From positions 633,501-697,500 of the forward strand of contig WARS01000134.1 of the NCBI GenBank assembly GCA_008933995.1: a stretch of DNA of 64,000 nt. Reading direction: 5' to 3'. Below the pieces are notes generated by a model. That model saw nothing but the letters and a program-made list of their open reading frames with translations. It was not told the DNA's origin and ran no database searches. This document shows positions 1 through 64,000 of the stretch, in pieces. Source of the stretch: Datnioides undecimradiatus (lineage: Eukaryota > Chordata > Actinopteri > Lobotiformes > Datnioididae). Each line of letters starts with the position of its first letter. Positions within the stretch are counted from its first letter, which is position 1. The position numbers and the translations under genes were made by a program.

Positions 1-1139
1 AAGAAGCGATGTGAGACGAGTCCATGGTCAGAGCCTTTACACAAACCCACAGCCTGTCCTCAGACCTGACGAGTAACTGAGCTGGATCCTCTGATGTGAG
101 GATGAGCTGCCTTTCCCTTTGTGATGGCGCCGTAAACTGGATATTTGTGGTTTCTGCTGTTAATCAGACAAAACAAGTTATTTAAGGACGAACTCTTACG
201 ATCGGGGAACTCGTACAGAACGTTTATCGACCCAGATGCAGCGAATTTATTCATCAGAAAACAAGAAACAGTGGCAGAGACTCGTCTTTCCAGGCTGCAT
301 TGATTACAGAATGAGTAATAAATAAAGATGAGATGAACCTAATTGATCCCTGGAGGGAAACTGGGTAATTGCAGAGGATTATTCTGGAAAAACAAAAGGT
401 GATTGTGGTACTGGGTTCTCCTCGGGAGCCACACACGCATACACACACACACGAGCAGGCAGGTGATCACGGGTGTACAGACTGGTTTTTATTTTTCTTT
501 TGTGAAGAGCTCGGCATCCACGCGCTCTGGTTCCGCTCGACCGCGATGCCGTTCTCCTTCCTTTCCCGGGAGCGAGTCTTTTATCACCCGACCCAGCCGC
601 TACTGCAGGCAGAGGAAGCAATTCAGTCAAATTACTCACACCTGTGGCCAGAGACGCATCCGTGAGCCACTCCCCGTCCCTCTCCCACAGCTGATGCTGA
701 ACCACACCCCCCTACCACAGTGATGCATCGACTCTCCGTTCACCGGCATCTGCAGGTCGGAGATTAAAGCTGATCCGCTGTCAGCGGCAGGTCGCAGAAG
801 GTGCAGGAGGTTCAGATGGAGGTCTCAGACTGCAGAATCCAACATGTAAGACCCAAAGAGGGGCGGGGCGGTCTAGTGTTTGGACCCTCTGCGCATGCAG
901 GATCAGAGCAGGTCTGTTCATGTGACACCTGACGTGTTTTGACAGCTTTACAGCCTCAGAGCAGCAAACTCCTTCAGTAATGGAGGTTTTATAGCTGCAG
1001 CTCGCTGGATGTGGTTTCACTCTCGTCTCTGGCTCTGAGGTTTGTGTTCCTGAGCGCTGCTCGGCCAAAGTCCTGCAGGGAAGTTTATGCAACTGACCAA
1101 CAAGAACGTTTGTCTCCAGCACACCACAGTTTCCACAGA

Positions 1140-1548
1140 CTGTACAAACATGCCGTGATGTCACCCAGAGGTTCCTGCAGAGCGACTGTGGAGCTCGGTG
1201 TGTGGTGGAGCTGGACGTCGCCAAACTCCCTGCTAATCCAAAAATGGTCAAACAAGTGTCAGGTGGGCGGCGCTCAGGCTGAAACACAGCAGACAGCTGG
1301 ATGACAGCTGTCAGTCAAAGAAGCCCCGCCCCTTCATTCTGCATAACTTCAGGTGTTAATCTGATTTAAAGCAGTGAGTTCTATATAAATTCAGCCCGTA
1401 CAGTCGTCATGAACGGGGAAACTAGCTGCAGAGACCAAACCGTTGTTTGTACCAGGCTGTAAACATGTTTACTGCTGCATTTTAACATGGGGGTCTATGG
1501 GGACTGACTCGCTGCTGGAGCCTCTGGTGGACGCTCAGGGAGCTGCAG
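1140..1548 (+). repeat. Interspersed repeat, family A, copy 1
   Basis: This segment recurs in the same orientation at about 37550-37980. From about 1300 to 1545 the two copies differ at only about three positions by eye. The 5' part is more diverged and copy 2 has extra bases. I recognise the 3' part, containing 'catgggggtctatgggga', as common in percomorph genomes. No coding capacity is visible, so it is a non-autonomous element of uncertain class. Confidence 0.7.
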
Positions 1549-2569
1549 CTCTGACGCTGCAGCTGCAGGGTTCAGCCTCAGAGGATGGAGCTAACATATT
1601 AGCAGTGTGTTGATGCATGCAGTGCATTCTGGGTTTCCGTGGTGATGCAGCAGCAGCTTTAAACACGTTTCATCTTTCTGCTGCAGAGACGTGTTGAGCA
1701 GTCAAACACGCTTTAGCTGAGCCATGAACCTGCACAGGGGTCGTCAGCGGAGACGATGACGGATCAGTGGGGAAACAAAGACCGAACAGAAATATTTTGA
1801 GTTTCACCACATTAGCTGGCTTCTGATTGGTTGACTTGCTAATTAGCATCTGAAGCTAACTTTTAAACAGATCGTGTTTCATTGGAACAATTTCTGCACA
1901 GTCAGCTTATCGTCATGACTTCACATGTTCATAATTTGACCTGTAGTGGCGTGACGAGTCAGCTGACATTGTTTACAAGCAACAAACGACCACCGGGATG
2001 CAGCTACAGGCCCAACACCACACCTTAGCCTACGTAGCTAACATACTTCATTTAAACACCGATCATGTTCGTCCTGTCGCCGTGTGACTTCCTGTCCAAA
2101 GAAGCCAACAACTGTTGGTTGGAAACAGGAAACCACCCGACTTCCTCCGTCTCATGCTGAAATCGTTTCCCTGAAATAGTTGACGCTGCTGTTCCTCAAA
2201 CGCTCAACTCTCGGTTACAGGAATGATTGATGAGCGTTTGATGATCCGCCTCCGTGCCAACCAATCAAAACGATCACGCTCGGGAGTCAAAGCAAATGTT
2301 TTTTGGCGGGAAACGTACGAGACTGCAGGTTTCCCCCTCGACCTTAGCTCTAACTTCAGGTCTAACTGATCTGTGAACATGCGGCTGTGCGGGGGACGCT
2401 TCATTTCGTTTCACACGGGGACACGGCGAGGTGCGCTTCATTTTGTTTACCTTGAAAATGTTGTTTTCCTCTTTACGAGGCTGCCAAAGCACTCGGGACC
2501 ATCTGAAGCCATTTTATGTTCCTCTTTGGTTGATAATGAGGCTGCAGAGCTGTCGCCAGGCGCTCGCCG

Positions 2570-2570
<1 letters not shown>

Positions 2571-2602
<32 letters not shown>
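2571..2602. repeat. (GT)n microsatellite
   Basis: Uninterrupted GT dinucleotides, about 15 units. It lies about 100 bp before a (CA)n tract of the opposite sense. The open frames across it are repeat translations, not genes. Confidence 0.95.
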
Positions 2603-2606
<4 letters not shown>

Positions 2607-2707
2607 GTCTCTATGTGTGTCCATGTGTTTTTTACTTTAACATGTCTGCATGCAGCTTTACTTTTTTGTCTTTCATCTCTTATTGACGCCAGAGGGGAAA
2701 CATGGAC

Positions 2708-2742
2708 ACGCACACACATACACACACATACACACACATACA

Positions 2743-2775
<33 letters not shown>
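2708..2775. repeat. (CA)n / (CACATA)n microsatellite
   Basis: CA repeat interrupted regularly by TA to give CACACATA units, then a pure CA run. It is complementary to the nearby GT tract. Confidence 0.95.
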
Positions 2776-2974
2776 TTTGTGATGCTGCCTGTCAGTTAAA
2801 TAAAACTTTGCGCTCATCAGGTTAATAACACAGAACATGAACCCTCTGATGTAAACATGAATCACAGTTTGACTGAATGAATTTCACTGTTGCCATGGTT
2901 ACTCATCTCAGATACAGGCTGAACACATGAAGCACATGAAATCGTAGCTGGTGTATAAGTTGGCTTAAAGTGGG

Positions 2975-3320
2975 TGTCCATCACAAACTGTAAACAAAGA
3001 TGGCCGCCATATCTCCACTTCCTGTCACTGTAACAAGCAGAAAGTCAAAGTATCCCTGATGTGGCCATCTTGTTCTGATGATGTCATTTAGAGTCTGTGC
3101 TCAAGGGCGTGGAGCCACTGTATTGAGGCCCCGCCCACTTCAGCTGTCAATCATGATGTCACGCCCCCTTTCACTGCATCAATAACTGATTAAAACCACA
3201 CTGATCAGAGAAATGATCAGTGATGAGAACGAGCTGAGATGACAGGAACCATCTGCTGACATGGAGGGGGCGGGGCTTATGAGCTGTACTGCAGCCAGAC
3301 ACCAGGGGGCGGGGCTTATC
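2975..3320. repeat. Interspersed repeat, family B, copy 1
   Basis: It includes 'gtaaacaaagatggccgcc' and a GC-box-rich part with 'gggggcggggcttat'. The part at about 3110-3310 recurs inverted at about 41190-41480. Fragments also appear near 46855 and 49590-49795. It has no reading frame, and terminal repeats were not defined by eye. Confidence 0.65.
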
Positions 3321-3499
3321 AGGAAGTAATGACCAAGTAATAGCCAATCGCAGTTGAGTAAATGGAAAAGCCTAATGTATGTAATGTGATGTAACACACT
3401 GCAGAACGTCCCTTTAACTCTGAGCCACATTCACAATCACTAAATACGAGGCAGCGTCTCAGCCTGTGAGTAACAAACATGTCAACAGTGAGCGGTGGT

Positions 3500-3960
3500 C
3501 CGCTGTCTGGTGTCGAGTCATTAGATTAATTATAGTTCATCAGCTACTGTCACCGCGGTGACGCCCTGATAAAGACGAGAGAGGGAAATGTGTTTGTCAT
3601 TATTTGATTTTTCAGTCGTTTCCATTCTGAGCACTTCATCCTCGGCCGTGACACAAACATTAATTCTCCTGCTGATTGCTCTGAAATGGAAATAGGCCTC
3701 AGATTGGCTTAATGTGCCTGTGTGATTCGCCCGTTCTGCTAAAATAACAGTGAAAGCACATAAATGTGTGCAGATGATGCTGCATTTGACAATAAACGTT
3801 AGTGCGGTACCTGCTGGTGAATGACTGGATTAATTACAGCTCGTTATCAGTGATGGTGTTGGTTATCTCCCTCCGTCCCGGCCAACACTTCCCCCTGTTA
3901 AAGGGCTCAGTCGGCCGGCGGAGCAGCACAAAGCTGCATTCATTTCCCCCTAATCACAAC
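3500..3960. promoter_or_regulatory. Candidate conserved noncoding element (unproven)
   Basis: This AT-balanced, repeat-poor block has several TAATTA/ATTAAT homeodomain-type cores and no simple repeats, set between repeat-rich flanks. That texture is typical of vertebrate conserved noncoding elements. Only a multi-species alignment could confirm it. Confidence 0.2.
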
Positions 3961-4130
3961 ATGCTGCGCAGACGGAGATAGCAGAGGGCGAGGAGGGAGC
4001 AGAGGGGGTGAGAATGAGGAGAGAAAGGGAGGAAGTGGCGTGAGGAGAGAACACGGAGGGAGATAAAGAAACATAAAGAAAGGAGGAACAATAGAGAAGC
4101 CAGGAAAACAAGAGACAGAAGGCGGCAGTG
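3960..4130. repeat. Purine-rich tract
   Basis: About 170 bases strongly biased to A and G on the plus strand (GAGG, GGAG, AAAG runs). Low-complexity sequence without coding sense. Confidence 0.7.
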
Positions 4131-4786
4131 AAATGAATTCATATCACTGCAGAAGTTTTCAGGTTGAGTTCAACTTCGGTGAACTTTGACACGTGCCTCT
4201 GATCGGCTGGAAGCCATCTTCAAACCGCCGGCGTTTGATTGGATGAGGAGCTGGAGAGTCAACAAATGGTTTCAGGTTCAGATTTTCTGCTGAGTCGTAG
4301 TAAAAGAGGCTGAGCGTCAACGCGTCTCCTGACTTGTTAGCAGTAGCTCAGCAGTTAGCCCCACAAGTCTTAACGACGCCACAGAGTCTGGATTTGTTGT
4401 GGAGGTTTCGCTGACATGAAAAATCACATAATGCTAAGAATATTCATTATGTTTAAGAATCAGGGAATAAATACATTTTAAAGAAAAGAAAGTTGGTTTT
4501 TCCTGAGGTTGCATCCTAAAAAACAGTTTGGAAGCTAAAGTCATTTCATTTCATCATTTCATTTAGAAATAACCTGACTCCAGACCAGATCTCAGACACT
4601 CGAGCTTGTGTCTTTGTGTAAAGCTAAACACTGACGTGTTTTAATGTAAATGAACAAACGTGTTTCCTGAACCAACCCAAACTGTGAGTGTCACAGCGTT
4701 AAACACGCCTTTATTTACGGTGCCGTGATCATGAAGGTCACCTGACCCTTAACAGGAACGATAGCGTATCACATGCGCGCGGTATT

Positions 4787-4823
4787 AGCCTTTAGCGTAG
4801 CCTTTAGCATAGCCTTTAGCGTA
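4787..4823. repeat. Short 12-bp tandem repeat (tagcctttagcg type)
   Basis: Three consecutive copies of a 12-base unit 'tagcctttagcg/a'. The 'YTAGC' word is very common in teleost low-complexity sequence. Confidence 0.8.
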
Positions 4824-5224
4824 GCACCGCACACATTCAGAAAGTATTAAGTCAGCTTTTTTTGTGCATGTATTGATGAAACCGGGTTGAGGAGCTAAAG
4901 GTGCTCTGCAGAAGCTGTGTGCATGCTCCAAACAACTTCTTGTATGATTAGCAATCATGCTAACTAGCTGCAAGGTGTCAGTGTTTTAATTTCTAGAATA
5001 ACTTTGGAGCTTTCATGCTAATTAACAAACTAATTGTTGTGGTAATGATGATGACCCAGATTTCCTCTTTTCTCAAGTAGATGTGCAGTTAGCATCTAAA
5101 CTAGCTGGTTACTTGGGTCACTGCAGGCTAGACTGGTGGTCTGCAGATGCTAAAATGTTAGCGACTAGCTTGCATTCTAGCGTGCTTATGCGCCATCAGT
5201 CCTACAAGAAGCTCATTTGTCCTG

Positions 5225-5325
5225 CACCGCCTCAGTAACAAGGAGGAGTCGGGGAAGAGAGCGAGGGGAGGAGGGGGAGGGAGGTGTGAGAGGAGAAGAG
5301 GAGAAGGACAAAGGAAAGGAAAGGT
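5225..5325. repeat. Purine-rich tract
   Basis: About 100 bases almost entirely A/G on the plus strand. The opposite-strand open frame is Pro/Ser/Leu-rich because of this composition and is not a gene. Confidence 0.75.
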
Positions 5326-6399
5326 GGAGTGTGACAAGGCACAATCCTCGGCCACCTCACGTCCTTTGAACCACATGCCATCCATGATTACTGAATTCCT
5401 GCTGTTTCACGCCGCTGATCACTGCGATGATTTGCTGACATTCTCCCGAACACATTCCTTCAGTTACTGTGTGTGTGTGTGTGTGAGAGAGAGACTCGAC
5501 ACAGTCTCTGCTTTCACTGCCCACTCCCTCCAAAGGCCTGTGAATGTACAGTGTGTGTGGGCCGGAGCCGGGCTCGCCATTGCGTTTCATGCGGCCAAAG
5601 AAGTTGAGGAGCGCTTGATTTGTTGGCTGCTGCAGGCGCACAGTCGGTCAGACAGACTGTCCCTGAAATAAAACATCAGGAATTTGATCCCTGCAGGCGG
5701 CCAATCGGCGCCCAACCGCAGCCCACCGCGTCTGATTGATTGGAAATCTGTGCTGTCAAGAAACTGTGAGAAAGTTTCAGATTCATGTTTGACCAGAAAA
5801 CGTTTTGACAGAAAAATCATCTCAAAAAGCCACAGCAGGCGGCGATTAGGGCAGAAATGTACGTTTAGCGTCCGCAGCCATAGTTTTCTTGGCGGGAGGA
5901 AGTCATGTGACATCACATAAACAGCACCAAAGTCTGCAGACAAACAGGATTTTGATCCACGAGACTGTTCACATCCTGCGCGAAACCAAAAGCTTGTCCT
6001 CACCCTAACAAAGTATTTTTGGAGCGAATCCAACTGCTGCTACTACGAATGAACTGTTTCACAACGTTTGCCAAGTGTTTGCGTTGTAGTTTGTACTCTG
6101 CAAATCAGCGACTGTCCAGCCTGTCCCTGACATTTTGAGGACATGTTGGCCAGGCTGTTGCCCGGTTGCATGCTGGGAAAAGCTGTAACCTGAACAGGAT
6201 AAGAGGTTTAGATTAAACATGGCCGCCTCATGTCCATGGTGTGATCATGTGACAATGAAATAAAATGAAAACTTCAAATAAAGAGTAACTGAGGTGCAAA
6301 TCTCACGTCTTGACGGTTACAGTCTGGTTTTAGCTTTGTTAGCTTTGCTGGTGACATGACTTTAGACTTGACATGTTGGTTAGTGGGTCAGTTCACCTC

Positions 6400-6830
6400 T
6401 TTGGTCCAGAGTGAAACAACAACCACTGGATGAATCTTCATGAACTCCAGTTCAGATATTTATGGTCCCCAGAGGACGGATTGGTAATCCTCTGACTTTT
6501 ACTCTGGTGGCAGCAGGAAGTCAAAGTTTCACTTATTCTGAGAATTAGTCCAACATCCGCTACGTGGATTAGCATCTTTCCTCAGCGCCAACGTATTTGT
6601 TTGTCCAAAACCTTTATGAAGAAACACATGCATAACTGATAAGACTAATGATTAAGCTAATTATTATGCTAACACGCTAAGCTATGATAGTAAACATGCT
6701 AACCACTGTACCTGCAAGACATTGGTAAATTAGCATTATCATTAAGAGCATGTTAGCATGTTGAGATTAGCAGTTAACTTAGACAGTCTTTAGCAGCGCT
6801 GCAGACTGAGTCATGTTAACATCTTCACGT
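6400..6830 (+). repeat. Common percomorph interspersed repeat, copy 1
   Basis: It has the order of landmarks I know from a widespread fish repeat: 'ggatgaatcttcatgaa', 'catggtccccagaggac'-like text, 'gtcaaagtttcactta', then 'gctaacacgctaagct' and 'agcatgttagcatgtt'. A 3' fragment of the same family lies at about 35115-35285. The copy is old and diverged. Assignment is from memory of the family, not from a search. Confidence 0.6.
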
Positions 6831-7236
6831 CATTTTCTCTGTAAAGGTTTTTAACCTGGTTGAAACTGTAAAAAACATTTTGATATAGATTATTTTCTGG
6901 TGTCTGAATATCTGATCATCTAGAAACAATCAACAAGCGCACACTGTCATCTTCAGAGTAGTCAACGTGTTAAATCAGACAAACATTGTAAATTGTATTA
7001 AACATAATAAAATGGAAGTATCCTGCAATCCATGCAGCATTTATACAACTTTATGCTTTTAAAACATTTATAACACAGTGTAAAACGAACTAACGGACCT
7101 GGTGTCGTCATGTTTTACTGCTGCATCGTTGTGAATACGTGACTTCTCTGCTAACCTGTCCCATATTTAAAACACGCCCCCTCGTCATTTTAACTGATTA
7201 ACCTATTTGTTTTAATCTTCCCTCCCCTCCCTGAAG

Positions 7237-7302
7237 GTGTCTCCCCACCCGTCAACACACCCCTCACCACCAGCTGCGACTCCCCCGGACTGGGCTGCCC
7301 AG
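7237..7302 (+). CDS. adgrg2: adgrg2 mucin-like mini-exon 1
   Basis: A 66-nt exon follows a pyrimidine tract and AG, and ends before GTAGGA. It is phase 1 at both ends. It reads [20 protein letters not shown] then P, rich in Pro, Ser and Thr with two Cys. It is the weakest of the mini-exons because its composition is less Thr/Ser-rich, but phase and splice sites match the others. Confidence 0.5.
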
Positions 7303-10300
7303 GTAGGAACAACGAACACGCCCCAACACACTCAACACTGTCCTCACATCTGGTCATCAAAACACCACGTTAGATCTGAATTAAAGTCGCAGTTCCATCA
7401 TTAAACCTTAGCGTGTGTGGTTGCTACGACTCTCTGCCTCTGACTTCACGCCGTCTTTGCGTCCACGATGATTTATTCAGTTTAGTAAGACGGCAAATGC
7501 AAAGACAGAAGATCAATCAGACGGATCAGAGCCTTTGAACCAAGTCGATCCTGTTTTGGTGTTTAAAGCATTTTAAACAACAGGAACAGCTGGTTTGCGG
7601 AAACTTCTTAAAAAACAATGGCGTTGTTTGTTCAAACAGAGACTCCTGCAGGAGAAGAAGCCCTAAACTGACAGCTGTTGCTGAAGTTTCACTTTTCACG
7701 TTCATAATTCATCCATCTGCCGTCAGAACTGCAGATTTCTTGATGTTGTTTTTCCTAAAACTCGGTTGGTCTGTCAGCCGTAACTACCATTTTACATGAT
7801 ATCGGGTTAGAATCACTTGCCCATAAAAGATCATTTCAAAAATACAGCATCTACACTGAGTTTTGGGATTTATTTCACTTCCATGCCTGCTCTCATTCAT
7901 CTCTCAGCCAAGCTGGATGTTTCAAGTTTTCAGCATTAAACTTTGCTCCTGAAGCACATTTAGGTACCTATGCATCGCTGTGTTGGGCGGTCCTGCTGAG
8001 AAACGAACCCTGGCAATGTTGGCACCATGAATTATTCACTGAAGTACATGAAGGATAGAACCCCCTCACCTTCTGCCAAGAGCCGTGCAGCCCGTCCAGC
8101 TGAGGTTTCCTCCATGACCACATGCATATTTCATACGAGTTGACCTGGTGGGAATCGAACTCTGAACCTCGGCAGCTTCGGCTCATCATACACGTCCCAT
8201 TCGCCTTCACAGGATGATGGTTTCTGCTGTCAGACTCTGCTTTATCTGCCTGGTTTAGAAAAGTCCCAGTGCCCTCAAGGTTTCCTGAACCCCCTGAAGC
8301 TGCTTAACCCCCCAAAATGGATGGAAACTCTCAAACCTCAACCAGACTTAGGTTTAGTTCAAAGTTGTTTCCCCACAGCTCTGAACATATTCCTACCTCC
8401 GAACTTTCCCAAACACTGTCAAACTACTCTGAGCAAGTAAAAGGACGTGTGGTCTTAGTTTGAAGAGAAAGGACGATGGGGATGCTGAGAGAGTAAAACA
8501 CAAAACTGAGAAGTGAAAAGAAGAAAGAGATCAGAAGAGAGGCGTCGATAGAAGTGAGAAGGAACTTGTCAAAGACAAACATTTGCTCGTTTTACCTTTT
8601 CTAAAGTTCGGTTTTACTGATTTTCTCTGTTTGATGTCACTAACTGGTTGTTTTAGTTCGGTTTGACAGAAGAAGTCGTCACATTGAGACTTTTAAAAGG
8701 CATTTTTACTGAAAAACCTTGTGCTTTGTTATCAATTGATGATTATTTGGTTGATTTGAGGATCCAGCTGCCTTTAAAGCTCTCAGAAAGACCGTGATTT
8801 GAATAGTAAGTGGTGGATTAATCAAAAGCCAAATTTCTTTCAAAGTGCAGAGTAAATTTGAGGATTTCTGAAAAGTGTGAATCAAAGCTCGTTTCCATCC
8901 ACTCGTCTCCTGTGAATTCACTGGTTGATGGAGATAAACAGCAGGTGGAGTCGATTCTCTGATCGGGGCCGTTAAACTGTTGCGGGGGGGGGGGACAGGA
9001 CGAGATGATGTCATTAAAAGAGCTCCAGTCGAAGGTCAAACGATGGAAAACCATGTGGGAAACAGACATTTTTGCTGGTTTCATGTATTAATGGAGGAAG
9101 GTTGCAGTCGCCTCGTCGCTCCAGATGTTTGCTGCTGTTTTTAGTCTCGTCGCTGGAGCAGAAGCTTCAGTGACGCTGATGCCATTGACTTCCTGTTTGT
9201 CTGTTTCTGTTGCACCCGGTCACCTTTTCTTGCATTTTGCTCCTCAGCCGGGTTGATCTGCAGTGTTTTAGTGTTTATTTGTGGATATTTTGAGTTTTTC
9301 TGTGCTGCACAAAGTGAAAACGCTGATAAAAGCAGGTGGATGGAAACGCTTTTCTTATCCGTATCACGGGTCCAAGGACGGAGGTTGTCATGTGTTGCAC
9401 AGATCGTAAAGCACTGTGATTTATGATTTCGGTCTGTACAAATGAAATCAGCTTGGCTTGAGAAGAGAGGAGGTCAGGCGAGGACAGGAATCTCAAACAA
9501 GTTGTTTGAAACGAGGAAATTATCAAAAGGAAACAGATGCTGAGTGTTCTTACCTAACCCTCCATCACAGGCTCAAGTGTCTGCAGATGAGAGGAGGAAA
9601 AGGGGAGGTTGGTTGCGGTTTAATAAGCATTTACCTTCAGCCGCTCACCCTCACCAAACAATGTGGAAAAGCAGCTCTGCTAATGACATTTTCCTTAAAC
9701 GACCCCTGAGAGGAGGCTACGTGAAGCAAGCAGAGAGTGTTTTAAAGGAAACCACCCCAGGGTGCAGTTCAGCAGCAGCCTGAAGCCCCTTACTGTCCAG
9801 CCAAAACCATTAAAACTGGAATAATGTCCACGCTCAGATCGCTGCCTGAAGACAACCTCACTCCAGCCAATCACCTTTGCTCCAGGAGGTCATGTGATCT
9901 GGGAGCTGGAACGTGAACAGTAGCTCGGGGCTAAATGACGATGTGACCCAGCCCCACTCCCTAAATGTCAGTTCTCACACTATCCTGTACTATGGAGGCC
10001 TCAGAGGGACATTTTTCTAAAGGTCAGTTTTTGTGGGACTGTGCTCATGAGAGGAAACGAGCCGAGCCAATTAAGCTGCAGCTTGTGTTCCAGAATATAA
10101 ATGACTACGGAAGCCCGGGCAGGTCAGCGGGCCATGGGAGAGCCCTCACAGGGTTGAACGTTAAACCCTTGAATCAGATTGGTCCTTAAAGTGCAGGGTC
10201 ATCAAAAGACGCAGCAGGCAGGAAGTCAGTTTGTTGTTCTTTTGATTAAATGCCAGGTCACCTGAATCCCCATCGAGACGTGGTGCAGTTCAGCAAATGA

Positions 10301-13300
10301 AGCGTTCGTCAAGGTGAGATCATTCAGGGCAAACTGTTTTTAGTCCCAGATCATTGAACGCCAACGTTTTGCCACGACCGTCAGGTGCCTGAGCATTTCA
10401 CCAAGAAAGCCATGTGGTTGTTAGATGTCGAGACGAAATAAAAAGTTTCATCCACTTTTAGATCAAATTTCAACCATCTAGAGCTGCTGAGATCAACAGG
10501 TGGTGGCCTTGTCTGAACCTCTTGAGTCACGGTTGTGTCGGTTTGATCGCAGTCACAGTCTGAGCCGGGAAACACGCTTGTGGTTGGCGTGTGCATGGCT
10601 CGCTAGTTTTACATTAGCATTCCTGGTCCAGTGGTGAAGTTGTACTATTGCTCCTTTATCTCAGTCTGAGAGCAGATGCATGTGGGCTGTTACTCTGGAT
10701 GGAAACAGGCTGAGTTGGTGTCTTCGTCCTGCACTGGCGTCAGAAAAGGCTCTCTAGTAAAGTAGTTTTGATGAATTTTGGCTGTTAAGGTTCAAATTTT
10801 CGGTCAGAGAAAACGTGAGGGAAACGATTAAAACGCGACCTGCTGCCATTTGTTTCCACGTTACCTCAACCTGATACGTCCACAGCTCCTGCTCTGACGA
10901 TGATCATGCAGCTTCACGACCATTCATCACCCTCTGCATCTTTCTCTCTCTCCCTCTCATCCCGACCCCCTTGTCGCTACCACCAGCCGCTTCCTCTCCC
11001 GCCACTTCATCCACTGACTCCACTAACACCACCCATGCTACTAATGCCAACACCGACGGTAAGAAACCCTCCACCTCCACCTCCTTTTCCATCTGAAGCT
11101 CCTCACGCCTCCTGTCTCATTTCACCTCCTTCTCCACTTCCATCTCTCCTCACTCCTTTTGCTGTTTCTTCCTCTTAATCTCATTTTTCCTCCTTTCATT
11201 GTTTTAAAAAATGCTGATTTATGTTGTTCAGATGTGCTGATGATCTCTGATGGTTCGTTATTTAGCCGAAGAGCTCTTTATGGCCCCCTTCTCTCCTGGG
11301 ATATATACTTCTTACAAGTGATTACTGATAAAACAATTATCTTTAATGGGTTTTTTTGAAGAAGCTTCCCTCATAAAAGTCAAAACCCCCTGAAGTTTTG
11401 CCACGATCGACCTTTTAAAGACCAGTGGAAAAGTTGCTTGGGGCTATTTTTACTTTTTATGCACCTCCTGAAAAGTAAAAAGTCCTCCATTGTTCATTTG
11501 TCCGCCCCATTATTCATCGTGTACCTGGGAGAAGACTCGGCTAATACTGTTCTGATGAATTGGTGCAGATGAACGTGTTCGACTGCAGCGAGTTAGACAC
11601 TAGATAAATATTATCTACTGCTGCATTACGGGATGAGTTCATCAAATCTTTTCATTAGTTAATTAACCTCTCTGTCATTTCTTCTGCCATCTGAGAAGTT
11701 GGATTGTTGAATGGACGTTCCCAGGAATTCATGAAAATCAGCTCTTTGTTCTTTGATGAGGGTAATGTGGATTTATTTCTGAGCAGCCTCACAGAGGAAT
11801 TTTAAATACGCGGCTGTGCTGAAGTTAGAAACACCCTTCACTTCCAGAAGTTGTCAAAGTCGCTGTGTGTTGGGAGCCTCTGGAGCATTTTCCATTTTGT
11901 TCTCCATGTTCAGTCCCTCGTCGTTCTGCTGTATCATTTGATTTGTCATCTCCAGTTCTCCCTCCCATCACTCCATCTCCATCCACCATCCCTACCACTA
12001 GCATGCCACTAACCCCAACCATCAGTACCACAACCACAACCAGCAGCAGCAGCAGCTCATCCTCCTCCTCCTCTGGTAAGGCTTCTGCTTTGCTGCTTTG
12101 TTGTTTGCCACAAGTATCTCCAGACTTTCCATGCAAATTAAGACCATTAAGGTAATTAATGAAGGTTTCCCACCTGAAGGTTGTTGTTTTCAGGCTAGAC
12201 AAGCCTTTCAAACACTGTAAATATGAACTGTAGAGCCCTCGACTGAAACATTAGGCTAAGAAATCATCACTGTTGAGACGCTCGGGAATACCTTGATCTA
12301 ATTTCAGCCACACAAATTATAACCATGACTGATTTATTGTATAAAATATTTTGCTTTCACACATTAAAAAACAGGAAATGTGAAACTGACACATTGACTC
12401 CAAGATGCTTTTGGGAAACTCTGTCGTACCAGATGTCAAAGGCTTACCTTGATCACCATTCCTCCTCAGAATCAAGAAAGACTTTTGAGATTGGTCCTGA
12501 AACCCAACAGGCTTGCAGCTTTTCCCATTAACGCCCTCTGCTTTTGTGTTTTGTGTCACTGACCTGCTGAGTTGTTGTGCTAATCAGTTATGCCCGCCGC
12601 TACCATCGCCATCATCACCAGCGCTGCTACCCCTGCATCCCCTGCCACTAACGTTGCTTCAGCCAGCAGTGCAGCACATGGTAAGGTAGTTAACCAAATC
12701 TAAGCTAACGGCGTCGGTCGAGGCACTGACTTCATCCTGTTCTGTCATTAAAAACATAAAATCAGTCTGTTTTTATTTATTTTCGGTTGCTAATTTTAAT
12801 TTTTCCCAAATATTTTTGCGGCTTTAAGAGCGAGAGAGGTTTAAACAGGTGACCAGCTAATCACTGCCGCGACACAAACAACCACATTCACACCTATGGG
12901 CAGTTTTAGAGCTGTCAATGAGCCAAACCTGCCTGTTTCTGATCCGAAGACATGTGAAAAAAGGGCTGAAACCACCACCTTTTTAGCTAGCTTCAAGCTA
13001 GCTTTAGCTCCACTACATGCTAACAGATGCTAGCAGAAGAAAAGCTAGCTCGCTGTTGTCTCGTCTAAAACCAAATTTAACTGCTGCAGCTGCCCTAAAG
13101 CTTTATTTATTATATATTTCTTTATATTTCTTTGTGTCGCGTTGACATAACCATAATTTCTGACTCAACATCGACTCCAGAGTTTTGGTTGGGGAACTTG
13201 AAAAGCACTGAGATATTCAGTTGTAGCTTAACAACAACAACAACATAAAAACAAATGACGTCACTGTTTTTGTTTCATTTAATTAAATGCGTTAAATATA

Positions 13301-16300
13301 AATAATGCAACGACTGACGACCATTTTGCAAGTCGTTGTTATCCATCATTTTCAGTATATATTATATCACACACAACGCGAACCTGAAGTTATTGAAGGA
13401 ATCGACGTGATTATACTTTTTTTTGGATTAAAATGTTCATGTAATAACATATTTGGCATCAAATGTGAGCGGAAAATCCTTTTTATATGAAGAAAAATGA
13501 ATCAATAGTTGGAGAGGACTGAACTTCCATCTCTGGACGAGTATGCATAACCGCCTTCCCGTCCATCATCACTGACAGCATGTGATTACACCATCATGTG
13601 CAGCATATTGAAGTGCAGCGTATTGAACTGCGAGCCCTTATAGATATGGAGTTCTGCACAGACAGATGGATTATTGAATGACCTGCGAAGCTGCATTTAA
13701 AAAGTGAAATGTCTCCATTGAAGGCGGCAAATTGCAGCTGTTCATGGGGCTTTTTATGTAGGTGAGGAAGGTTACAGCGCGTTTGTGTGCGCGCTGTGTG
13801 TTTGTGCGCATCATGAGGTGAAGGACCTTTTCATTTGAGCTTCTGTAGTAAATGCACTTCCTTGTGTGAGCGAACAGGCGGTGGAAAATAAAAGAAAACA
13901 CGGACGATCGTTGGCACTACCTTGGACTAAACGGCACTTGACACAGGTACATTAGGAAGTGCTCGTCAGTCGGTTTCCATTGATGCGTAATGGGTCGTGT
14001 TTATCTCGTCAGGCGCAATCACGCCTCTCAAACACGTCTTTTCTCGTCAACGACAGCCACTCTCTTTACGCCGCTTTCTGGTCTTTTGAAATGCAAAGCT
14101 GCGAATGTCCTTGTTCCACTGCTGGGAGATCGCTGTTATTTCAGAAATTAAGAGTGTTAAGTGTTTTTAATAAATACTACCTACTTAATTCACTTCTGAC
14201 CGAACAGATTTGCTTCAGCATTTTGTCTCTTGTTTCTCTCTCGGACTTCCTCTTCCTCTTCGAACACAAACTTACTGTCACCAGTGCGCAGGAAGTGATG
14301 GGGTCATGGTGACACTGGTTGTGGAAAACTGGGTGTTCATACTGCCGAACACAACATCCTGCACACAGCACCTTAAAAAAGCATTTTCCAGGTGTAAATA
14401 ACATGTTATAACTAACTAAAAACCGCAATTTAACAGTAAAGATGAAATGTTGTTAATTTAATATTAAGTTATCTCAATTTAATAATTTATGGTTATTAAT
14501 AAAAAAAAATAACAAATGTGAAAAACACACTCATTTTACACATAAATGTCTCATAAATGTGTCATTTTCTAATCTGAGGACCTGAACTGTGATCCCTGCA
14601 TGCCTGATCCAAACGCAGTGCCACAGCTTCACCTGAGCCTGCTGCCGACCGTCACTGCAAACCCATGTATTAAAACTGTTACTCAGATTAATGCCCCCAG
14701 ATGGGAAACAGGTCCCTGCAGTGCTGGTGCGTGTACAGGTTGATGTCCCCACAGTGCAGCTGTGCTTTAATGTATCCTCACAGTGTAGCAACGAACAGGT
14801 TGTTGATGCTAAACTGTAATTCTCATTCATTTACAGGTGTGTTTTGCATCCACCTGCCCACAGACTGGTGTATTCTCTACCTGTAGTGTGTGTTCATCAA
14901 GCTAATTGATCATCTGTGATTGTTTACTTCCCCCTGTAGCCCAACAGACAACCAGCAGCACAACAACTGTTTCACCTGCTACCACTAACAGCCCAGATAC
15001 TAACCCCACAACGCATGGTAAGAGCAACAATACTGGAGTGACGCTGCAGCCGAGACTGACTAGCTTTACATGCCTGATGCTGTGCATGCAGTGTTAATGT
15101 GGGCAGGTATGAAAACACACGTGACCTGAGGCTTTTCACCGTAATGTCGCTGTAACGCAGCGGTGGCAGCGCTCAGTGATGGAAAAAGCAGCTGAACTGA
15201 GGCGAACTGCAATAACTCTGAGTAATAAAACTGGGGCAGTTTAAAACTAAAGGAAATTAAATTAGTTTTACTTTATTTCCCAACATGGTTATTATTATTA
15301 TTATGGGCACAGCTGAGCCTCTGATGGTTGACTACAAACCCCGGGTCATGATGTTAGACCTTAAAAACACTATTATTACTGTTTCTTATGGATTATTACA
15401 CCAGTTATTAGCATTTAAAGCAACTGTTATGCACATTAATTTAGCTCATGAATCACTGGCTGTTACAGCAACAGGTGCATAATCAGATTTTAGTTTGTCA
15501 GCAAATGTTCAAAACTGGTGCTTTTTCATTATTGTTTGCAACATAACAACATGATAATTGTGTTTTATGCCTGAGAAAGACTCATAGCTCCTCACATTTG
15601 AAGTTACAAGTTGGTAAATGGGATTAATTATTTAATTATGTTGATGTTTTTCTTCTTGACAGCAGGGAAATTCTGTCCCAGTGTATTAAAACTGAAAAAA
15701 ATTGCATTTTCTGTAATTTGTTTTGAATAATCCCTTTGTATATTTGTATTTCTTGCATTCTGCTGATATGCAAAACACTTAATTCTCCAATTATTGCTTC
15801 TTAATACTCGTCTTCCCGTCTAACTGTGTCTCTTGGCCTCCTCCTTCCTCTTTTCCCGCTTGTTTCGTCTCCACAAACAGTCCTGAGTGCGATTCCCCCG
15901 CTGCTGTCGGTAACTACTAACCAACCAGCCACTAACTTAGCTGTCACTGCTGCTTCTTCTTGGGGTAAGATTAACCTTTGCCTGCTTTGTCTCGTCTTTC
16001 CTGTTAATTAGTTCTATATTCTTTAATCTTTGTTTTCTAATCAGAAGACTTTTCTTTGGTGTCACGGTTTTAATTATCATTTTTATACAAAGGAGTTTTA
16101 ACTACCTGCTGCTAACACTCCAATTTCACTAACAGACAATAATATTTTATTAAATGAGCCACACTCTGGTTTCAGTAGTCAGTTTATTGTTAAACTGGAT
16201 CGTTGGCATATTGGCATATTATCAGTATCTGCTTATATGTTCGCAGCATGAGCAAACACATAAACTGCCTGTTAAAAACAGTGTTGTGGTGAGGTGTTGG

Positions 16301-19300
16301 CTGCACAGTCCACAGAGAGAAGCGAGATTCATCTCACCTGTGTGTTGACATGTTGACAGCAGCTGCTTCCCCAGTTGTGTTACTAACAATTTAAATCAAA
16401 ATTAAACAACTTAACCTCATCATACAAACACTCTTCTTCTGATTTTGGTTGGTAAATACTTTTTGTTGTAGTCTTCATCCTTTTCTTTGCCGTCTTGTCG
16501 TTTATTCCTGTAACTGTCAGCAAAGAAATTATTTATATAATTGGAAACAGGATAGTTTTCATTTGTCCAGATTTGAAGAAACTTCTTGCTTCAGATATTA
16601 TAATTTCTTACACCTGCATCAGAAACAGCTTCTACACCTCACCTTCTTAATGAAGACTTGGAGCTTTAATTACCCATGGACAGATTATAAGGGGTTCATT
16701 CAGCAGAGAGGCTCTTCGGCTCTCTGCTTGGTTTGTGTTGATCCTGGAAACTGTGATTAAAAACCATGTTTGTGCAGTTTTAACTGAATAAGAGCCTCAC
16801 AGCATTCTGCTGACTGTGCACATTTCGTCTCCACAAACAGTCCAGAGTGCGATTCCCCCACTGCTGTCGGTAACTACTAACCAACCAGCCACTAACTTAG
16901 CTGTCACTGCTACTTCCTGCTGGGGTAAGAATCACACTTGCATGGCAACAAAGGTCGTTCACTGTCATCTTTACGTTCCTGTCTAGTTATTTCATTGTTT
17001 TCAGCTTCTGTGCATGCAGGAGTGTTCAGTTTGCTCTTTTCCAGCTGGGCTGTGTTTCACATTTAATGTTTTCCCACCAGGGAGTTTAGATTTTTGACGC
17101 GGCGTCTTGCTGATTTTTGCATTTTTCCACTTTCCCCGGGTGTGGCTCTTGCATTTGAATCCATGAAACAATCTGATTCTCTCTGGTTTTCTCTCATGTG
17201 GTACAGACATTTCCATAATCCTTCACTGTTCCAGCTTGTTCTCCATTATTCATGCTTTGAGCCTTTCTGCTTTGGGTTTTACTCCTATAAACGACATTTT
17301 CTCTGACAAGGGAAGAGAATCAGTAACAAGATGAAGGTACAGATTCCTGAAACTCTATTTGTTGGTTTCATCTGGGGTGAAGGTTCTTCTCATCTCTCCT
17401 GTTTATTCGACTGATTTGAGGTTTTTTTGTTTATATATCTTTTATTTATTATTTGTAACCTGCTTTTTCACCATAAATGGCGTCTGGTTTGATCTGCCGT
17501 GACCTGCTGACAGCGAAGGTCTCCTCGTCTGCAGCTGCTGTTGTTACTCGTCAGCAGGCTGAACCTCTGGCTGCTGGTCCAGCTGCTCACAACCGAAGAC
17601 TCCGCCATGTTTTTGGATTAACTGCTGCAGGATCCCCCAGAGCTGGTCCTGCTTTGGTTCCCAGAGCTTCCTCTCATAGGTCCCTTGCATCCAGTGAGTC
17701 AAGCCCCCAAACCCAAGCCCCAAGTCTCCCAGATCCAGGATCTGAGAGCAGACTCTTAGTTCCAGCTGCCCCAGTCCCACCTGAGCCCTCTCGCCCTAGA
17801 CCTCCAGCCTTCCTCCCCAGGCACCAAGGCCACCGCGGCTCCAAAACCTCCTTGGGATTCATCTCCACTCCTTTGATCAGGCAGGGGAGGAAGAGGCCAA
17901 CAGGAGGAAGACGTCCAACAGCCACCAGAGCAACAGAAAGACCAGTGGTTCACATCACCAAACCCGCTGCACAACCAACTGATCATAAACACACAGCGAG
18001 GCCGACATACACAACGCAACAAGGTGGATTTAAACACACAATTGCGCACACACATGCACCGGGCTTTAAAAACACAACACACCTGGGAAATGCGACGCAC
18101 AGGAATGGCAGCATCGATGCATCAGCCCAACCTACATCGCAACTGACCTTCTCTCAGAAACCGGTCGCCAACACAGAGACTCCTGCAACCACTCAGGCCT
18201 CAAAACTCCCTCATGAATCAGGACTTTCAAGCTCACCTCAGGGGTCGTCACCATGGCAACGTAGAGACGAGGAATTAGATGCAAAGGAATCCACCTCAGC
18301 GATCGCAGCATCGTCACTGTTGTCTGCGCTTAGCAACAGGAAGAACAAACCTGTAGCGCCGCAGTGGTCGCAGTTAAGCATAGATGATGGGGGAAACCAA
18401 ACAGTTGCCGTGGGTAACGGGACAAATCCTCTGGAACCACTGGGCGACGAGTACACATCAGGGTCGGAGCCATTTGTGTATGAACTGACTGAGCTCGGCT
18501 TGTACGAGCTCGATGTCGCCTACTCTTTGGATGAACCCGCCACTGTGCCGCCAGCCTTAATCGACCCTGACGCCCCAAACCAACAATCACTCAACAGATC
18601 AGATGCTGCCCGTGGTTTTCATCCTGTCACACACCCTCCAACTGCTTATTCTGAGGGAGGAACTGTAGCGCTCGCACAAACATACTTCAGCGACGGTTCA
18701 GAAACCCCGGCAAGCGGCTCAGCAGCAGGCGGCGAGCTTTCTCTGATCCAATCACAAGACAGACCAGTGCCAAAGACGCTCGTCGGCAGGTCTCAGACTC
18801 CTGCACCCACTGGTCCTCAGGCAGCAGCTGGACAAAAGCAAGAGGAAACTTCCCAAATGCAAGCTGTCGCTCATCAGTTAGAAACATCAACACCATCTCT
18901 GCTCATTCCCCACCCACTGCAGCCAACACCTTCTTCACCTGTGGTGCAACCAAGCTCCTCTGCTTTCCTCACCCAACAGATCTTTTCTTCTTCTTCGCTG
19001 CCACAGAGGAAGGAGCCTTCTGTGGGCAGTGGGTATGACACAGACAGGAGCAGACTGATTATGAATTTATATACAAGCGCAGACACGTCTCCAACCACCT
19101 CTCCTTCTCCTGCTTCCTCCAAATCTGACATCCATCACTTCTCCTCATCCATCCTCACTCCACCTGCTTCATCACCTGTCACTTTAAAAGTTCAAACCTC
19201 GCTTCCTCATCGCTCCTCCAACACCTTCACTCCTGTCTGGTCCGCCATCGTCCCTCTTCCACCCTCTGTTGATCCTCAGCAGCCCTCCACCCCACTCCCA

Positions 19301-22300
19301 CCCTCCTCCTCCTCCCAACAGCCTGAACAAAAGCCCTCAGAAGCAGATGGCGTCGCTGATTCAGCTCACGTTCCTGAGTCAGATGGAGTTAGCGGGAACT
19401 TTCAGCCCTCTGTGTTGTCATCTCCGTCCTCAGACCTTCAAAGCAACTTTGTGGTGACAGGAGTTGACACAGCATCCTCGTTGTCACTTCCTCTCCTCTC
19501 TAAAGCCCAAACTGAAGCTCCGCCGCCAGCTGTCGATGGAGCGCCGCTCCCTGAATACCACTTAGTCTCTGCTGAAGAGTCCTCGAGTAACAGATCGGAA
19601 CCTCTCAGCAGTCGATTGCCCTACTCCGTGGATAATCAGCTCCTTGATGTGCAATCAGGTCTGTTTGTCCATTCTGTCGGGATTATTTTAAACTCCTCCT
19701 TTAGTCAAATTCAGCCAACACCCTCAGGATTGTCTGAGGAGTATTTGGCATCCAGCACCATGTTATTCACAGAGGATTTAACCCCTGAAACACAGTTTGA
19801 GTTGCGGCCTTCACCTCATGCAGCCGGTCCACCAGTAAACCAGTTCTTGGCTCATCCGGATCAGGGAGATTTGAGCAACACTTTTATTCAGCCAGACGAG
19901 TCACGTCCAGTGGCCTCTGAACGCACCCCAGCTCTGCTCCAGGCAGATATTGATGAAGCGCAGCGCTTGCAGTCTGCTTTATTGTCTCCCTCTCCTTCAT
20001 CTTCAGACCCTTTACTTTCAACCTTGAGTCCTCTCCTCCATCACCTTGACAACCTGTCACTCGCCGTATCTTCAGAGATGACTCCTGCTGCAATGCCACA
20101 AGTTGCTAAGATCGCAGGATTCATGACGGGGGAGGAAACTGCGGCGTCTTCCTCCTCGACCTCCCCTAATCCTGCAGATGAGCACTCTCTCCTGTTGGCT
20201 CAGATGTCTTCATCTGGGACACGAGACAGACCTACCTCCAGTTTGACCTTTAACAGGGATCCGTGGAGGCTGCAGCAGACAATCTCCCGTTTACACACCG
20301 ACAACAACCCGAACACAAACTCCAGGGGCTCCCAGGCACTCGTTGGCCATGATGAAGCATTTAATCACCCCGTTTCCCCCGTGTCAAATCCTTCTGTCAT
20401 GGCAACAACCCAGAAACCGACACTCCACAGCAGCCCGAGTGTGCAGCTTGGCACCGCAACCCCCCAGCACGCTTCAGGGCTGGATTATAAGCACCAGTCA
20501 GGCTTGACACAAACTAACACTGAACACCCCGGCGGTCTGATCCACACACACAGTTCAGCTCACTTAGGCACTCGGGCGCACGCAAGCCAGGTTTCAGATG
20601 CAAGTGACAGACTAAATGTGAGTGAGAGAGCAGAAAACGCAGAGGTACATGTTGACGTCAGGCTTCAATCGCCCCACTTCATTTCTTCTGCTCTTACTCC
20701 ATCACTGCCGTCACCCTCCATTTTACCTTCTCTTTCTCTCGCAGCAGCCCTCACACCTCCTTCTTCCTCTCCTGCAACCCCTCCCCACATCACCGCCTCC
20801 TCCCTTCCCCACTCATCTTTCATTACTGCTTCTCTCTCTCCTCTGGCAGCAGTGTCTGCAGAAATTGGCGTCTTGTCGCCCGGTTGGCCGACAGCCGGAT
20901 TCCACCGGCCCACAACAACCCAATCCCCTCTGGACGACCATTTACAGTCCTTCCACCCTGTTAGCCAGTTACCAGAGTCAATCCAGCAGTTCATCACAAG
21001 CAGCCAGTCAGTTCCTCTTGACGTAAACCCTCTCGCCTCTGCAGAAGAGTTTCACAACGATGAGGTTCTGACACCTCTAGCAAACAACTCACAAACAGTG
21101 GACGCTTCCAGGTTTGTCAGCGGTCCGGCATCGTCACCTGAAGCCTTAAATAATCTCACTGCAGCAGAGAAACAGTCACAGCTCTTTGCTTTATTTGACC
21201 CAGCGGACGTTGTTCCAAAAATACATACAGCGGACGAACTTTCCTCTGCTGTGGAACTGGCTTCTTCAGCAGAGAACAGCACTGAGGATGTGGACACAGG
21301 CCTAAATCAAAGTCTGAATCCAGACGCTGCCCTGAACACTCAATCATTTCCTGTTGAGGTGCAAACTACCCCTCCCTGCCCCACTTCCAAACCCTTTAAT
21401 AAACCCACATCTGCAGTATCAGCACGACCCACCAGTGCACCGGTTATACCAAACCCCCTGCACACTTCTGACCTTAATATCCCCTCTTCCACGCCACTCT
21501 CCAGGACCCCCACTGGCTCCCCTATCAATGCCCCAGTTCGAGGCTTCATTTCTGCGTTTGAGGGTGACAACCACACTGCAGACGCAGCAGGTTTAAAACA
21601 CATCTCCATGTCAAATGCAACCACTGTTATGATGCTGAAAAACTCAACAACTGCCACAATTCAAATAGAAAACGGACGTATGGAGGCGCCTCAGGGGAAC
21701 GTGGCTGGTGGCGAACCAACGCTGCATCTCGGCGTGAATCCAGGGTCAAATTTAACCATTTCAAAGCCTGCTCTGAACCCGCGTCCAACCGTGTCAAATC
21801 ACAGCAGGAACCAGAGCTCTGGAGGGTTTATACAAGAGGCTGTGAATCCAGGTCAAAGTGACGGCCGAGTGAAAGATGCCCACCGCTCTCAGACACTACC
21901 TGTGGTCGTCAGTGCCCACCAATTTACCACCACAAAGACCTCGTCTCCAACAGCTCCACTCAGAGCAGTCAGTATGTCGGCGAGCAGTGGCGGCAGTAGC
22001 AGCCTCAAAAAGGCCACAGCACGCCCGACACATGGACCCTCAACTGTGGATTTAGCAGCCAGGCCTGCTTTGCCATGCCAATGTAAACAACGCTTTCATT
22101 TTACATGTCTGTGTGGACTGACGTCGGGGAACAGTATGTCATGCAGTAACAAAAAACTGTAGCATGCACTGTAAAAATCATCTTAGTAACTTGTTTTGAG
22201 TCTTAAAGTCTGTTGATTTCTGCAGGTGTGAGCTTAAATCAAGCGTTAACTAAAGAAAACACATTAAACCCAGTGAAACACATGCAGATCGCATCAAAAT

Positions 22301-25300
22301 CTACGTGGCCAAAAGTATGTGGACTGAACTTTGCAGCGTAAAACTATGTTTTTAGCAAATCTTCAAACTTTGCAGTTTGTGTTTGTCTCTTTTCAAACCA
22401 CAAAACTCCACAATGAACCCGTTTCCCTCAGTTCAGCGTCAATAGGATGACAGTTCAAACAGTTTGCTGAACAGCAGCAAATACAATCAGGCGTCCACAG
22501 ACTTTTGGCCACATTCAAAACCAAACAGAGAATCACTGAATCCGGCTGCGACGCCGTTGCATCAGCGACATTTCCAGACTTTAAGACTGAACACATGATT
22601 CTTTCCCCTCTCAGTGTGGTCGGATTAGCGGCGTCGGGCCTGATCAGCGGTTCTTAAAATCAGTAATTCATCTCAGTAATCTTCTTTTTGTTTGTTTGTC
22701 GTTGTCCAAACCTGTAGCGGTAGATTTGAGCAGGTGTCAATCAGGTGGATGGGTGGGATCGCTCAGGTGCTGGAGGTTGTGATTGGCTTGTCGTGATTCT
22801 GCACCTTGAGTCAGACATTAAAGTGGAGTCTGGTTGACCAGTCAGATTGTAGTGTTTAGCCTGTAGCTGAAACAAGCGGACTGTAGTGTTGTTCTTCTTC
22901 TAAATCATCCACTCAGACTTCAGTCTACCTCGTTCTTCTCACTTTATTCTCTGTAAACCTGCAAACCTCTCGCCCTCACTCGTTTACGCCCTTCCTGTTC
23001 TCTTCAGGCCTCGGTTCTTAGAGGGGTCCTGGTCTGCAGCTCTGCAGGGAGAACTTGCAGGGCTGAAGGAGACTCTCAGCCGCTCTGTAGCATTTACTAA
23101 CAATTATAGATGCCGGAGCGACACCTAGTGGCCGACGTGGAGCATAGCAGGAGAGCAGAGAGCAGTCAAAATGGGAGGAAACGGCATTTAAACCAGATAA
23201 ACGGCAGCGCAGTGAGTGTCTGCTGCGGGAGAAACAGGTCAACAACGTTATTTACATTATTTATTGTTAGATGCTGTGACGCTGATGTGAAATAACGACT
23301 TAAAGGTAAAATATGAGTCGCTTGCTATTTAAAATCATGAGAAATTAAATGTTCAAAGGACTAAATTTAGTGGAAAGAGACATTAAACAGGAGGTTGAGG
23401 CACGTTTTCAGGAGACTCTGGTAAAACTTTGTCTCTGCAGTGATTTCCCTCGAGGTTCATCACAACAAAACCAACTTCTTCTGTTTCTTCGTCCGAATCG
23501 AGGGAGTGAGGATTCAGCAGGTCGTTGAACTAACACTCATTTCATTTGGCTTTTTTTTACATTACAGCGACTTTAATTAATCCATTTCTAACTTCACCTT
23601 CAGCTTCAGTTCCACACACGGAGAATAAAGTAAGTTAGTTTAGGTTGAAGAGCTTCCTTCAGTGTTTCCAGTCGTTCAGGTTCATGCAGGTCTTTAGAGA
23701 AATCAACATAAAACTATGTGAACTTATTTAAGAAGTCGCAGACCCACAAAATAACGTTTCTCTAAGTGATGACGCTGAAAAATAACGTTTTCTGATCAGA
23801 ATGAGATGATTTTTACTGTGTCTGTCGTGTTTTTGTGTGATCCCGGTTTCTTGTGTCTGTGTGTGGTGGAGAAGTGAAGTCTGCAGACTCACGGGGACGA
23901 GCTGAAAGTGTAAAATCCCTTTTCCACGGGTTTTAAACTGTGAATGAAACAGTCAGACGCTGAATCGCTGAACTGCCGCCTCCTCCTCCCTCCTCGCTGT
24001 AATGACTCCTCCGCTCCGCTGCCGTTATCAGGCTGCACGTTCCTCCTCATCGTCTCTCACTCTGTAAAATTGGGTTTTTACATAACTCGATTAGCTCCAA
24101 CCGCTCGATTCATCTCCTGCTATGTGGCACAGGCTCCATTATACATGTGAAATAGCCTGAGCCAAATTGAGACTGAAGCATTTCTCCTGTTCCTCTCTCT
24201 CTCTCCACCACCGACTCCGGCTGCAGAGGGGCTCTTCTACCGGATTTCCTTTGTGGTGGATGTCGGTGGCGCGGCGGCGTTGACCCTGGCTGATGTAGAG
24301 CGAGCCGTGGCTCTCTGGGTAAGATGAGTCAGGCTTATTTTCTGTCTTTTCATGGCTTCACTCTGCTAATTCACGTACGCTGACTCTTCGGTGGACCCCA
24401 GAGTCTGCAGCTGGAGCTGCAGCCGGCAGAAGCCTAATTTCCTGTGAAAGGTGCAAAGCTGCACGTGTAAAAGTCGACTGAAGGCCTCAAAAATGAGAAT
24501 TTAAGATCTAAAGGTGTGAAAATGTGTTAAAGTGCACTGCTGAATTACCCCCCGGATGCCCCAGTGGCACAAAGAACCAGTTATTGCCTTCAGGTCACTT
24601 CCTGTTTGGGTGAAACACAGTTTGGGGTTCAGTGTCCTGCCCCATGATGCTTTGGCATGCAGGCCTGAAGAGCTGGAGACTGAACCACCGGTCCAACACT
24701 GATCTGTTTGCAACATCTACGTTTAAACAACAAGACTTGCTTCAGTTTAATGATCTGATCTGAGTTTAATCAGGATGAATCTCCAGTCTCTGGGGCCCCA
24801 GGTGGTCTTCAGGGCGATCAGGTCTTATTTTAGTCCCAGAAGACTTTATAGATTCACTGCAGCCAGTTCAGTTAATTTGAAAGCGGGGGGCAGTCGTTTT
24901 ATTGAAGTATGGAGCCTTTAAATCTTCATATTAAGAGCAATAAAAATAAAAAGGTCTTTGTCTCGAGTCGCAGCTGAATCACAGCGCGAACAGCAGCCAG
25001 AGACCGTTAAACCTGCCCGGCCCCATAACTCAGCGTGATACAACCCAACGCAGCTGCACGGCAAGATCCCTGACCTCTGTGTACAGGAAGATCCACACCG
25101 AGGTTTATCAGACAACATGCTTGCAACGTAAACATCAAAGGCCTGTTTACTGATGCACATCATGAACAGTTTACATCATAAATGTTATTAATGGTTTCTT
25201 AAAAATAAACATTTTCACTTCAGTTGTTTAGACGCTAATAAAAAATGTGAAATCTTAATGAAAGCTGATTAAATGTGGAACAATCTGAGATTGTTGGGTT

Positions 25301-28300
25301 ATTTTCTCCTGATATAACACGTTAAAGAGTTCGGTTCAATAAAGGTCACATCTCATTGGTTCTGTGTCAGAGGTCCGAACGAGCACAAACAGGAAGCTCT
25401 TGTCTCATTGGTTGATTTGTTTTCTTCTTCCAGCTCAATCAGACGTTTCAGAACTGGACCCACGCGGTTTACATCGACTTTGTCAGGTAACGAAACTGCG
25501 TCAGTCCTGCATCAAACATGGCTGCTTCAGATAGTTAGAGTCTGTTGTCGCCTGCAGGAGGCGAGCGGGTCCACAATTCCTGAGTCCTCTGTTCCATATA
25601 TTCAGTGTACTGTTGATGCACATGACTCCTCCTGTTGAGCTCGAGTCAAACCCTCTAACCCTGTGAACAGAAGATCGACCTCCTCAGGACATTCAAAACT
25701 TTGAAGAACATCAGCAGAACGTGAACTCATTGTGAATCAGATTAATCAGGGTTAATGATGTCCCTGCCTCATGTCCGGATTAAAGGTTTTATTCACTGAC
25801 GGATGTTTTAAATGAATCCTCACTGTTTGTCTGTGTCGTTTCTCTGCAGCGTCCAGCCTGGAGAGAACCCGGCCAGGTACAACATTAAACCCTGCGTCCC
25901 TCTCTCAGTTTCTTCTTCTGAATCGTCTGTTGGTTCCTTTTCTTTGAACCTGCTCTGTTCATGTCTCTTGTGTCCAGTTTCACCTGCCAGGCGCTGCTGG
26001 TTTATTTTTACATCACCAATCAGAGTCTGGGGGAAGCTGCGGTGTCCTCCAGGTTGTCCAGCAGCGAAGGACTCCTGGGTCCCGGCCTGCAGATCCGACC
26101 CTCGTCCACCGATGTCTCGCTGATTGGTGAGAAACGTGATCTCGATCCTCGACCTTCAGACGAAACATGAAGCCGACAGACGTTTGGATGTAGCTCATCC
26201 TTAAAAGATCCTGTCATGAACATGAAAATCAACGAAGCAAACAGCTGGTATTAGCATGTAGCATGCAGCCTGGCTGTAGGCTAGTTCATTCATCACCTGT
26301 GAGACGCCGTTTTCCCATGATGCACCTCTTCATGTCTCTCTGTTTGGACAGAAACAGGTTTATGTCTCAGGGTTATTTGTTTTATTTCTTTCTCGGTTTT
26401 TCATGAGTTTTGTTGTTTTGGTCCAAAGTCTCCTCCGTCCAGACTCCTGTCATCCTGGTCGTCACCTTGTTTCTCTTCCTGTCATGTGACCGTGCAGGTC
26501 TATGTTGGTCAGAGTCTCTCGGTTTGTTCAGTTTGTGTTTCGATCATCATTTCAGAAAACTGTCCTGAGGAGAATCAGCTCCACTACCGCTGGCCCGAGA
26601 GCCGACCCACCGTCACTCAGTACCTGCCCTGCTTCCCCAACAAGGACCAGAGCACCTCCAGGACCTGGTAACTTATCACATTTAGAGTCAAACAGACAAT
26701 AAATCGGTTTGGTTTATTCAGGACAAGGTCGAGAACACGTGAAATGCTCACGTCAGTTTGAGCAAAAACTTGTTTGTGGTGTTTCTGCCTCATTTGAACA
26801 GTAAAACTGTCTGTCTGTCTCTGTCTCTCTGTCTGTCTGCCTGTCTCTCTGCCTGTCTGCCTGTCTCTCTGCCTGTCTGTCTGTCTCAGTCTGATCAGCC
26901 CACAGAACTTCTCCTCCTACTGGTCGTCTGCAGACTTGAGTAACTGCACCGACATCGACACCATCCAGGTGTCTGCAGGTACGCTGAGCAGCCAATCAGA
27001 AGCTCTGACTGCTGCAGACTGAGCATGAGTTTGAATTCATCATAATTTGATAAATGAAGACACTTTAACGAGCCTAGTAGCTCAGCTGGTTAGCTCAGCT
27101 GGTTAGCTCGGCTGGTTAGCTCGGCTGGTTAGCTCAGCTGGTTAGCTTCGGCTGGTTAGCTCAGCTGGTTAGCTCAGCTGGTTAGCTCAGCTGGTTAGCA
27201 TCTCCCTGGATGATCTGAGCAGCTCCTCTTCTCTGTGTCTGTGCAGAAAATGCAGCTGAGGTGGCCGTGCAGCTCGCCGTCATCACCAACAACGAGCTGT
27301 CCAATGAGGAGGTGACGGGCCTGACGCGCTGTAACCGACTGTGTCTGACTGTTACTGACCGACTGTGTCACTGACCGACTGTGTCTGACTGTTACTGACC
27401 GACTGTGTCACTGACCGACTGTGTCTGGCTGTTACTGACCGACTGTGTCACTGACCGACTGTGTCTGGCTGTTACTGACTGCTCCTCCTCCTCTGCAGGT
27501 GTCCAAAGTGGTGACGAAGGTGAAGCAGTTGGTGAATGTGGCGAAGATCAACACCACACTGGCCTCCACCGTCGTCACCATCATCTCCAACGTCATGACG
27601 AGCTCAGAGACGGCGCTCGCCGCCACCTCCGAGAAGTACGGCACTCTGAGTTACTCTGCCCTCCTCTGCTGTACTCTGCTGCACTCTGCTGTACTCTGCT
27701 GTACTCTGCTGCACTCTGCTGTACTCTGCTGTACTCTACTCTGCTGTACTCTGCTGTACTCTACTCTGCTGTACTCTGCTGCACTCTGCTGTACTCTGCT
27801 GTACTCTACTCTGCTGCACTCTGCTGTACTCTGCTGTACTCTGCTCTACTCTGCTGTACTCTGCTGCACTCTGCTGTACTCTGCTGTACTCTACTCTGCT
27901 GTACTCTACTCTGCTGTACTCTGCTGTACTGCACTCTGCTGTACTCTGCTGCACTCTGCTGTACTCTGCTGTACTCTACTCTGCTGTACTCTACTCTGCT
28001 GTACTCTGCTGTACTGCACTCTGCTGTACTCTGCTGCACTCTGCTGTACTCTGCTGTACTCTACTCTGCTGTACTCTGCTGTACTCTGCTGTACTGCACT
28101 CTGCTGTACTCTGCTGTACTCTACTCTGCTGTACTCTGCTGTACTCTGCTGCACTCTGCTGCACTCTGCTATACTCTACTCTGCTGTACTCTGCTGTACT
28201 CTGCTGCACTCTGCTGTACTCTGCTGTACTCTGCTGCACTCTGCTGTACTCTGCTGCACTCTGCTGCACTCTGCTTTACTCTGTTGTACTCTGAGTTACT

Positions 28301-31300
28301 CTGAGTTACTCTGCTGTACTCTGCTGCACTCTACTCTGCTGTACTCTGCTTTACTCTGTTGTACTCTGAGTTACTCTGAGTTACTCTGCTGTACTCTGCT
28401 GTACTCTACTTAGCTGCTCCATCTCCTTCTTCCTTTCTGTATTTCTTCTCACTTCTCACTTTTCTTGTTTTTTGAAGTATCTGTATTATTTTCTCTGTAT
28501 TATTGTTTATTGTTGTTGTTTGTTGTTTATTTATTTTCTCTGCGTCTCAAACGTTTCAGTCGTAGCGTTCTCGTCCTGTTCTCGTCCTCAGAGCTCTGAA
28601 GGCCGTGGACGAGCTGGTGCAGAAGATCGAGTTCGAGGGCCCGTCCGTCAGCATCACCTCCAGACACCTGGCGCTGGCCGTCTCCGCCCTCAACACCTCC
28701 GCCTTCAACGGGACGTCCTTCAGCGCCTTCATCGCCCCCAACAGCAGCGACCCACAGGTGCCGCCGGCCACACTTCCTGTTCCCGAGACAGGTGACCTCT
28801 GATCTTTATTCTGACCAATCGTGTCGTCCCTCAGGTCGACTTTGAGTCGGACAGGATCAACCCTCTGGCTCAGGTGACTCTTCCCGCCTCGCTGCTGACC
28901 GCCGTCTCACTGAGCGAAGCCGACCGATCGTCTCTGTCCAGGATCAACTTCATGTTCTTCAGCAGCACAAACCTGTTCCAGGTGAGTCTGCCAGGTGAGA
29001 TCAATACACGCTGAATCAGCGCTATTGATCACCGATGACTGATCATGTGGCGGTTCCTCAGAAAGAGCAGGACGGACGCTCGTTGAACAGCTACGTGGTG
29101 GCGAGCAGCGTGGGAAACCTGTCCATCAGCGACCTGAGGGACCCTGTGGAGATCGAGATCGCTCACCTGTCCGAACAGGTGTGTGTGTGTGCGTCTTGTT
29201 CTATTTTTATTTATTATTTAAATATTTTTTCTCTTTTATTTACTTTTTTCCTTTATTTAAATATTATTTTTATTTTTTATTTTTTTTGTTTTTATTTGTT
29301 GCTTTCGTTTTATCTGATTTTATACCATTGTATAATAATAAAAACGTTAATTAACCTTTAAATAAGATTATTTTGCTGTTGAAATTATTAATGACATAAT
29401 GTTAGAATATATTTCATTTTCAGTTTCAGTGAAATAAAATAATACATATTGTGTCAGCTGATAAGAGAAACACACAATATTTAATTTATAAAACAATAAT
29501 TTTATGTCATAAATTGATTATTTATTAATGATGATAGTGGAAAGTTTCAGCTGTTAATGAAAATTTTCCTTTAATATGATTTTTTCTGAATTAATCATTG
29601 ATTAAACAGGACTTTTTCTGTCTGTGGATCAAAACACATTTTATTTCCTGGGTTTTGCTGATTTCGGTTTCATGTTTTTCACACGTGGAAACACAGTTTA
29701 CAGAAAATTAGTTTTCTTCTTTAACGTTTATCGATGTGATTGACTGAAACTGGTTGTCTGTCCCTGCAGCCCTCTCTGAATCCCGTCTGCATGTTCTGGG
29801 ACTTTAACATGAACAGTAAGTCTGTGAATCTGCCGTCACCTCGCTGCAAATCACCTTTATTAATATTAATTAATTATATATAATTAATTAATTAATTAAT
29901 TAACTATAATTATTATTAATTATATAATTAATTAATTAATTATATTAATTAGTCGTGTCCATCACTTCTTACCTGGTGCGTGTTGGTTCAAGTCGTGCAG
30001 TAACGCCTCTGTGCCACCAGGTGGAGCTGGAGGCTGGAACGCAGACGGTTGCAGAGTCTCTGCAGAATCCACCAGCAACAAAACCACCTGCCTGTGCGAC
30101 CACCTGACGCACTTCGGCATCCTCATGGTGAGACGGCGCCTGCGCCCGCTGCCAGCCGAGCTTCAGCTTCACTACAACAACCGGAAAAACAGAAATAACG
30201 AGAATCACACACGGGGTTAATTACAAATGAGCAGAAAACTGGAAAAATAACGTTTTAATTCCAAAAACAAGTTAAAACAGTGAATGAAACGGGTTTTAAT
30301 GCAGTTTTATGTTGGTGAAACAGCTTCAGTGTCAAAGTTATTTAGGAGCACGTCGTCATTAGAAACGGTTTTACAGGAAGAAACAGACGTTTGTTGTTGG
30401 TGTGTTAGAGGTGTGTGTGTGTGTGTGTGTGTGTGCGCATGCATGTGTGTGCGTGTGTGTGTGCATGCATGTGTGTGCGTGTGTGTGAGCTCTCTGGTTT
30501 GTTTTTCCCTTTGTCTTCAATCGTTTAGCTGCTGTTTCTCTTTTCATCAGCAGCTCTGCAACAAGCGGCTCTTATTCATTGTTATTAATATTTATTATTA
30601 TTTTATTTTATTTACTTTATTTCACTTTTCATGTTGTTTTTAGCGAATGTGTGTTAGTGGTATTTCTCTCACTCATATCACGTCTGATATGAAAGTTCAT
30701 GTGTTTGCCGTGTAATTGCAGTCCTCCCTGTTCCCCAGATGAACAGTAATGAATGATCCTCCCTCTGTGTTCTCCTCCTCTGCAGCGTGCTCCTCTCGTT
30801 CTGACTCTGTCCTTCTCTTTGTCTCCGTCTGTGTGAGCAGGACATCTCTGGAGCTTCACCTCACATTGACGTGCAGAACAACAAGATCCTGACCTTCATC
30901 ACCTACATTGGCTGCGGCATCTCCGCCATCTTCTCTGCCGCCACGCTGCTCACCTACATCGCCTTCGAGTGAGTTGCGTTCTGATGCGTTGGGACGTGTG
31001 AGAATACCGATGATTGGTGATGTGGCTGCGAGTGGATGAAGCGAATGAAACACATCACTTCAGCAGGAACATCGGCAGAAACGTTCAGCAACATTTCAGA
31101 TTCGTTGACCAAAAACCCTGGACTGGATCTGGAGTTAGCTTGTTGCTAACCGCTGCTAGCTGAGGCTGCCTTTAGCTAGTTAGCTAAGTGATTCAAGCTT
31201 CCAGTCCAGGCAGAGTTGGTTAATAGGACTGCTCGCTGCACAGCTAACTGAGCTAACAAGCTAATGGCAGCACTTGCGATGAGCATTGAATTCATCATGC

Positions 31301-34300
31301 AGCTGTTTTCTAAATGACTGCTGCTGTTCAGAAGTCATGCGACAGACACTGAGCTGACCTAGTCATCATGTTGCTTCATGTTGCTTCTCTGGGCTGCAGA
31401 TGAGCATACGAGCACAGGGTCCTTCAGACATGTATGAGAGCGTCTAACTGGTGCAGACTGGAGGTAAAGTGTTTGCCTCCACTCGGAGGCGATGTTGCAT
31501 TCACCAGCGTTGATGAAGTTCCTGACTGTAAATGGACAGAACATGTATGAATCACTGAAGATGAGAAGCTCAGATGTTTTGGTTTGACCTGTGGAAGAAA
31601 CATGAAGACCTCACCTTCCTCGTTCCTTCTCCACAGAAAGCTGCGGCGCGACTACCCCTCCAAGATTCTGATGAACCTCAGCACGTCGCTGTTGTTCCTG
31701 AACATGGTCTTCCTGTTGGACGGCTGGCTCGCCAGCCTAGAAACCAATTGGCTGTGTCTGTCCGTGGCCGTCTTCCTGCACTACTTCCTGTTGACCTCCT
31801 TCACCTGGATGGGGTTGGAGTCCATCCACATGTACATCGCTCTGGTCAAGGTCTTCAACACCTACATACGCAGATACATCCTCAAGTTCTGCATCGTGGG
31901 ATGGGGTGAGAGTGTAGTCTGAGCACTGACAGGAGTTAAGGTCTAGGGTAACGTCTTGACGCTCACCTGTCGGTTGTGTCTTCGGCTCCAGGTCTCCCTG
32001 CGGTGCTGGTGGGGGTTGTTGTCGCTGTGGATAAAGACTCGTACGGCCTGCAGGAGTACGGCCGAGGAGACTCCGGAGATGGATCCTCAGAGTTGTGAGT
32101 AAACGCAGTGTTTCCCAGAAACACAGAAAACCCACTCCACAGGATCTGATGTTGTTGACTGAAGGAACCTCACAAGATCTCAGTCCAGGTGTCAGTGTAG
32201 AACAACAGCATGACAACACCTGGACGTTGTTCGTCGTCCTTTGTAACTGTGTGTCCTGTGTTTGTGTGTCGTCTCTCTCCTCAGCTGTTGGATCCAGAAC
32301 TCGGTCGTCTTCTACACCACCTGCGTCGGTTACTTCTGCCTGGTGTTCCTGCTGAACGTGGCCATGTTCGTCGTGGTGATGCTTCAGATCTGCGGCCGCA
32401 ACGGCAAACGCAGTAACCGCACGCTGCGGGAGGAGGTGAGTCTCTAAGCTGTCCTGTTTGCACCGACCGACGGGAGACGTTCAGCCTGTATGAAGTGACC
32501 CAGTGGATGGAGGAGGCTGAAATTGGTGTTTAAGAAACAAATGAAGATGCTTAATGTAAATGCAGCCAGGCAGCTTCATAGCTTCATCAAACTCAACATT
32601 CATTGAACCAGACGTTCCCGTGAGACACTTCAGCTCTGAGAACAAAGTGGTCGACCAGAGCTTGGGGTCATCTTTCACCGCAACGGCGAAACACTCCCAC
32701 CCTGCTGTGTCTCCAAGTGCTGAGTCATCTCGAAGCAGAATCTGTAAAATGCTGCATCACGATCCAAAGCAACGTCCTTCTGCACGATTCATGCTGATGC
32801 TGCAGAGCAGGAAAACCAACAAACAGTCAACACACTTCTTCTTCTTCTGCTGTGATCCAGGTGCTGAGAAACCTGCGGAGCGTCATCAGCCTCACCTTCC
32901 TGCTGGGGATGACGTGGGGCTTCGCTCTGTTTGCCTGGGGCCCCGTCAACCTGGCCTTCATGTACCTGTTCTCCATCTTCAACTCGCTGCAGGGTAACGA
33001 GAGCCCGACTCCTCTAACGACACAAACCCTGATGTTGTTTTGTCTTTTTGTTGTTGTTTTGTTTGTTTTCTCGTTACTCTGGAATGCTCTCGTGATCTGA
33101 TGTGTTCAGATGATTGTCGCAGGTTAAATCCTCACACAGACCTGTGAAGTCATGATTACTCAGGTGTTAAAGTAAACACTGTTTTCATGTTGCACGATGA
33201 TTTTGACTCAGACGTCTCTTCTTCTTCTTCTTCTTCAGGTCTTTTCATATTTATCTTCCACTGCGCCCTGAAGGAAAATGTCCAGAAGCAGTGGAGGAGA
33301 TACCTCTGCTGCGGACGATTCAGGCTGTCCGACAACTCAGGTACCCGTCTCTCTGTCCGTCTACCTGTCTGTCCACCTGTCTGTCTGTCCCTGACGGCTC
33401 AGAGCAGAACAGTAAAGCTCGTTCAGGTCTCTCCACAGGAGTCCCGTTAGATCTGTCTGCAGGACTCCTGCCGGGTTCCCACAGCAGCTGAAACAACAGA
33501 AGGCACTTTATTAAAAATGTGAAACCTAAGCCCGCTCGGCTTTGCAGCTCATAAAAGAAGATAAAACCGACTCTGAAGGAGCAGGAAGTCCTCCAGGTGC
33601 ACTCTGTCTGTGGATGGGCTGTCACTCAGTCTCTGCATTTCACTGATTTCATACCAAAGATTCCAAATGAAGATATTTCTTGTGTGAACGCCGACGAGAT
33701 GGAGCTCAGCCAAACCTGCTTCTCTCACATGTCGACACGTGGACGAAACATTTGTTCGCAGAGACACAGCAGAGCTCTGTTCATTCGACTTGCCGACATG
33801 AAATGTGATGTTTTCTGCCACTCAATCAAACAACATCAGAGCTGCAGTCATGTGACCTCCTGCAGCAGCGTGGGATGCTGGGAGTTGTTGTCTTCCTGTC
33901 AGCTGGGATTCCTTCAGTGTTGATGGTTCAGGAGGTTTTTACTGGGAGCTGAATTCTCCACAGAGGTCTCCTCCTCTCCAAAACAAACAGAGCCGCTGAT
34001 TCAAACCCAGAGAAACACTGAATAAAGCAGTTCCACCTTAAAAACCACTGTTTCTCCCACGCTGTCGGCCGCACACGGGACGTCCTGGAGGGGCGGCGAG
34101 CCGAGCTGCTGCTAACGTTTGCTCAGCTTGTTTCTCTGATAACTTCAGATCCAGACGTCCGACGACTGAAATCCTTCATCTGCTTCAGATACAGAGTTAA
34201 AAACAAGCAGCGGCTGAAAAGCGGAGCACAGAAATGTGTCTTACAGCTGATCCAGAGTCAGTTTATCAAGCTGCTGACACACAGACACAACACTGACACA

Positions 34301-37300
34301 TGCACAGAGAGGAGGCGGTGACCCCACAGACAGGAAGTGAAGCTGATCACAGAGCTGATCTGGATTCACAGCACAGAATCAAGCAGCGTTACAGTCTCAC
34401 TGAAAGATGGCAGTGATCTAGTATCTAGTGACTGTTCTTGGCGCTGGAGTTAAACAGTCGTTTTCTGGTCTTGGTGCAGCTCTGACGGCTTGCAGCGTGT
34501 TGCAGCAGCTGTTTCCTGCATGAATCTGTCCATCATGACGCTGTAACATTGAGCGATGTGCGGTCGAGACAAATGGCTGAAACGTTATTTTCTTCTCACT
34601 CCTGCCTTTTTATCTCTGTCTCTGGATGAAGACATTGCTCCGTGAGTCAGTCTGATCCTCGGCTTCGGTCCAGGCTGAAATACCTCAGCATCCATCAGCT
34701 GAACTGACTGAAGCTGCGTCTCCACCTCATGGATCAACTCAGCACATGTTGTATAATCTGACTGCAGCTGCAGCTCGGTCACCAGAGTCTGAACAAACTG
34801 TGATACTGGGTTGATCTGTGAACATCTGCACCATGTCCGTCTGTCCTGAGGAAGAAATCTGTGTTTTGGGGGGTTTCCCTGATCTGACCGGGACTCTGAG
34901 GAGCAGGATTCTGGTATCATGTCCTGACTGCGAAGCCTCGTGAGTGAGAGTGTGATTTGTGCTGTCAAGCTGTCAAACTGACCAGACCTGCCTTCAGACG
35001 TTCGCAGTTCCCAGAGGATGAATTATTAGAATAACTTCCCCTGAGACCTTTGCGGTTTGTCGGGCGGGTTGTGATGAAATGTGGTTTGTGTTTAATCTGA
35101 TGTTTTAATGTGTCAGTGCTTTGGTTTATGACCTGATATCAGCAGAACTAATAAACCTTCCCATGAGCCTCAGCTGGACTCGCCGCTGGCTGGCAAATGT
35201 TAGCATGCTAACGAGCTAAACTCAGAAGTTGGACACTTGCTTGACATCTGCAGGCATGTTAGTATCGTCCAACATGCTGTCGTCTCTGTGCTGCAGACTG
35301 GAGTAAGACGGCCACCAACAACACGAAGAAGGTGAGCTCAGACAACCTGGGCAAGTCTCTGTCATCCAGCTCGTTCGGCTCCAGCACGGCTAACTGGACG
35401 TCCAAAGCTAAAGCTACGCTCAACCCGTTCACCAAGAGACACAGCAACACAGGTGAGACACGCAGGTGAATTCCTGCAGCAGGAAATCAGTTTGTTTATT
35501 GCTTTAATCAATCAATGTGTTTATTTGAACTGTTATCAATCAGTGTGAATATTATAATCACGTTTACATGCAGATTCCAGCACTGGGTTTATTTTCAAAT
35601 TTACATTTTCCTCAAATTTTGAATTTTTTTGTTGGTGCATTTGTGGATAAATTTAAAAAATAACCGAGAAAACACAAAGTTTATTTAAATTAACTAAAGG
35701 AGGTGAAGTTAAAAGTGAAAACCTCAAATGTTTATGACAATCATAATAAATAAATAAAGAAGTAAAGATTAATAAAATGAAACCATCCTTTAAATACTTG
35801 TTACTTGTTTCTAGTCATGTATTTTTTAATTTTACAGTAATTAGTTGGAAAAGTAGCTTTTAAAGTCAGTTTCAGTCTTTTATTAACGTACACATAGTGT
35901 TATGTTAGCATTCTCGTTATCGTTATATTCATTATCACTAATTTGACAAGAGTAATTAATACCTCTGACCACCAGAGGGCAGCGGCGACTGTGAGCTGCA
36001 CCTGTAATGTCCTGGTTAGTCTGCAGGGTGTGGTCGAGTCAGATAATGTTGGATATAAACTGAACTTTGCTGTTGTTAATAAAGTTTGTTCAGTTTAAAT
36101 TTATTTTGATAAAAACTCATAAAATTGTATTTTCAGTAACAAACTTACCACAGTAATCTCTGACAGCGTTGATTAGCTTCATCTCCAGATGCTGTAATTA
36201 CAGGAACTCACTGACACTCTGACACAAGTCCAATAATGCTTTGGGAGATGTAAACAGGAAGTATCATGGCGGCGTTTTCATTTGTTTACATTTTTGAAAA
36301 AGCAGTTCAGTTAACAGCTGAATTAGCTGTTAGCTTGATAGCCTGTTAGCCTGTAGCGGTTAGCACCAGTGGCAAAGTGAGTCTGCGTGTAAACATGATT
36401 TACTTCAGTTCAGTTAACAGTTGAATTAGCTGTTAGCCTGATAGCCTGTTATCCTGTAGCGGTTAGCACCAGTGGCAAAGTGAGTCTGCGTGTAAACATG
36501 ATTTACTTCAGGTGTGAAGGATCTGTCATGTCTGCTCACGTGTTCATGTGTGTTCCCCATGTGTTTGGTGTGTAGAAAGCTCTTCCAACCAATAGCAAGA
36601 GCGGAGGACCGATGGAGGTAAACCTAAAGCTGACTGGCTGATTGACTTCCTGCTTCCAGCATCATGTGACTTGCTGTGTTTCCCAACATGTTTATTTTTC
36701 AAAGTTGGTCCAAATTTTCAAATTCAACATAATTTTTTCATTTTAATTGAACAAAAACATCTCGACGACTTTGCTCGCAAACATTTTGGGAAAGCAGCCA
36801 CTGTGTGTTGTGATTGGTCGGTCACTGTGATGTCACACAAGTTCACGCCATCTTCCCAGTCTGACACGCTGAGTGGGGAGGAGGCTCCATCTTCACCCAT
36901 TGACACATGACCAAAAACAACAGCTCCACCCACCCGGAGTGCCCCAGGGTGGGAAACAAGCACGCCCTGACAGCCTGCATCCATGCTAACACCTGCCTCG
37001 TTTAACTGTGACGTGTTTGCATTTTCAATTAGAGCAGAGTAACAACAGGCTAACGCTGTGGGCCACTGCCGGTCACTCATCGTTAGACATTAACAGGAAA
37101 TGTTGGGAAACAGGATCATGGCGTCAAACTCGGCATTAAATTGAGTGGGTCTGCTTCGATCCACCAGCTGCTCCAGACTCAGACCTGCAGACCTCTGAGC
37201 GCTGATCCACGTCGGGACGCCCCTCAGGTTTTTAGGGTTGTTGTTTTCACTTTAATTCAGCAGCCATCAGACACGTTTGCAGCTCTTAAAGGAGCAGAAA

Positions 37301-40300
37301 CACAAATATAATATAATCATAATAACAATAATAATAATAATAATAGTAATGATAAAACTTTATTTGTATGGCAGCTTTTGTGCAGTGATGCGAGCACTAA
37401 AACCAAAGACAAACCAAATAAGTAAGAATAAACAATAACAATAATAAACAAATAATCCTTGATCATCTTTATGAAACATTAAAAACATAAACTAATTAAA
37501 ATAAAACTCTGAAAGGCATCAGATGTTATTGTTGCATCGTCCCGACCATACACTGTAAAGACATGGGCGGAGCCAGCATGATGTCACCCAGAGGCTCCTG
37601 TGAAGCTCGGTGTGTGGTCGATCTGGACGTCGGCCATCTTGGCTATCGCCTAACTCCCCGCTAATCCAAACAATGGTCAAATAAGTGTCAGGCGGGTGGC
37701 GCTGAGGCTGAAACACAGCAGACAGCTGGTGGACAGCTGTCAGTCAAAGAAGCCCCGCCCCTTCATTCTGCATAACTTCAGGTGTTAATCTGATTTAAAG
37801 GAGTGAGTTCTATATAAATTCAGCCCGTACAGTCGTCATGAATGGGGAAACTAGCTGCAGAGACCAAACCGTTGTTTGTACCAGGCTGTAAACATGTTTA
37901 CTGCTGCATTTTAACATGGGGGTCTATGGGGACTGACTCGCTGCTGGAGCCTCTGGTGGACGCTCAGGGAACTGCAGCTTCGGGGGTTGAAGCTTGCTCA
38001 CTCTGTTGTTGAAGCTCACCTTAACTCAACTCAACGTTAGTTATGCAGCAGCTTTCACACACACTGCATCCCACAGTGTTTCAGGCTCAGCTGTCAATCA
38101 AAGATCTGCGTCGGCCCCGCCCCCTCACAAGGCTGTAGGATAAGGCAGGTTTTAGATTTGCTGCCATTTAAAATTCAGTAAATAACAATAAAACACATTA
38201 ACAGTAAATTTAATGAAGTTGAGATGAAGCAGAAGTCTGAACTTTGCATGAATGATGTCACATTTTCTCGTTTTCAGGGGAAAATCCATCTTAGTCAGTT
38301 GTTCTGTGAAGGTTTCCATATGAAAGGAGGAGAAACAGTAATTTGTCAATGACAAACTTGACAACAGGTTTTTGTTTTTTATTTATTTTCGATGTTTCCA
38401 GTGCCAGAGGCCCGTTTTTACTCTGGATGTGTTTATTGGCCGGTAACAGATGAAAGAGATGGTTTGATCTCTGCCAACGCTGAGCGAGTGTCCAACGAAC
38501 GCAGCTGCAAAGGATTTCGTTCATCTTCTGTCTCCTGGGTTCGACTCTCTGACACCAAAGAAAACAAAAGCAGCGGCAAACACACACACACACACAATCA
38601 CCCGTTACACAATTTATTTACTGTGTAAAATATCTTAATTTGCCATTTTACTCGTTGAGCACAGCTGCACAGTCTCTGAACTGCTGAAAAAACAAATTTG
38701 CCGTCGACTTTTCAGGGTTTTTACAAATAAATAAACTTATTTTTACTTTTCATGGTCAGTGTGAGTCTGACAGGGCTGTCACATCTGACTAAAGCCCTAA
38801 AGTGTGTACACAGCATTGGTTTGTGTAGTTTCCCTGAAGAGTCCAATTATGAATTTCTCTTAAACAGTGCAGCTTCTTCAATCTGACGATAATTAACACG
38901 ACTTTAGACTTTAAAATAGCGTGAGGGGGAAAGATGTAGTGCGACGCGGTGTGAAGAGCGAGAAGGTCCACATTTGGAGGTCAAACGAGAGAAATCGCTG
39001 CTCTCGTCTCACCACGAAGCCAAAAACCGACATTGACATGTTTTAACCTCCGTCCAACTTAACGTAGGAACTCAAACCCAAAGCAAACTGTGACGGTTTC
39101 ATGTTAACTACAAGTTTATTTTGTGTTGCCATGACAACAAACATCAACAAGGATCGTGATCCAGCTGTCAAACCGCCTGGAGTCACAGTCGAGATCTTCA
39201 CAGACCTGATGTCCATGGATTCACCAGCTCAGGAGGAATCTGAACAGAACCAAAACCGGGAGGAAAACAACCGGATGAACCGCTAATTAACAAGTTTTCC
39301 CGTTCAAGCGTCAGACTCGTGGACGTTCTTCTGTCTTTGTTTTATTGTCTCACATGGATCTGAACCAACAGTCCCTCACAGACTGAACAGGTGTCGATCT
39401 CGTTTGAAGGTTTAAGCCTTTCTGTCCTCATGTCCCCCTGTTTCTGAAACCTATTATCAAGCTGGAGGAAGGATCAGAGCACCGACACCTCATCATGCTG
39501 GAAACACTCGACTGTCAGGTGTCAGGATGTTTCGCCAGGAAAGCATCGCGTTGTCACGTCACGGCTTGGCCAAAACACCGACTCTGGCTGATCTTCTGTC
39601 ATTCCTAATGTTGTTCCTCAGACACCACCCAGCAGTCTCTAAGGTAGCTCAGCCAGACCCTGAAGGTGTTGGTGAAGGTGTGGACCTGCTGGATGGAGCC
39701 AGGATGCTGCATGAACCGCGGCAGCTGAGAGGTGCAGGTGAAGCTCAGGTAAACGTTTCCAGGTTCCTCTGCTCTGCTGTGACTTCCTCACATCCTTCAG
39801 TCAGGCTGCAGAGGTTATGAGCAGAGACACGAGCACCTTGGGAAGCTGTTGGACCGTTTGGACTTGATTCTCCTCCAAATCGTGACAGACCAGCCTTTGT
39901 ACAACTCATTTCGTTGGCGCTGTGCTCGTTAACCTGTGTGCAGCGCTCGTCAAACTGTCTCTGCCTCGTCCAGGACTTTGAAGACTTGCAGATCTTCAGT
40001 TAGAAGCTTTCTGTGATTCTCTCAATCCATGATCAGTCTCTCATCTGACCGGTAATCAGCGTGTTCAACCCTCATCCAGGACGTTTTCAGCCAGACGTTG
40101 CATCACTCAGCGTCTGTTCTGCTGCTGTTATGAAGACATGATGTGGCGGCGTTTGAAGGTGCTTTTGATGAAGCTGAGCAGAGAGTCAATTCATAATAAT
40201 CGTTATCTTCAACAGTTGAGGAGTCAGTGAAACCCTGACTGATCCTGCTGATTTATATTTACCTTTATCACCAAGAGACACAACAAACGAGACCTTTTAC

Positions 40301-43300
40301 TGAGTCAACATCTGGCCTGTCCTCTCTGCTGTGGATCAGTTAAGTGGTAAAGTAATGTGATTACTTTCCCAAAGAGTTCTCCTGGTGATGGTCTCTTTAG
40401 TGATGCCAAACCAGAGTCACTCATCAACTGTGAACTACAGCAAAAACACTAAATATGTTAAATATAAGTTTAACATCACAGCTGTGAAATGTTTTCTCTG
40501 TCTCTGCTGCAAAACGCTTCATTCTTTCAGCCACTTATCACTTAAAACTTAAAACATCTAAATTTGCTTTTGTCGCTGCTAAAGACGTTGATATTGAACA
40601 GTTTCGTGTCAGCGTTTGGCCGATCGGACCATTGTTATAAAAGAACAACAAATCAAGTCCCAACAGGAAGAAAGAGCCAGATTTCAGTGTCGAGCTTCTT
40701 GGAGTCTGTTCATCGTGTTTAATGGTTTAACGCAGCTCACAGGTTTTATGATGAGTCAGTTCTGCAACAGTTTTCATCAACTTCAGTCTTGCTCAGGTGA
40801 AACTGACTGCATGAGGCTGCCTCAGTGTCCACAGAGCAATCTGTCTGGTTTGCCGTGCAGCGTTTGATCCCGTGTTGATGTTGTGACGGGTTCTCCGTGT
40901 GTGTTCTGTCAACCATCTGTGCCAGATCTCCATTTCCACTTTAATTCAAAGACAGCTGCAGTGTTAATGTCTGACTTAGAGCAGAGTAATGACATTTCTT
41001 GCCAGGAGCTCTGGTTGTTGTCTGGTGTTTGTCTGTGGTTTCTTTGATCCCAAGTTTGTTTCCCAATGGAAGAATCCGCGAGAAGTTCTCAGCAAATCAC
41101 TGTCAATCATCCTCCTGAGCCTGGTCACAACCAGCATCCGAAACAGTTTAATCTGTGGTGACTGAAAGAAGACATGTCAGTGAAGCTGAAACGCCCCCTG
41201 GTGTCTGGCTGCAGCACAGATCATAAGCCCCGCCCCCTGGTGTCTGGCTGCAGCACAGATCATAAGCCCCGCCCCCTGGTGTCTGGCTGCAGCACAGATT
41301 ATAAGCCCCGCCCCCTGGTGCCTGGCTGCAGTACAGCTCATAAGCCCCGCCCCCTCCATGTCAGCAGATGGTTCCTGTCATCTCAGCTCGTTCTCATCAC
41401 GCTGATGTTTGTTCAACTGATCATTTCTCTGATCAGTGTGGTTTTAATCAGTTATTGATGACGCCTCATGATTGACAGCTAAAGTGGGCGGGGCATCCAT
41501 ACCTGCAGCTCCATGCCCCCGATCACTGCTGCACGGACTCTAAATGACATGAAGAGCAAGATGGCGTCATATTTTGAATTCATTTTACAGTATTGTGGGA
41601 GAAAATGGAGAGGTGGCAGCCATCTTTGTATATGTTCAACAATTACCAATAACATACAGTTAAGACTGAACCAGACGGTCCCCTCTCACATGACCATCAC
41701 TCATCCCATTGTTAATTTGAAGAAATTTCATTACAGCAACATCTAAAGATTGTGATTGAAGTGATTTCAGGATTCACTTTATCAGTAAATGTGTTTGTCC
41801 AAATGTTGCCGCACCATCTAATGTAGAAAAGCTTATAAGAACATCGTAATAACACGATACAGAAAGAAAAGCATCTTCCATAAGATAAAACAAATCAATC
41901 CATAGCTAATGAATGCAGAGCCAGCCGTTTTCATAAAGACAGTATGTGATGTCCTACAGTCAGTTCCAATGTATCACGGAGTTGGATCATGACCTCCAGT
42001 GGAAACAGAAACCTGAATGCAGGAGTCTTTATCTTTCCTCTGTCTGAGGTCTGTCAACAACATCTCAGAGTCTCTGCACCAGCATTCAGTCTCTCATTGA
42101 ATAGTTTCCAGATGTTTGAGGTCAGAGAATCCCTCTGTCACAAGACATGTAGTTCGTGGCCAGAGGTTGACCTGGTGCTCACCAGAGGACGCAACTTTTA
42201 CCCTTTTTACACCAGAATTAGTGTGTATGTGCTGGGTCTTTAAACACACGGCTTTTAAACAGACAAATATTTGCTACTGACTCGTTTCACAGCAACAGTC
42301 GACCCCTTTGTGCTTTGTCGGTTGCATCATGTTCAACAGCACAACCGACATCGAAAACACACTCGAAATGAAGGTTTCAAGCTGGTCAACAAGCTCCTTA
42401 TGGCATCATACTGGAAAAATGACTACTGCAGAGTCGTTTGACCCAGGTTTGAATGCAGATTGTACCCTTTGACATTAAAGACAAAAGCCAGATGTTAGCA
42501 GGGTTAGCGGGTTTCTTGTGCAGTTTGAAGGGAGCTTTTAACATCCTTTCATCCTTAGGATCATCCTGGAGAGTATTCGAGGGAGAGACATGTTTTTGAG
42601 GGGCTGCAGGAACAGATAGAAACACCCCAGAGTGACATCACAGGGCATTTTAAGAGTCAGGAAGACTGGACCCAGACCAGCTGCACATTACTGTGTGGAG
42701 CCAGGGGCATAATCAGAGATGCAGGAATTAGGGAAGCCGTGACTGTGGCCTATTCCAAAATGCAACTAGCTCCTGACCCCTGGGGCTTCATGTTGCAAAG
42801 GGACACCATTTGGAAGAGAGACCAGGGCCTCATTTCTGTTTTGTTGACTTAGGTCACACATAGCAGGAACTACAAACTCCAGTGATTGAGCCTCTTTTAC
42901 GTGCCAAGGAAGTCTTTGGCTGAACTGCTTGATTCAGAGCTGAGATGAATTACTCCTGCTTTGTGAAGACACTAAAAATAAGCTCTCTGATGATACCCGA
43001 GTATGCACAGTATGCGCTTCATTTGGCCCAAAGTATATATGCTTTGCTTGAATGCTTTGGCTCTGTTTCTGTAAGGAAAGTTCATAAGAAACTCAATTTA
43101 AATTACAGTTACATCAATATAGGATGGTGTTCTTAATCTATAGAGGAGCTATTTGTGTGCTGCATGGGCTGAAACTCCTGTAGAGAACCTGAAATACTCA
43201 TCAAATGTAAAGTTCTCAGTCAAGCCCCAAAAAGTCAGTTTCCATTAACAGATGCAATCCTTTTTCCAGACTTCCTGACATTAGCAGCATTTTAGGAGTC

Positions 43301-44420
43301 CGTTAGCTATGGTTGCCCTGTCCTGTTCTTCCATTGGTCAGGTCTAAGCTGTTCTACCTGCTCCCTCACTAACTTTCACAAAAAGTCTCAAAGGCACATT
43401 CATCTTCTCAGTGAGAGGATCTCACATCTCTCCTAAACAGTAAAATTAGCTCAATGCTAAACTGCTCGTGGTAGCACAGCAGGTACTCTGAAGTGTAACC
43501 ATATCTGTTTAAACCCATGACTCAAATAGCTGAGAGTTCACAAAGTCCAAATAACACTGGCGTCCAAACATGCCACTGTTCACTGTTGTCTCTCTACATC
43601 AGGTAGGCACACATTTAAAAATAAAGATCTCTAAGTGGAAAATGAAACCCAAATGTGCCAAATAACTGAAGCTGCAGTTAGAAGTCCTGAGCAGGCCCTA
43701 GCGTGGCTTCACTTGGCCTGGTTATATTATGCTTTGGCTCTGAATCCTTTTATAATTGCAAGGTTCTGGGAGGGAAGAACGCCAAACCAACAAAACTCCG
43801 TTTCGAAGAAGGAAAAGAAAAAACAGACAACAGCCAGATTGCCTGGAAAGCTTGAAGCCAGAGTTTAATACTGCACGGTGACTGGACGAATAGAGAATCA
43901 AAGCTCTGCTGCAGATGGTCGCCAATTGCACCCGTTAGGCCTTTTCCCTCCATGGCAGCCTCTGCTGGGAGAGAAGCATGGGGAACCTCATCGTGTTGTG
44001 TGTTTCATTCATTTTCATTCATTGAAATGTGAGGAGATGTCCTGCTGTCTGTGGGATGGTTATTTTGATTCCTGTGTTGTAACTGGAGGGGAAAGTAACA
44101 ACACCAGGCACAATTGCAATGAAATGAAATGAATGATTCCCACTAGTCCAACAGTTCAGGATTGTTGCATAATCAGGTCTTAACCCGTGTGTGTTCCTGT
44201 CTTTGCAGATAAATGTTACTCCAACCAGACCGGCCCCAAGTGCGTCTCCTCGTCCCCTTCCTCCTCGGAGGCAGAGCCCAACTCCTCGTCCTCCTCGTCC
44301 TCCATCCTCCCCGTCAGCCAGATGATCGACAAGGTGAAGGATTACTGCTCCACGCGGTCCGACAACTTCTACAAGAACATCATCATGTCTGACAGCTTCG
44401 CCCACAGCACCAGGTTCTAG
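7237..44420 (+). CDS. adgrg2: Adhesion GPCR G2-like gene, 29 recognised coding exons (5' end not found)
   Basis: This is the overall gene span; the exons are listed separately. The product is a class B2 adhesion receptor. The seven-helix domain and tail match human ADGRG2 as I recall it, including the intracellular '[20 protein letters not shown]', the helix 6 'LLGMTWGF', '[10 protein letters not shown]' after helix 8, and a C-terminus ending [13 protein letters not shown]. Mammalian ADGRG2 acts in efferent-duct and epididymal fluid handling, with Gs/Gq and arrestin coupling; that is knowledge of the family, not of this gene. Exon lengths total 7,757 nt. Entering in phase 1 this gives exactly 2,585 codons including the TAG stop. 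Order: mucin-like stalk, SEA-like module, HormR, GAIN/GPS, 7TM, tail. No start codon or signal peptide was found. The main uncertainty is the extent of the mucin region. The 7TM assignment is close to certain. Confidence 0.9.
7303..10986 (+). other. Intron between mini-exons 1 and 2
   Basis: About 3.7 kb. It holds a tRNA-like repeat on the minus strand near 7960-8220 and a run of 11 G near 8985. Otherwise I see no exon with matching phase-1 splice sites. Short open frames here are chance frames. Confidence 0.5.
7960..8220 (-). repeat. Possible tRNA-derived SINE fragment
   Basis: Read on the minus strand, 'aggcgaatgg' resembles a Pol III A box and 'gagttcgattccc' resembles a B box, spaced roughly as in a tRNA. 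The body continues downstream and includes 'ccagggttcgtttctc'. The clover-leaf is degenerate, so it is not a working tRNA gene. Family unknown. Confidence 0.35.
10987..11058 (+). CDS. adgrg2: adgrg2 mucin-like mini-exon 2
   Basis: A 72-nt exon, phase 1 at both ends, preceded by a long pyrimidine tract and CCACCAG and followed by GTAAGA. It encodes 24 residues, nearly half Ser or Thr ([20 protein letters not shown]...), with an N-T-T glycosylation sequon. It is a probable O-glycosylated stalk segment. Confidence 0.7.
11059..11955 (+). other. Intron between mini-exons 2 and 3
   Basis: About 0.9 kb. It starts with a Pro/Ser-codon-like pyrimidine stretch (11060-11160) that is in frame with the upstream antisense and sense chance frames, then turns AT-rich. 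No feature is recognised. Confidence 0.5.
11956..12075 (+). CDS. adgrg2: adgrg2 mucin-like mini-exon 3 with polyserine run
   Basis: A 120-nt exon, phase 1 at both ends, from TCTCCAG to GTAAGG. It encodes 40 residues of Ser/Thr/Pro sequence ([18 protein letters not shown]...) ending in about eleven serines. The serine run uses AGC five times, then TCA and TCC/TCT codons, so two adjacent trinucleotide tracts make one homopolymer. This is prone to length variation between individuals. Confidence 0.8.
12588..12680 (+). CDS. adgrg2: adgrg2 mucin-like mini-exon 4
   Basis: A 93-nt exon, phase 1 at both ends, after TAATCAG and before GTAAGG. It encodes 31 residues rich in Ala, Thr and Ser ([20 protein letters not shown]...). 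It ends in His-Gly like mini-exon 5, which suggests a shared origin by exon duplication. A 512-nt intron (12076-12587) without recognisable features precedes it. Confidence 0.75.
12681..14939 (+). other. Intron between mini-exons 4 and 5
   Basis: About 2.3 kb. The part at about 13540-13960 is free of simple repeats and looks conserved (candidate regulatory sequence). Around 14440-14515 it is AT-rich with an A run. No further exon with phase-1 sites is convincing. Confidence 0.45.
14940..15017 (+). CDS. adgrg2: adgrg2 mucin-like mini-exon 5
   Basis: A 78-nt exon, phase 1 at both ends, from CCCCTGTAG to GTAAGA. It encodes 26 residues, about half Thr or Ser ([20 protein letters not shown]...), ending in His-Gly. 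Typical mucin-type O-glycosylation sequence. Confidence 0.8.
15018..15880 (+). other. Intron between mini-exons 5 and 6
   Basis: About 0.86 kb, AT-rich with a short ATT repeat near 15290. No feature recognised. Confidence 0.5.
15881..15964 (+). CDS. adgrg2: adgrg2 mucin-like mini-exon 6 (duplicated)
   Basis: An 84-nt exon, phase 1 at both ends, after CCACAAACAG and before GTAAGA. It encodes [20 protein letters not shown] then AVTAASSWG. It is almost identical to mini-exon 7, including about 18 bases upstream of the acceptor. The pair arose by recent local duplication. Confidence 0.8.
15965..16840 (+). other. Intron between duplicated mini-exons 6 and 7
   Basis: About 0.88 kb. Similarity between the two exon copies stops within a few bases of the donor, so this intron is not itself visibly duplicated. 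No other feature recognised. Confidence 0.5.
16841..16924 (+). CDS. adgrg2: adgrg2 mucin-like mini-exon 7 (duplicate of 6)
   Basis: An 84-nt exon, phase 1 at both ends. It differs from mini-exon 6 at about six positions: the second codon CTG to CAG, one silent Pro change, and A-T-S-C in place of A-S-S near the end. It reads [20 protein letters not shown] then AVTATSCWG. The new Cys is absent from copy 6. Confidence 0.8.
16925..17534 (+). other. Intron before the giant mucin exon
   Basis: About 0.6 kb. In the frame of the next exon a TAA lies immediately before the first ATG (17477), so the exon must begin later. No other feature is recognised. Confidence 0.5.
17535..22133 (+). CDS. adgrg2: adgrg2 giant mucin-like exon (~1,530 codons)
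   Basis: A single reading frame runs without a stop for about 4.6 kb. It encodes an extended ectodomain rich in Ser, Thr, Pro and Ala, with many N-glycosylation sequons (NTT, NAT, NGS, NRS, NLT). I find almost no cysteine before the last about 20 codons, as expected for an unfolded, heavily O-glycosylated stalk. I see no tandem amino-acid repeat. The acceptor is CTCCTCGTCTGCAG at 17534; a second in-phase acceptor lies 21 nt upstream (17513). The ATG at 17477 is not a plausible start, as no signal peptide follows it. Two GTATGT donors, at 21972 and 22134, are both phase 1 and fit the next exon. The first would drop 54 codons, including a sudden Cys cluster. The frame's TAG at 22160-22162 lies in the intron. 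Membership in adgrg2 is inferred from phase, strand and position. Confidence 0.8.
22134..24226 (+). other. Intron between mucin exon and SEA-like module
   Basis: About 2.1 kb. It contains an inverted-repeat element at 22305-22512. A short stretch 'acacctagtggccgacg' near 23120 resembles fragments found in many fish repeats. No convincing exon is seen, but a small phase-1 exon could be missed. Confidence 0.45.
22305..22512. mobile_element. Short inverted-repeat element (MITE-like)
   Basis: The 20-base ends 'gtggccaaaagtatgtggac' and 'gtccacagacttttggccac' are inverted copies with one mismatch, 208 bp apart. I recognise this terminal sequence from teleost genomes. There is no coding capacity and no clear target-site duplication by eye. 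It sits within the receptor intron. Confidence 0.7.
24227..24318 (+). CDS. adgrg2: adgrg2 exon 9: start of SEA-like module
   Basis: A 92-nt exon, phase 1 in and 0 out, after a CT-rich tract and GGCTGCAG, before GTAAGA. It reads [15 protein letters not shown]...[12 protein letters not shown] beta-strand followed by an amphipathic helix is the pattern of a SEA domain start. Confidence 0.8.
24319..25433 (+). other. Intron within SEA-like module
   Basis: About 1.1 kb. It holds a minus-strand SINE-like repeat near 24535-24705. The rest is unremarkable. Confidence 0.5.
24535..24705 (-). repeat. Teleost SINE-like repeat fragment
   Basis: On the minus strand it reads 'ggtggttcagtctccagctc', then 'gcatgccaaagcatcatggg', then 'gacactgaaccccaaactg'. 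I know this landmark order from a very common fish SINE-type repeat (tRNA-like head, then 'gacactgaaccccaa'). The copy is diverged. Confidence 0.55.
25434..25486 (+). CDS. adgrg2: adgrg2 exon 10: SEA-like module
   Basis: A 53-nt exon, phase 0 in and 2 out, from TTCTTCCAG to GTAACG. It reads [18 protein letters not shown], with an N-Q-T sequon. It completes the helix begun in exon 9 and starts the next strand. Confidence 0.85.
25850..25876 (+). CDS. adgrg2: adgrg2 exon 11: 27-nt microexon
   Basis: A tiny exon, phase 2 at both ends, between TCTCTGCAG and GTACAA. It adds VQPGENPA plus split serine codons. In SEA domains this position corresponds to the turn after the second strand ('FRPGS' in classical members). 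Being 27 nt, it can be skipped without changing frame. Confidence 0.75.
25978..26126 (+). CDS. adgrg2: adgrg2 exon 12: end of SEA-like module
   Basis: A 149-nt exon, phase 2 in and 1 out, from GTGTCCAG to GTGAGA. It reads [20 protein letters not shown] and on to [11 protein letters not shown]. The LLVYFYI strand followed by an amphipathic segment fits the second half of a SEA fold. The classical GSVVV autoproteolysis motif is absent. Confidence 0.85.
26127..26555 (+). other. Intron between SEA-like module and HormR
   Basis: About 0.43 kb. Apart from a short 'tagcatgtagcatgca' simple motif, nothing is recognised. Confidence 0.5.
26556..26667 (+). CDS. adgrg2: adgrg2 exon 13: hormone-receptor motif, first half
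   Basis: A 112-nt exon, phase 1 in and 2 out, between TTTCAG and GTAACT. It reads [20 protein letters not shown] and on to [14 protein letters not shown]. The conserved Cys and the Trp-Pro pair (RWPE), followed by CFPNKD, match the HormR pattern of group VIII adhesion receptors. The last Cys codon is completed in the next exon. Confidence 0.9.
26805..26889 (+). repeat. (CTGT/CTGTCTCT)n pyrimidine repeat at an acceptor
   Basis: About 85 bases of CTGT, CTCT and GCCT units run directly into the acceptor of exon 14, so the repeat serves as its pyrimidine tract. The open frames on both strands here are repeat translations. Confidence 0.85.
26890..26978 (+). CDS. adgrg2: adgrg2 exon 14: hormone-receptor motif, second half
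   Basis: An 89-nt exon, phase 2 in and 1 out, after CTGTCTCAG and before GTACGC. It reads [20 protein letters not shown] then DIDTIQVSA. The W-x3-D-x3-C pattern is the end of the HormR motif. NFS and NCT are possible glycosylation sites. Confidence 0.9.
27078..27199. repeat. 13-bp tandem repeat (tagctcagctggt)
   Basis: About nine to ten copies of a 13-base unit with CAG/CGG variants and one copy a base longer, inside the 268-bp intron between exons 14 and 15. The unit matches a Pol III A-box consensus by sequence, but no B box follows. Confidence 0.95.
27247..27311 (+). CDS. adgrg2: adgrg2 exon 15: start of GAIN domain
   Basis: A 65-nt exon, phase 1 in and 0 out, after CTGTGCAG and before GTGACG. 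It reads [20 protein letters not shown] then EE, the first helix of GAIN subdomain A. Confidence 0.85.
27336..27479. repeat. 40-bp minisatellite filling an intron
   Basis: About 3.6 copies of a 40-base unit, itself made of a 24-base and a 16-base part that both begin 'cgactgtgtc'. It occupies about three quarters of the 187-bp intron between exons 15 and 16. Confidence 0.95.
27499..27635 (+). CDS. adgrg2: adgrg2 exon 16: GAIN subdomain A
   Basis: A 137-nt exon, phase 0 in and 2 out, after CTCTGCAG and before GTACGG. It reads [20 protein letters not shown] and on to [11 protein letters not shown]. Helical, with one N-T-T sequon. The donor adjoins the decamer minisatellite. Confidence 0.9.
27650..28410. 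repeat. Decamer minisatellite (tactctgctg), about 760 bp
   Basis: Some 75 units of the decamer 'tactctgctg', interspersed with 'cactctgctg' and with 5-base deletions giving 'tactctactctgctg'. It fills most of the 956-bp intron between exons 16 and 17. The repeat has no stops in some frames on both strands, which makes spurious proteins of up to about 320 residues. Confidence 0.97.
28592..28757 (+). CDS. adgrg2: adgrg2 exon 17: GAIN domain
   Basis: A 166-nt exon, phase 2 in and 0 out, after CGTCCTCAG and before GTGCCG. It reads [20 protein letters not shown] and on to [12 protein letters not shown]. It ends the helical subdomain A and starts the beta-rich subdomain B. NTS, NGT and NSS are sequons. 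Confidence 0.92.
28835..28981 (+). CDS. adgrg2: adgrg2 exon 18: GAIN subdomain B
   Basis: A 147-nt exon, phase 0 at both ends, after CGTCCCTCAG and before GTGAGT. It reads [20 protein letters not shown] and on to [11 protein letters not shown]. 'VTLPASLL' and 'INFMFF' are typical GAIN-B strand patterns. Confidence 0.93.
29062..29178 (+). CDS. adgrg2: adgrg2 exon 19: GAIN subdomain B
   Basis: A 117-nt exon, phase 0 at both ends, after GGTTCCTCAG and before GTGTGT. It reads [20 protein letters not shown] and on to [13 protein letters not shown]. The '[12 protein letters not shown]' and 'L.DPVEI.I.H' patterns are diagnostic of GAIN domains. Confidence 0.95.
29179..29769 (+). other. AT-rich intron in GAIN-B
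   Basis: About 0.59 kb, very T/A-rich (long TTTTATTT stretches). The open frame into it from exon 19 is intron read-through. Nothing else is recognised. Confidence 0.6.
29770..29815 (+). CDS. adgrg2: adgrg2 exon 20: GPS, first part
   Basis: A 46-nt exon, phase 0 in and 1 out, after GTCCCTGCAG and before GTAAGT. It reads [15 protein letters not shown]. The Cys and the W of 'CMFWDF' are the first conserved residues of the GPCR proteolysis site motif. Confidence 0.95.
29858..29951. repeat. (ATTA)n palindromic AT tract
   Basis: About 94 bases made only of A and T apart from one C, largely ATTA/TTAA units and self-complementary. It fills nearly half of the 205-bp intron splitting the GPS motif. 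Confidence 0.95.
30021..30127 (+). CDS. adgrg2: adgrg2 exon 21: GPS cleavage site
   Basis: A 107-nt exon, phase 1 in and 0 out, after TGTGCCACCAG and before GTGAGA. It reads [20 protein letters not shown] then [15 protein letters not shown]. It has the conserved W, the Cys pair CLC and the H-L/T autocleavage triad, so self-cleavage in the ER is expected. The tethered agonist starts at T-H-F-G-I-L-M and continues in the next exon. Three sequence-conserved positions of the Stachel (T, F, M) are present. Confidence 0.97.
30128..30840 (+). other. Intron within the tethered-agonist coding sequence
   Basis: About 0.71 kb. It contains a (GT)n/(GC)n-interrupted microsatellite at about 30410-30490 and an AT-rich stretch near 30580-30620. 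The acceptor is GTGTGAGCAG. Confidence 0.6.
30410..30490. repeat. Interrupted (GT)n microsatellite
   Basis: GT repeats broken by GC and 'gcatgcat' words. Confidence 0.9.
30841..30968 (+). CDS. adgrg2: adgrg2 exon 22: tethered agonist end and helix 1
   Basis: A 128-nt exon, phase 0 in and 2 out, before GTGAGT. It reads [20 protein letters not shown] and then [20 protein letters not shown] and AF. It joins the Stachel to the first membrane helix (about [18 protein letters not shown]). '[19 protein letters not shown]' matches mammalian ADGRG2 closely. Confidence 0.98.
30969..31636 (+). other. Intron between helix 1 and helix 2 exons
   Basis: About 0.67 kb, with short 'gctagctgagg/tagttagctaag' simple words near 31140-31200. 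Nothing else is recognised. Confidence 0.5.
31637..31905 (+). CDS. adgrg2: adgrg2 exon 23: helices 2, 3 and start of 4
   Basis: A 269-nt exon, phase 2 in and 1 out, after TTCTCCACAG and before GTGAGA. It has [20 protein letters not shown] (intracellular loop 1, helix 2), the extracellular Cys of helix 3 ([14 protein letters not shown]), '[20 protein letters not shown]' and '[13 protein letters not shown]'. All are class B2 signatures and near-identical to ADGRG2. Confidence 0.99.
31992..32094 (+). CDS. adgrg2: adgrg2 exon 24: helix 4 and extracellular loop 2
   Basis: A 103-nt exon, phase 1 in and 2 out, after CGGCTCCAG and before GTGAGT. It reads [20 protein letters not shown] and on to [10 protein letters not shown]. 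Helix 4 ends in an acidic, Gly-rich loop that is longer on the Gly/Ser side than I recall for mammals. Confidence 0.96.
32285..32435 (+). CDS. adgrg2: adgrg2 exon 25: loop 2 Cys-Trp, helix 5, loop 3
   Basis: A 151-nt exon, phase 2 in and 0 out, after CTCTCCTCAG and before GTGAGT. It carries the conserved CW of loop 2 ([14 protein letters not shown]), helix 5 ([20 protein letters not shown]) and the intracellular loop 3 sequence [15 protein letters not shown], which matches human ADGRG2. Confidence 0.99.
32436..32860 (+). other. Intron between helix 5 and helix 6 exons
   Basis: About 0.43 kb. It ends in a CTT-rich pyrimidine tract used by the next acceptor. No other feature. Confidence 0.6.
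32861..32993 (+). CDS. adgrg2: adgrg2 exon 26: helix 6, loop 3, start of helix 7
   Basis: A 133-nt exon, phase 0 in and 1 out, after TGTGATCCAG and before GTAACG. It reads [20 protein letters not shown], then [20 protein letters not shown] and NSLQG. The T-W-G-F motif of helix 6 and '[10 protein letters not shown]' of helix 7 are hallmarks of adhesion receptors. Confidence 0.99.
33239..33340 (+). CDS. adgrg2: adgrg2 exon 27: end of helix 7 and helix 8
   Basis: A 102-nt exon, phase 1 at both ends, after a (TTC)n tract and CAG and before GTACCC. It reads [20 protein letters not shown] and then [13 protein letters not shown]. 'FIFHC' ends helix 7, and the Lys/Arg-rich segment plus CC (possible palmitoylation) forms helix 8. 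Confidence 0.98.
33341..35296 (+). other. Intron before the tail exon
   Basis: About 2.0 kb. The last part (35115-35285) is a fragment of the common percomorph repeat also seen at 6.4-6.8 kb. No exon is recognised; open frames near 33600 and 34600 lack splice context. Confidence 0.5.
35115..35285 (+). repeat. Common percomorph interspersed repeat, copy 2 (3' fragment)
   Basis: 'tttggtttatgacctgatat', 'cccatgagcctcagctgga' and 'aaatgttagcatgctaacga' follow in the order I know for this family. It ends about 10 bases before the acceptor of exon 28, so the acceptor region borders on an old insertion. Confidence 0.6.
35297..35452 (+). CDS. adgrg2: adgrg2 exon 28: cytoplasmic tail
   Basis: A 156-nt exon, phase 1 at both ends, after GTGCTGCAG and before GTGAGA. 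It reads [20 protein letters not shown] and on to [14 protein letters not shown]. The start matches human DWSKTATN. The Ser-rich run [10 protein letters not shown] is a likely phosphorylation and arrestin region. Confidence 0.97.
36303..36511. repeat. 103-bp tandem duplication
   Basis: Two adjacent copies with a period of 103 bases differ at only a few positions. Each holds 'gttagcctgatagcctgtt'-type words and 'gcaccagtggcaaagtgag'. A recent duplication. Confidence 0.95.
37550..37985 (+). repeat. Interspersed repeat, family A, copy 2
   Basis: Same orientation as copy 1 at 1140-1548, nearly identical over the last 240 bases. It carries about 20 extra bases ('cggccatcttggctatcg') and lacks a short piece near its 5' end. 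Confidence 0.75.
41174..41480. repeat. Interspersed repeat, family B, copy 2, with tandem GC-box array
   Basis: An inverted counterpart of about 3110-3310. It contains four copies of a 39-base unit with 'ccccgcccc' at a regular 39-base spacing (41192-41355). Copy 1 has fewer units, so the array expanded locally. The short open frames on both strands come from this array. Confidence 0.8.
44209..44420 (+). CDS. adgrg2: adgrg2 exon 29: C-terminus and stop
   Basis: The terminal exon is phase 1 in, after GTCTTTGCAG, and ends at TAG 44418-44420. After [12 protein letters not shown] it has a long Ser-rich run, then [20 protein letters not shown] and [18 protein letters not shown]. The last about 30 residues match human ADGRG2 almost residue for residue, which fixes both the gene identity and the end of the reading frame. 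The 174-residue antisense frame over this exon is a shadow. Confidence 0.98.
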
Positions 44421-45562
44421 AGCAGTCCTCCATGTTCTGCGGCTCCTGGAGGTTCCCCACCTGGGTTTTTCTGGAACTGCCCGAATTGTCCTGGGAAAAG
44501 TTTCAACGCCGTCCTCTGCAGCACCTTCAGTGAGGCGTCTCAATTAACTCTTGAATCACTGCCCAACACTCTGGAGCCTTTATCATGTTTCTGACCTGCA
44601 CCCTCGGCCTCAACGGAGAGTCCTAGAATTCCAGGAACCAAGCTGCAGAACCTGCAGGACGTTCTCGCTGTTTTGCTTGTAGATCTCTTCGACGGCTTCG
44701 GCAGAATCCAACATTTTCTCTAACTGCTTCTTTCCTGAGCTGATGCCGCAAAGAGGTGCCGTTACACAACCCCTCCAACATGTTAGAACCGAACTTTCTA
44801 GAAGTGTTCTGCCTGTCCTGAGCTGCAGAGTGTTTGTTTTTCACACCACTGTCTCCCTCCTGATCTTTCCCACCATCTTGGCCTTGACTTTGAATCTGTT
44901 TGTCTTTAACGTGTTGAATTGCGTTTTGTTGTCAAGCAGCTGGTGTCGGAGCCTGAACTGTCATTTTCATTGATGTGATTTCTGTCAGTGTCTAGTCGTC
45001 ATGAAGTGCTGGTTGGTTTGCGTGACAGAATATTAATTAGTGGTTTTCTTCAGTGCCGATGTAGCACATAGCACAAGTTTGTAGTTAAACAGCTACACGG
45101 TTTAAACCAGAGCTGCCAACTCACTGCACTGTCTCTGCTTTGTATGAACATGCCTGCTAATCCAGAAGAATCTGCCTTTACATGTTCAGCCGGCAGCCGG
45201 TGAGCACCACAGAGCTAAAAACCCCAGAGACCCTGTCACGATAATCATGGACCAACTCGCTCGTTATGGTCTGAAATCTCTGGATAGTCGTCGGGTCTCT
45301 GACTGCTACAGGGTGGCTGGAGGGCGCCGATGCGATTCTACTGTATCATATCAAATGACCGAATCAGCTGACCTGGCTGCCAGACGGAGGAACCAAGAGG
45401 AAATGAAAGGGAGCAGCGAAGGGAGGAAAGGATAAACACAAGGTGGGGAAGGTGGTGAGGAGGAGGAGGAGAAAAGAAGTAGGCTGTTATGTCTTGGTGT
45501 TGTTTTAATACTGTGATGCTTGTTTAAACTGGCAGTGTGCATGTGTGTGTGGAGCCATATCC

Positions 45563-45570
45563 TATGTAAA
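45563..45570 (+). promoter_or_regulatory. Pumilio response element, TGTAAATA
   Basis: An exact match to the UGUANAUA consensus on the sense strand of the likely 3' UTR. A second match lies 115 bases downstream. Confidence 0.45.
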
Positions 45571-45677
45571 TATTGATGATCTATCTATTCTATGTGCCTT
45601 ATTATATAGTGTTATGTTGTGTGCAGATGGTTGCTTTTGTTCATGCCTTTGCGGGGTCCTGGAAGGGTCACCGGGAC

Positions 45678-45685
45678 TGTACATA
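45678..45685 (+). promoter_or_regulatory. Pumilio response element, TGTACATA
   Basis: Second exact UGUANAUA match in the likely 3' UTR. Confidence 0.45.
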
Positions 45686-46043
45686 CAAACCCAAACGTCC
45701 TCTGAGCGAGCTGCCCACGCTGAGTAGGCACACAGCCGACTGCCCTTTTCACCTGCTGAGAAACTATTCGTGGTGATGGGACGGGCAGAACGTGTCGGAT
45801 GGATGAAACAATGAAATAGTTTGACTTTACACCCAGTTTAACTCTAACAATTGAACATACTCTGTCTAATATTATCCTGACAAACAAAGCTGGTGCCCTC
45901 AACAAAGCCCAAGCACATTGACACACACTTTGAATTCATATTTGAATTATTTAAACTTTAAAAACGTCTTGAAGCTTTGAAACCCCTCAACAAACACCAA
46001 CCATCAAACTCTAAGTGGGTGTTTGATGCTTCTTAGGATAAAT

Positions 46044-46049
46044 AATAAA
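46044..46049 (+). terminator. Candidate poly(A) signal AATAAA
   Basis: First canonical hexamer downstream of the receptor stop codon. The cleavage site cannot be set from sequence alone. Confidence 0.4.
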
Positions 46050-46060
46050 AGCTAAGCTAA

Positions 46061-49000
46061 CGCCGGTGGCCACTGAAGCTCAGCTCCCTGTGCACGTCAG
46101 CCTGAGTTAATCAATCATACAGGCTGAAATTCATGGCAGCAGCATTTCTCTAAAACTGAGGAATCATGTTTGTGTTCAAGTGCAAGTTGTGTTTTTTTCT
46201 ATTCTACAGTTGGTAAAAGCTTTTGGTTTCGTGCAAAAATAAGTCATAGCACGAAGAAATGTGCTTGCTCTTCAGCTGCCAGGGTGATATTATTATTACC
46301 AACGAAAGCCAAATTCCTCAAAGAAATCCACAACTTTCCATGTGATGTCTGTTTGGGTTTAGTTCAGCTGGTCTAGAAAACACCTGTCGCCACCCAAATA
46401 CAAGGGAGGTGAGTTGAATTTCACTTGTGGTGGTTCAATAATGAAAAAAATGATGTTTTGAAACCTCAAAATTGACATTTCGGTCCAGTAACAGTGTCCA
46501 GGACACTCTGCAGACTTCTTTGTTGACCAGGAGGTCTGTGGATCATCCTGAGATATCACAACATCATAACTGGAAAAACACAGTACTTTTATGTTTTTCA
46601 TGTGTCATTTAACACCACAAGTGAAACTGTACTCTTGTTAGCTGTAAATGATCGGGGGTAAGAATCTGAAGCTGTGCAGAAAAGCAAAACACTCACTGTT
46701 TCTGAAACATACTGTGGGTCTGATGCAGTGAGCCCGACCAGGAGCTCTTTATTTCATTATTTATCAGAAATCATCCATGTTTGTTAACGAAATATTGATT
46801 CAAAGATTCAGTCAAAGTCAAAATATCAGCATCAGTAAAATATCACTGGACACCACAGACTGTAAACAAAGATGGCCACCTGTGACAGTTTCAGGTAGAA
46901 CGTTCAGTCGTCAGCAAAGAGTTTTAGGAACTCCTGTCGCAGCTGCAGCGTGACTCTGGCTTTCGTTAGCAGCAGTCTGTTGTTTTGTCTCGTTGACGCC
47001 ATGAAGATGTTCAGTCTCTGCTGAGTCTCTTCCTGAGCCTGACTCGATTTCCCGCCGTGGTTATTTTAATTTTATCAACATTAGTAAAATTGTGCAGCGA
47101 GACTTTTGGGATTTGTTTGATCTGTAATCACAACTGATCGCTGTAATTCTGCCCAGAAAGCGTCCAGTTATTAGGAATAAACAGAGCAGTAGAACAAAGA
47201 AAAGCAAACTATGTCCAAGACTTTGTTTAAATGTTATTATCGAACACTGAACATAGAACTTTTAATATGAAAAAGATAATATCTGATAATCTGATATCAT
47301 CTTTGTTTGCTATATTCAAAAGGAGCTCGTATCAATATTTGACAAAGGTGCATATTAATCTGACGCGTCTCAGAAAATGTTTGTTTCTTTGCAGTAAACA
47401 TAGTTTTTGATAAATGATGAAAATGAAAAGATCTTGGACTTTTTGGACATTTTAACTCTGCATGATTATCAACAGAGCTTCCTCCAGTTTTAACTCAGTG
47501 TGGCTACAAAAGACAATCCAGTAACAAACTGTCGAGGTGGTGATTCTTCATTTACGCCTTTATTTTGGGTCCAAAATGTGTAGTGTGTCATTCCAGAAGT
47601 TAAATAACAAGATGAGAAACACGTCATTCTTTCATAAAGCTGAAAAAACTCAAAAACAAAAAGTGAAGATGCATTTCCTGTTTGTAAAATATGTTTAACT
47701 CTGTTGTGTCCGTCACGCTCATTCTGAAGTTTGTCCTTTGTTTGTTAAACCTGATGTTTTTACTGTGTGAGTTACTTTTATTTATTTCCTGGATGTGCGG
47801 TTTCTGTGCGCCCGCAGCTCCGATTTAATTGTTTTTAATCTCAGTTTTAATTGAGTTTAATCTGTTTTAATTGAGTTTTATATGCCTGAGTCCCTCTGAG
47901 CCTGAGGACGAACACACAGGAGTCTTTGAGGTGTTCAGTCACGAGGTTAAGTCTGCAGTCCAACAGTCCATCACCAAAGTCCGTTGTTGTAGTGAAGCAC
48001 ACGTTGTACCGTCAGGCAGCGTGGCCCACAGCCCAGAGAGGCAGAAGAATGCATGTTGAATGTTTTCAGGCCGCAGAAACAAAAAACAACCCTGGAGACG
48101 TTCTTCTGTCAGTCACCGGGTTCACGCCGAGGCTCAACATGGATTTCTCCTCTTGGCCCCAAAAACTGGTGCAAACACAGAACTGCATGATGGGAAACAG
48201 GATTAAATCAGTTCAATTAAAACGTCTGCTGTCATTTGGAGCATGTTGTGTTTAATGTCATGCTTGTTGATAATATGACTTCCATTGTTATCGAGAAGAT
48301 GTTTCTCCTCTGCTGCAGAACATTCATAAATAATTCTCTGTTTCTGCTTCAAACATCGGATCAGACTCTTCACTGTCAGGCACAGAGCTGTGGCTCCATG
48401 AAACAGCTCATTGTAGCTTCAATCAGCAAACAAACAGGGGTAAGGTGCATCTGTTTGGGACTCTTTTCAGCCGTGGATGAATCCACATTCAGAGCTTTAG
48501 TGAGTCTTTGGGCAGCAGGAAGGTGTGCTGAGCACATTTCTGAACGTGTTAGGAGACATGTTCACTGATGATGATATGAAAAATGTAGAAGAGCAGCTCA
48601 TTAAACACCAGAAGAAGTAATAAAGGTGGAAACTCTGCAGTGTTTGTGTCCAACAGGAGCTCTGCTGGTTGAAAGGCTCAGAGAGGAAACAGTAAGTGAG
48701 CCTTTGAGTGGAGCTCCATGCTGACCCCGAATCAAAGTAAACCATTCACCAAACTTCACTGCAGCTTTCACCAAACCTGATATTTATGATGTGAGCACCT
48801 TTTAGGATCTGTAGAACATCGAAGCGGCAGTGGTTCTGTTTGTGGATCAGTTCTGCAGCAGCTCAGCAGGAGGAAACATCTCGCTCTGAAGCTGAGCTAC
48901 ACCTGGTTGACCTCACAGCGACGCCACCAGTCACTCTGCCTGTCTGCGTCTCACTGTGTTGCATCGTCTCCTCCATGTGTCTGTCGTCTGTACAGTTTGA

Positions 49001-49200
49001 ATTAATTTAAATATTTCTCCAGTAGCTCTGAACCGTGTCGAGTTGCTTCTGGTGAGGATTGTTGTTGATCTTTGGCTTCTGTTGTTGTTTAGTAATTGTA
49101 TTATTGTTATTGTTATTATTATTATTATTATTATTCCATAAACACTTCTGTGCACCAGCCGATGTTGTTCTCACTTCAGCATCTCAACAATAAAGGGAAT
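46061..49200. other. Downstream region, possible extended 3' UTR
   Basis: About 3.1 kb, AT-rich, with no supported gene. It holds a family B fragment near 46855-46885 ('gtaaacaaagatggccacc'), an (ATT)n run near 49110-49135 and AATAAA signals at 47176-47181, 48619-48624 and 49189-49194. The last is followed by a GT-rich stretch, as for a true poly(A) site. Confidence 0.4.
49189..49194 (+). terminator. Candidate distal poly(A) signal AATAAA
   Basis: A canonical hexamer with a GT-rich element about 35 bases downstream ('tttgttgttcag'). It could end a long 3' UTR form of the receptor. Confidence 0.3.
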
Positions 49201-49589
49201 TAAAAGTCCACAGACGGTCGAGTCAAGCTTTGTTGTTCAGTCTCATGGAGACACTCAGAGCGTAAACAGACTTTATATGAAACTGACCGAGAGACAGACG
49301 CTACGGTGGCCTGGATGTTTTGATTCAGAGGGAGAAAACTTTGCTTTTCACTGTGTGTTTCAATGAAATCAACCAGTTTTACAACTGAATCAATCTGGCC
49401 ATACGTTTACACTGAATAAAGTTTAAATCTGGTGTTTGATCACCACAAACAGTCACATAGATTAGACTTAGATATCAAAACTTTCCAGGAATTCCAAACT
49501 GCTTTTTGTTTTTTATTTATTTGTTTATTCTTTTTTTGTTTTGTTTTTTAGAGACTTACTTTTCTCTGAGGGCAATTATATAACTACTG

Positions 49590-49795
49590 GAATATGCGTT
49601 TGGCCGTCACAGGCTGTATTTAAAGATGGCCGACATGACAGTGACATCAAAACACCTGGATCTCAGCTCATAAGCTCCGCCCCCTGGTGTCTGGCAAACA
49701 TGAGTTTAGGATTCACTATATCAACAAACGTGTTTGTTTGTCCAGTGCTACTGCTCCATGGAGATGCAGCGGCCATCTTTGTTTACAGTCTGTGA
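49590..49795. repeat. Interspersed repeat, family B, copy 3 (fragment)
   Basis: Contains 'cataagctccgccccctgg' and, at its end, 'ggccatctttgtttacagtc', both shared with the other family B copies. Confidence 0.6.
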
Positions 49796-52700
49796 TGTTC
49801 AGTGTTCCCTGCATTCAGTCTAAACGCACCTTTAGCATCACCCGTCTGAATTAAAGACTCATGCATATGAACTTTAAAACAGTGTAAACAACACATTTGA
49901 TCTTTTCCTCCCTCTGCCTGCAGCTGATCCTCCATCTGGCCTCCAGGATGGAGCCAGCTGTGGCTTTCCAACCTTTGTGTTCGACCCGGTACCATCTTAT
50001 CTCTGCTTCATTTGCCAATCAAAACTCAGGGATTTCTCCTTAAGCTTGTGGTTAAAGCAGATAATCCCCCGAAACACAGAGTGAAATATGTGAGAAGTCT
50101 GTCAGTGCATCTGCCAGGAGGCAAGGAGAGAAAACACAAGAACTCCAACATCATTTATCTCACGGGGAATGGAGATAAAGTGGTTTTACAGACACACACA
50201 CTCACGGTGTCCTCAGACAAACCAGAAATTGCTCTGGTTTCATCGGCTTCTCTGTCTTTCCTCCTGAAATCGACCTGATTGTATCTGGATGAGGTTTGTG
50301 GTTTGGCAGCAGAGGGTTTGATCTGATGGGACGTGTTTCTGAGGTTGTGCAGGCGGCAGGAGGATGAAGGAGGATTAAAGGGGGGTCCTGAGTTGGACCG
50401 ACGCCCGTTCAGATAGAAAGAGTTAAAACTGCAGCACAGGGCTTCGGCGAGGGTCCGGGACTCAGATTTAGTCTCGCTTTGATAACATCTGAAATAAACG
50501 GGATTGTGGGAGACGTTGGTTATTGTTTTACCGTTTGTAAGCTAACCTTAGCTTGTTTGCTACAAACACAAAACACAAAAAAATACTGTGCTGACATCAG
50601 CTGAATCCATCCAGACTCTGCATCAGGCAACATCACGAAGCAACCATCATCAGATCCACACAGCAACGCAACGCTGCAGCTAACTGTTAGCCCACTACGC
50701 TTAGCTTGGCTCTTTGCTCACTGTACTGCTGGCAAACCTTTATCTGATTGCATATCGCCCACATGACCTCACCAGTGATCAATGATACGAGCTCAGGTTT
50801 AACAAGTAGAGTTGATTTTTAGCCAAATAATAAATGATTTTAGAGATTAGCAAGCTAACTGCCAAGAGCCAAGCTAAGCTGAGGTTAGCTTGCAGGGTGT
50901 GGCTGTGCAGAGCGAGCACCATGTGTTGCTTCACAGTTTTGGCTGATGGAGAAATTTGCAAAGCTTAACTGGCATCATGGAATCATCACAGGTAATAAAG
51001 CAAATATAAAAGTGATTGCACCTTATTTTCCAGCTGTCAGTTCATCTCAGAGATTGATTAGCGCAGGGACACTCAGCGCTGCAGCATGCGCTTTGCCTTC
51101 ACAATGTGTACTTTTGCTAAATCATCACACAGTTGCTGTGGTACTAATGCCTTGTGCTCCTGTGGCCTGTAGCTCAGGTTCGTTGATGAAGCACCAAAAA
51201 TATGTTTTTCCTCTGAGACAGGAGTCTGCAACCATTGATCAGTCTTAGGCGGTAAATCTCGTGTGTGTCACATGACTGTTTGAACGACGCCCCCTGCTCG
51301 TGCCTACACTGTACAAGAGCATGCAGCAGTTTTTTAAAGTCACACTGAACCTTTAGGTCTGAAACTTGACATGAGAGCAAAGCGGGCGAGGAGGAACTGA
51401 GCCAAACCAGCTCATCCATCATCGTTTAATCATCTGCTTCATTCTGTCAAACGTCAGACGAGCTGCTTCAGTCTGTGTCTGAGGTTTGGCAGCGAATCGA
51501 CTTCTCATCTATCGTCCTGAAACTGCTAACGACGGATTAAACCGATTAACACGACTGGCTGACGGATGATGTGTCACATCATTTCATACCAGCCGACACG
51601 ACTCTTTAACCTGAGTATGAGCTCATCGTTAATCTAATTACCCATCAGGCTCGTTTCCAGCTACATGCGACGCTGCAAATCATTTTAACGCGTTGCTGCT
51701 GCTGACGTTGATTTTCAGATCACTGATGACTCTCAGCTCCCCAACACGCCTCCCTCGTGTCTGATACAACAACAATGCAAACGAGGACTCTCATGTCACC
51801 AGTTTCCATATTATCTTCCCGTGCAGTCCAGTACTTTGCATTGTGGGAAACCGGCGCAATGCATGCTGGTTATTTTTGCTTTTTTTGCTTCTTTTTTGGA
51901 TGCTACATGCTACAATTTGGCCGAGTCAGCACATACTGAGTTTTGAAACATAGCAGCACACCTGAACACAGTCCTTCACACCTGAAATTGAAGCGGAGAC
52001 TCTGAGACGTCTGAAAGGTGCTTGGATGAAGGTTTGATCCACACGTTGCAGCTGTTTGCTGGAGACAAACTTCACCATTGTATCACACAGATAATGTTCA
52101 TGTAGATGTAGATGTTCCTCTGAGAGGAAATCAGAAACGTTTCCACACTTTAATTAATTTAATCAATAATTAGTTCATTCATTAACTCTCCACCAAGTTG
52201 TTTCAGCTGCTGCACCATCACATCTCCGGTTCAAAGCAGCAAACTTTGAACTTCTGGGCTTGAAGTTGAGCCTAAGCTCTTCCTGCTCTAGTTTCAATAT
52301 TTCCTCTGCTCCTCAACACCTTCAGGACTCAAGATAAATGAATATCCATCCTGGTGTGTAATTAAGCCCCTGATGTGCCATGAATTGAGAATAATGAGTG
52401 TTAATGAAATGTTTTCTCAGTCTGCGGCGGAAAATTCTGCTTCTCCCTCGAGAGGAACATCAGAGAGGTGAAGTTCTGGCCTGGCCTGGCCTGGCTCTTC
52501 TGACGGTGTTTCATCATCAGAGAAGGTCTGCGGTGTAGATTTAATAAAAGCAATGATGAAAACTGTTCGTAACGAGCTAAAATTAGTTCTTTGACAATAA
52601 AGACGATTATTTTTTGTTGATGAGATAAAACTGTTGGAGCTGGACATCAAACCTGAAGTTGATGTTCAGCTGTTTCTGGCCTTGGAGCTTTTTGTGGATC

Positions 52701-53140
52701 TGCTGTAAACCAGGAGCAAACCGTCTCCTTTGGATTGGAAGACAGACAGGATTGTTTAGGCACTGGCCACAGAAACCTGCTCTGAGGTCAGAGCTGCAGT
52801 GTTCTCCTGCGTCCTATAATCATGTGCGTTGTGTCTGGTCATATTAAATAGATTATGATCATTAATTTAAGACTAAAGACGATTCAACCACTTTTATGTT
52901 TGTTTGTTTTCTGACGCTGTGAAAATGTTGTTTACATCACTAACTGTTGTAAACAGTAATCGCAGGGTTATGATAAAATGTTCTGACTGTAGCCCTGCTG
53001 CTAGCCATCAGTAAGTTATTGCAGGTTAGCAGGCTAATGTTAGCGCCACAGCTAAAGAAGCTCACAGAGCTGTTAGCATGCTAATGCTGTTTAGAGATCA
53101 CAGCTGATGAGGCTAACATAGCTGTCAGCATGTTAATATA

Positions 53141-53280
53141 AGTCCCCAGCAATTGGTGCAGCTGTTAGCATGCTATTATTAGCCTCCAGCTGTTGGTGCA
53201 GCTGTTAGCATGCTATTATTAGCCTCCAGCTGTTGGTGCAGCTGTTAGCATGCTAATGTTAGCCCCCAGCTGTTAGCCTA
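53141..53280. repeat. 40-bp minisatellite, 3.5 copies
   Basis: Exact period of 40 bases. The unit contains 'gctgttagcatgctattatt' with few differences between copies. Confidence 0.95.
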
Positions 53281-54140
53281 ACCGCAGACTCTTGCTCTTG
53301 TTTACGTCTCTGATTCATTAAACTGAATTCGTGCACGTCTGAGTTTAATCATCTGATTCACCTTCATGCTGAAACCATCCCGCTGAGTCGGCGCAGCCTC
53401 CTACTATGCAGCAGGTGAACACACACAGTGAGATGAATGCATGCATGTTTATATGATGAACCATCTCCTCTCTCCTGCCTTCAGCGGCTCCTATGTTTGT
53501 TTTGTTTGCAGATGATGAAAAACAGGCCGAGCCGACTGTCGGAGGGTCACCGCCACAGACGAGGAAAATTTTGAATTGAGTTCAAAACATCGAAACCAAG
53601 CCGCCTTCTCACTTCTCGTAAAACAGGGAGGGAGGGGGGAGGAAAGGGGGGAGGTTTGAGGTTGACCAACCATCAGACCTCATAAACCTGAATATACCAT
53701 CGATTTAAAGTGCGGTCGGAAGGAAGGGAAGACGCAGGGGAGGGGGGAGGACAGGGTGACTCTTTGGGCTGCGTTTCATTAGCAGCTCCACTTCCTCTCC
53801 TCCACTTCCCATCATCCTTTGGTGCTGCCAACAGCACACAGAGGCCACAAACCATCAGAGGCACCTGCAGGCTCACTTCAGTGAAACGGAGATTGAGGCG
53901 CTGGAGACGCCGGTGTCTTTCTCCAAGTGTCGTCCGCGCGACGCCGGGAACAAAACAAAACACTCAAGTGTTAGTTAATGAGTCTTAACTGTAATTAGTA
54001 ACAATGATGAGCAATTAGTATCATTTCACAGTAAAATGTGAAGCTAACGAGTTTGATCAGCTGTCAGTGGATCAAAGTCCAGCAGCAACCAAAGTTAACA
54101 ACAGTCTCTTTAAAGTGCAGACTAATAACACTATATCACT

Positions 54141-54208
54141 GTTTCAGTTAGCATTCAGTTAGCATGCAGTTAGCGTGCAGTTAGCATTCATTTAGCGTGC
54201 AGTTAGCC
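54141..54208. repeat. 12-bp tandem repeat (cagttagcatg type)
   Basis: Five to six copies of 'gcagttagcatt/gcagttagcgtg'-like units. Confidence 0.85.
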
Positions 54209-54327
54209 TGTTCCCTTTAACTTGTTTGAGGAGCAGGTCCAGAGTCAGATCTCCATCACATCACATCAAACTCATCAGACTGTTTCACAACGTTAACACG
54301 TCAGTCGCTGTCACTCTCCTCCAGACT

Positions 54328-54436
54328 GAGGGAGGGTGGAGGAGGAGGGGAGGAGGGGAGGAGGAGGAGGAGGGGTGGAGGGGAGGAGGGGAGGAGGAGG
54401 AGGAGGGGTGGATGGGAGGAGGAGGAGGAGGGGTTC
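54328..54436. repeat. Polypurine (GGAGGAGGGG)n tract
   Basis: About 110 bases of GGA/GGGG units with only a few T. It contains two near copies of a ~45-bp block. Strand-biased and mirror-like in places. Confidence 0.9.
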
Positions 54437-54531
54437 CTTCCTCTTTGTCTGTGCTGCTGATACATGAAGCAGTCAGGAGTCGATGCTGTGACTCAGTTCC
54501 CTCATGTATCTGTGGAAACCACTGCCAGCTG

Positions 54532-54532
54532 T

Positions 54533-54572
<40 letters not shown>
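54532..54572. repeat. (GT)n microsatellite
   Basis: About 19 GT units with one GA near its start. Confidence 0.95.
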
Positions 54573-54576
<4 letters not shown>

Positions 54577-54635
54577 CATTTGTTCTGTCGCAGCTTAGTG
54601 TCCCTGTTACCAAAACAAATGGACAGTTTGTTGTC

Positions 54636-54661
54636 CGTGTGTGTGTGTGTGTGTGTGTGTG
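54636..54661. repeat. (GT)n microsatellite
   Basis: About 13 GT units, 65 bp after the previous tract. Confidence 0.95.
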
Positions 54662-55147
54662 GCAGCAGGGTTGAAGTGGTTTGACTGTGTGATGAGCATC
54701 ATGTTTCAGTAAATCTGGTGGAAACGTGTTCACATTGTGTCGACGTGGTTTTCCGGTCGTTCGCCTGCAGTTTCTGGGCCTGAGGTCACATGACTCTGCA
54801 GGCGACCACCTCCATCAGTCCGTCCTGATTCACGTCTGTGTTTCTCTGAATGACAGGTAACGAACCTGGGAGCTCCCTGCAGGATCAGGACCTGCAGCTC
54901 TTCATCATCCCGTGCGTCTGGTCTGAAGCTTTATTAAACGCGCCTGTAAACCACTTTCTTTTCCTGTGCCATAAAACAAACAAGTTGGCAGCAAATTACA
55001 TCATATTTCCTCGCGCTTTGCCGGTGGCGCTTATTATTTTAACAAGGCCCCGATGTTTCACCTGGAGAACGTCACGTTTACGACTTCTCCCAATTATCAA
55101 AACCCCAAAAACTTGAGCATAACAAATCCAATCTGTGGACTCACTGA

Positions 55148-55172
55148 GTGTGTGTGTGTGTGTGTGTGTGTG
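55148..55172. repeat. (GT)n microsatellite
   Basis: About 12 GT units. Confidence 0.95.
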
Positions 55173-57190
55173 ATCATTCATCCTCTGCCTCTGAGCATTT
55201 AGCAATTTCCCTCCTAATGGACCTTGAATGCAGCATCAAACCAAATAAATAGGAACAAACCGATGAACAGAACCTCACTGATTTCCTGGCTGCAGCAGAA
55301 ACACGACCAAAGGAATCCTTCGTTACGATTGGCTCATCATGATTGGCTCGTCACACGGCGACACGATTGCATCAAACTCCTGAACACGTTAGCTTGTGCA
55401 CGCTACGTCAAGTTTACACAGAACCAGCTGAACAAACCTGAAACGTCCTGAACTTCAGCTCGACTTTACCACCCTGGATCAAAGTCCTGCACCAACCCGG
55501 CCGTCCGCACTGATCACAGCCAGCTTTGAGCGTGTTTGTGCACATGATGTGTGTTTTTGTGTGTGCAGCGACGCAGAGGTGGATGTAAAGGTTGGAGCTG
55601 TTTGAGGAGGTGCAGGGTTGTTGGGGGTGGAGGTGCGTGGGAGGAGCGTCTGCTCACAGCCTCAGACTGTCAGATGTGGTGCGTTCTCCTGCAGAACCCC
55701 ATCGCAATGCAGCAACAACAAAGCCAGGAGCACTTCCTGCATGGAAGCGAACTCAGTGAAACGCCGCAGGCTGATTACACGAGCCCAGATGGAGCTGACG
55801 ACCTGGCCAGACGACCGCAGATCGCTCTGAACTCTGAGCGTGCCCGCCTGAACCTATGTTTGCAATTATTCAAATGAAACAACGAGATGTCGGCGCTGCT
55901 CAGTAGCAGAGGTGTTTTCACAGCCCATCTGCTGGAGCCTCTCAGGAGAACTCGCCCTCATCCATCTTGCAGACAGATTGTTCATCAGCGACAGAGAATT
56001 AGCAGCTTTTCATCTTCCCCCTGAACTCAACATGTGTTCCTGTTTGTTCTGAAGGAGAGGAAACAGTTTCACAGTCTGAAAGAGAGAAACTGATCAAATC
56101 AGATCAGTGTCAACATCTGTGAAAACACCTCGTCACTCACAGTGTCTGACAGACTCAGACTGTCGTCGTCTCATCTCCTCAAACTTCTCATCAAGACGTT
56201 GTTGTTTCAAGGCTGCATCCTGATTGGCTGATGAGTTTTTGAGTGACGCTGGTTAACGAGTTCACTCGGCTGTGTTTATGAGGACTCCTCAGTTTGAGTC
56301 TCCTATAACTTTATTAACCATGAATCCAGTGAAGTCGGCAAACTTTATCTTTGCAGTGTAGTTTAGTTTAGTTTGATACTAATGACTCAGGCCTGACGGC
56401 TCGGGGTGATGACATCACAGGACGAGTATTCCTGCAGCCCCCAAGGCGTCAAGGAAAACTGAAGGATCGAGACTTAATCGTCCATTTCTCTCTTTTGTTT
56501 TTGTAGTTGAAGATCGTCCTCTCTGCTCTGTGTCTCTCAGGAATGTTGATCCTTCGCTGCCGGACAGTAAAGACGAGGTGGATTTGTGGGCAGCATTATG
56601 TGGTTTCAGACACCAATCAGGACATTCTGTCCGCGGCAGCTCCCAACATCTGTCTCCTGCCCACCTGAAACAAAGCATGCACCTGTCTGTCTACCTGTCT
56701 GTCTGTCTGCCAGCAGCCTGTCTCCCTGTGGAGGTTTCATCTCCCACGTTTTTTCTATTACAAACCAAAGAAAAGATTTGACCTTCTTCATAAAAACGTT
56801 TCACTCAGCTCTCTTCGTCTCCTTCCTGTCTGATGATCACCTCCTCTGTTGTCCAACGAGAGGTTTTCATATTCAGATCCACTTTGGACAGTCTGTAACT
56901 CAGTCCAAACTGTCCACGTCCACCAAAGTGTTCGATGCAAAGGCCGTCTCAGTTTAGCATGCTAGCGTGCTAACATTCACTAATGAAGTTGTAACATCTG
57001 AATCGTCCTCCTCCATGTTTGGTTCTCTGCTGCAACACTGAAGTTTCTGAACCTGCGTCTGGGTTCGTCTGCACGGCAACAGCATCCACACTGATCTGTG
57101 AAGTTCAAATCTGTTTTATTATTCAGGAGAGTCTCATGGTGCTTGTTAGCATGCTAGCGTTAGCCACCTAGCATTAGCATATAAATCTAA

Positions 57191-57775
57191 TTAACTTCCA
57201 CTAAAATTCATCTTCACATGTTGTGATTAGATCCCAGCTTTGCCTTCTGAACCAATCAGCTCTCTGCACTGCTTCTGAGCCTCTTCCTGATTGGAAGAGG
57301 ATTAAAACATTTGTTTGATACTTGTTGGACTCAGCAGGAGAAAAATTCTTCAGATAAATATCAAACACTTAATAAATCTGGACTAAAACAAAACTAATCA
57401 TGTTCACTTGGTTGGCTCCTGGCTGGTTCCTGGCTGGTTCCTGTCATCTCACAGCAGCCTGAAGTGACCGAGCACCAAGGTGGAGCGACGGCGGGTGTTG
57501 GTTTTTGCCTTTGGGGGCGTCCGTCACAGGTTAATCTTGCTGATCAGGGTTCACCTTCCCGAGTTTCAGCTGCCTGTAATCTGCTTTTTAATGCATCACC
57601 CTGACCCCACCCGGTCAACCCCTCCAGGGCATCAATAAGATCAATCAATCAGTCAGTCCTTCATTCCTCCACAGTCCCATCACACCCAGAGCAGAGAGGG
57701 TTCATCCGCAGGACAACGACATGATCATCATATTAATCACCCAGTTTGTTGATTATTCTCTCAATTAAACAATTA
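57191..57775 (+). repeat. Mosaic duplication, copy A
   Basis: Three consecutive blocks (about 57191-57298, 57300-57586 and 57596-57772) are repeated in the same order at 60148-61310 with a few percent difference. In copy B the same blocks are separated by about 390 and about 200 extra bases. No coding capacity is recognised. Confidence 0.85.
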
Positions 57776-60039
57776 ATCTTTCTTGCAGATGTCATCAAAT
57801 CATCAATTTTTAAAAGCATAAATCATAAATGACTCTACTTTTAAAAACAAGTCAGTTTACTACAACAAATGCACAATATCCAGCATCTTTTGCGAATCTA
57901 TTTATCCTAAACGACACAGTATCATCGGCGTATAACAGAACACTGAAGTTCATGGTGTCAACCGATATAACCAGATCAGTCTGTTTGATGTCTTGAGCTA
58001 ATTAATTCACATAAAAGTCAAATTAAGTGGAGAAGAGAACATCTCCCTGCTGCAAAATACAACCTGTCACTGCTCCTCGTCCCAGATTTTACTGATTGGA
58101 CAACGACCCTCAGAGCTGCCGACACTGAAACAGAGGTTTAATCCATCTCAGCTTGGATCAACCTTCAGTGAGCCATAACACATCAGGTGTGCTGTTAACC
58201 TGCAGACTCTGCACTTTAAGGTGAAAAACGACCTTCTGAGTCATGAAAACACCGAAATGTTTCATCAAACTGACTCGTCACGCCTCGTTTCAAACCCTAC
58301 GGCCTTCTGTTGAACACCTTTACCATGTCTGAACTCACAGTGTGAAACCGAGGTTGCATGAGGACAGGCCTGGTTTTTACTGTCTCTGTCATATGGTATA
58401 AATATGATCAAAATATGAAAAACACTCTTCTCATAACAAGTTTGTTATTGAAGACACTGGGATATAATTGATAGACTGCACTGATGTGCTGATGCCTTTG
58501 CAGTTTGATGGATCCATGGGTCAGATTTTATACATTTAAAGATGGTTTCCATTATGAATTTGTTCCATATTGACTAAATAAATAACAGTGTGAAATATTT
58601 AACGTGAAGAGTTTGAGGGCTTTGACCTCCACACACAGCTTTGTTTCATTTAGCTTCATCTGCTCCTGTCTGCACCTCCTCCAGAGCGACCTCACCAGTC
58701 AGCACGTGGTCTGGACGAAGTGCCGCCGTCCCACATTCAACCTCTGCTTTCAATTACAGGTTTCACTGAAGGACTGACCATCAACTAGACGATCATCACA
58801 TGCTCGCAAATTACTGTAATGTGTTCTTTGGTGAAGCCCGGGGAAGATTTCACTCACTGCAGACGAAAACAGCGTCAGAGGTTTGATTCTAGATTTAGTC
58901 TTTAAACACAAATGCATCTTAGTTTCAGTCCAGGTTCAGCTGAAAAGTATTTGGGGTTTAAATGTTTTTGTGATTTTGATCCATTCAGGTATCAGACGTT
59001 GGAATCAAGGTGAATTCAGGTGACTGTCTGATGACCCAGCACTCATTATTTGTGTCCCGTCTCCTCAAAAACAACAAAACAAACACTTCGTCATTACTAA
59101 CAAAGATTTCACCTTGTCAGTCTTGTCGTAAATATACACAAAATGTTGTTGATGTTGATGTTTCTAACAGACATGAATCTGTAGCACAACTCCAAACGAC
59201 TCTGAGTTTAATTCAAGCACTTCTAATTTCAATGAAGTGTATTTTTACAGTGCAGAGCTGCTTTAATGATAACAAACATTTTTTAAATAATTTATTCTGG
59301 TGTTTTTCAGTCATTCTTGGAAAATCTTCCCTCTCTGTCCACATGAAGGTCAGAGGTCGTATCCATCTCACTCCTTCAGGGGCTTCATCAGCAGGATGAG
59401 TCTGGAAATTATGTGCGCTTCAACTTTTACCCTCTGACAGAAATAAACAAGCTAAATTCATCAGAGCTGCTGTGTAAAAACACAGGATGAGTCAATGGCT
59501 CAAACATAACACAGCTCTGGAAAGGCTGTGGTCAACGTGACTGCACAGCTGATGTTTGAGGAAACCATCTCAGTCTGTAGGACACCAGTGATTGATTAGG
59601 ACGTTTGGTTTGAACCATCCATCCACCCGGACCTCCTCCCTCTGTGGACCCTCTGTGGCTTTATAAAAACATTCCCATTTGCTCCCAATGGACGAGATCC
59701 ATCATTCATACGGCTGCTGAAGATCTTTGTCACATGACCATTAACATGTGTTGTTCAGCTGATCTCCACCATCAGAGCTTTGCAGAGTCTATACCTGTGA
59801 TTAGCGACACCCTCCCTCTGTTCACACGATGATGATGATGAAAGCTGATGTACAGATGAGCTGTTTGATGGAGGAGGTGTCATGACGCCGAAGTGATAAC
59901 CGCACAGTGGTTGTGTCAGAGCAAACCCACAATCCAAAAGGGTTCATCATCACGTTGCATCACAGTGTGGAACCGGTTGTTCCTGCACAGGTTAAGCATC
60001 ACCAGCGTTTCCTGCAGCTGAGGCTCTGGGAACAGTCTG
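57776..60039. other. Intergenic sequence between duplication copies
   Basis: About 2.3 kb, no gene supported. An open 25-codon segment at 58686-58760 has exon-like borders (CTCCAG...TTACAG/gtttca) but no recognisable product. An open frame of 129 codons at 59010-59399 matches nothing I know. Confidence 0.5.
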
Positions 60040-61391
60040 AAGCTCATCAGAGTTATTGTGACTCATCCTCTGGGGATCATGAATCTGCAGGAAAAACCCA
60101 CAGCAAACTGTCAAAACATCCCGACTTTCTGTTTTCTGTGTTCTGATTAACTTCCACTAAAATTCATCTTCACATGTTGTGATTAGATCCCAGCTTTGCC
60201 TTCTGAACCAATCATCTCTCTGCACTGCTTCTGAGCCTCTTCCTGATTGGATGATCTGTCTTCCTGTTGGCTGCTGGCATGCAGAGGTCAGCTCACCTTG
60301 CTCCCTCAGCATTTTGTTAAATTAAACAGGTCTGAGGTCAAAGTGAAAACATCTCCTGCTTCTCTAACTAAAAAAGACTATAAAACTATAGAAATTGTGA
60401 TTTTCACTGACTCATAAACAGAGTTTAACTCATTCTGTGAACATTTCACAGGGTTTTAGCTCCATGCAAAGTGAAAAAACATGATTTTTGTCAGATAACA
60501 TCAAATTTAGCAGAGGACCTCAGTCATATATAAAGTTCTGTAATGTTAATGACATTATTGGTGTCTGATAGCTAATAATGGCACCCTGCTGTTGTTTCTG
60601 GTTAGAAGAAGTCAGGAACACGTTCTCAGACTAGTTGATTAAAACATTTGTTTGATACTTGTTGGACTCAGCAGGAGAAAAATTCTTCAGATAAATATCA
60701 AACACTCAATAAATCTGGACTAAAACAAAACTAATCATGTTCACTTGGTTGGCTCCTGGCTGGTTCCTGGCTGGTTCCTGTCATCTCACAGCAGCCTGAA
60801 GTGACCGAGCACCAAGGTGGAGCGATGGCGGGTGTTGGTTTTTGCCTTTGGGGGCGTCCGTCACAGGTTAATCTTGCTGATCAGGGTTCACCTTCCCTAG
60901 TTTCAGCTGCCTGTAATCTGCTTTTTAATGCATTGATAGCTGACTCTGCTTTTACAGCCGGTTCAGTCCAACAGGGTTCATCATTTCAGCTGACCACCAT
61001 GTGACCGGCAGTAGAAAACGACCTGCAGTGAATGTTGAGTAGGTGTTTAATTGCAGGGTTTGAACTGAAGTGCTTAGCCTACATAACAGAAGGAGGTAAT
61101 GATGAGGAGGTAATTATTGGTTAGGTTTCCCCCCCTGACCCCACCCGGTCAACCCCTCCAGGGGATCAATAAGATCAATCAAACAGTCAGTCCTTCATTC
61201 CTCCACAGTCCCATCACACCCAGAGCAGAGAGGGTTCATCCGCAGGACGACGACATGATCATCATATTAATCACCCAGTTTGTTGATTATTCTCTCAATT
61301 AAACAATTAAGATCATCAGAGTTATTGTGACTCATCCTCTGGGGATCATGAATCTGCACTGTCAAAACATCCCGGCTTTCTGTTTTCTGGT
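60040..61391 (+). repeat. Mosaic duplication, copy B and flanking duplicated fragment
   Basis: Contains the three blocks of copy A at about 60148-60252, 60637-60933 and 61132-61308. A further fragment (about 60046-60142, 'agagttattgtgactcatcc' to 'ctttctgttttctg') is repeated immediately after the last block at about 61315-61390, with an internal 17-base difference. The copy therefore has partial direct repeats at both ends. Confidence 0.85.
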
Positions 61392-64000
61392 TTGCGTTCT
61401 TTCAGATCCTCAGTGCTGATGTCTCGGCTCGTCGCCGTCAGTCACTGAAGGTTCACTGATTTTATGTGTTCACTCTTTGTTCTCGAAGGTCCAGGACCAG
61501 TGACGGGTGACAGTTTGTTGGCTCTACAGACTAAAACCACGGGCCGCTGAGACAAACCGCTGCCTGCTGCTTTTGATCAAACACATTTTATACACTGTTA
61601 TGTGATCCATGATGTGGGTTCCTGCAGTGGATGCTGGGATACGACTGATATAACGTGACTTTTCATCAAACACACTGCGGAGCTGATGCGTCTGGTTCAG
61701 ATGTTCCTTCATTCGTTCGTTCTCTCGCTGTTTTCTCCTTTCTCTGACCTTCTCACTGCACCCACTCCCCTTTCTCCTCCCATCCCCTCCTTCCCTTCCC
61801 CCCCTCTCCCCCGTTATCTCACCTCTTCCTCTTTAATTGCACCGTATCTCGGGGCAATGGGAGCGCAACAGGCTGTTGTTTCCCTCTGCTCTCTAATTAT
61901 CTCACCCTGAAGAGCTGAGGAGAAGTCAAACAGGCAGCGAAATGACATGCAGACACTTGCATAAACACACACACACACACACACACACATTTTAAATTGT
62001 TTATTCGAGCCCGGTGAATGACAATAAAATGTGTGTTATGCAGGTGTGTGTGAGAGAGAAGCTTAGTTCATAATCCACACAATTAGATTTAACACCTCAA
62101 ATACAGACTGACTATGGTTAGCCTAGCTTAGCATAAAGACTGGGTGTAGATGGAAACAGCTAGCCTGGATCTGCCAAGTTAAATGTACCTGAAGCTCACT
62201 AATCAGCACAAATGTCAGTAGTAATAATAATAAATAAGTATAATTAATAAATAAAGATGAAAGTAACAAACTCAAATTCCTGGAAAGCTGCATGTTCCTC
62301 CCAGCTCTGCAGTGAGTCAGCCACTCGGCATAGTAGATTCAGCATAGTTTATCTGAAGAAACAACAAACTCTGCAGATGTCAAAGTCTGAGACTGCAGAT
62401 TTTGTTATTGTTGGATTAGAGAAGTTGTCCCTCTTTAAAGCCTGTGAACTGAAGCTGATTTGAGGTGGATCGTGTCTTGTTGTCGCAGTGTGAGCGTCAG
62501 CCTGTTTGTGCTGTGCCTCTCCCCGTCACGGTGGTAAAACTCACTTCCTCTGCTCAGAACTGGCTATTTACATTTCAGGACACCGCGCTCGTTCCACAAA
62601 GTTTCACGAGATCTGGTGGAGCAATTTTGGGGAAACCCGACCAGAAAAGGCTGTTTCTGGTGAGTTTCTGCCTCCCAGATGTTTGGATTGTCCTTGTTAA
62701 TGTCTTTATGAATCTGGTTTACCACAGCAGCCTCTCCTCGGTCAGACTGACAGAAAGACAGCGAGACAGCTTCCCCTAAACCGTCCAAAAAAAGATAAAG
62801 AGTCAGACAGAAACGGGGGTCCACCTTCTGTGGTTCTGTCGTTTTCCTGCCCAGCGTGGGGTGTTTCGCTCCAGATGACTCAGAGTCATCTTTGAAAGGC
62901 TGCAGGCAACTCGTCAGCAGCTCCGTCCAGAAGAAACACACCGAGAGTTTCTGCCAAAGTAGTAGAGAAGCAGGAGATGATGGATGGTGAGCAGAGATAT
63001 TACAAACTGTGAATTCAGTTCAGAATTTGTAAGGTTTCCATGGAGGGACATTAATGAAATGTTTTAAAGTGTCAATAAACAACTTCAGTGTTTCACCAGT
63101 TACCCTTCATGTGTAACATTACCTGGTTCATTTTTCAGTTCATGCAACGAGATTATCATTCGTTTGAAGTTTCAGGAGCAAATTATAACAGGAACAACAT
63201 GACGGGAAGCTGCATGGCAACGAAATCCAGGAGAAATCTGGGAAAACGTAAAGTTTTGTCAGTCATGCATGCTGTCAATAAAGATCATGTTTGACTGCTG
63301 TATTGTTAGCGATTTGTGTTGTGAGTAAAGTTATTTTCTCCATTTATTCCCCTCAGGACAGAAGCTGGAGATTGCACTTTCCTTCTCCAGTCCAGCTGAC
63401 GTTTCCTTTCCTCCTAACTTTCCTCACTTGTCAGGAAACATAGAAACATGCATGAGAGCAGGTTCAACTGTAGCTTAACCGCTAGCTAATCTCCAGCTAC
63501 TTTGCAACCTTTAGCTAACGATACTCGCACACAAACACGTTAATGACGGAAACGTTTCACTGCAGAAATCTTCTGGTGCTTCATCGACAGGTTTCCTTTG
63601 CAAACGTACGTCCTCTGTAACTTTAGCTGCAAGCTAGCTGTATGCTAACGACACATTAGCCTCAGTGTTGATTCAGGCGTTTGACCCTCAGCTTGATTAA
63701 GCCTCTACAGTCTTGCCTGAATCAGAGCATATCCTGATCCTTTTACTTTTAACTAAAGTGTTTCTCCTCAAGCTGAAGCAGGGATGCAGTCTGCACAGTT
63801 TAACACGTCAGTATGCTGAAGTTCATAACTGTGAACATCTCACTCGTTCAGCAGGTCAATGATTCACTTGTTCTGCAGCAGCGGCAGGATCTCATTCATA
63901 CGCTTGTTGCCTGATGGGCTGAGACGTCTTCACATGCAGCAGACGGAGCTGCTCGCCATGTGCGGCGGACTCCGCATGTCGACCCCTGGAGGGAAAGAGA
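61392..64000. other. Intergenic sequence, right part
   Basis: No gene is supported. It holds a pyrimidine-rich stretch (61735-61830), a conserved-looking block (61835-61935) and a CA microsatellite. Open frames at 62465-62779 (+) and 62564-62941 (-) overlap each other and match no domain I recognise. On the minus strand at the right edge, 'tctctttccctccag' is a strong acceptor, so a terminal exon of a neighbouring gene could start there. Confidence 0.5.
61967..61990. repeat. (CA)n microsatellite
   Basis: About 12 CA units. Confidence 0.95.

What the first reader, a model, noticed from the sequence alone, without database searches (positions are those of the whole stretch)
17535..22133. ADGRG2-type receptor with a giant single-exon mucin stalk
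The seven-helix domain and tail are clearly ADGRG2. Yet a stop-free exon of about 1,530 codons, rich in Ser/Thr/Pro and nearly free of Cys, lies upstream on the same strand with compatible phase-1 borders. Human ADGRG2 has a far shorter ectodomain, and a very long mucin-like stalk is known for the paralogue ADGRG4. If real, the fish receptor carries a stalk long enough to project well beyond the glycocalyx. This could change how ligand or shear force reaches the GAIN domain.
Basis: partly seen in the sequence, partly recalled or inferred. Interest (0 to 1): 0.75.

Follow-up and report, generated by a model that had tools for sequence, protein, structure and literature searches.

The report
Giant stalk exon in fish GPR126
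In this fish the gene for the nerve and ear receptor GPR126 (ADGRG6) carries, at the spot where other vertebrates have one tiny optional exon, a row of small frame-neutral exons and one giant exon that could put the receptor's sensing tip on a very long flexible stalk.

Summary
In detail: 17535-22133 is a stop-free, Ser/Thr/Pro-rich stretch of 1,533 codons with splice signals and phase 1 at both borders. The name given to it is wrong: the receptor is ADGRG6 (GPR126), not ADGRG2. Its 7TM is 76.5% identical to human ADGRG6 and 63.2% to ADGRG2, it has a Gpr126-type SEA domain, and CUB and pentraxin exons lie 3-6 kb upstream of the window on the same contig and strand. A 33-exon chain from CUB to tail reads open to one final stop. 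The giant exon sits where the known 23-28-residue cassette exon 6 sits, between the Cys-loop linker exon (7237-7302) and the first SEA exon (24227). Six small phase 1-1 Ser/Thr/Pro-rich exons precede it; two are 84-nt near-duplicates resembling human exon 6. All 128 skip/include combinations keep the frame. In zebrafish, including the 23-residue exon opens the closed ectodomain and raises signalling. The likeliest reading is an extreme version of that switch: a spliced tether of 0 to 1,710 residues between CUB-PTX and SEA-GAIN. No transcript was available and no second fish could be compared.

The parts
7237..7302 (+). PTX-SEA linker exon with the conserved disulfide loop (...[10 protein letters not shown]), phase 1-1, 66 nt; called exon 5 here by position, not by counting
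   Evidence: Scan, sequence. Of 92 open phase 1-1 candidate exons in the window (54 +, 38 -) it is the only one ending in Cx4-7C within the last three residues. Zebrafish linker ends C369-ASGLG-C375-P376 (PMC6954182 passages). PTX exon upstream ends in phase 1. It is also open in another phase.
10987..11058 (+). cassette mini-exon a, 72 nt, phase 1-1 (also open in phase 0)
   Evidence: donor score 8.6
11956..12075 (+). cassette mini-exon b, 120 nt, phase 1-1, Ser/Thr/Pro 85%
   Evidence: donor score 9.3; further acceptors for the same donor listed
12588..12680 (+). cassette mini-exon c, 93 nt, phase 1-1 (weak acceptor)
   Evidence: donor 9.2, acceptor -2.8
14940..15017 (+). cassette mini-exon d, 78 nt, phase 1-1
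   Evidence: donor 8.8
15881..15964 (+). cassette mini-exon e, 84 nt, phase 1-1, resembles human exon 6
   Evidence: 1 of 2000 shuffles reaches its score to human exon 6
16841..16924 (+). cassette mini-exon f, 84 nt, near-copy of e (122-nt block 91% identical)
   Evidence: 2 of 2000
17535..22133 (+). giant stalk exon, 4,599 nt, 1,533 codons, phase 1-1; exact borders uncertain
24227..24318 (+). first SEA exon (exon 7 by homology), phase 1 in, 0 out, 92 nt
   Evidence: human exon 7 is 86 bp (PMC6388357)
25434..26126 (+). three further SEA-domain exons (25434-25486, 25850-25876, 25978-26126)
   Evidence: Pfam SEA_Gpr126 74 bits, cut-off 29; exons
26556..27311 (+). HormR and start of GAIN exons (26556-26667, 26890-26978, 27247-27311)
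   Evidence: Match to zebrafish Gpr126 6v55
27499..30127 (+). GAIN domain and GPS (CDHLTHFG) exons
   Evidence: Pfam GPS 62.2 bits
30841..33340 (+). seven-helix domain, six exons
   Evidence: Pfam 7tm_2 176.8 bits; 76.5% identity to human ADGRG6
35297..36595 (+). cytoplasmic tail exons (35297-35452, 36576-36595 with stop)
   Evidence: the last exon is short and its acceptor scores -2.9

Best explanation
This is the adgrg6 (GPR126) gene of a fish (no second copy seen). The optional exon-6 position between the pentraxin and SEA domains has grown into seven phase 1-1 cassettes: six small ones and one of 1,533 codons. Shown from sequence: gene identity, order, strand, frame, and that every combination of cassettes is open. 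Inferred: when the giant exon is spliced in, a disordered, O-glycosylated stalk separates CUB-PTX from SEA-HormR-GAIN-7TM. It breaks the closed CUB-HormR contact, as the 23-residue exon 6 does in zebrafish, and lengthens the tether through which matrix-bound CUB-PTX pulls on the GAIN domain and its Stachel peptide. When the cassettes are skipped, the ordinary closed short receptor is made. The fully stretched giant segment would be at most about 380 nm (1,533 x 2.5 A), an upper limit.
For: Identity: Pfam SEA_Gpr126, GPS and 7tm_2. Human ADGRG6 is the best PDB match from GAIN to 7TM (729.7 bits; ADGRG2 579; the ADGRG4 chain covers only the 7TM part, 378) and for the 7TM (526.1). CUB and PTX exons lie upstream on the same contig and strand; the other CUB-PTX matches listed in the genome are at most 44% identical. 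Chain of 33 exons, 2,830 residues and one terminal stop. Position: PTX exon leaves in phase 1, the Cys-loop exon is 1-1, the first SEA exon enters in phase 1. Human exon 6 is 84 bp and exon 7 is 86 bp (PMC6388357). Array: 6 of 6 GTAAG donors in 10001-17500 close an open phase 1-1 exon with at least 33% Ser/Thr/Pro, against 0 of 23 in the regions counted as controls (3 in 1-10000 +, 8 in 36600-64000 +, 12 on the whole minus strand; 17501-36600 + was not counted); Markov mean 0.075, maximum 1 in 200. All 128 combinations open. Mechanism by analogy: exon 6 inclusion gives open ectodomain forms and more signalling in Gpr126 (PMC6954182).
Against: No transcript evidence. Border scores of the giant exon are modest (acceptor 1.0, donor 4.0), though several other exons of the model score alike. 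GC3 is near the intron level and codon usage is uninformative. The last ~20 residues ([20 protein letters not shown]) do not look like a stalk. The Ser/Thr/Pro threshold of the mini-exon scan was loosened after a first scan at 0.42 found three donors. A scan with weighted donors at 0.42 found 4 phase-1 exons on the + strand and 1 on the minus strand, and also 2 (phase 0) and 1 (phase 2) on the + strand, 1 and 1 on the minus. My model has 21 exons from the first SEA exon on and CUB-PTX in four exons; the 26 exons given for human and zebrafish would leave 20 from exon 7 on, and this was not resolved. No other fish could be compared. Signal-peptide exon not modelled.
Confidence: 0.82

Rival explanations
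1. Only part of the giant frame is exonic: for example 17535-17693 (159 nt, phase 1-1, donor TCCA|GTGAGT) is a seventh small cassette, or internal introns are removed, so the real stalk is much shorter.
For: Internal donors at 17693 (score 7.1, phase 1) and 20617 (8.9) are stronger than the end donor 22133 (4.0). The first 60 residues differ in character from the rest.
Against: A stop-free run of 1,533 codons would then be unexplained (longest of 500 Markov copies 428).
Confidence: 0.12
2. The frame is a separate nested gene or a relic inside the intron, not part of the receptor.
For: An in-frame ATG at 17477 and ATTAAA/AATAAA signals downstream exist.
Against: No signal peptide at the predicted start (by eye), no Pfam domain at E 1, borders in the phase the gene needs, same strand, sister exons of the same kind and phase in the same interval.
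Confidence: 0.05
3. It is a fish ADGRG2 with a giant stalk.
For: ADGRG2 is a close relative (7TM 63.2% identical), and a different, ADGRG2-like locus of this genome does have a 991-codon Ser/Thr/Asn-rich frame.
Against: Searches give ADGRG6; ADGRG2-like loci are on C493 and C389.
Confidence: 0.01
4. It is ADGRG4, whose long mucin-like stalk is known.
For: Same order PTX - long stalk - SEA - HRM - GAIN in human ADGRG4 (PMC10687090 passages).
Against: 7TM scores 380.6 bits to ADGRG4 against 526.1 to ADGRG6; a CUB domain is present; two other loci have PTX-like matches and may be ADGRG4.
Confidence: 0.01

Closest known systems
Zebrafish and human ADGRG6/GPR126 with cassette exon 6 (S1/+ss and S2/-ss isoforms; PMC6954182, PMC11475505, PMC6388357, passages)
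   Same: Domain order, phase and 3' border of the first SEA exon (human letters recalled), Cys-loop linker, Ser/Thr-rich symmetric cassette at the same place, length 84 nt in exons e and f as in human.
   Different: One exon of 23 (zebrafish) or 28 (human) residues there; here six small exons and one of 4,599 nt.
Human ADGRG4/GPR112 mucin-like stalk (PMC10687090, passages)
   Same: Very long Ser/Thr-rich segment between PTX and SEA/HRM; proposed force sensor.
   Different: Different gene; no CUB (recall); similarity of stalk sequence was not tested; the paper does not use the word exon, so its splicing is not known to me.
ADGRG2-like locus C389 of the same genome
   Same: 991-codon stop-free Ser/Thr/Asn-rich frame upstream of the GAIN exons, with a GTATGT donor-like site near its end.
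   Different: Repetitive (NYT/YNVTT units) and no significant alignment with the adgrg6 stalk (best E 3).
Membrane mucins with SEA domains (MUC1, MUC16; named in PMC10687090)
   Same: Ser/Thr/Pro-rich region followed by SEA.
   Different: No tandem repeats here and lower Ser/Thr/Pro content (recall for mucins); seven-helix receptor.

Membership tests
ADGRG6/GPR126 | CUB domain at N-terminus | tested here: met
   tblastn of zebrafish Gpr126: exon C160:627513-627847, 72% identity, E 6e-52; outside the window
ADGRG6/GPR126 | Pentraxin domain after CUB | tested here: met
   Three exons in C160:629410-630450
ADGRG6/GPR126 | Linker with conserved Cys pair directly before the splice site | tested here: met
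   7237-7302, [10 protein letters not shown]; six residues between the Cys, five in zebrafish
ADGRG6/GPR126 | Gpr126-type SEA domain, HormR, GAIN with GPS | tested here: met
   59.2% identity (247 of 417 aligned) to zebrafish over SEA-GAIN
ADGRG6/GPR126 | 7TM closest to ADGRG6 | tested here: met
   228 of 298 identical to human ADGRG6, 187 of 296 to ADGRG2; bits 526.1 against 418.8-477.1 (four ADGRG2 chains; the best also covers the tail) and 380.6 (ADGRG4)
ADGRG6/GPR126 | Symmetric Ser/Thr-rich cassette exon 6 between linker and SEA | tested here: met
   Seven phase 1-1 cassettes; e and f resemble human exon 6, reached by 1 and 2 of 2000 shuffles (human letters from memory)
ADGRG6/GPR126 | Alternative splicing of that cassette | not testable with these tools
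   No RNA data
ADGRG6/GPR126 | Same number of exons (26 in human and zebrafish) | tested here: inconclusive
   21 exons from the first SEA exon on in my model where 26 in all would leave 20; not resolved
ADGRG6/GPR126 | Furin site in SEA (many mammals and birds) | tested here: not met
   No R/K-X-K-R in the SEA exons by reading the model; also not conserved in zebrafish, so not defining for fish
ADGRG2 | 7TM closer to ADGRG2 than to ADGRG6 | tested here: not met
ADGRG4 | 7TM closest to ADGRG4; PTX without CUB (the latter from recall) | tested here: not met
Mucin (PTS tandem-repeat) domain | Tandemly repeated Ser/Thr/Pro-rich units | tested here: not met
   No direct repeats of 40 nt or more and no TRF arrays inside 17535-22133; Ser+Thr+Pro 25-52% per block
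Mucin (PTS tandem-repeat) domain | Dense O-glycosylation | not testable with these tools
   364 Ser/Thr in 1,532 residues; glycosylation itself unknown

The most novel reading that the evidence does not exclude
The exon-6 switch of GPR126 has become a programmable tether: seven frame-neutral cassettes, alone or together, set the distance between the matrix-binding CUB-PTX tip and the force-sensing GAIN domain anywhere from 0 to 1,710 added residues, so that one gene makes closed, open and glycocalyx-spanning versions of the same mechanosensor in different tissues.
Probability: 0.35. Interest if true: 0.8.

Novelty: new variant of a known kind. Interest (0 to 1): 0.62.

Why it matters
GPR126 regulates Schwann-cell myelination and ear-canal formation and is studied as a mechanosensor. 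How far its linker length sets its signalling rests so far on one 23-28-residue exon. A natural fish version with the same cassette enlarged more than fiftyfold, and a graded set of small cassettes beside it, is a ready-made length series for testing tethered-agonist and force models. It also suggests that a long pre-SEA stalk can arise in ADGRG6 and not only in ADGRG4 or ADGRG2.

Tried and rejected
Pfam scans of raw frames with stops as X found only two sub-threshold SEA pieces in 24000-33992 +, nothing in 1-17562 +, 37001-46992 +, 990-10981 - and 36600-46591 -, and one sub-threshold transposase hit in 46500-56491 -. The rest of the window was not scanned this way. Intron-split domains are missed by this method; tblastn and the spliced model were used instead.

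ADGRG4 was my own first guess and was dropped. Codon-usage correlation failed as a coding test: shifted frames scored higher. Relatives of one 7TM exon were sought in viral contigs and genome contigs and none confirmed, so conservation in other fish is untested. No neighbour gene was identified in the parts scanned (I recalled VTA1 and HIVEP2 as human neighbours), so synteny is untested. The species was not determined; 'fish' rests on similarity to zebrafish. Paper searches for a long fish GPR126 linker or stalk (CC-licensed PMC papers only) showed none in their listings; one search was ineffective (15 of 7,012 papers listed, none with GPR126). Predicted annotations in sequence databases could not be searched, so such isoforms may already be annotated there. 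Structure prediction was not run, since the spliced protein is not contiguous in the DNA. Papers were seen as passages (PMC6954182, also one section; PMC10687090, PMC11475505, PMC6388357, PMC12886893, PMC13197933, PMC9259995, PMC8584163); others as listings only.
Full report
1. The observation. The + strand has one open frame of 1,561 codons, 17477-22162. Between AG|17535 and 22133|GT it is 4,599 nt, 1,533 codons, phase 1 at both ends. The other five frames of the same stretch hold 49, 73, 60, 86 and 46 stops, and 500 first-order Markov copies never exceed 428 open codons. It is Ser/Thr/Pro-rich (15.1, 8.7, 11.3%) with five Cys, four of them in the last 20 residues. No direct repeats of 40 nt or more, no TRF arrays and no Pfam match at E 1 were found in it. 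Its ends are not unique: other in-phase acceptors (17583, 17739, 17808, 17829) and donors (21563, 21851, 21857) exist, and the donor at 22082 would create a stop at the junction with 24227. Against it, third positions are close to intron GC and codon usage does not single out the frame.

2. The receptor. From 24227 a chain of 21 exons to a stop at 36595, every intron GT..AG, reads open. It has a SEA_Gpr126 domain (74.0 bits, cut-off 29), GPS and 7tm_2. In the PDB the best match is human ADGRG6 (729.7 bits, residues 175-727 of the query). Zebrafish Gpr126 6v55 matches from SEA to GAIN (507 bits), ADGRG2 gives 579 (residues 195-724), and the ADGRG4 chain, which covers only the 7TM part, gives 378. 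For the 7TM and tail alone: ADGRG6 526.1, four ADGRG2 chains 418.8-477.1 (the best also covers the tail), ADGRG4 380.6. Identity is 228 of 298 to human ADGRG6 and 187 of 296 to human ADGRG2.

3. The rest of the gene. The window has no CUB or PTX exon by Pfam on the + strand of 1-17562 or by tblastn on the whole window (weak hits only, best E 0.006 with stops inside). As a control, the same kind of search with zebrafish SEA-GAIN found 11 pieces over the SEA, HormR and GAIN exons but missed the first SEA exon and the 27-nt exon; the recalled human SEA-HormR found only two pieces. The window lies in a 581-Mb genome at C160:633501-697500. In the 40 kb before it, zebrafish CUB-PTX matches C160:627513-630450 on the same strand. 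Joined with the window exons this gives 33 exons, 2,830 residues and one terminal stop; the signal-peptide exon was not modelled. Apart from these four exons, the 30 other CUB-PTX matches listed in the genome are at most 44% identical, so no second copy was seen. The four closest other 7TM loci are 56-63% identical over their best exon. C493:5.245M and C389:9.611M are closer to human ADGRG2 than to ADGRG6 (summed bits 391.6 against 332.8, and 365.4 against 304.4). C482:3.338M (337.7 against 329.4) and C493:1.006M (263.5 against 271.9) are not clearly either and have PTX-like matches (E 2e-5 and 0.029), so I take them as ADGRG4-like; no ADGRG4 query was used. Two or more copies each of ADGRG2 and ADGRG4 are reported for zebrafish (PMC8584163, passages).

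4. The place of the giant exon. The last PTX exon ends in phase 1. The first SEA exon (24227-24318) begins in phase 1 and ends after the Trp before LNQTFQNW. Human exon 7 is 86 bp and exon 6 is 84 bp (PMC6388357, passages); on the human letters I recalled, that puts the same borders at exon 7. A 66-nt phase 1-1 exon at 7237-7302 encodes [21 protein letters not shown]. In zebrafish the linker is C355-P376 with the loop C369-ASGLG-C375, conserved in all but four of 94 species, and the cassette splice site lies directly between that loop and SEA (PMC6954182, passages and one section). Of 92 open phase 1-1 candidate exons in the window this is the only one ending with such a Cys pair. So what lies between 7302 and 24227 occupies the position of exon 6. 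The exon numbers used here are by position; the count does not fit exactly (21 exons from the first SEA exon on, where 26 in all would leave 20).

5. The array. A first scan (Ser/Thr/Pro at least 42%) found three donors upstream of the giant exon and, in the 12 control stretches, one case, on the minus strand. A looser scan (at least 33%, donor GTAAG) found six: 10987-11058, 11956-12075, 12588-12680, 14940-15017, 15881-15964 and 16841-16924. All 6 of 6 GTAAG donors in 10001-17500 close such an exon. In the control regions 0 of 23 do (1-10000 +, 36600-64000 +, whole minus strand; 17501-36600 + was not counted), and the Markov mean is 0.075 with maximum 1 in 200. The threshold was changed between the two scans. 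A third scan with weighted donors at 42% gave four phase-1 exons on the + strand (7237, a, b, d) and one on the minus, but also a few in phases 0 and 2 (2 and 1 on +, 1 and 1 on minus); 7237-7302 and exon a are open in more than one phase. Exons e and f are 84 nt, lie in a 122-nt block 91% identical with sharp edges, and differ by three replacement and two silent codons. They score against human exon 6 higher than 1,999 and 1,998 of 2,000 shuffles; exons a, b, c and d were reached by 649, 179, 1,003 and 77. e and f are copies, so this is one piece of evidence, and the human letters were from memory (a primer printed in PMC6388357, reads TPPTVT on my translation). All 128 combinations of the seven cassettes between the linker exon and the first SEA exon are open. 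The small ones add 177 residues.

6. How it most likely works. Known: in zebrafish Gpr126 the isoform without exon 6 is closed by a CUB-HormR contact, bridged by the Cys loop. Adding 23 residues gives open forms and more signalling. The zebrafish heart mostly skips this exon (PMC12886893, passages). GPR126 responds to pushing with collagen IV and pulling with laminin-211 (PMC9259995, passages). For ADGRG4 a mucin-like stalk between PTX and HRM is proposed to sense shear, with a pitch of 2.5 A per residue taken from mucins (PMC10687090, passages). Inferred: inclusion of the giant exon abolishes the closed form and sets CUB-PTX on a stalk of up to about 0.38 um. This is an upper limit, because only 364 of 1,532 residues are Ser or Thr. 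Skipping restores the ordinary receptor. A longer, softer tether should raise basal openness and require larger displacement before force reaches GAIN.

7. Novelty. Cassette exon 6 and long aGPCR stalks are each known. Their combination in ADGRG6, with a 4.6-kb exon and six sister cassettes, did not appear in the listings of my paper searches (one search was ineffective). Database annotations could not be checked. I rate it a new variant of a known kind.

Noticed in passing
L033+L032 (G000:C389:9592500-9612499), positions 12217-15189 of the joined 20 kb: An ADGRG2-like locus of the same genome has its own 991-codon stop-free, Ser/Thr/Asn-rich, repetitive frame upstream of the GAIN exons, with a GTATGT donor-like site near its end.
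   Followed up: partly
L026+L027 (G000:C493:5244500-5264499, minus), positions 10782-11987 of the reversed 20 kb: A second ADGRG2-like locus has a 402-codon frame, 56% Ser/Thr/Pro, with TTSESLNTTTAT-like repeated units.
   Followed up: partly
L028/L029 and L030/L031: The two ADGRG4-like loci show PTX-like matches but no stop-free stalk frame of 200 codons or more in the fetched 20 kb each (only a PTX-like frame in one and runs of N in the other), although human ADGRG4 is the paralogue known for its stalk.
   Followed up: no
15863-15984 and 16823-16944: 122-nt duplicate with abrupt edges that contains just mini-exon, acceptor and donor; flanks show no similarity.
   Followed up: partly
27652-28407: Minisatellite of about 80 copies of TACTCTGCTG in an adgrg6 intron right after a GAIN exon.
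   Followed up: no
53298-53492, minus strand: Sub-threshold DDE transposase match (20.5 bits, cut-off 28.1).
   Followed up: no
36303-36511: 103-bp unit duplicated at 97% just before the last exon.
   Followed up: no
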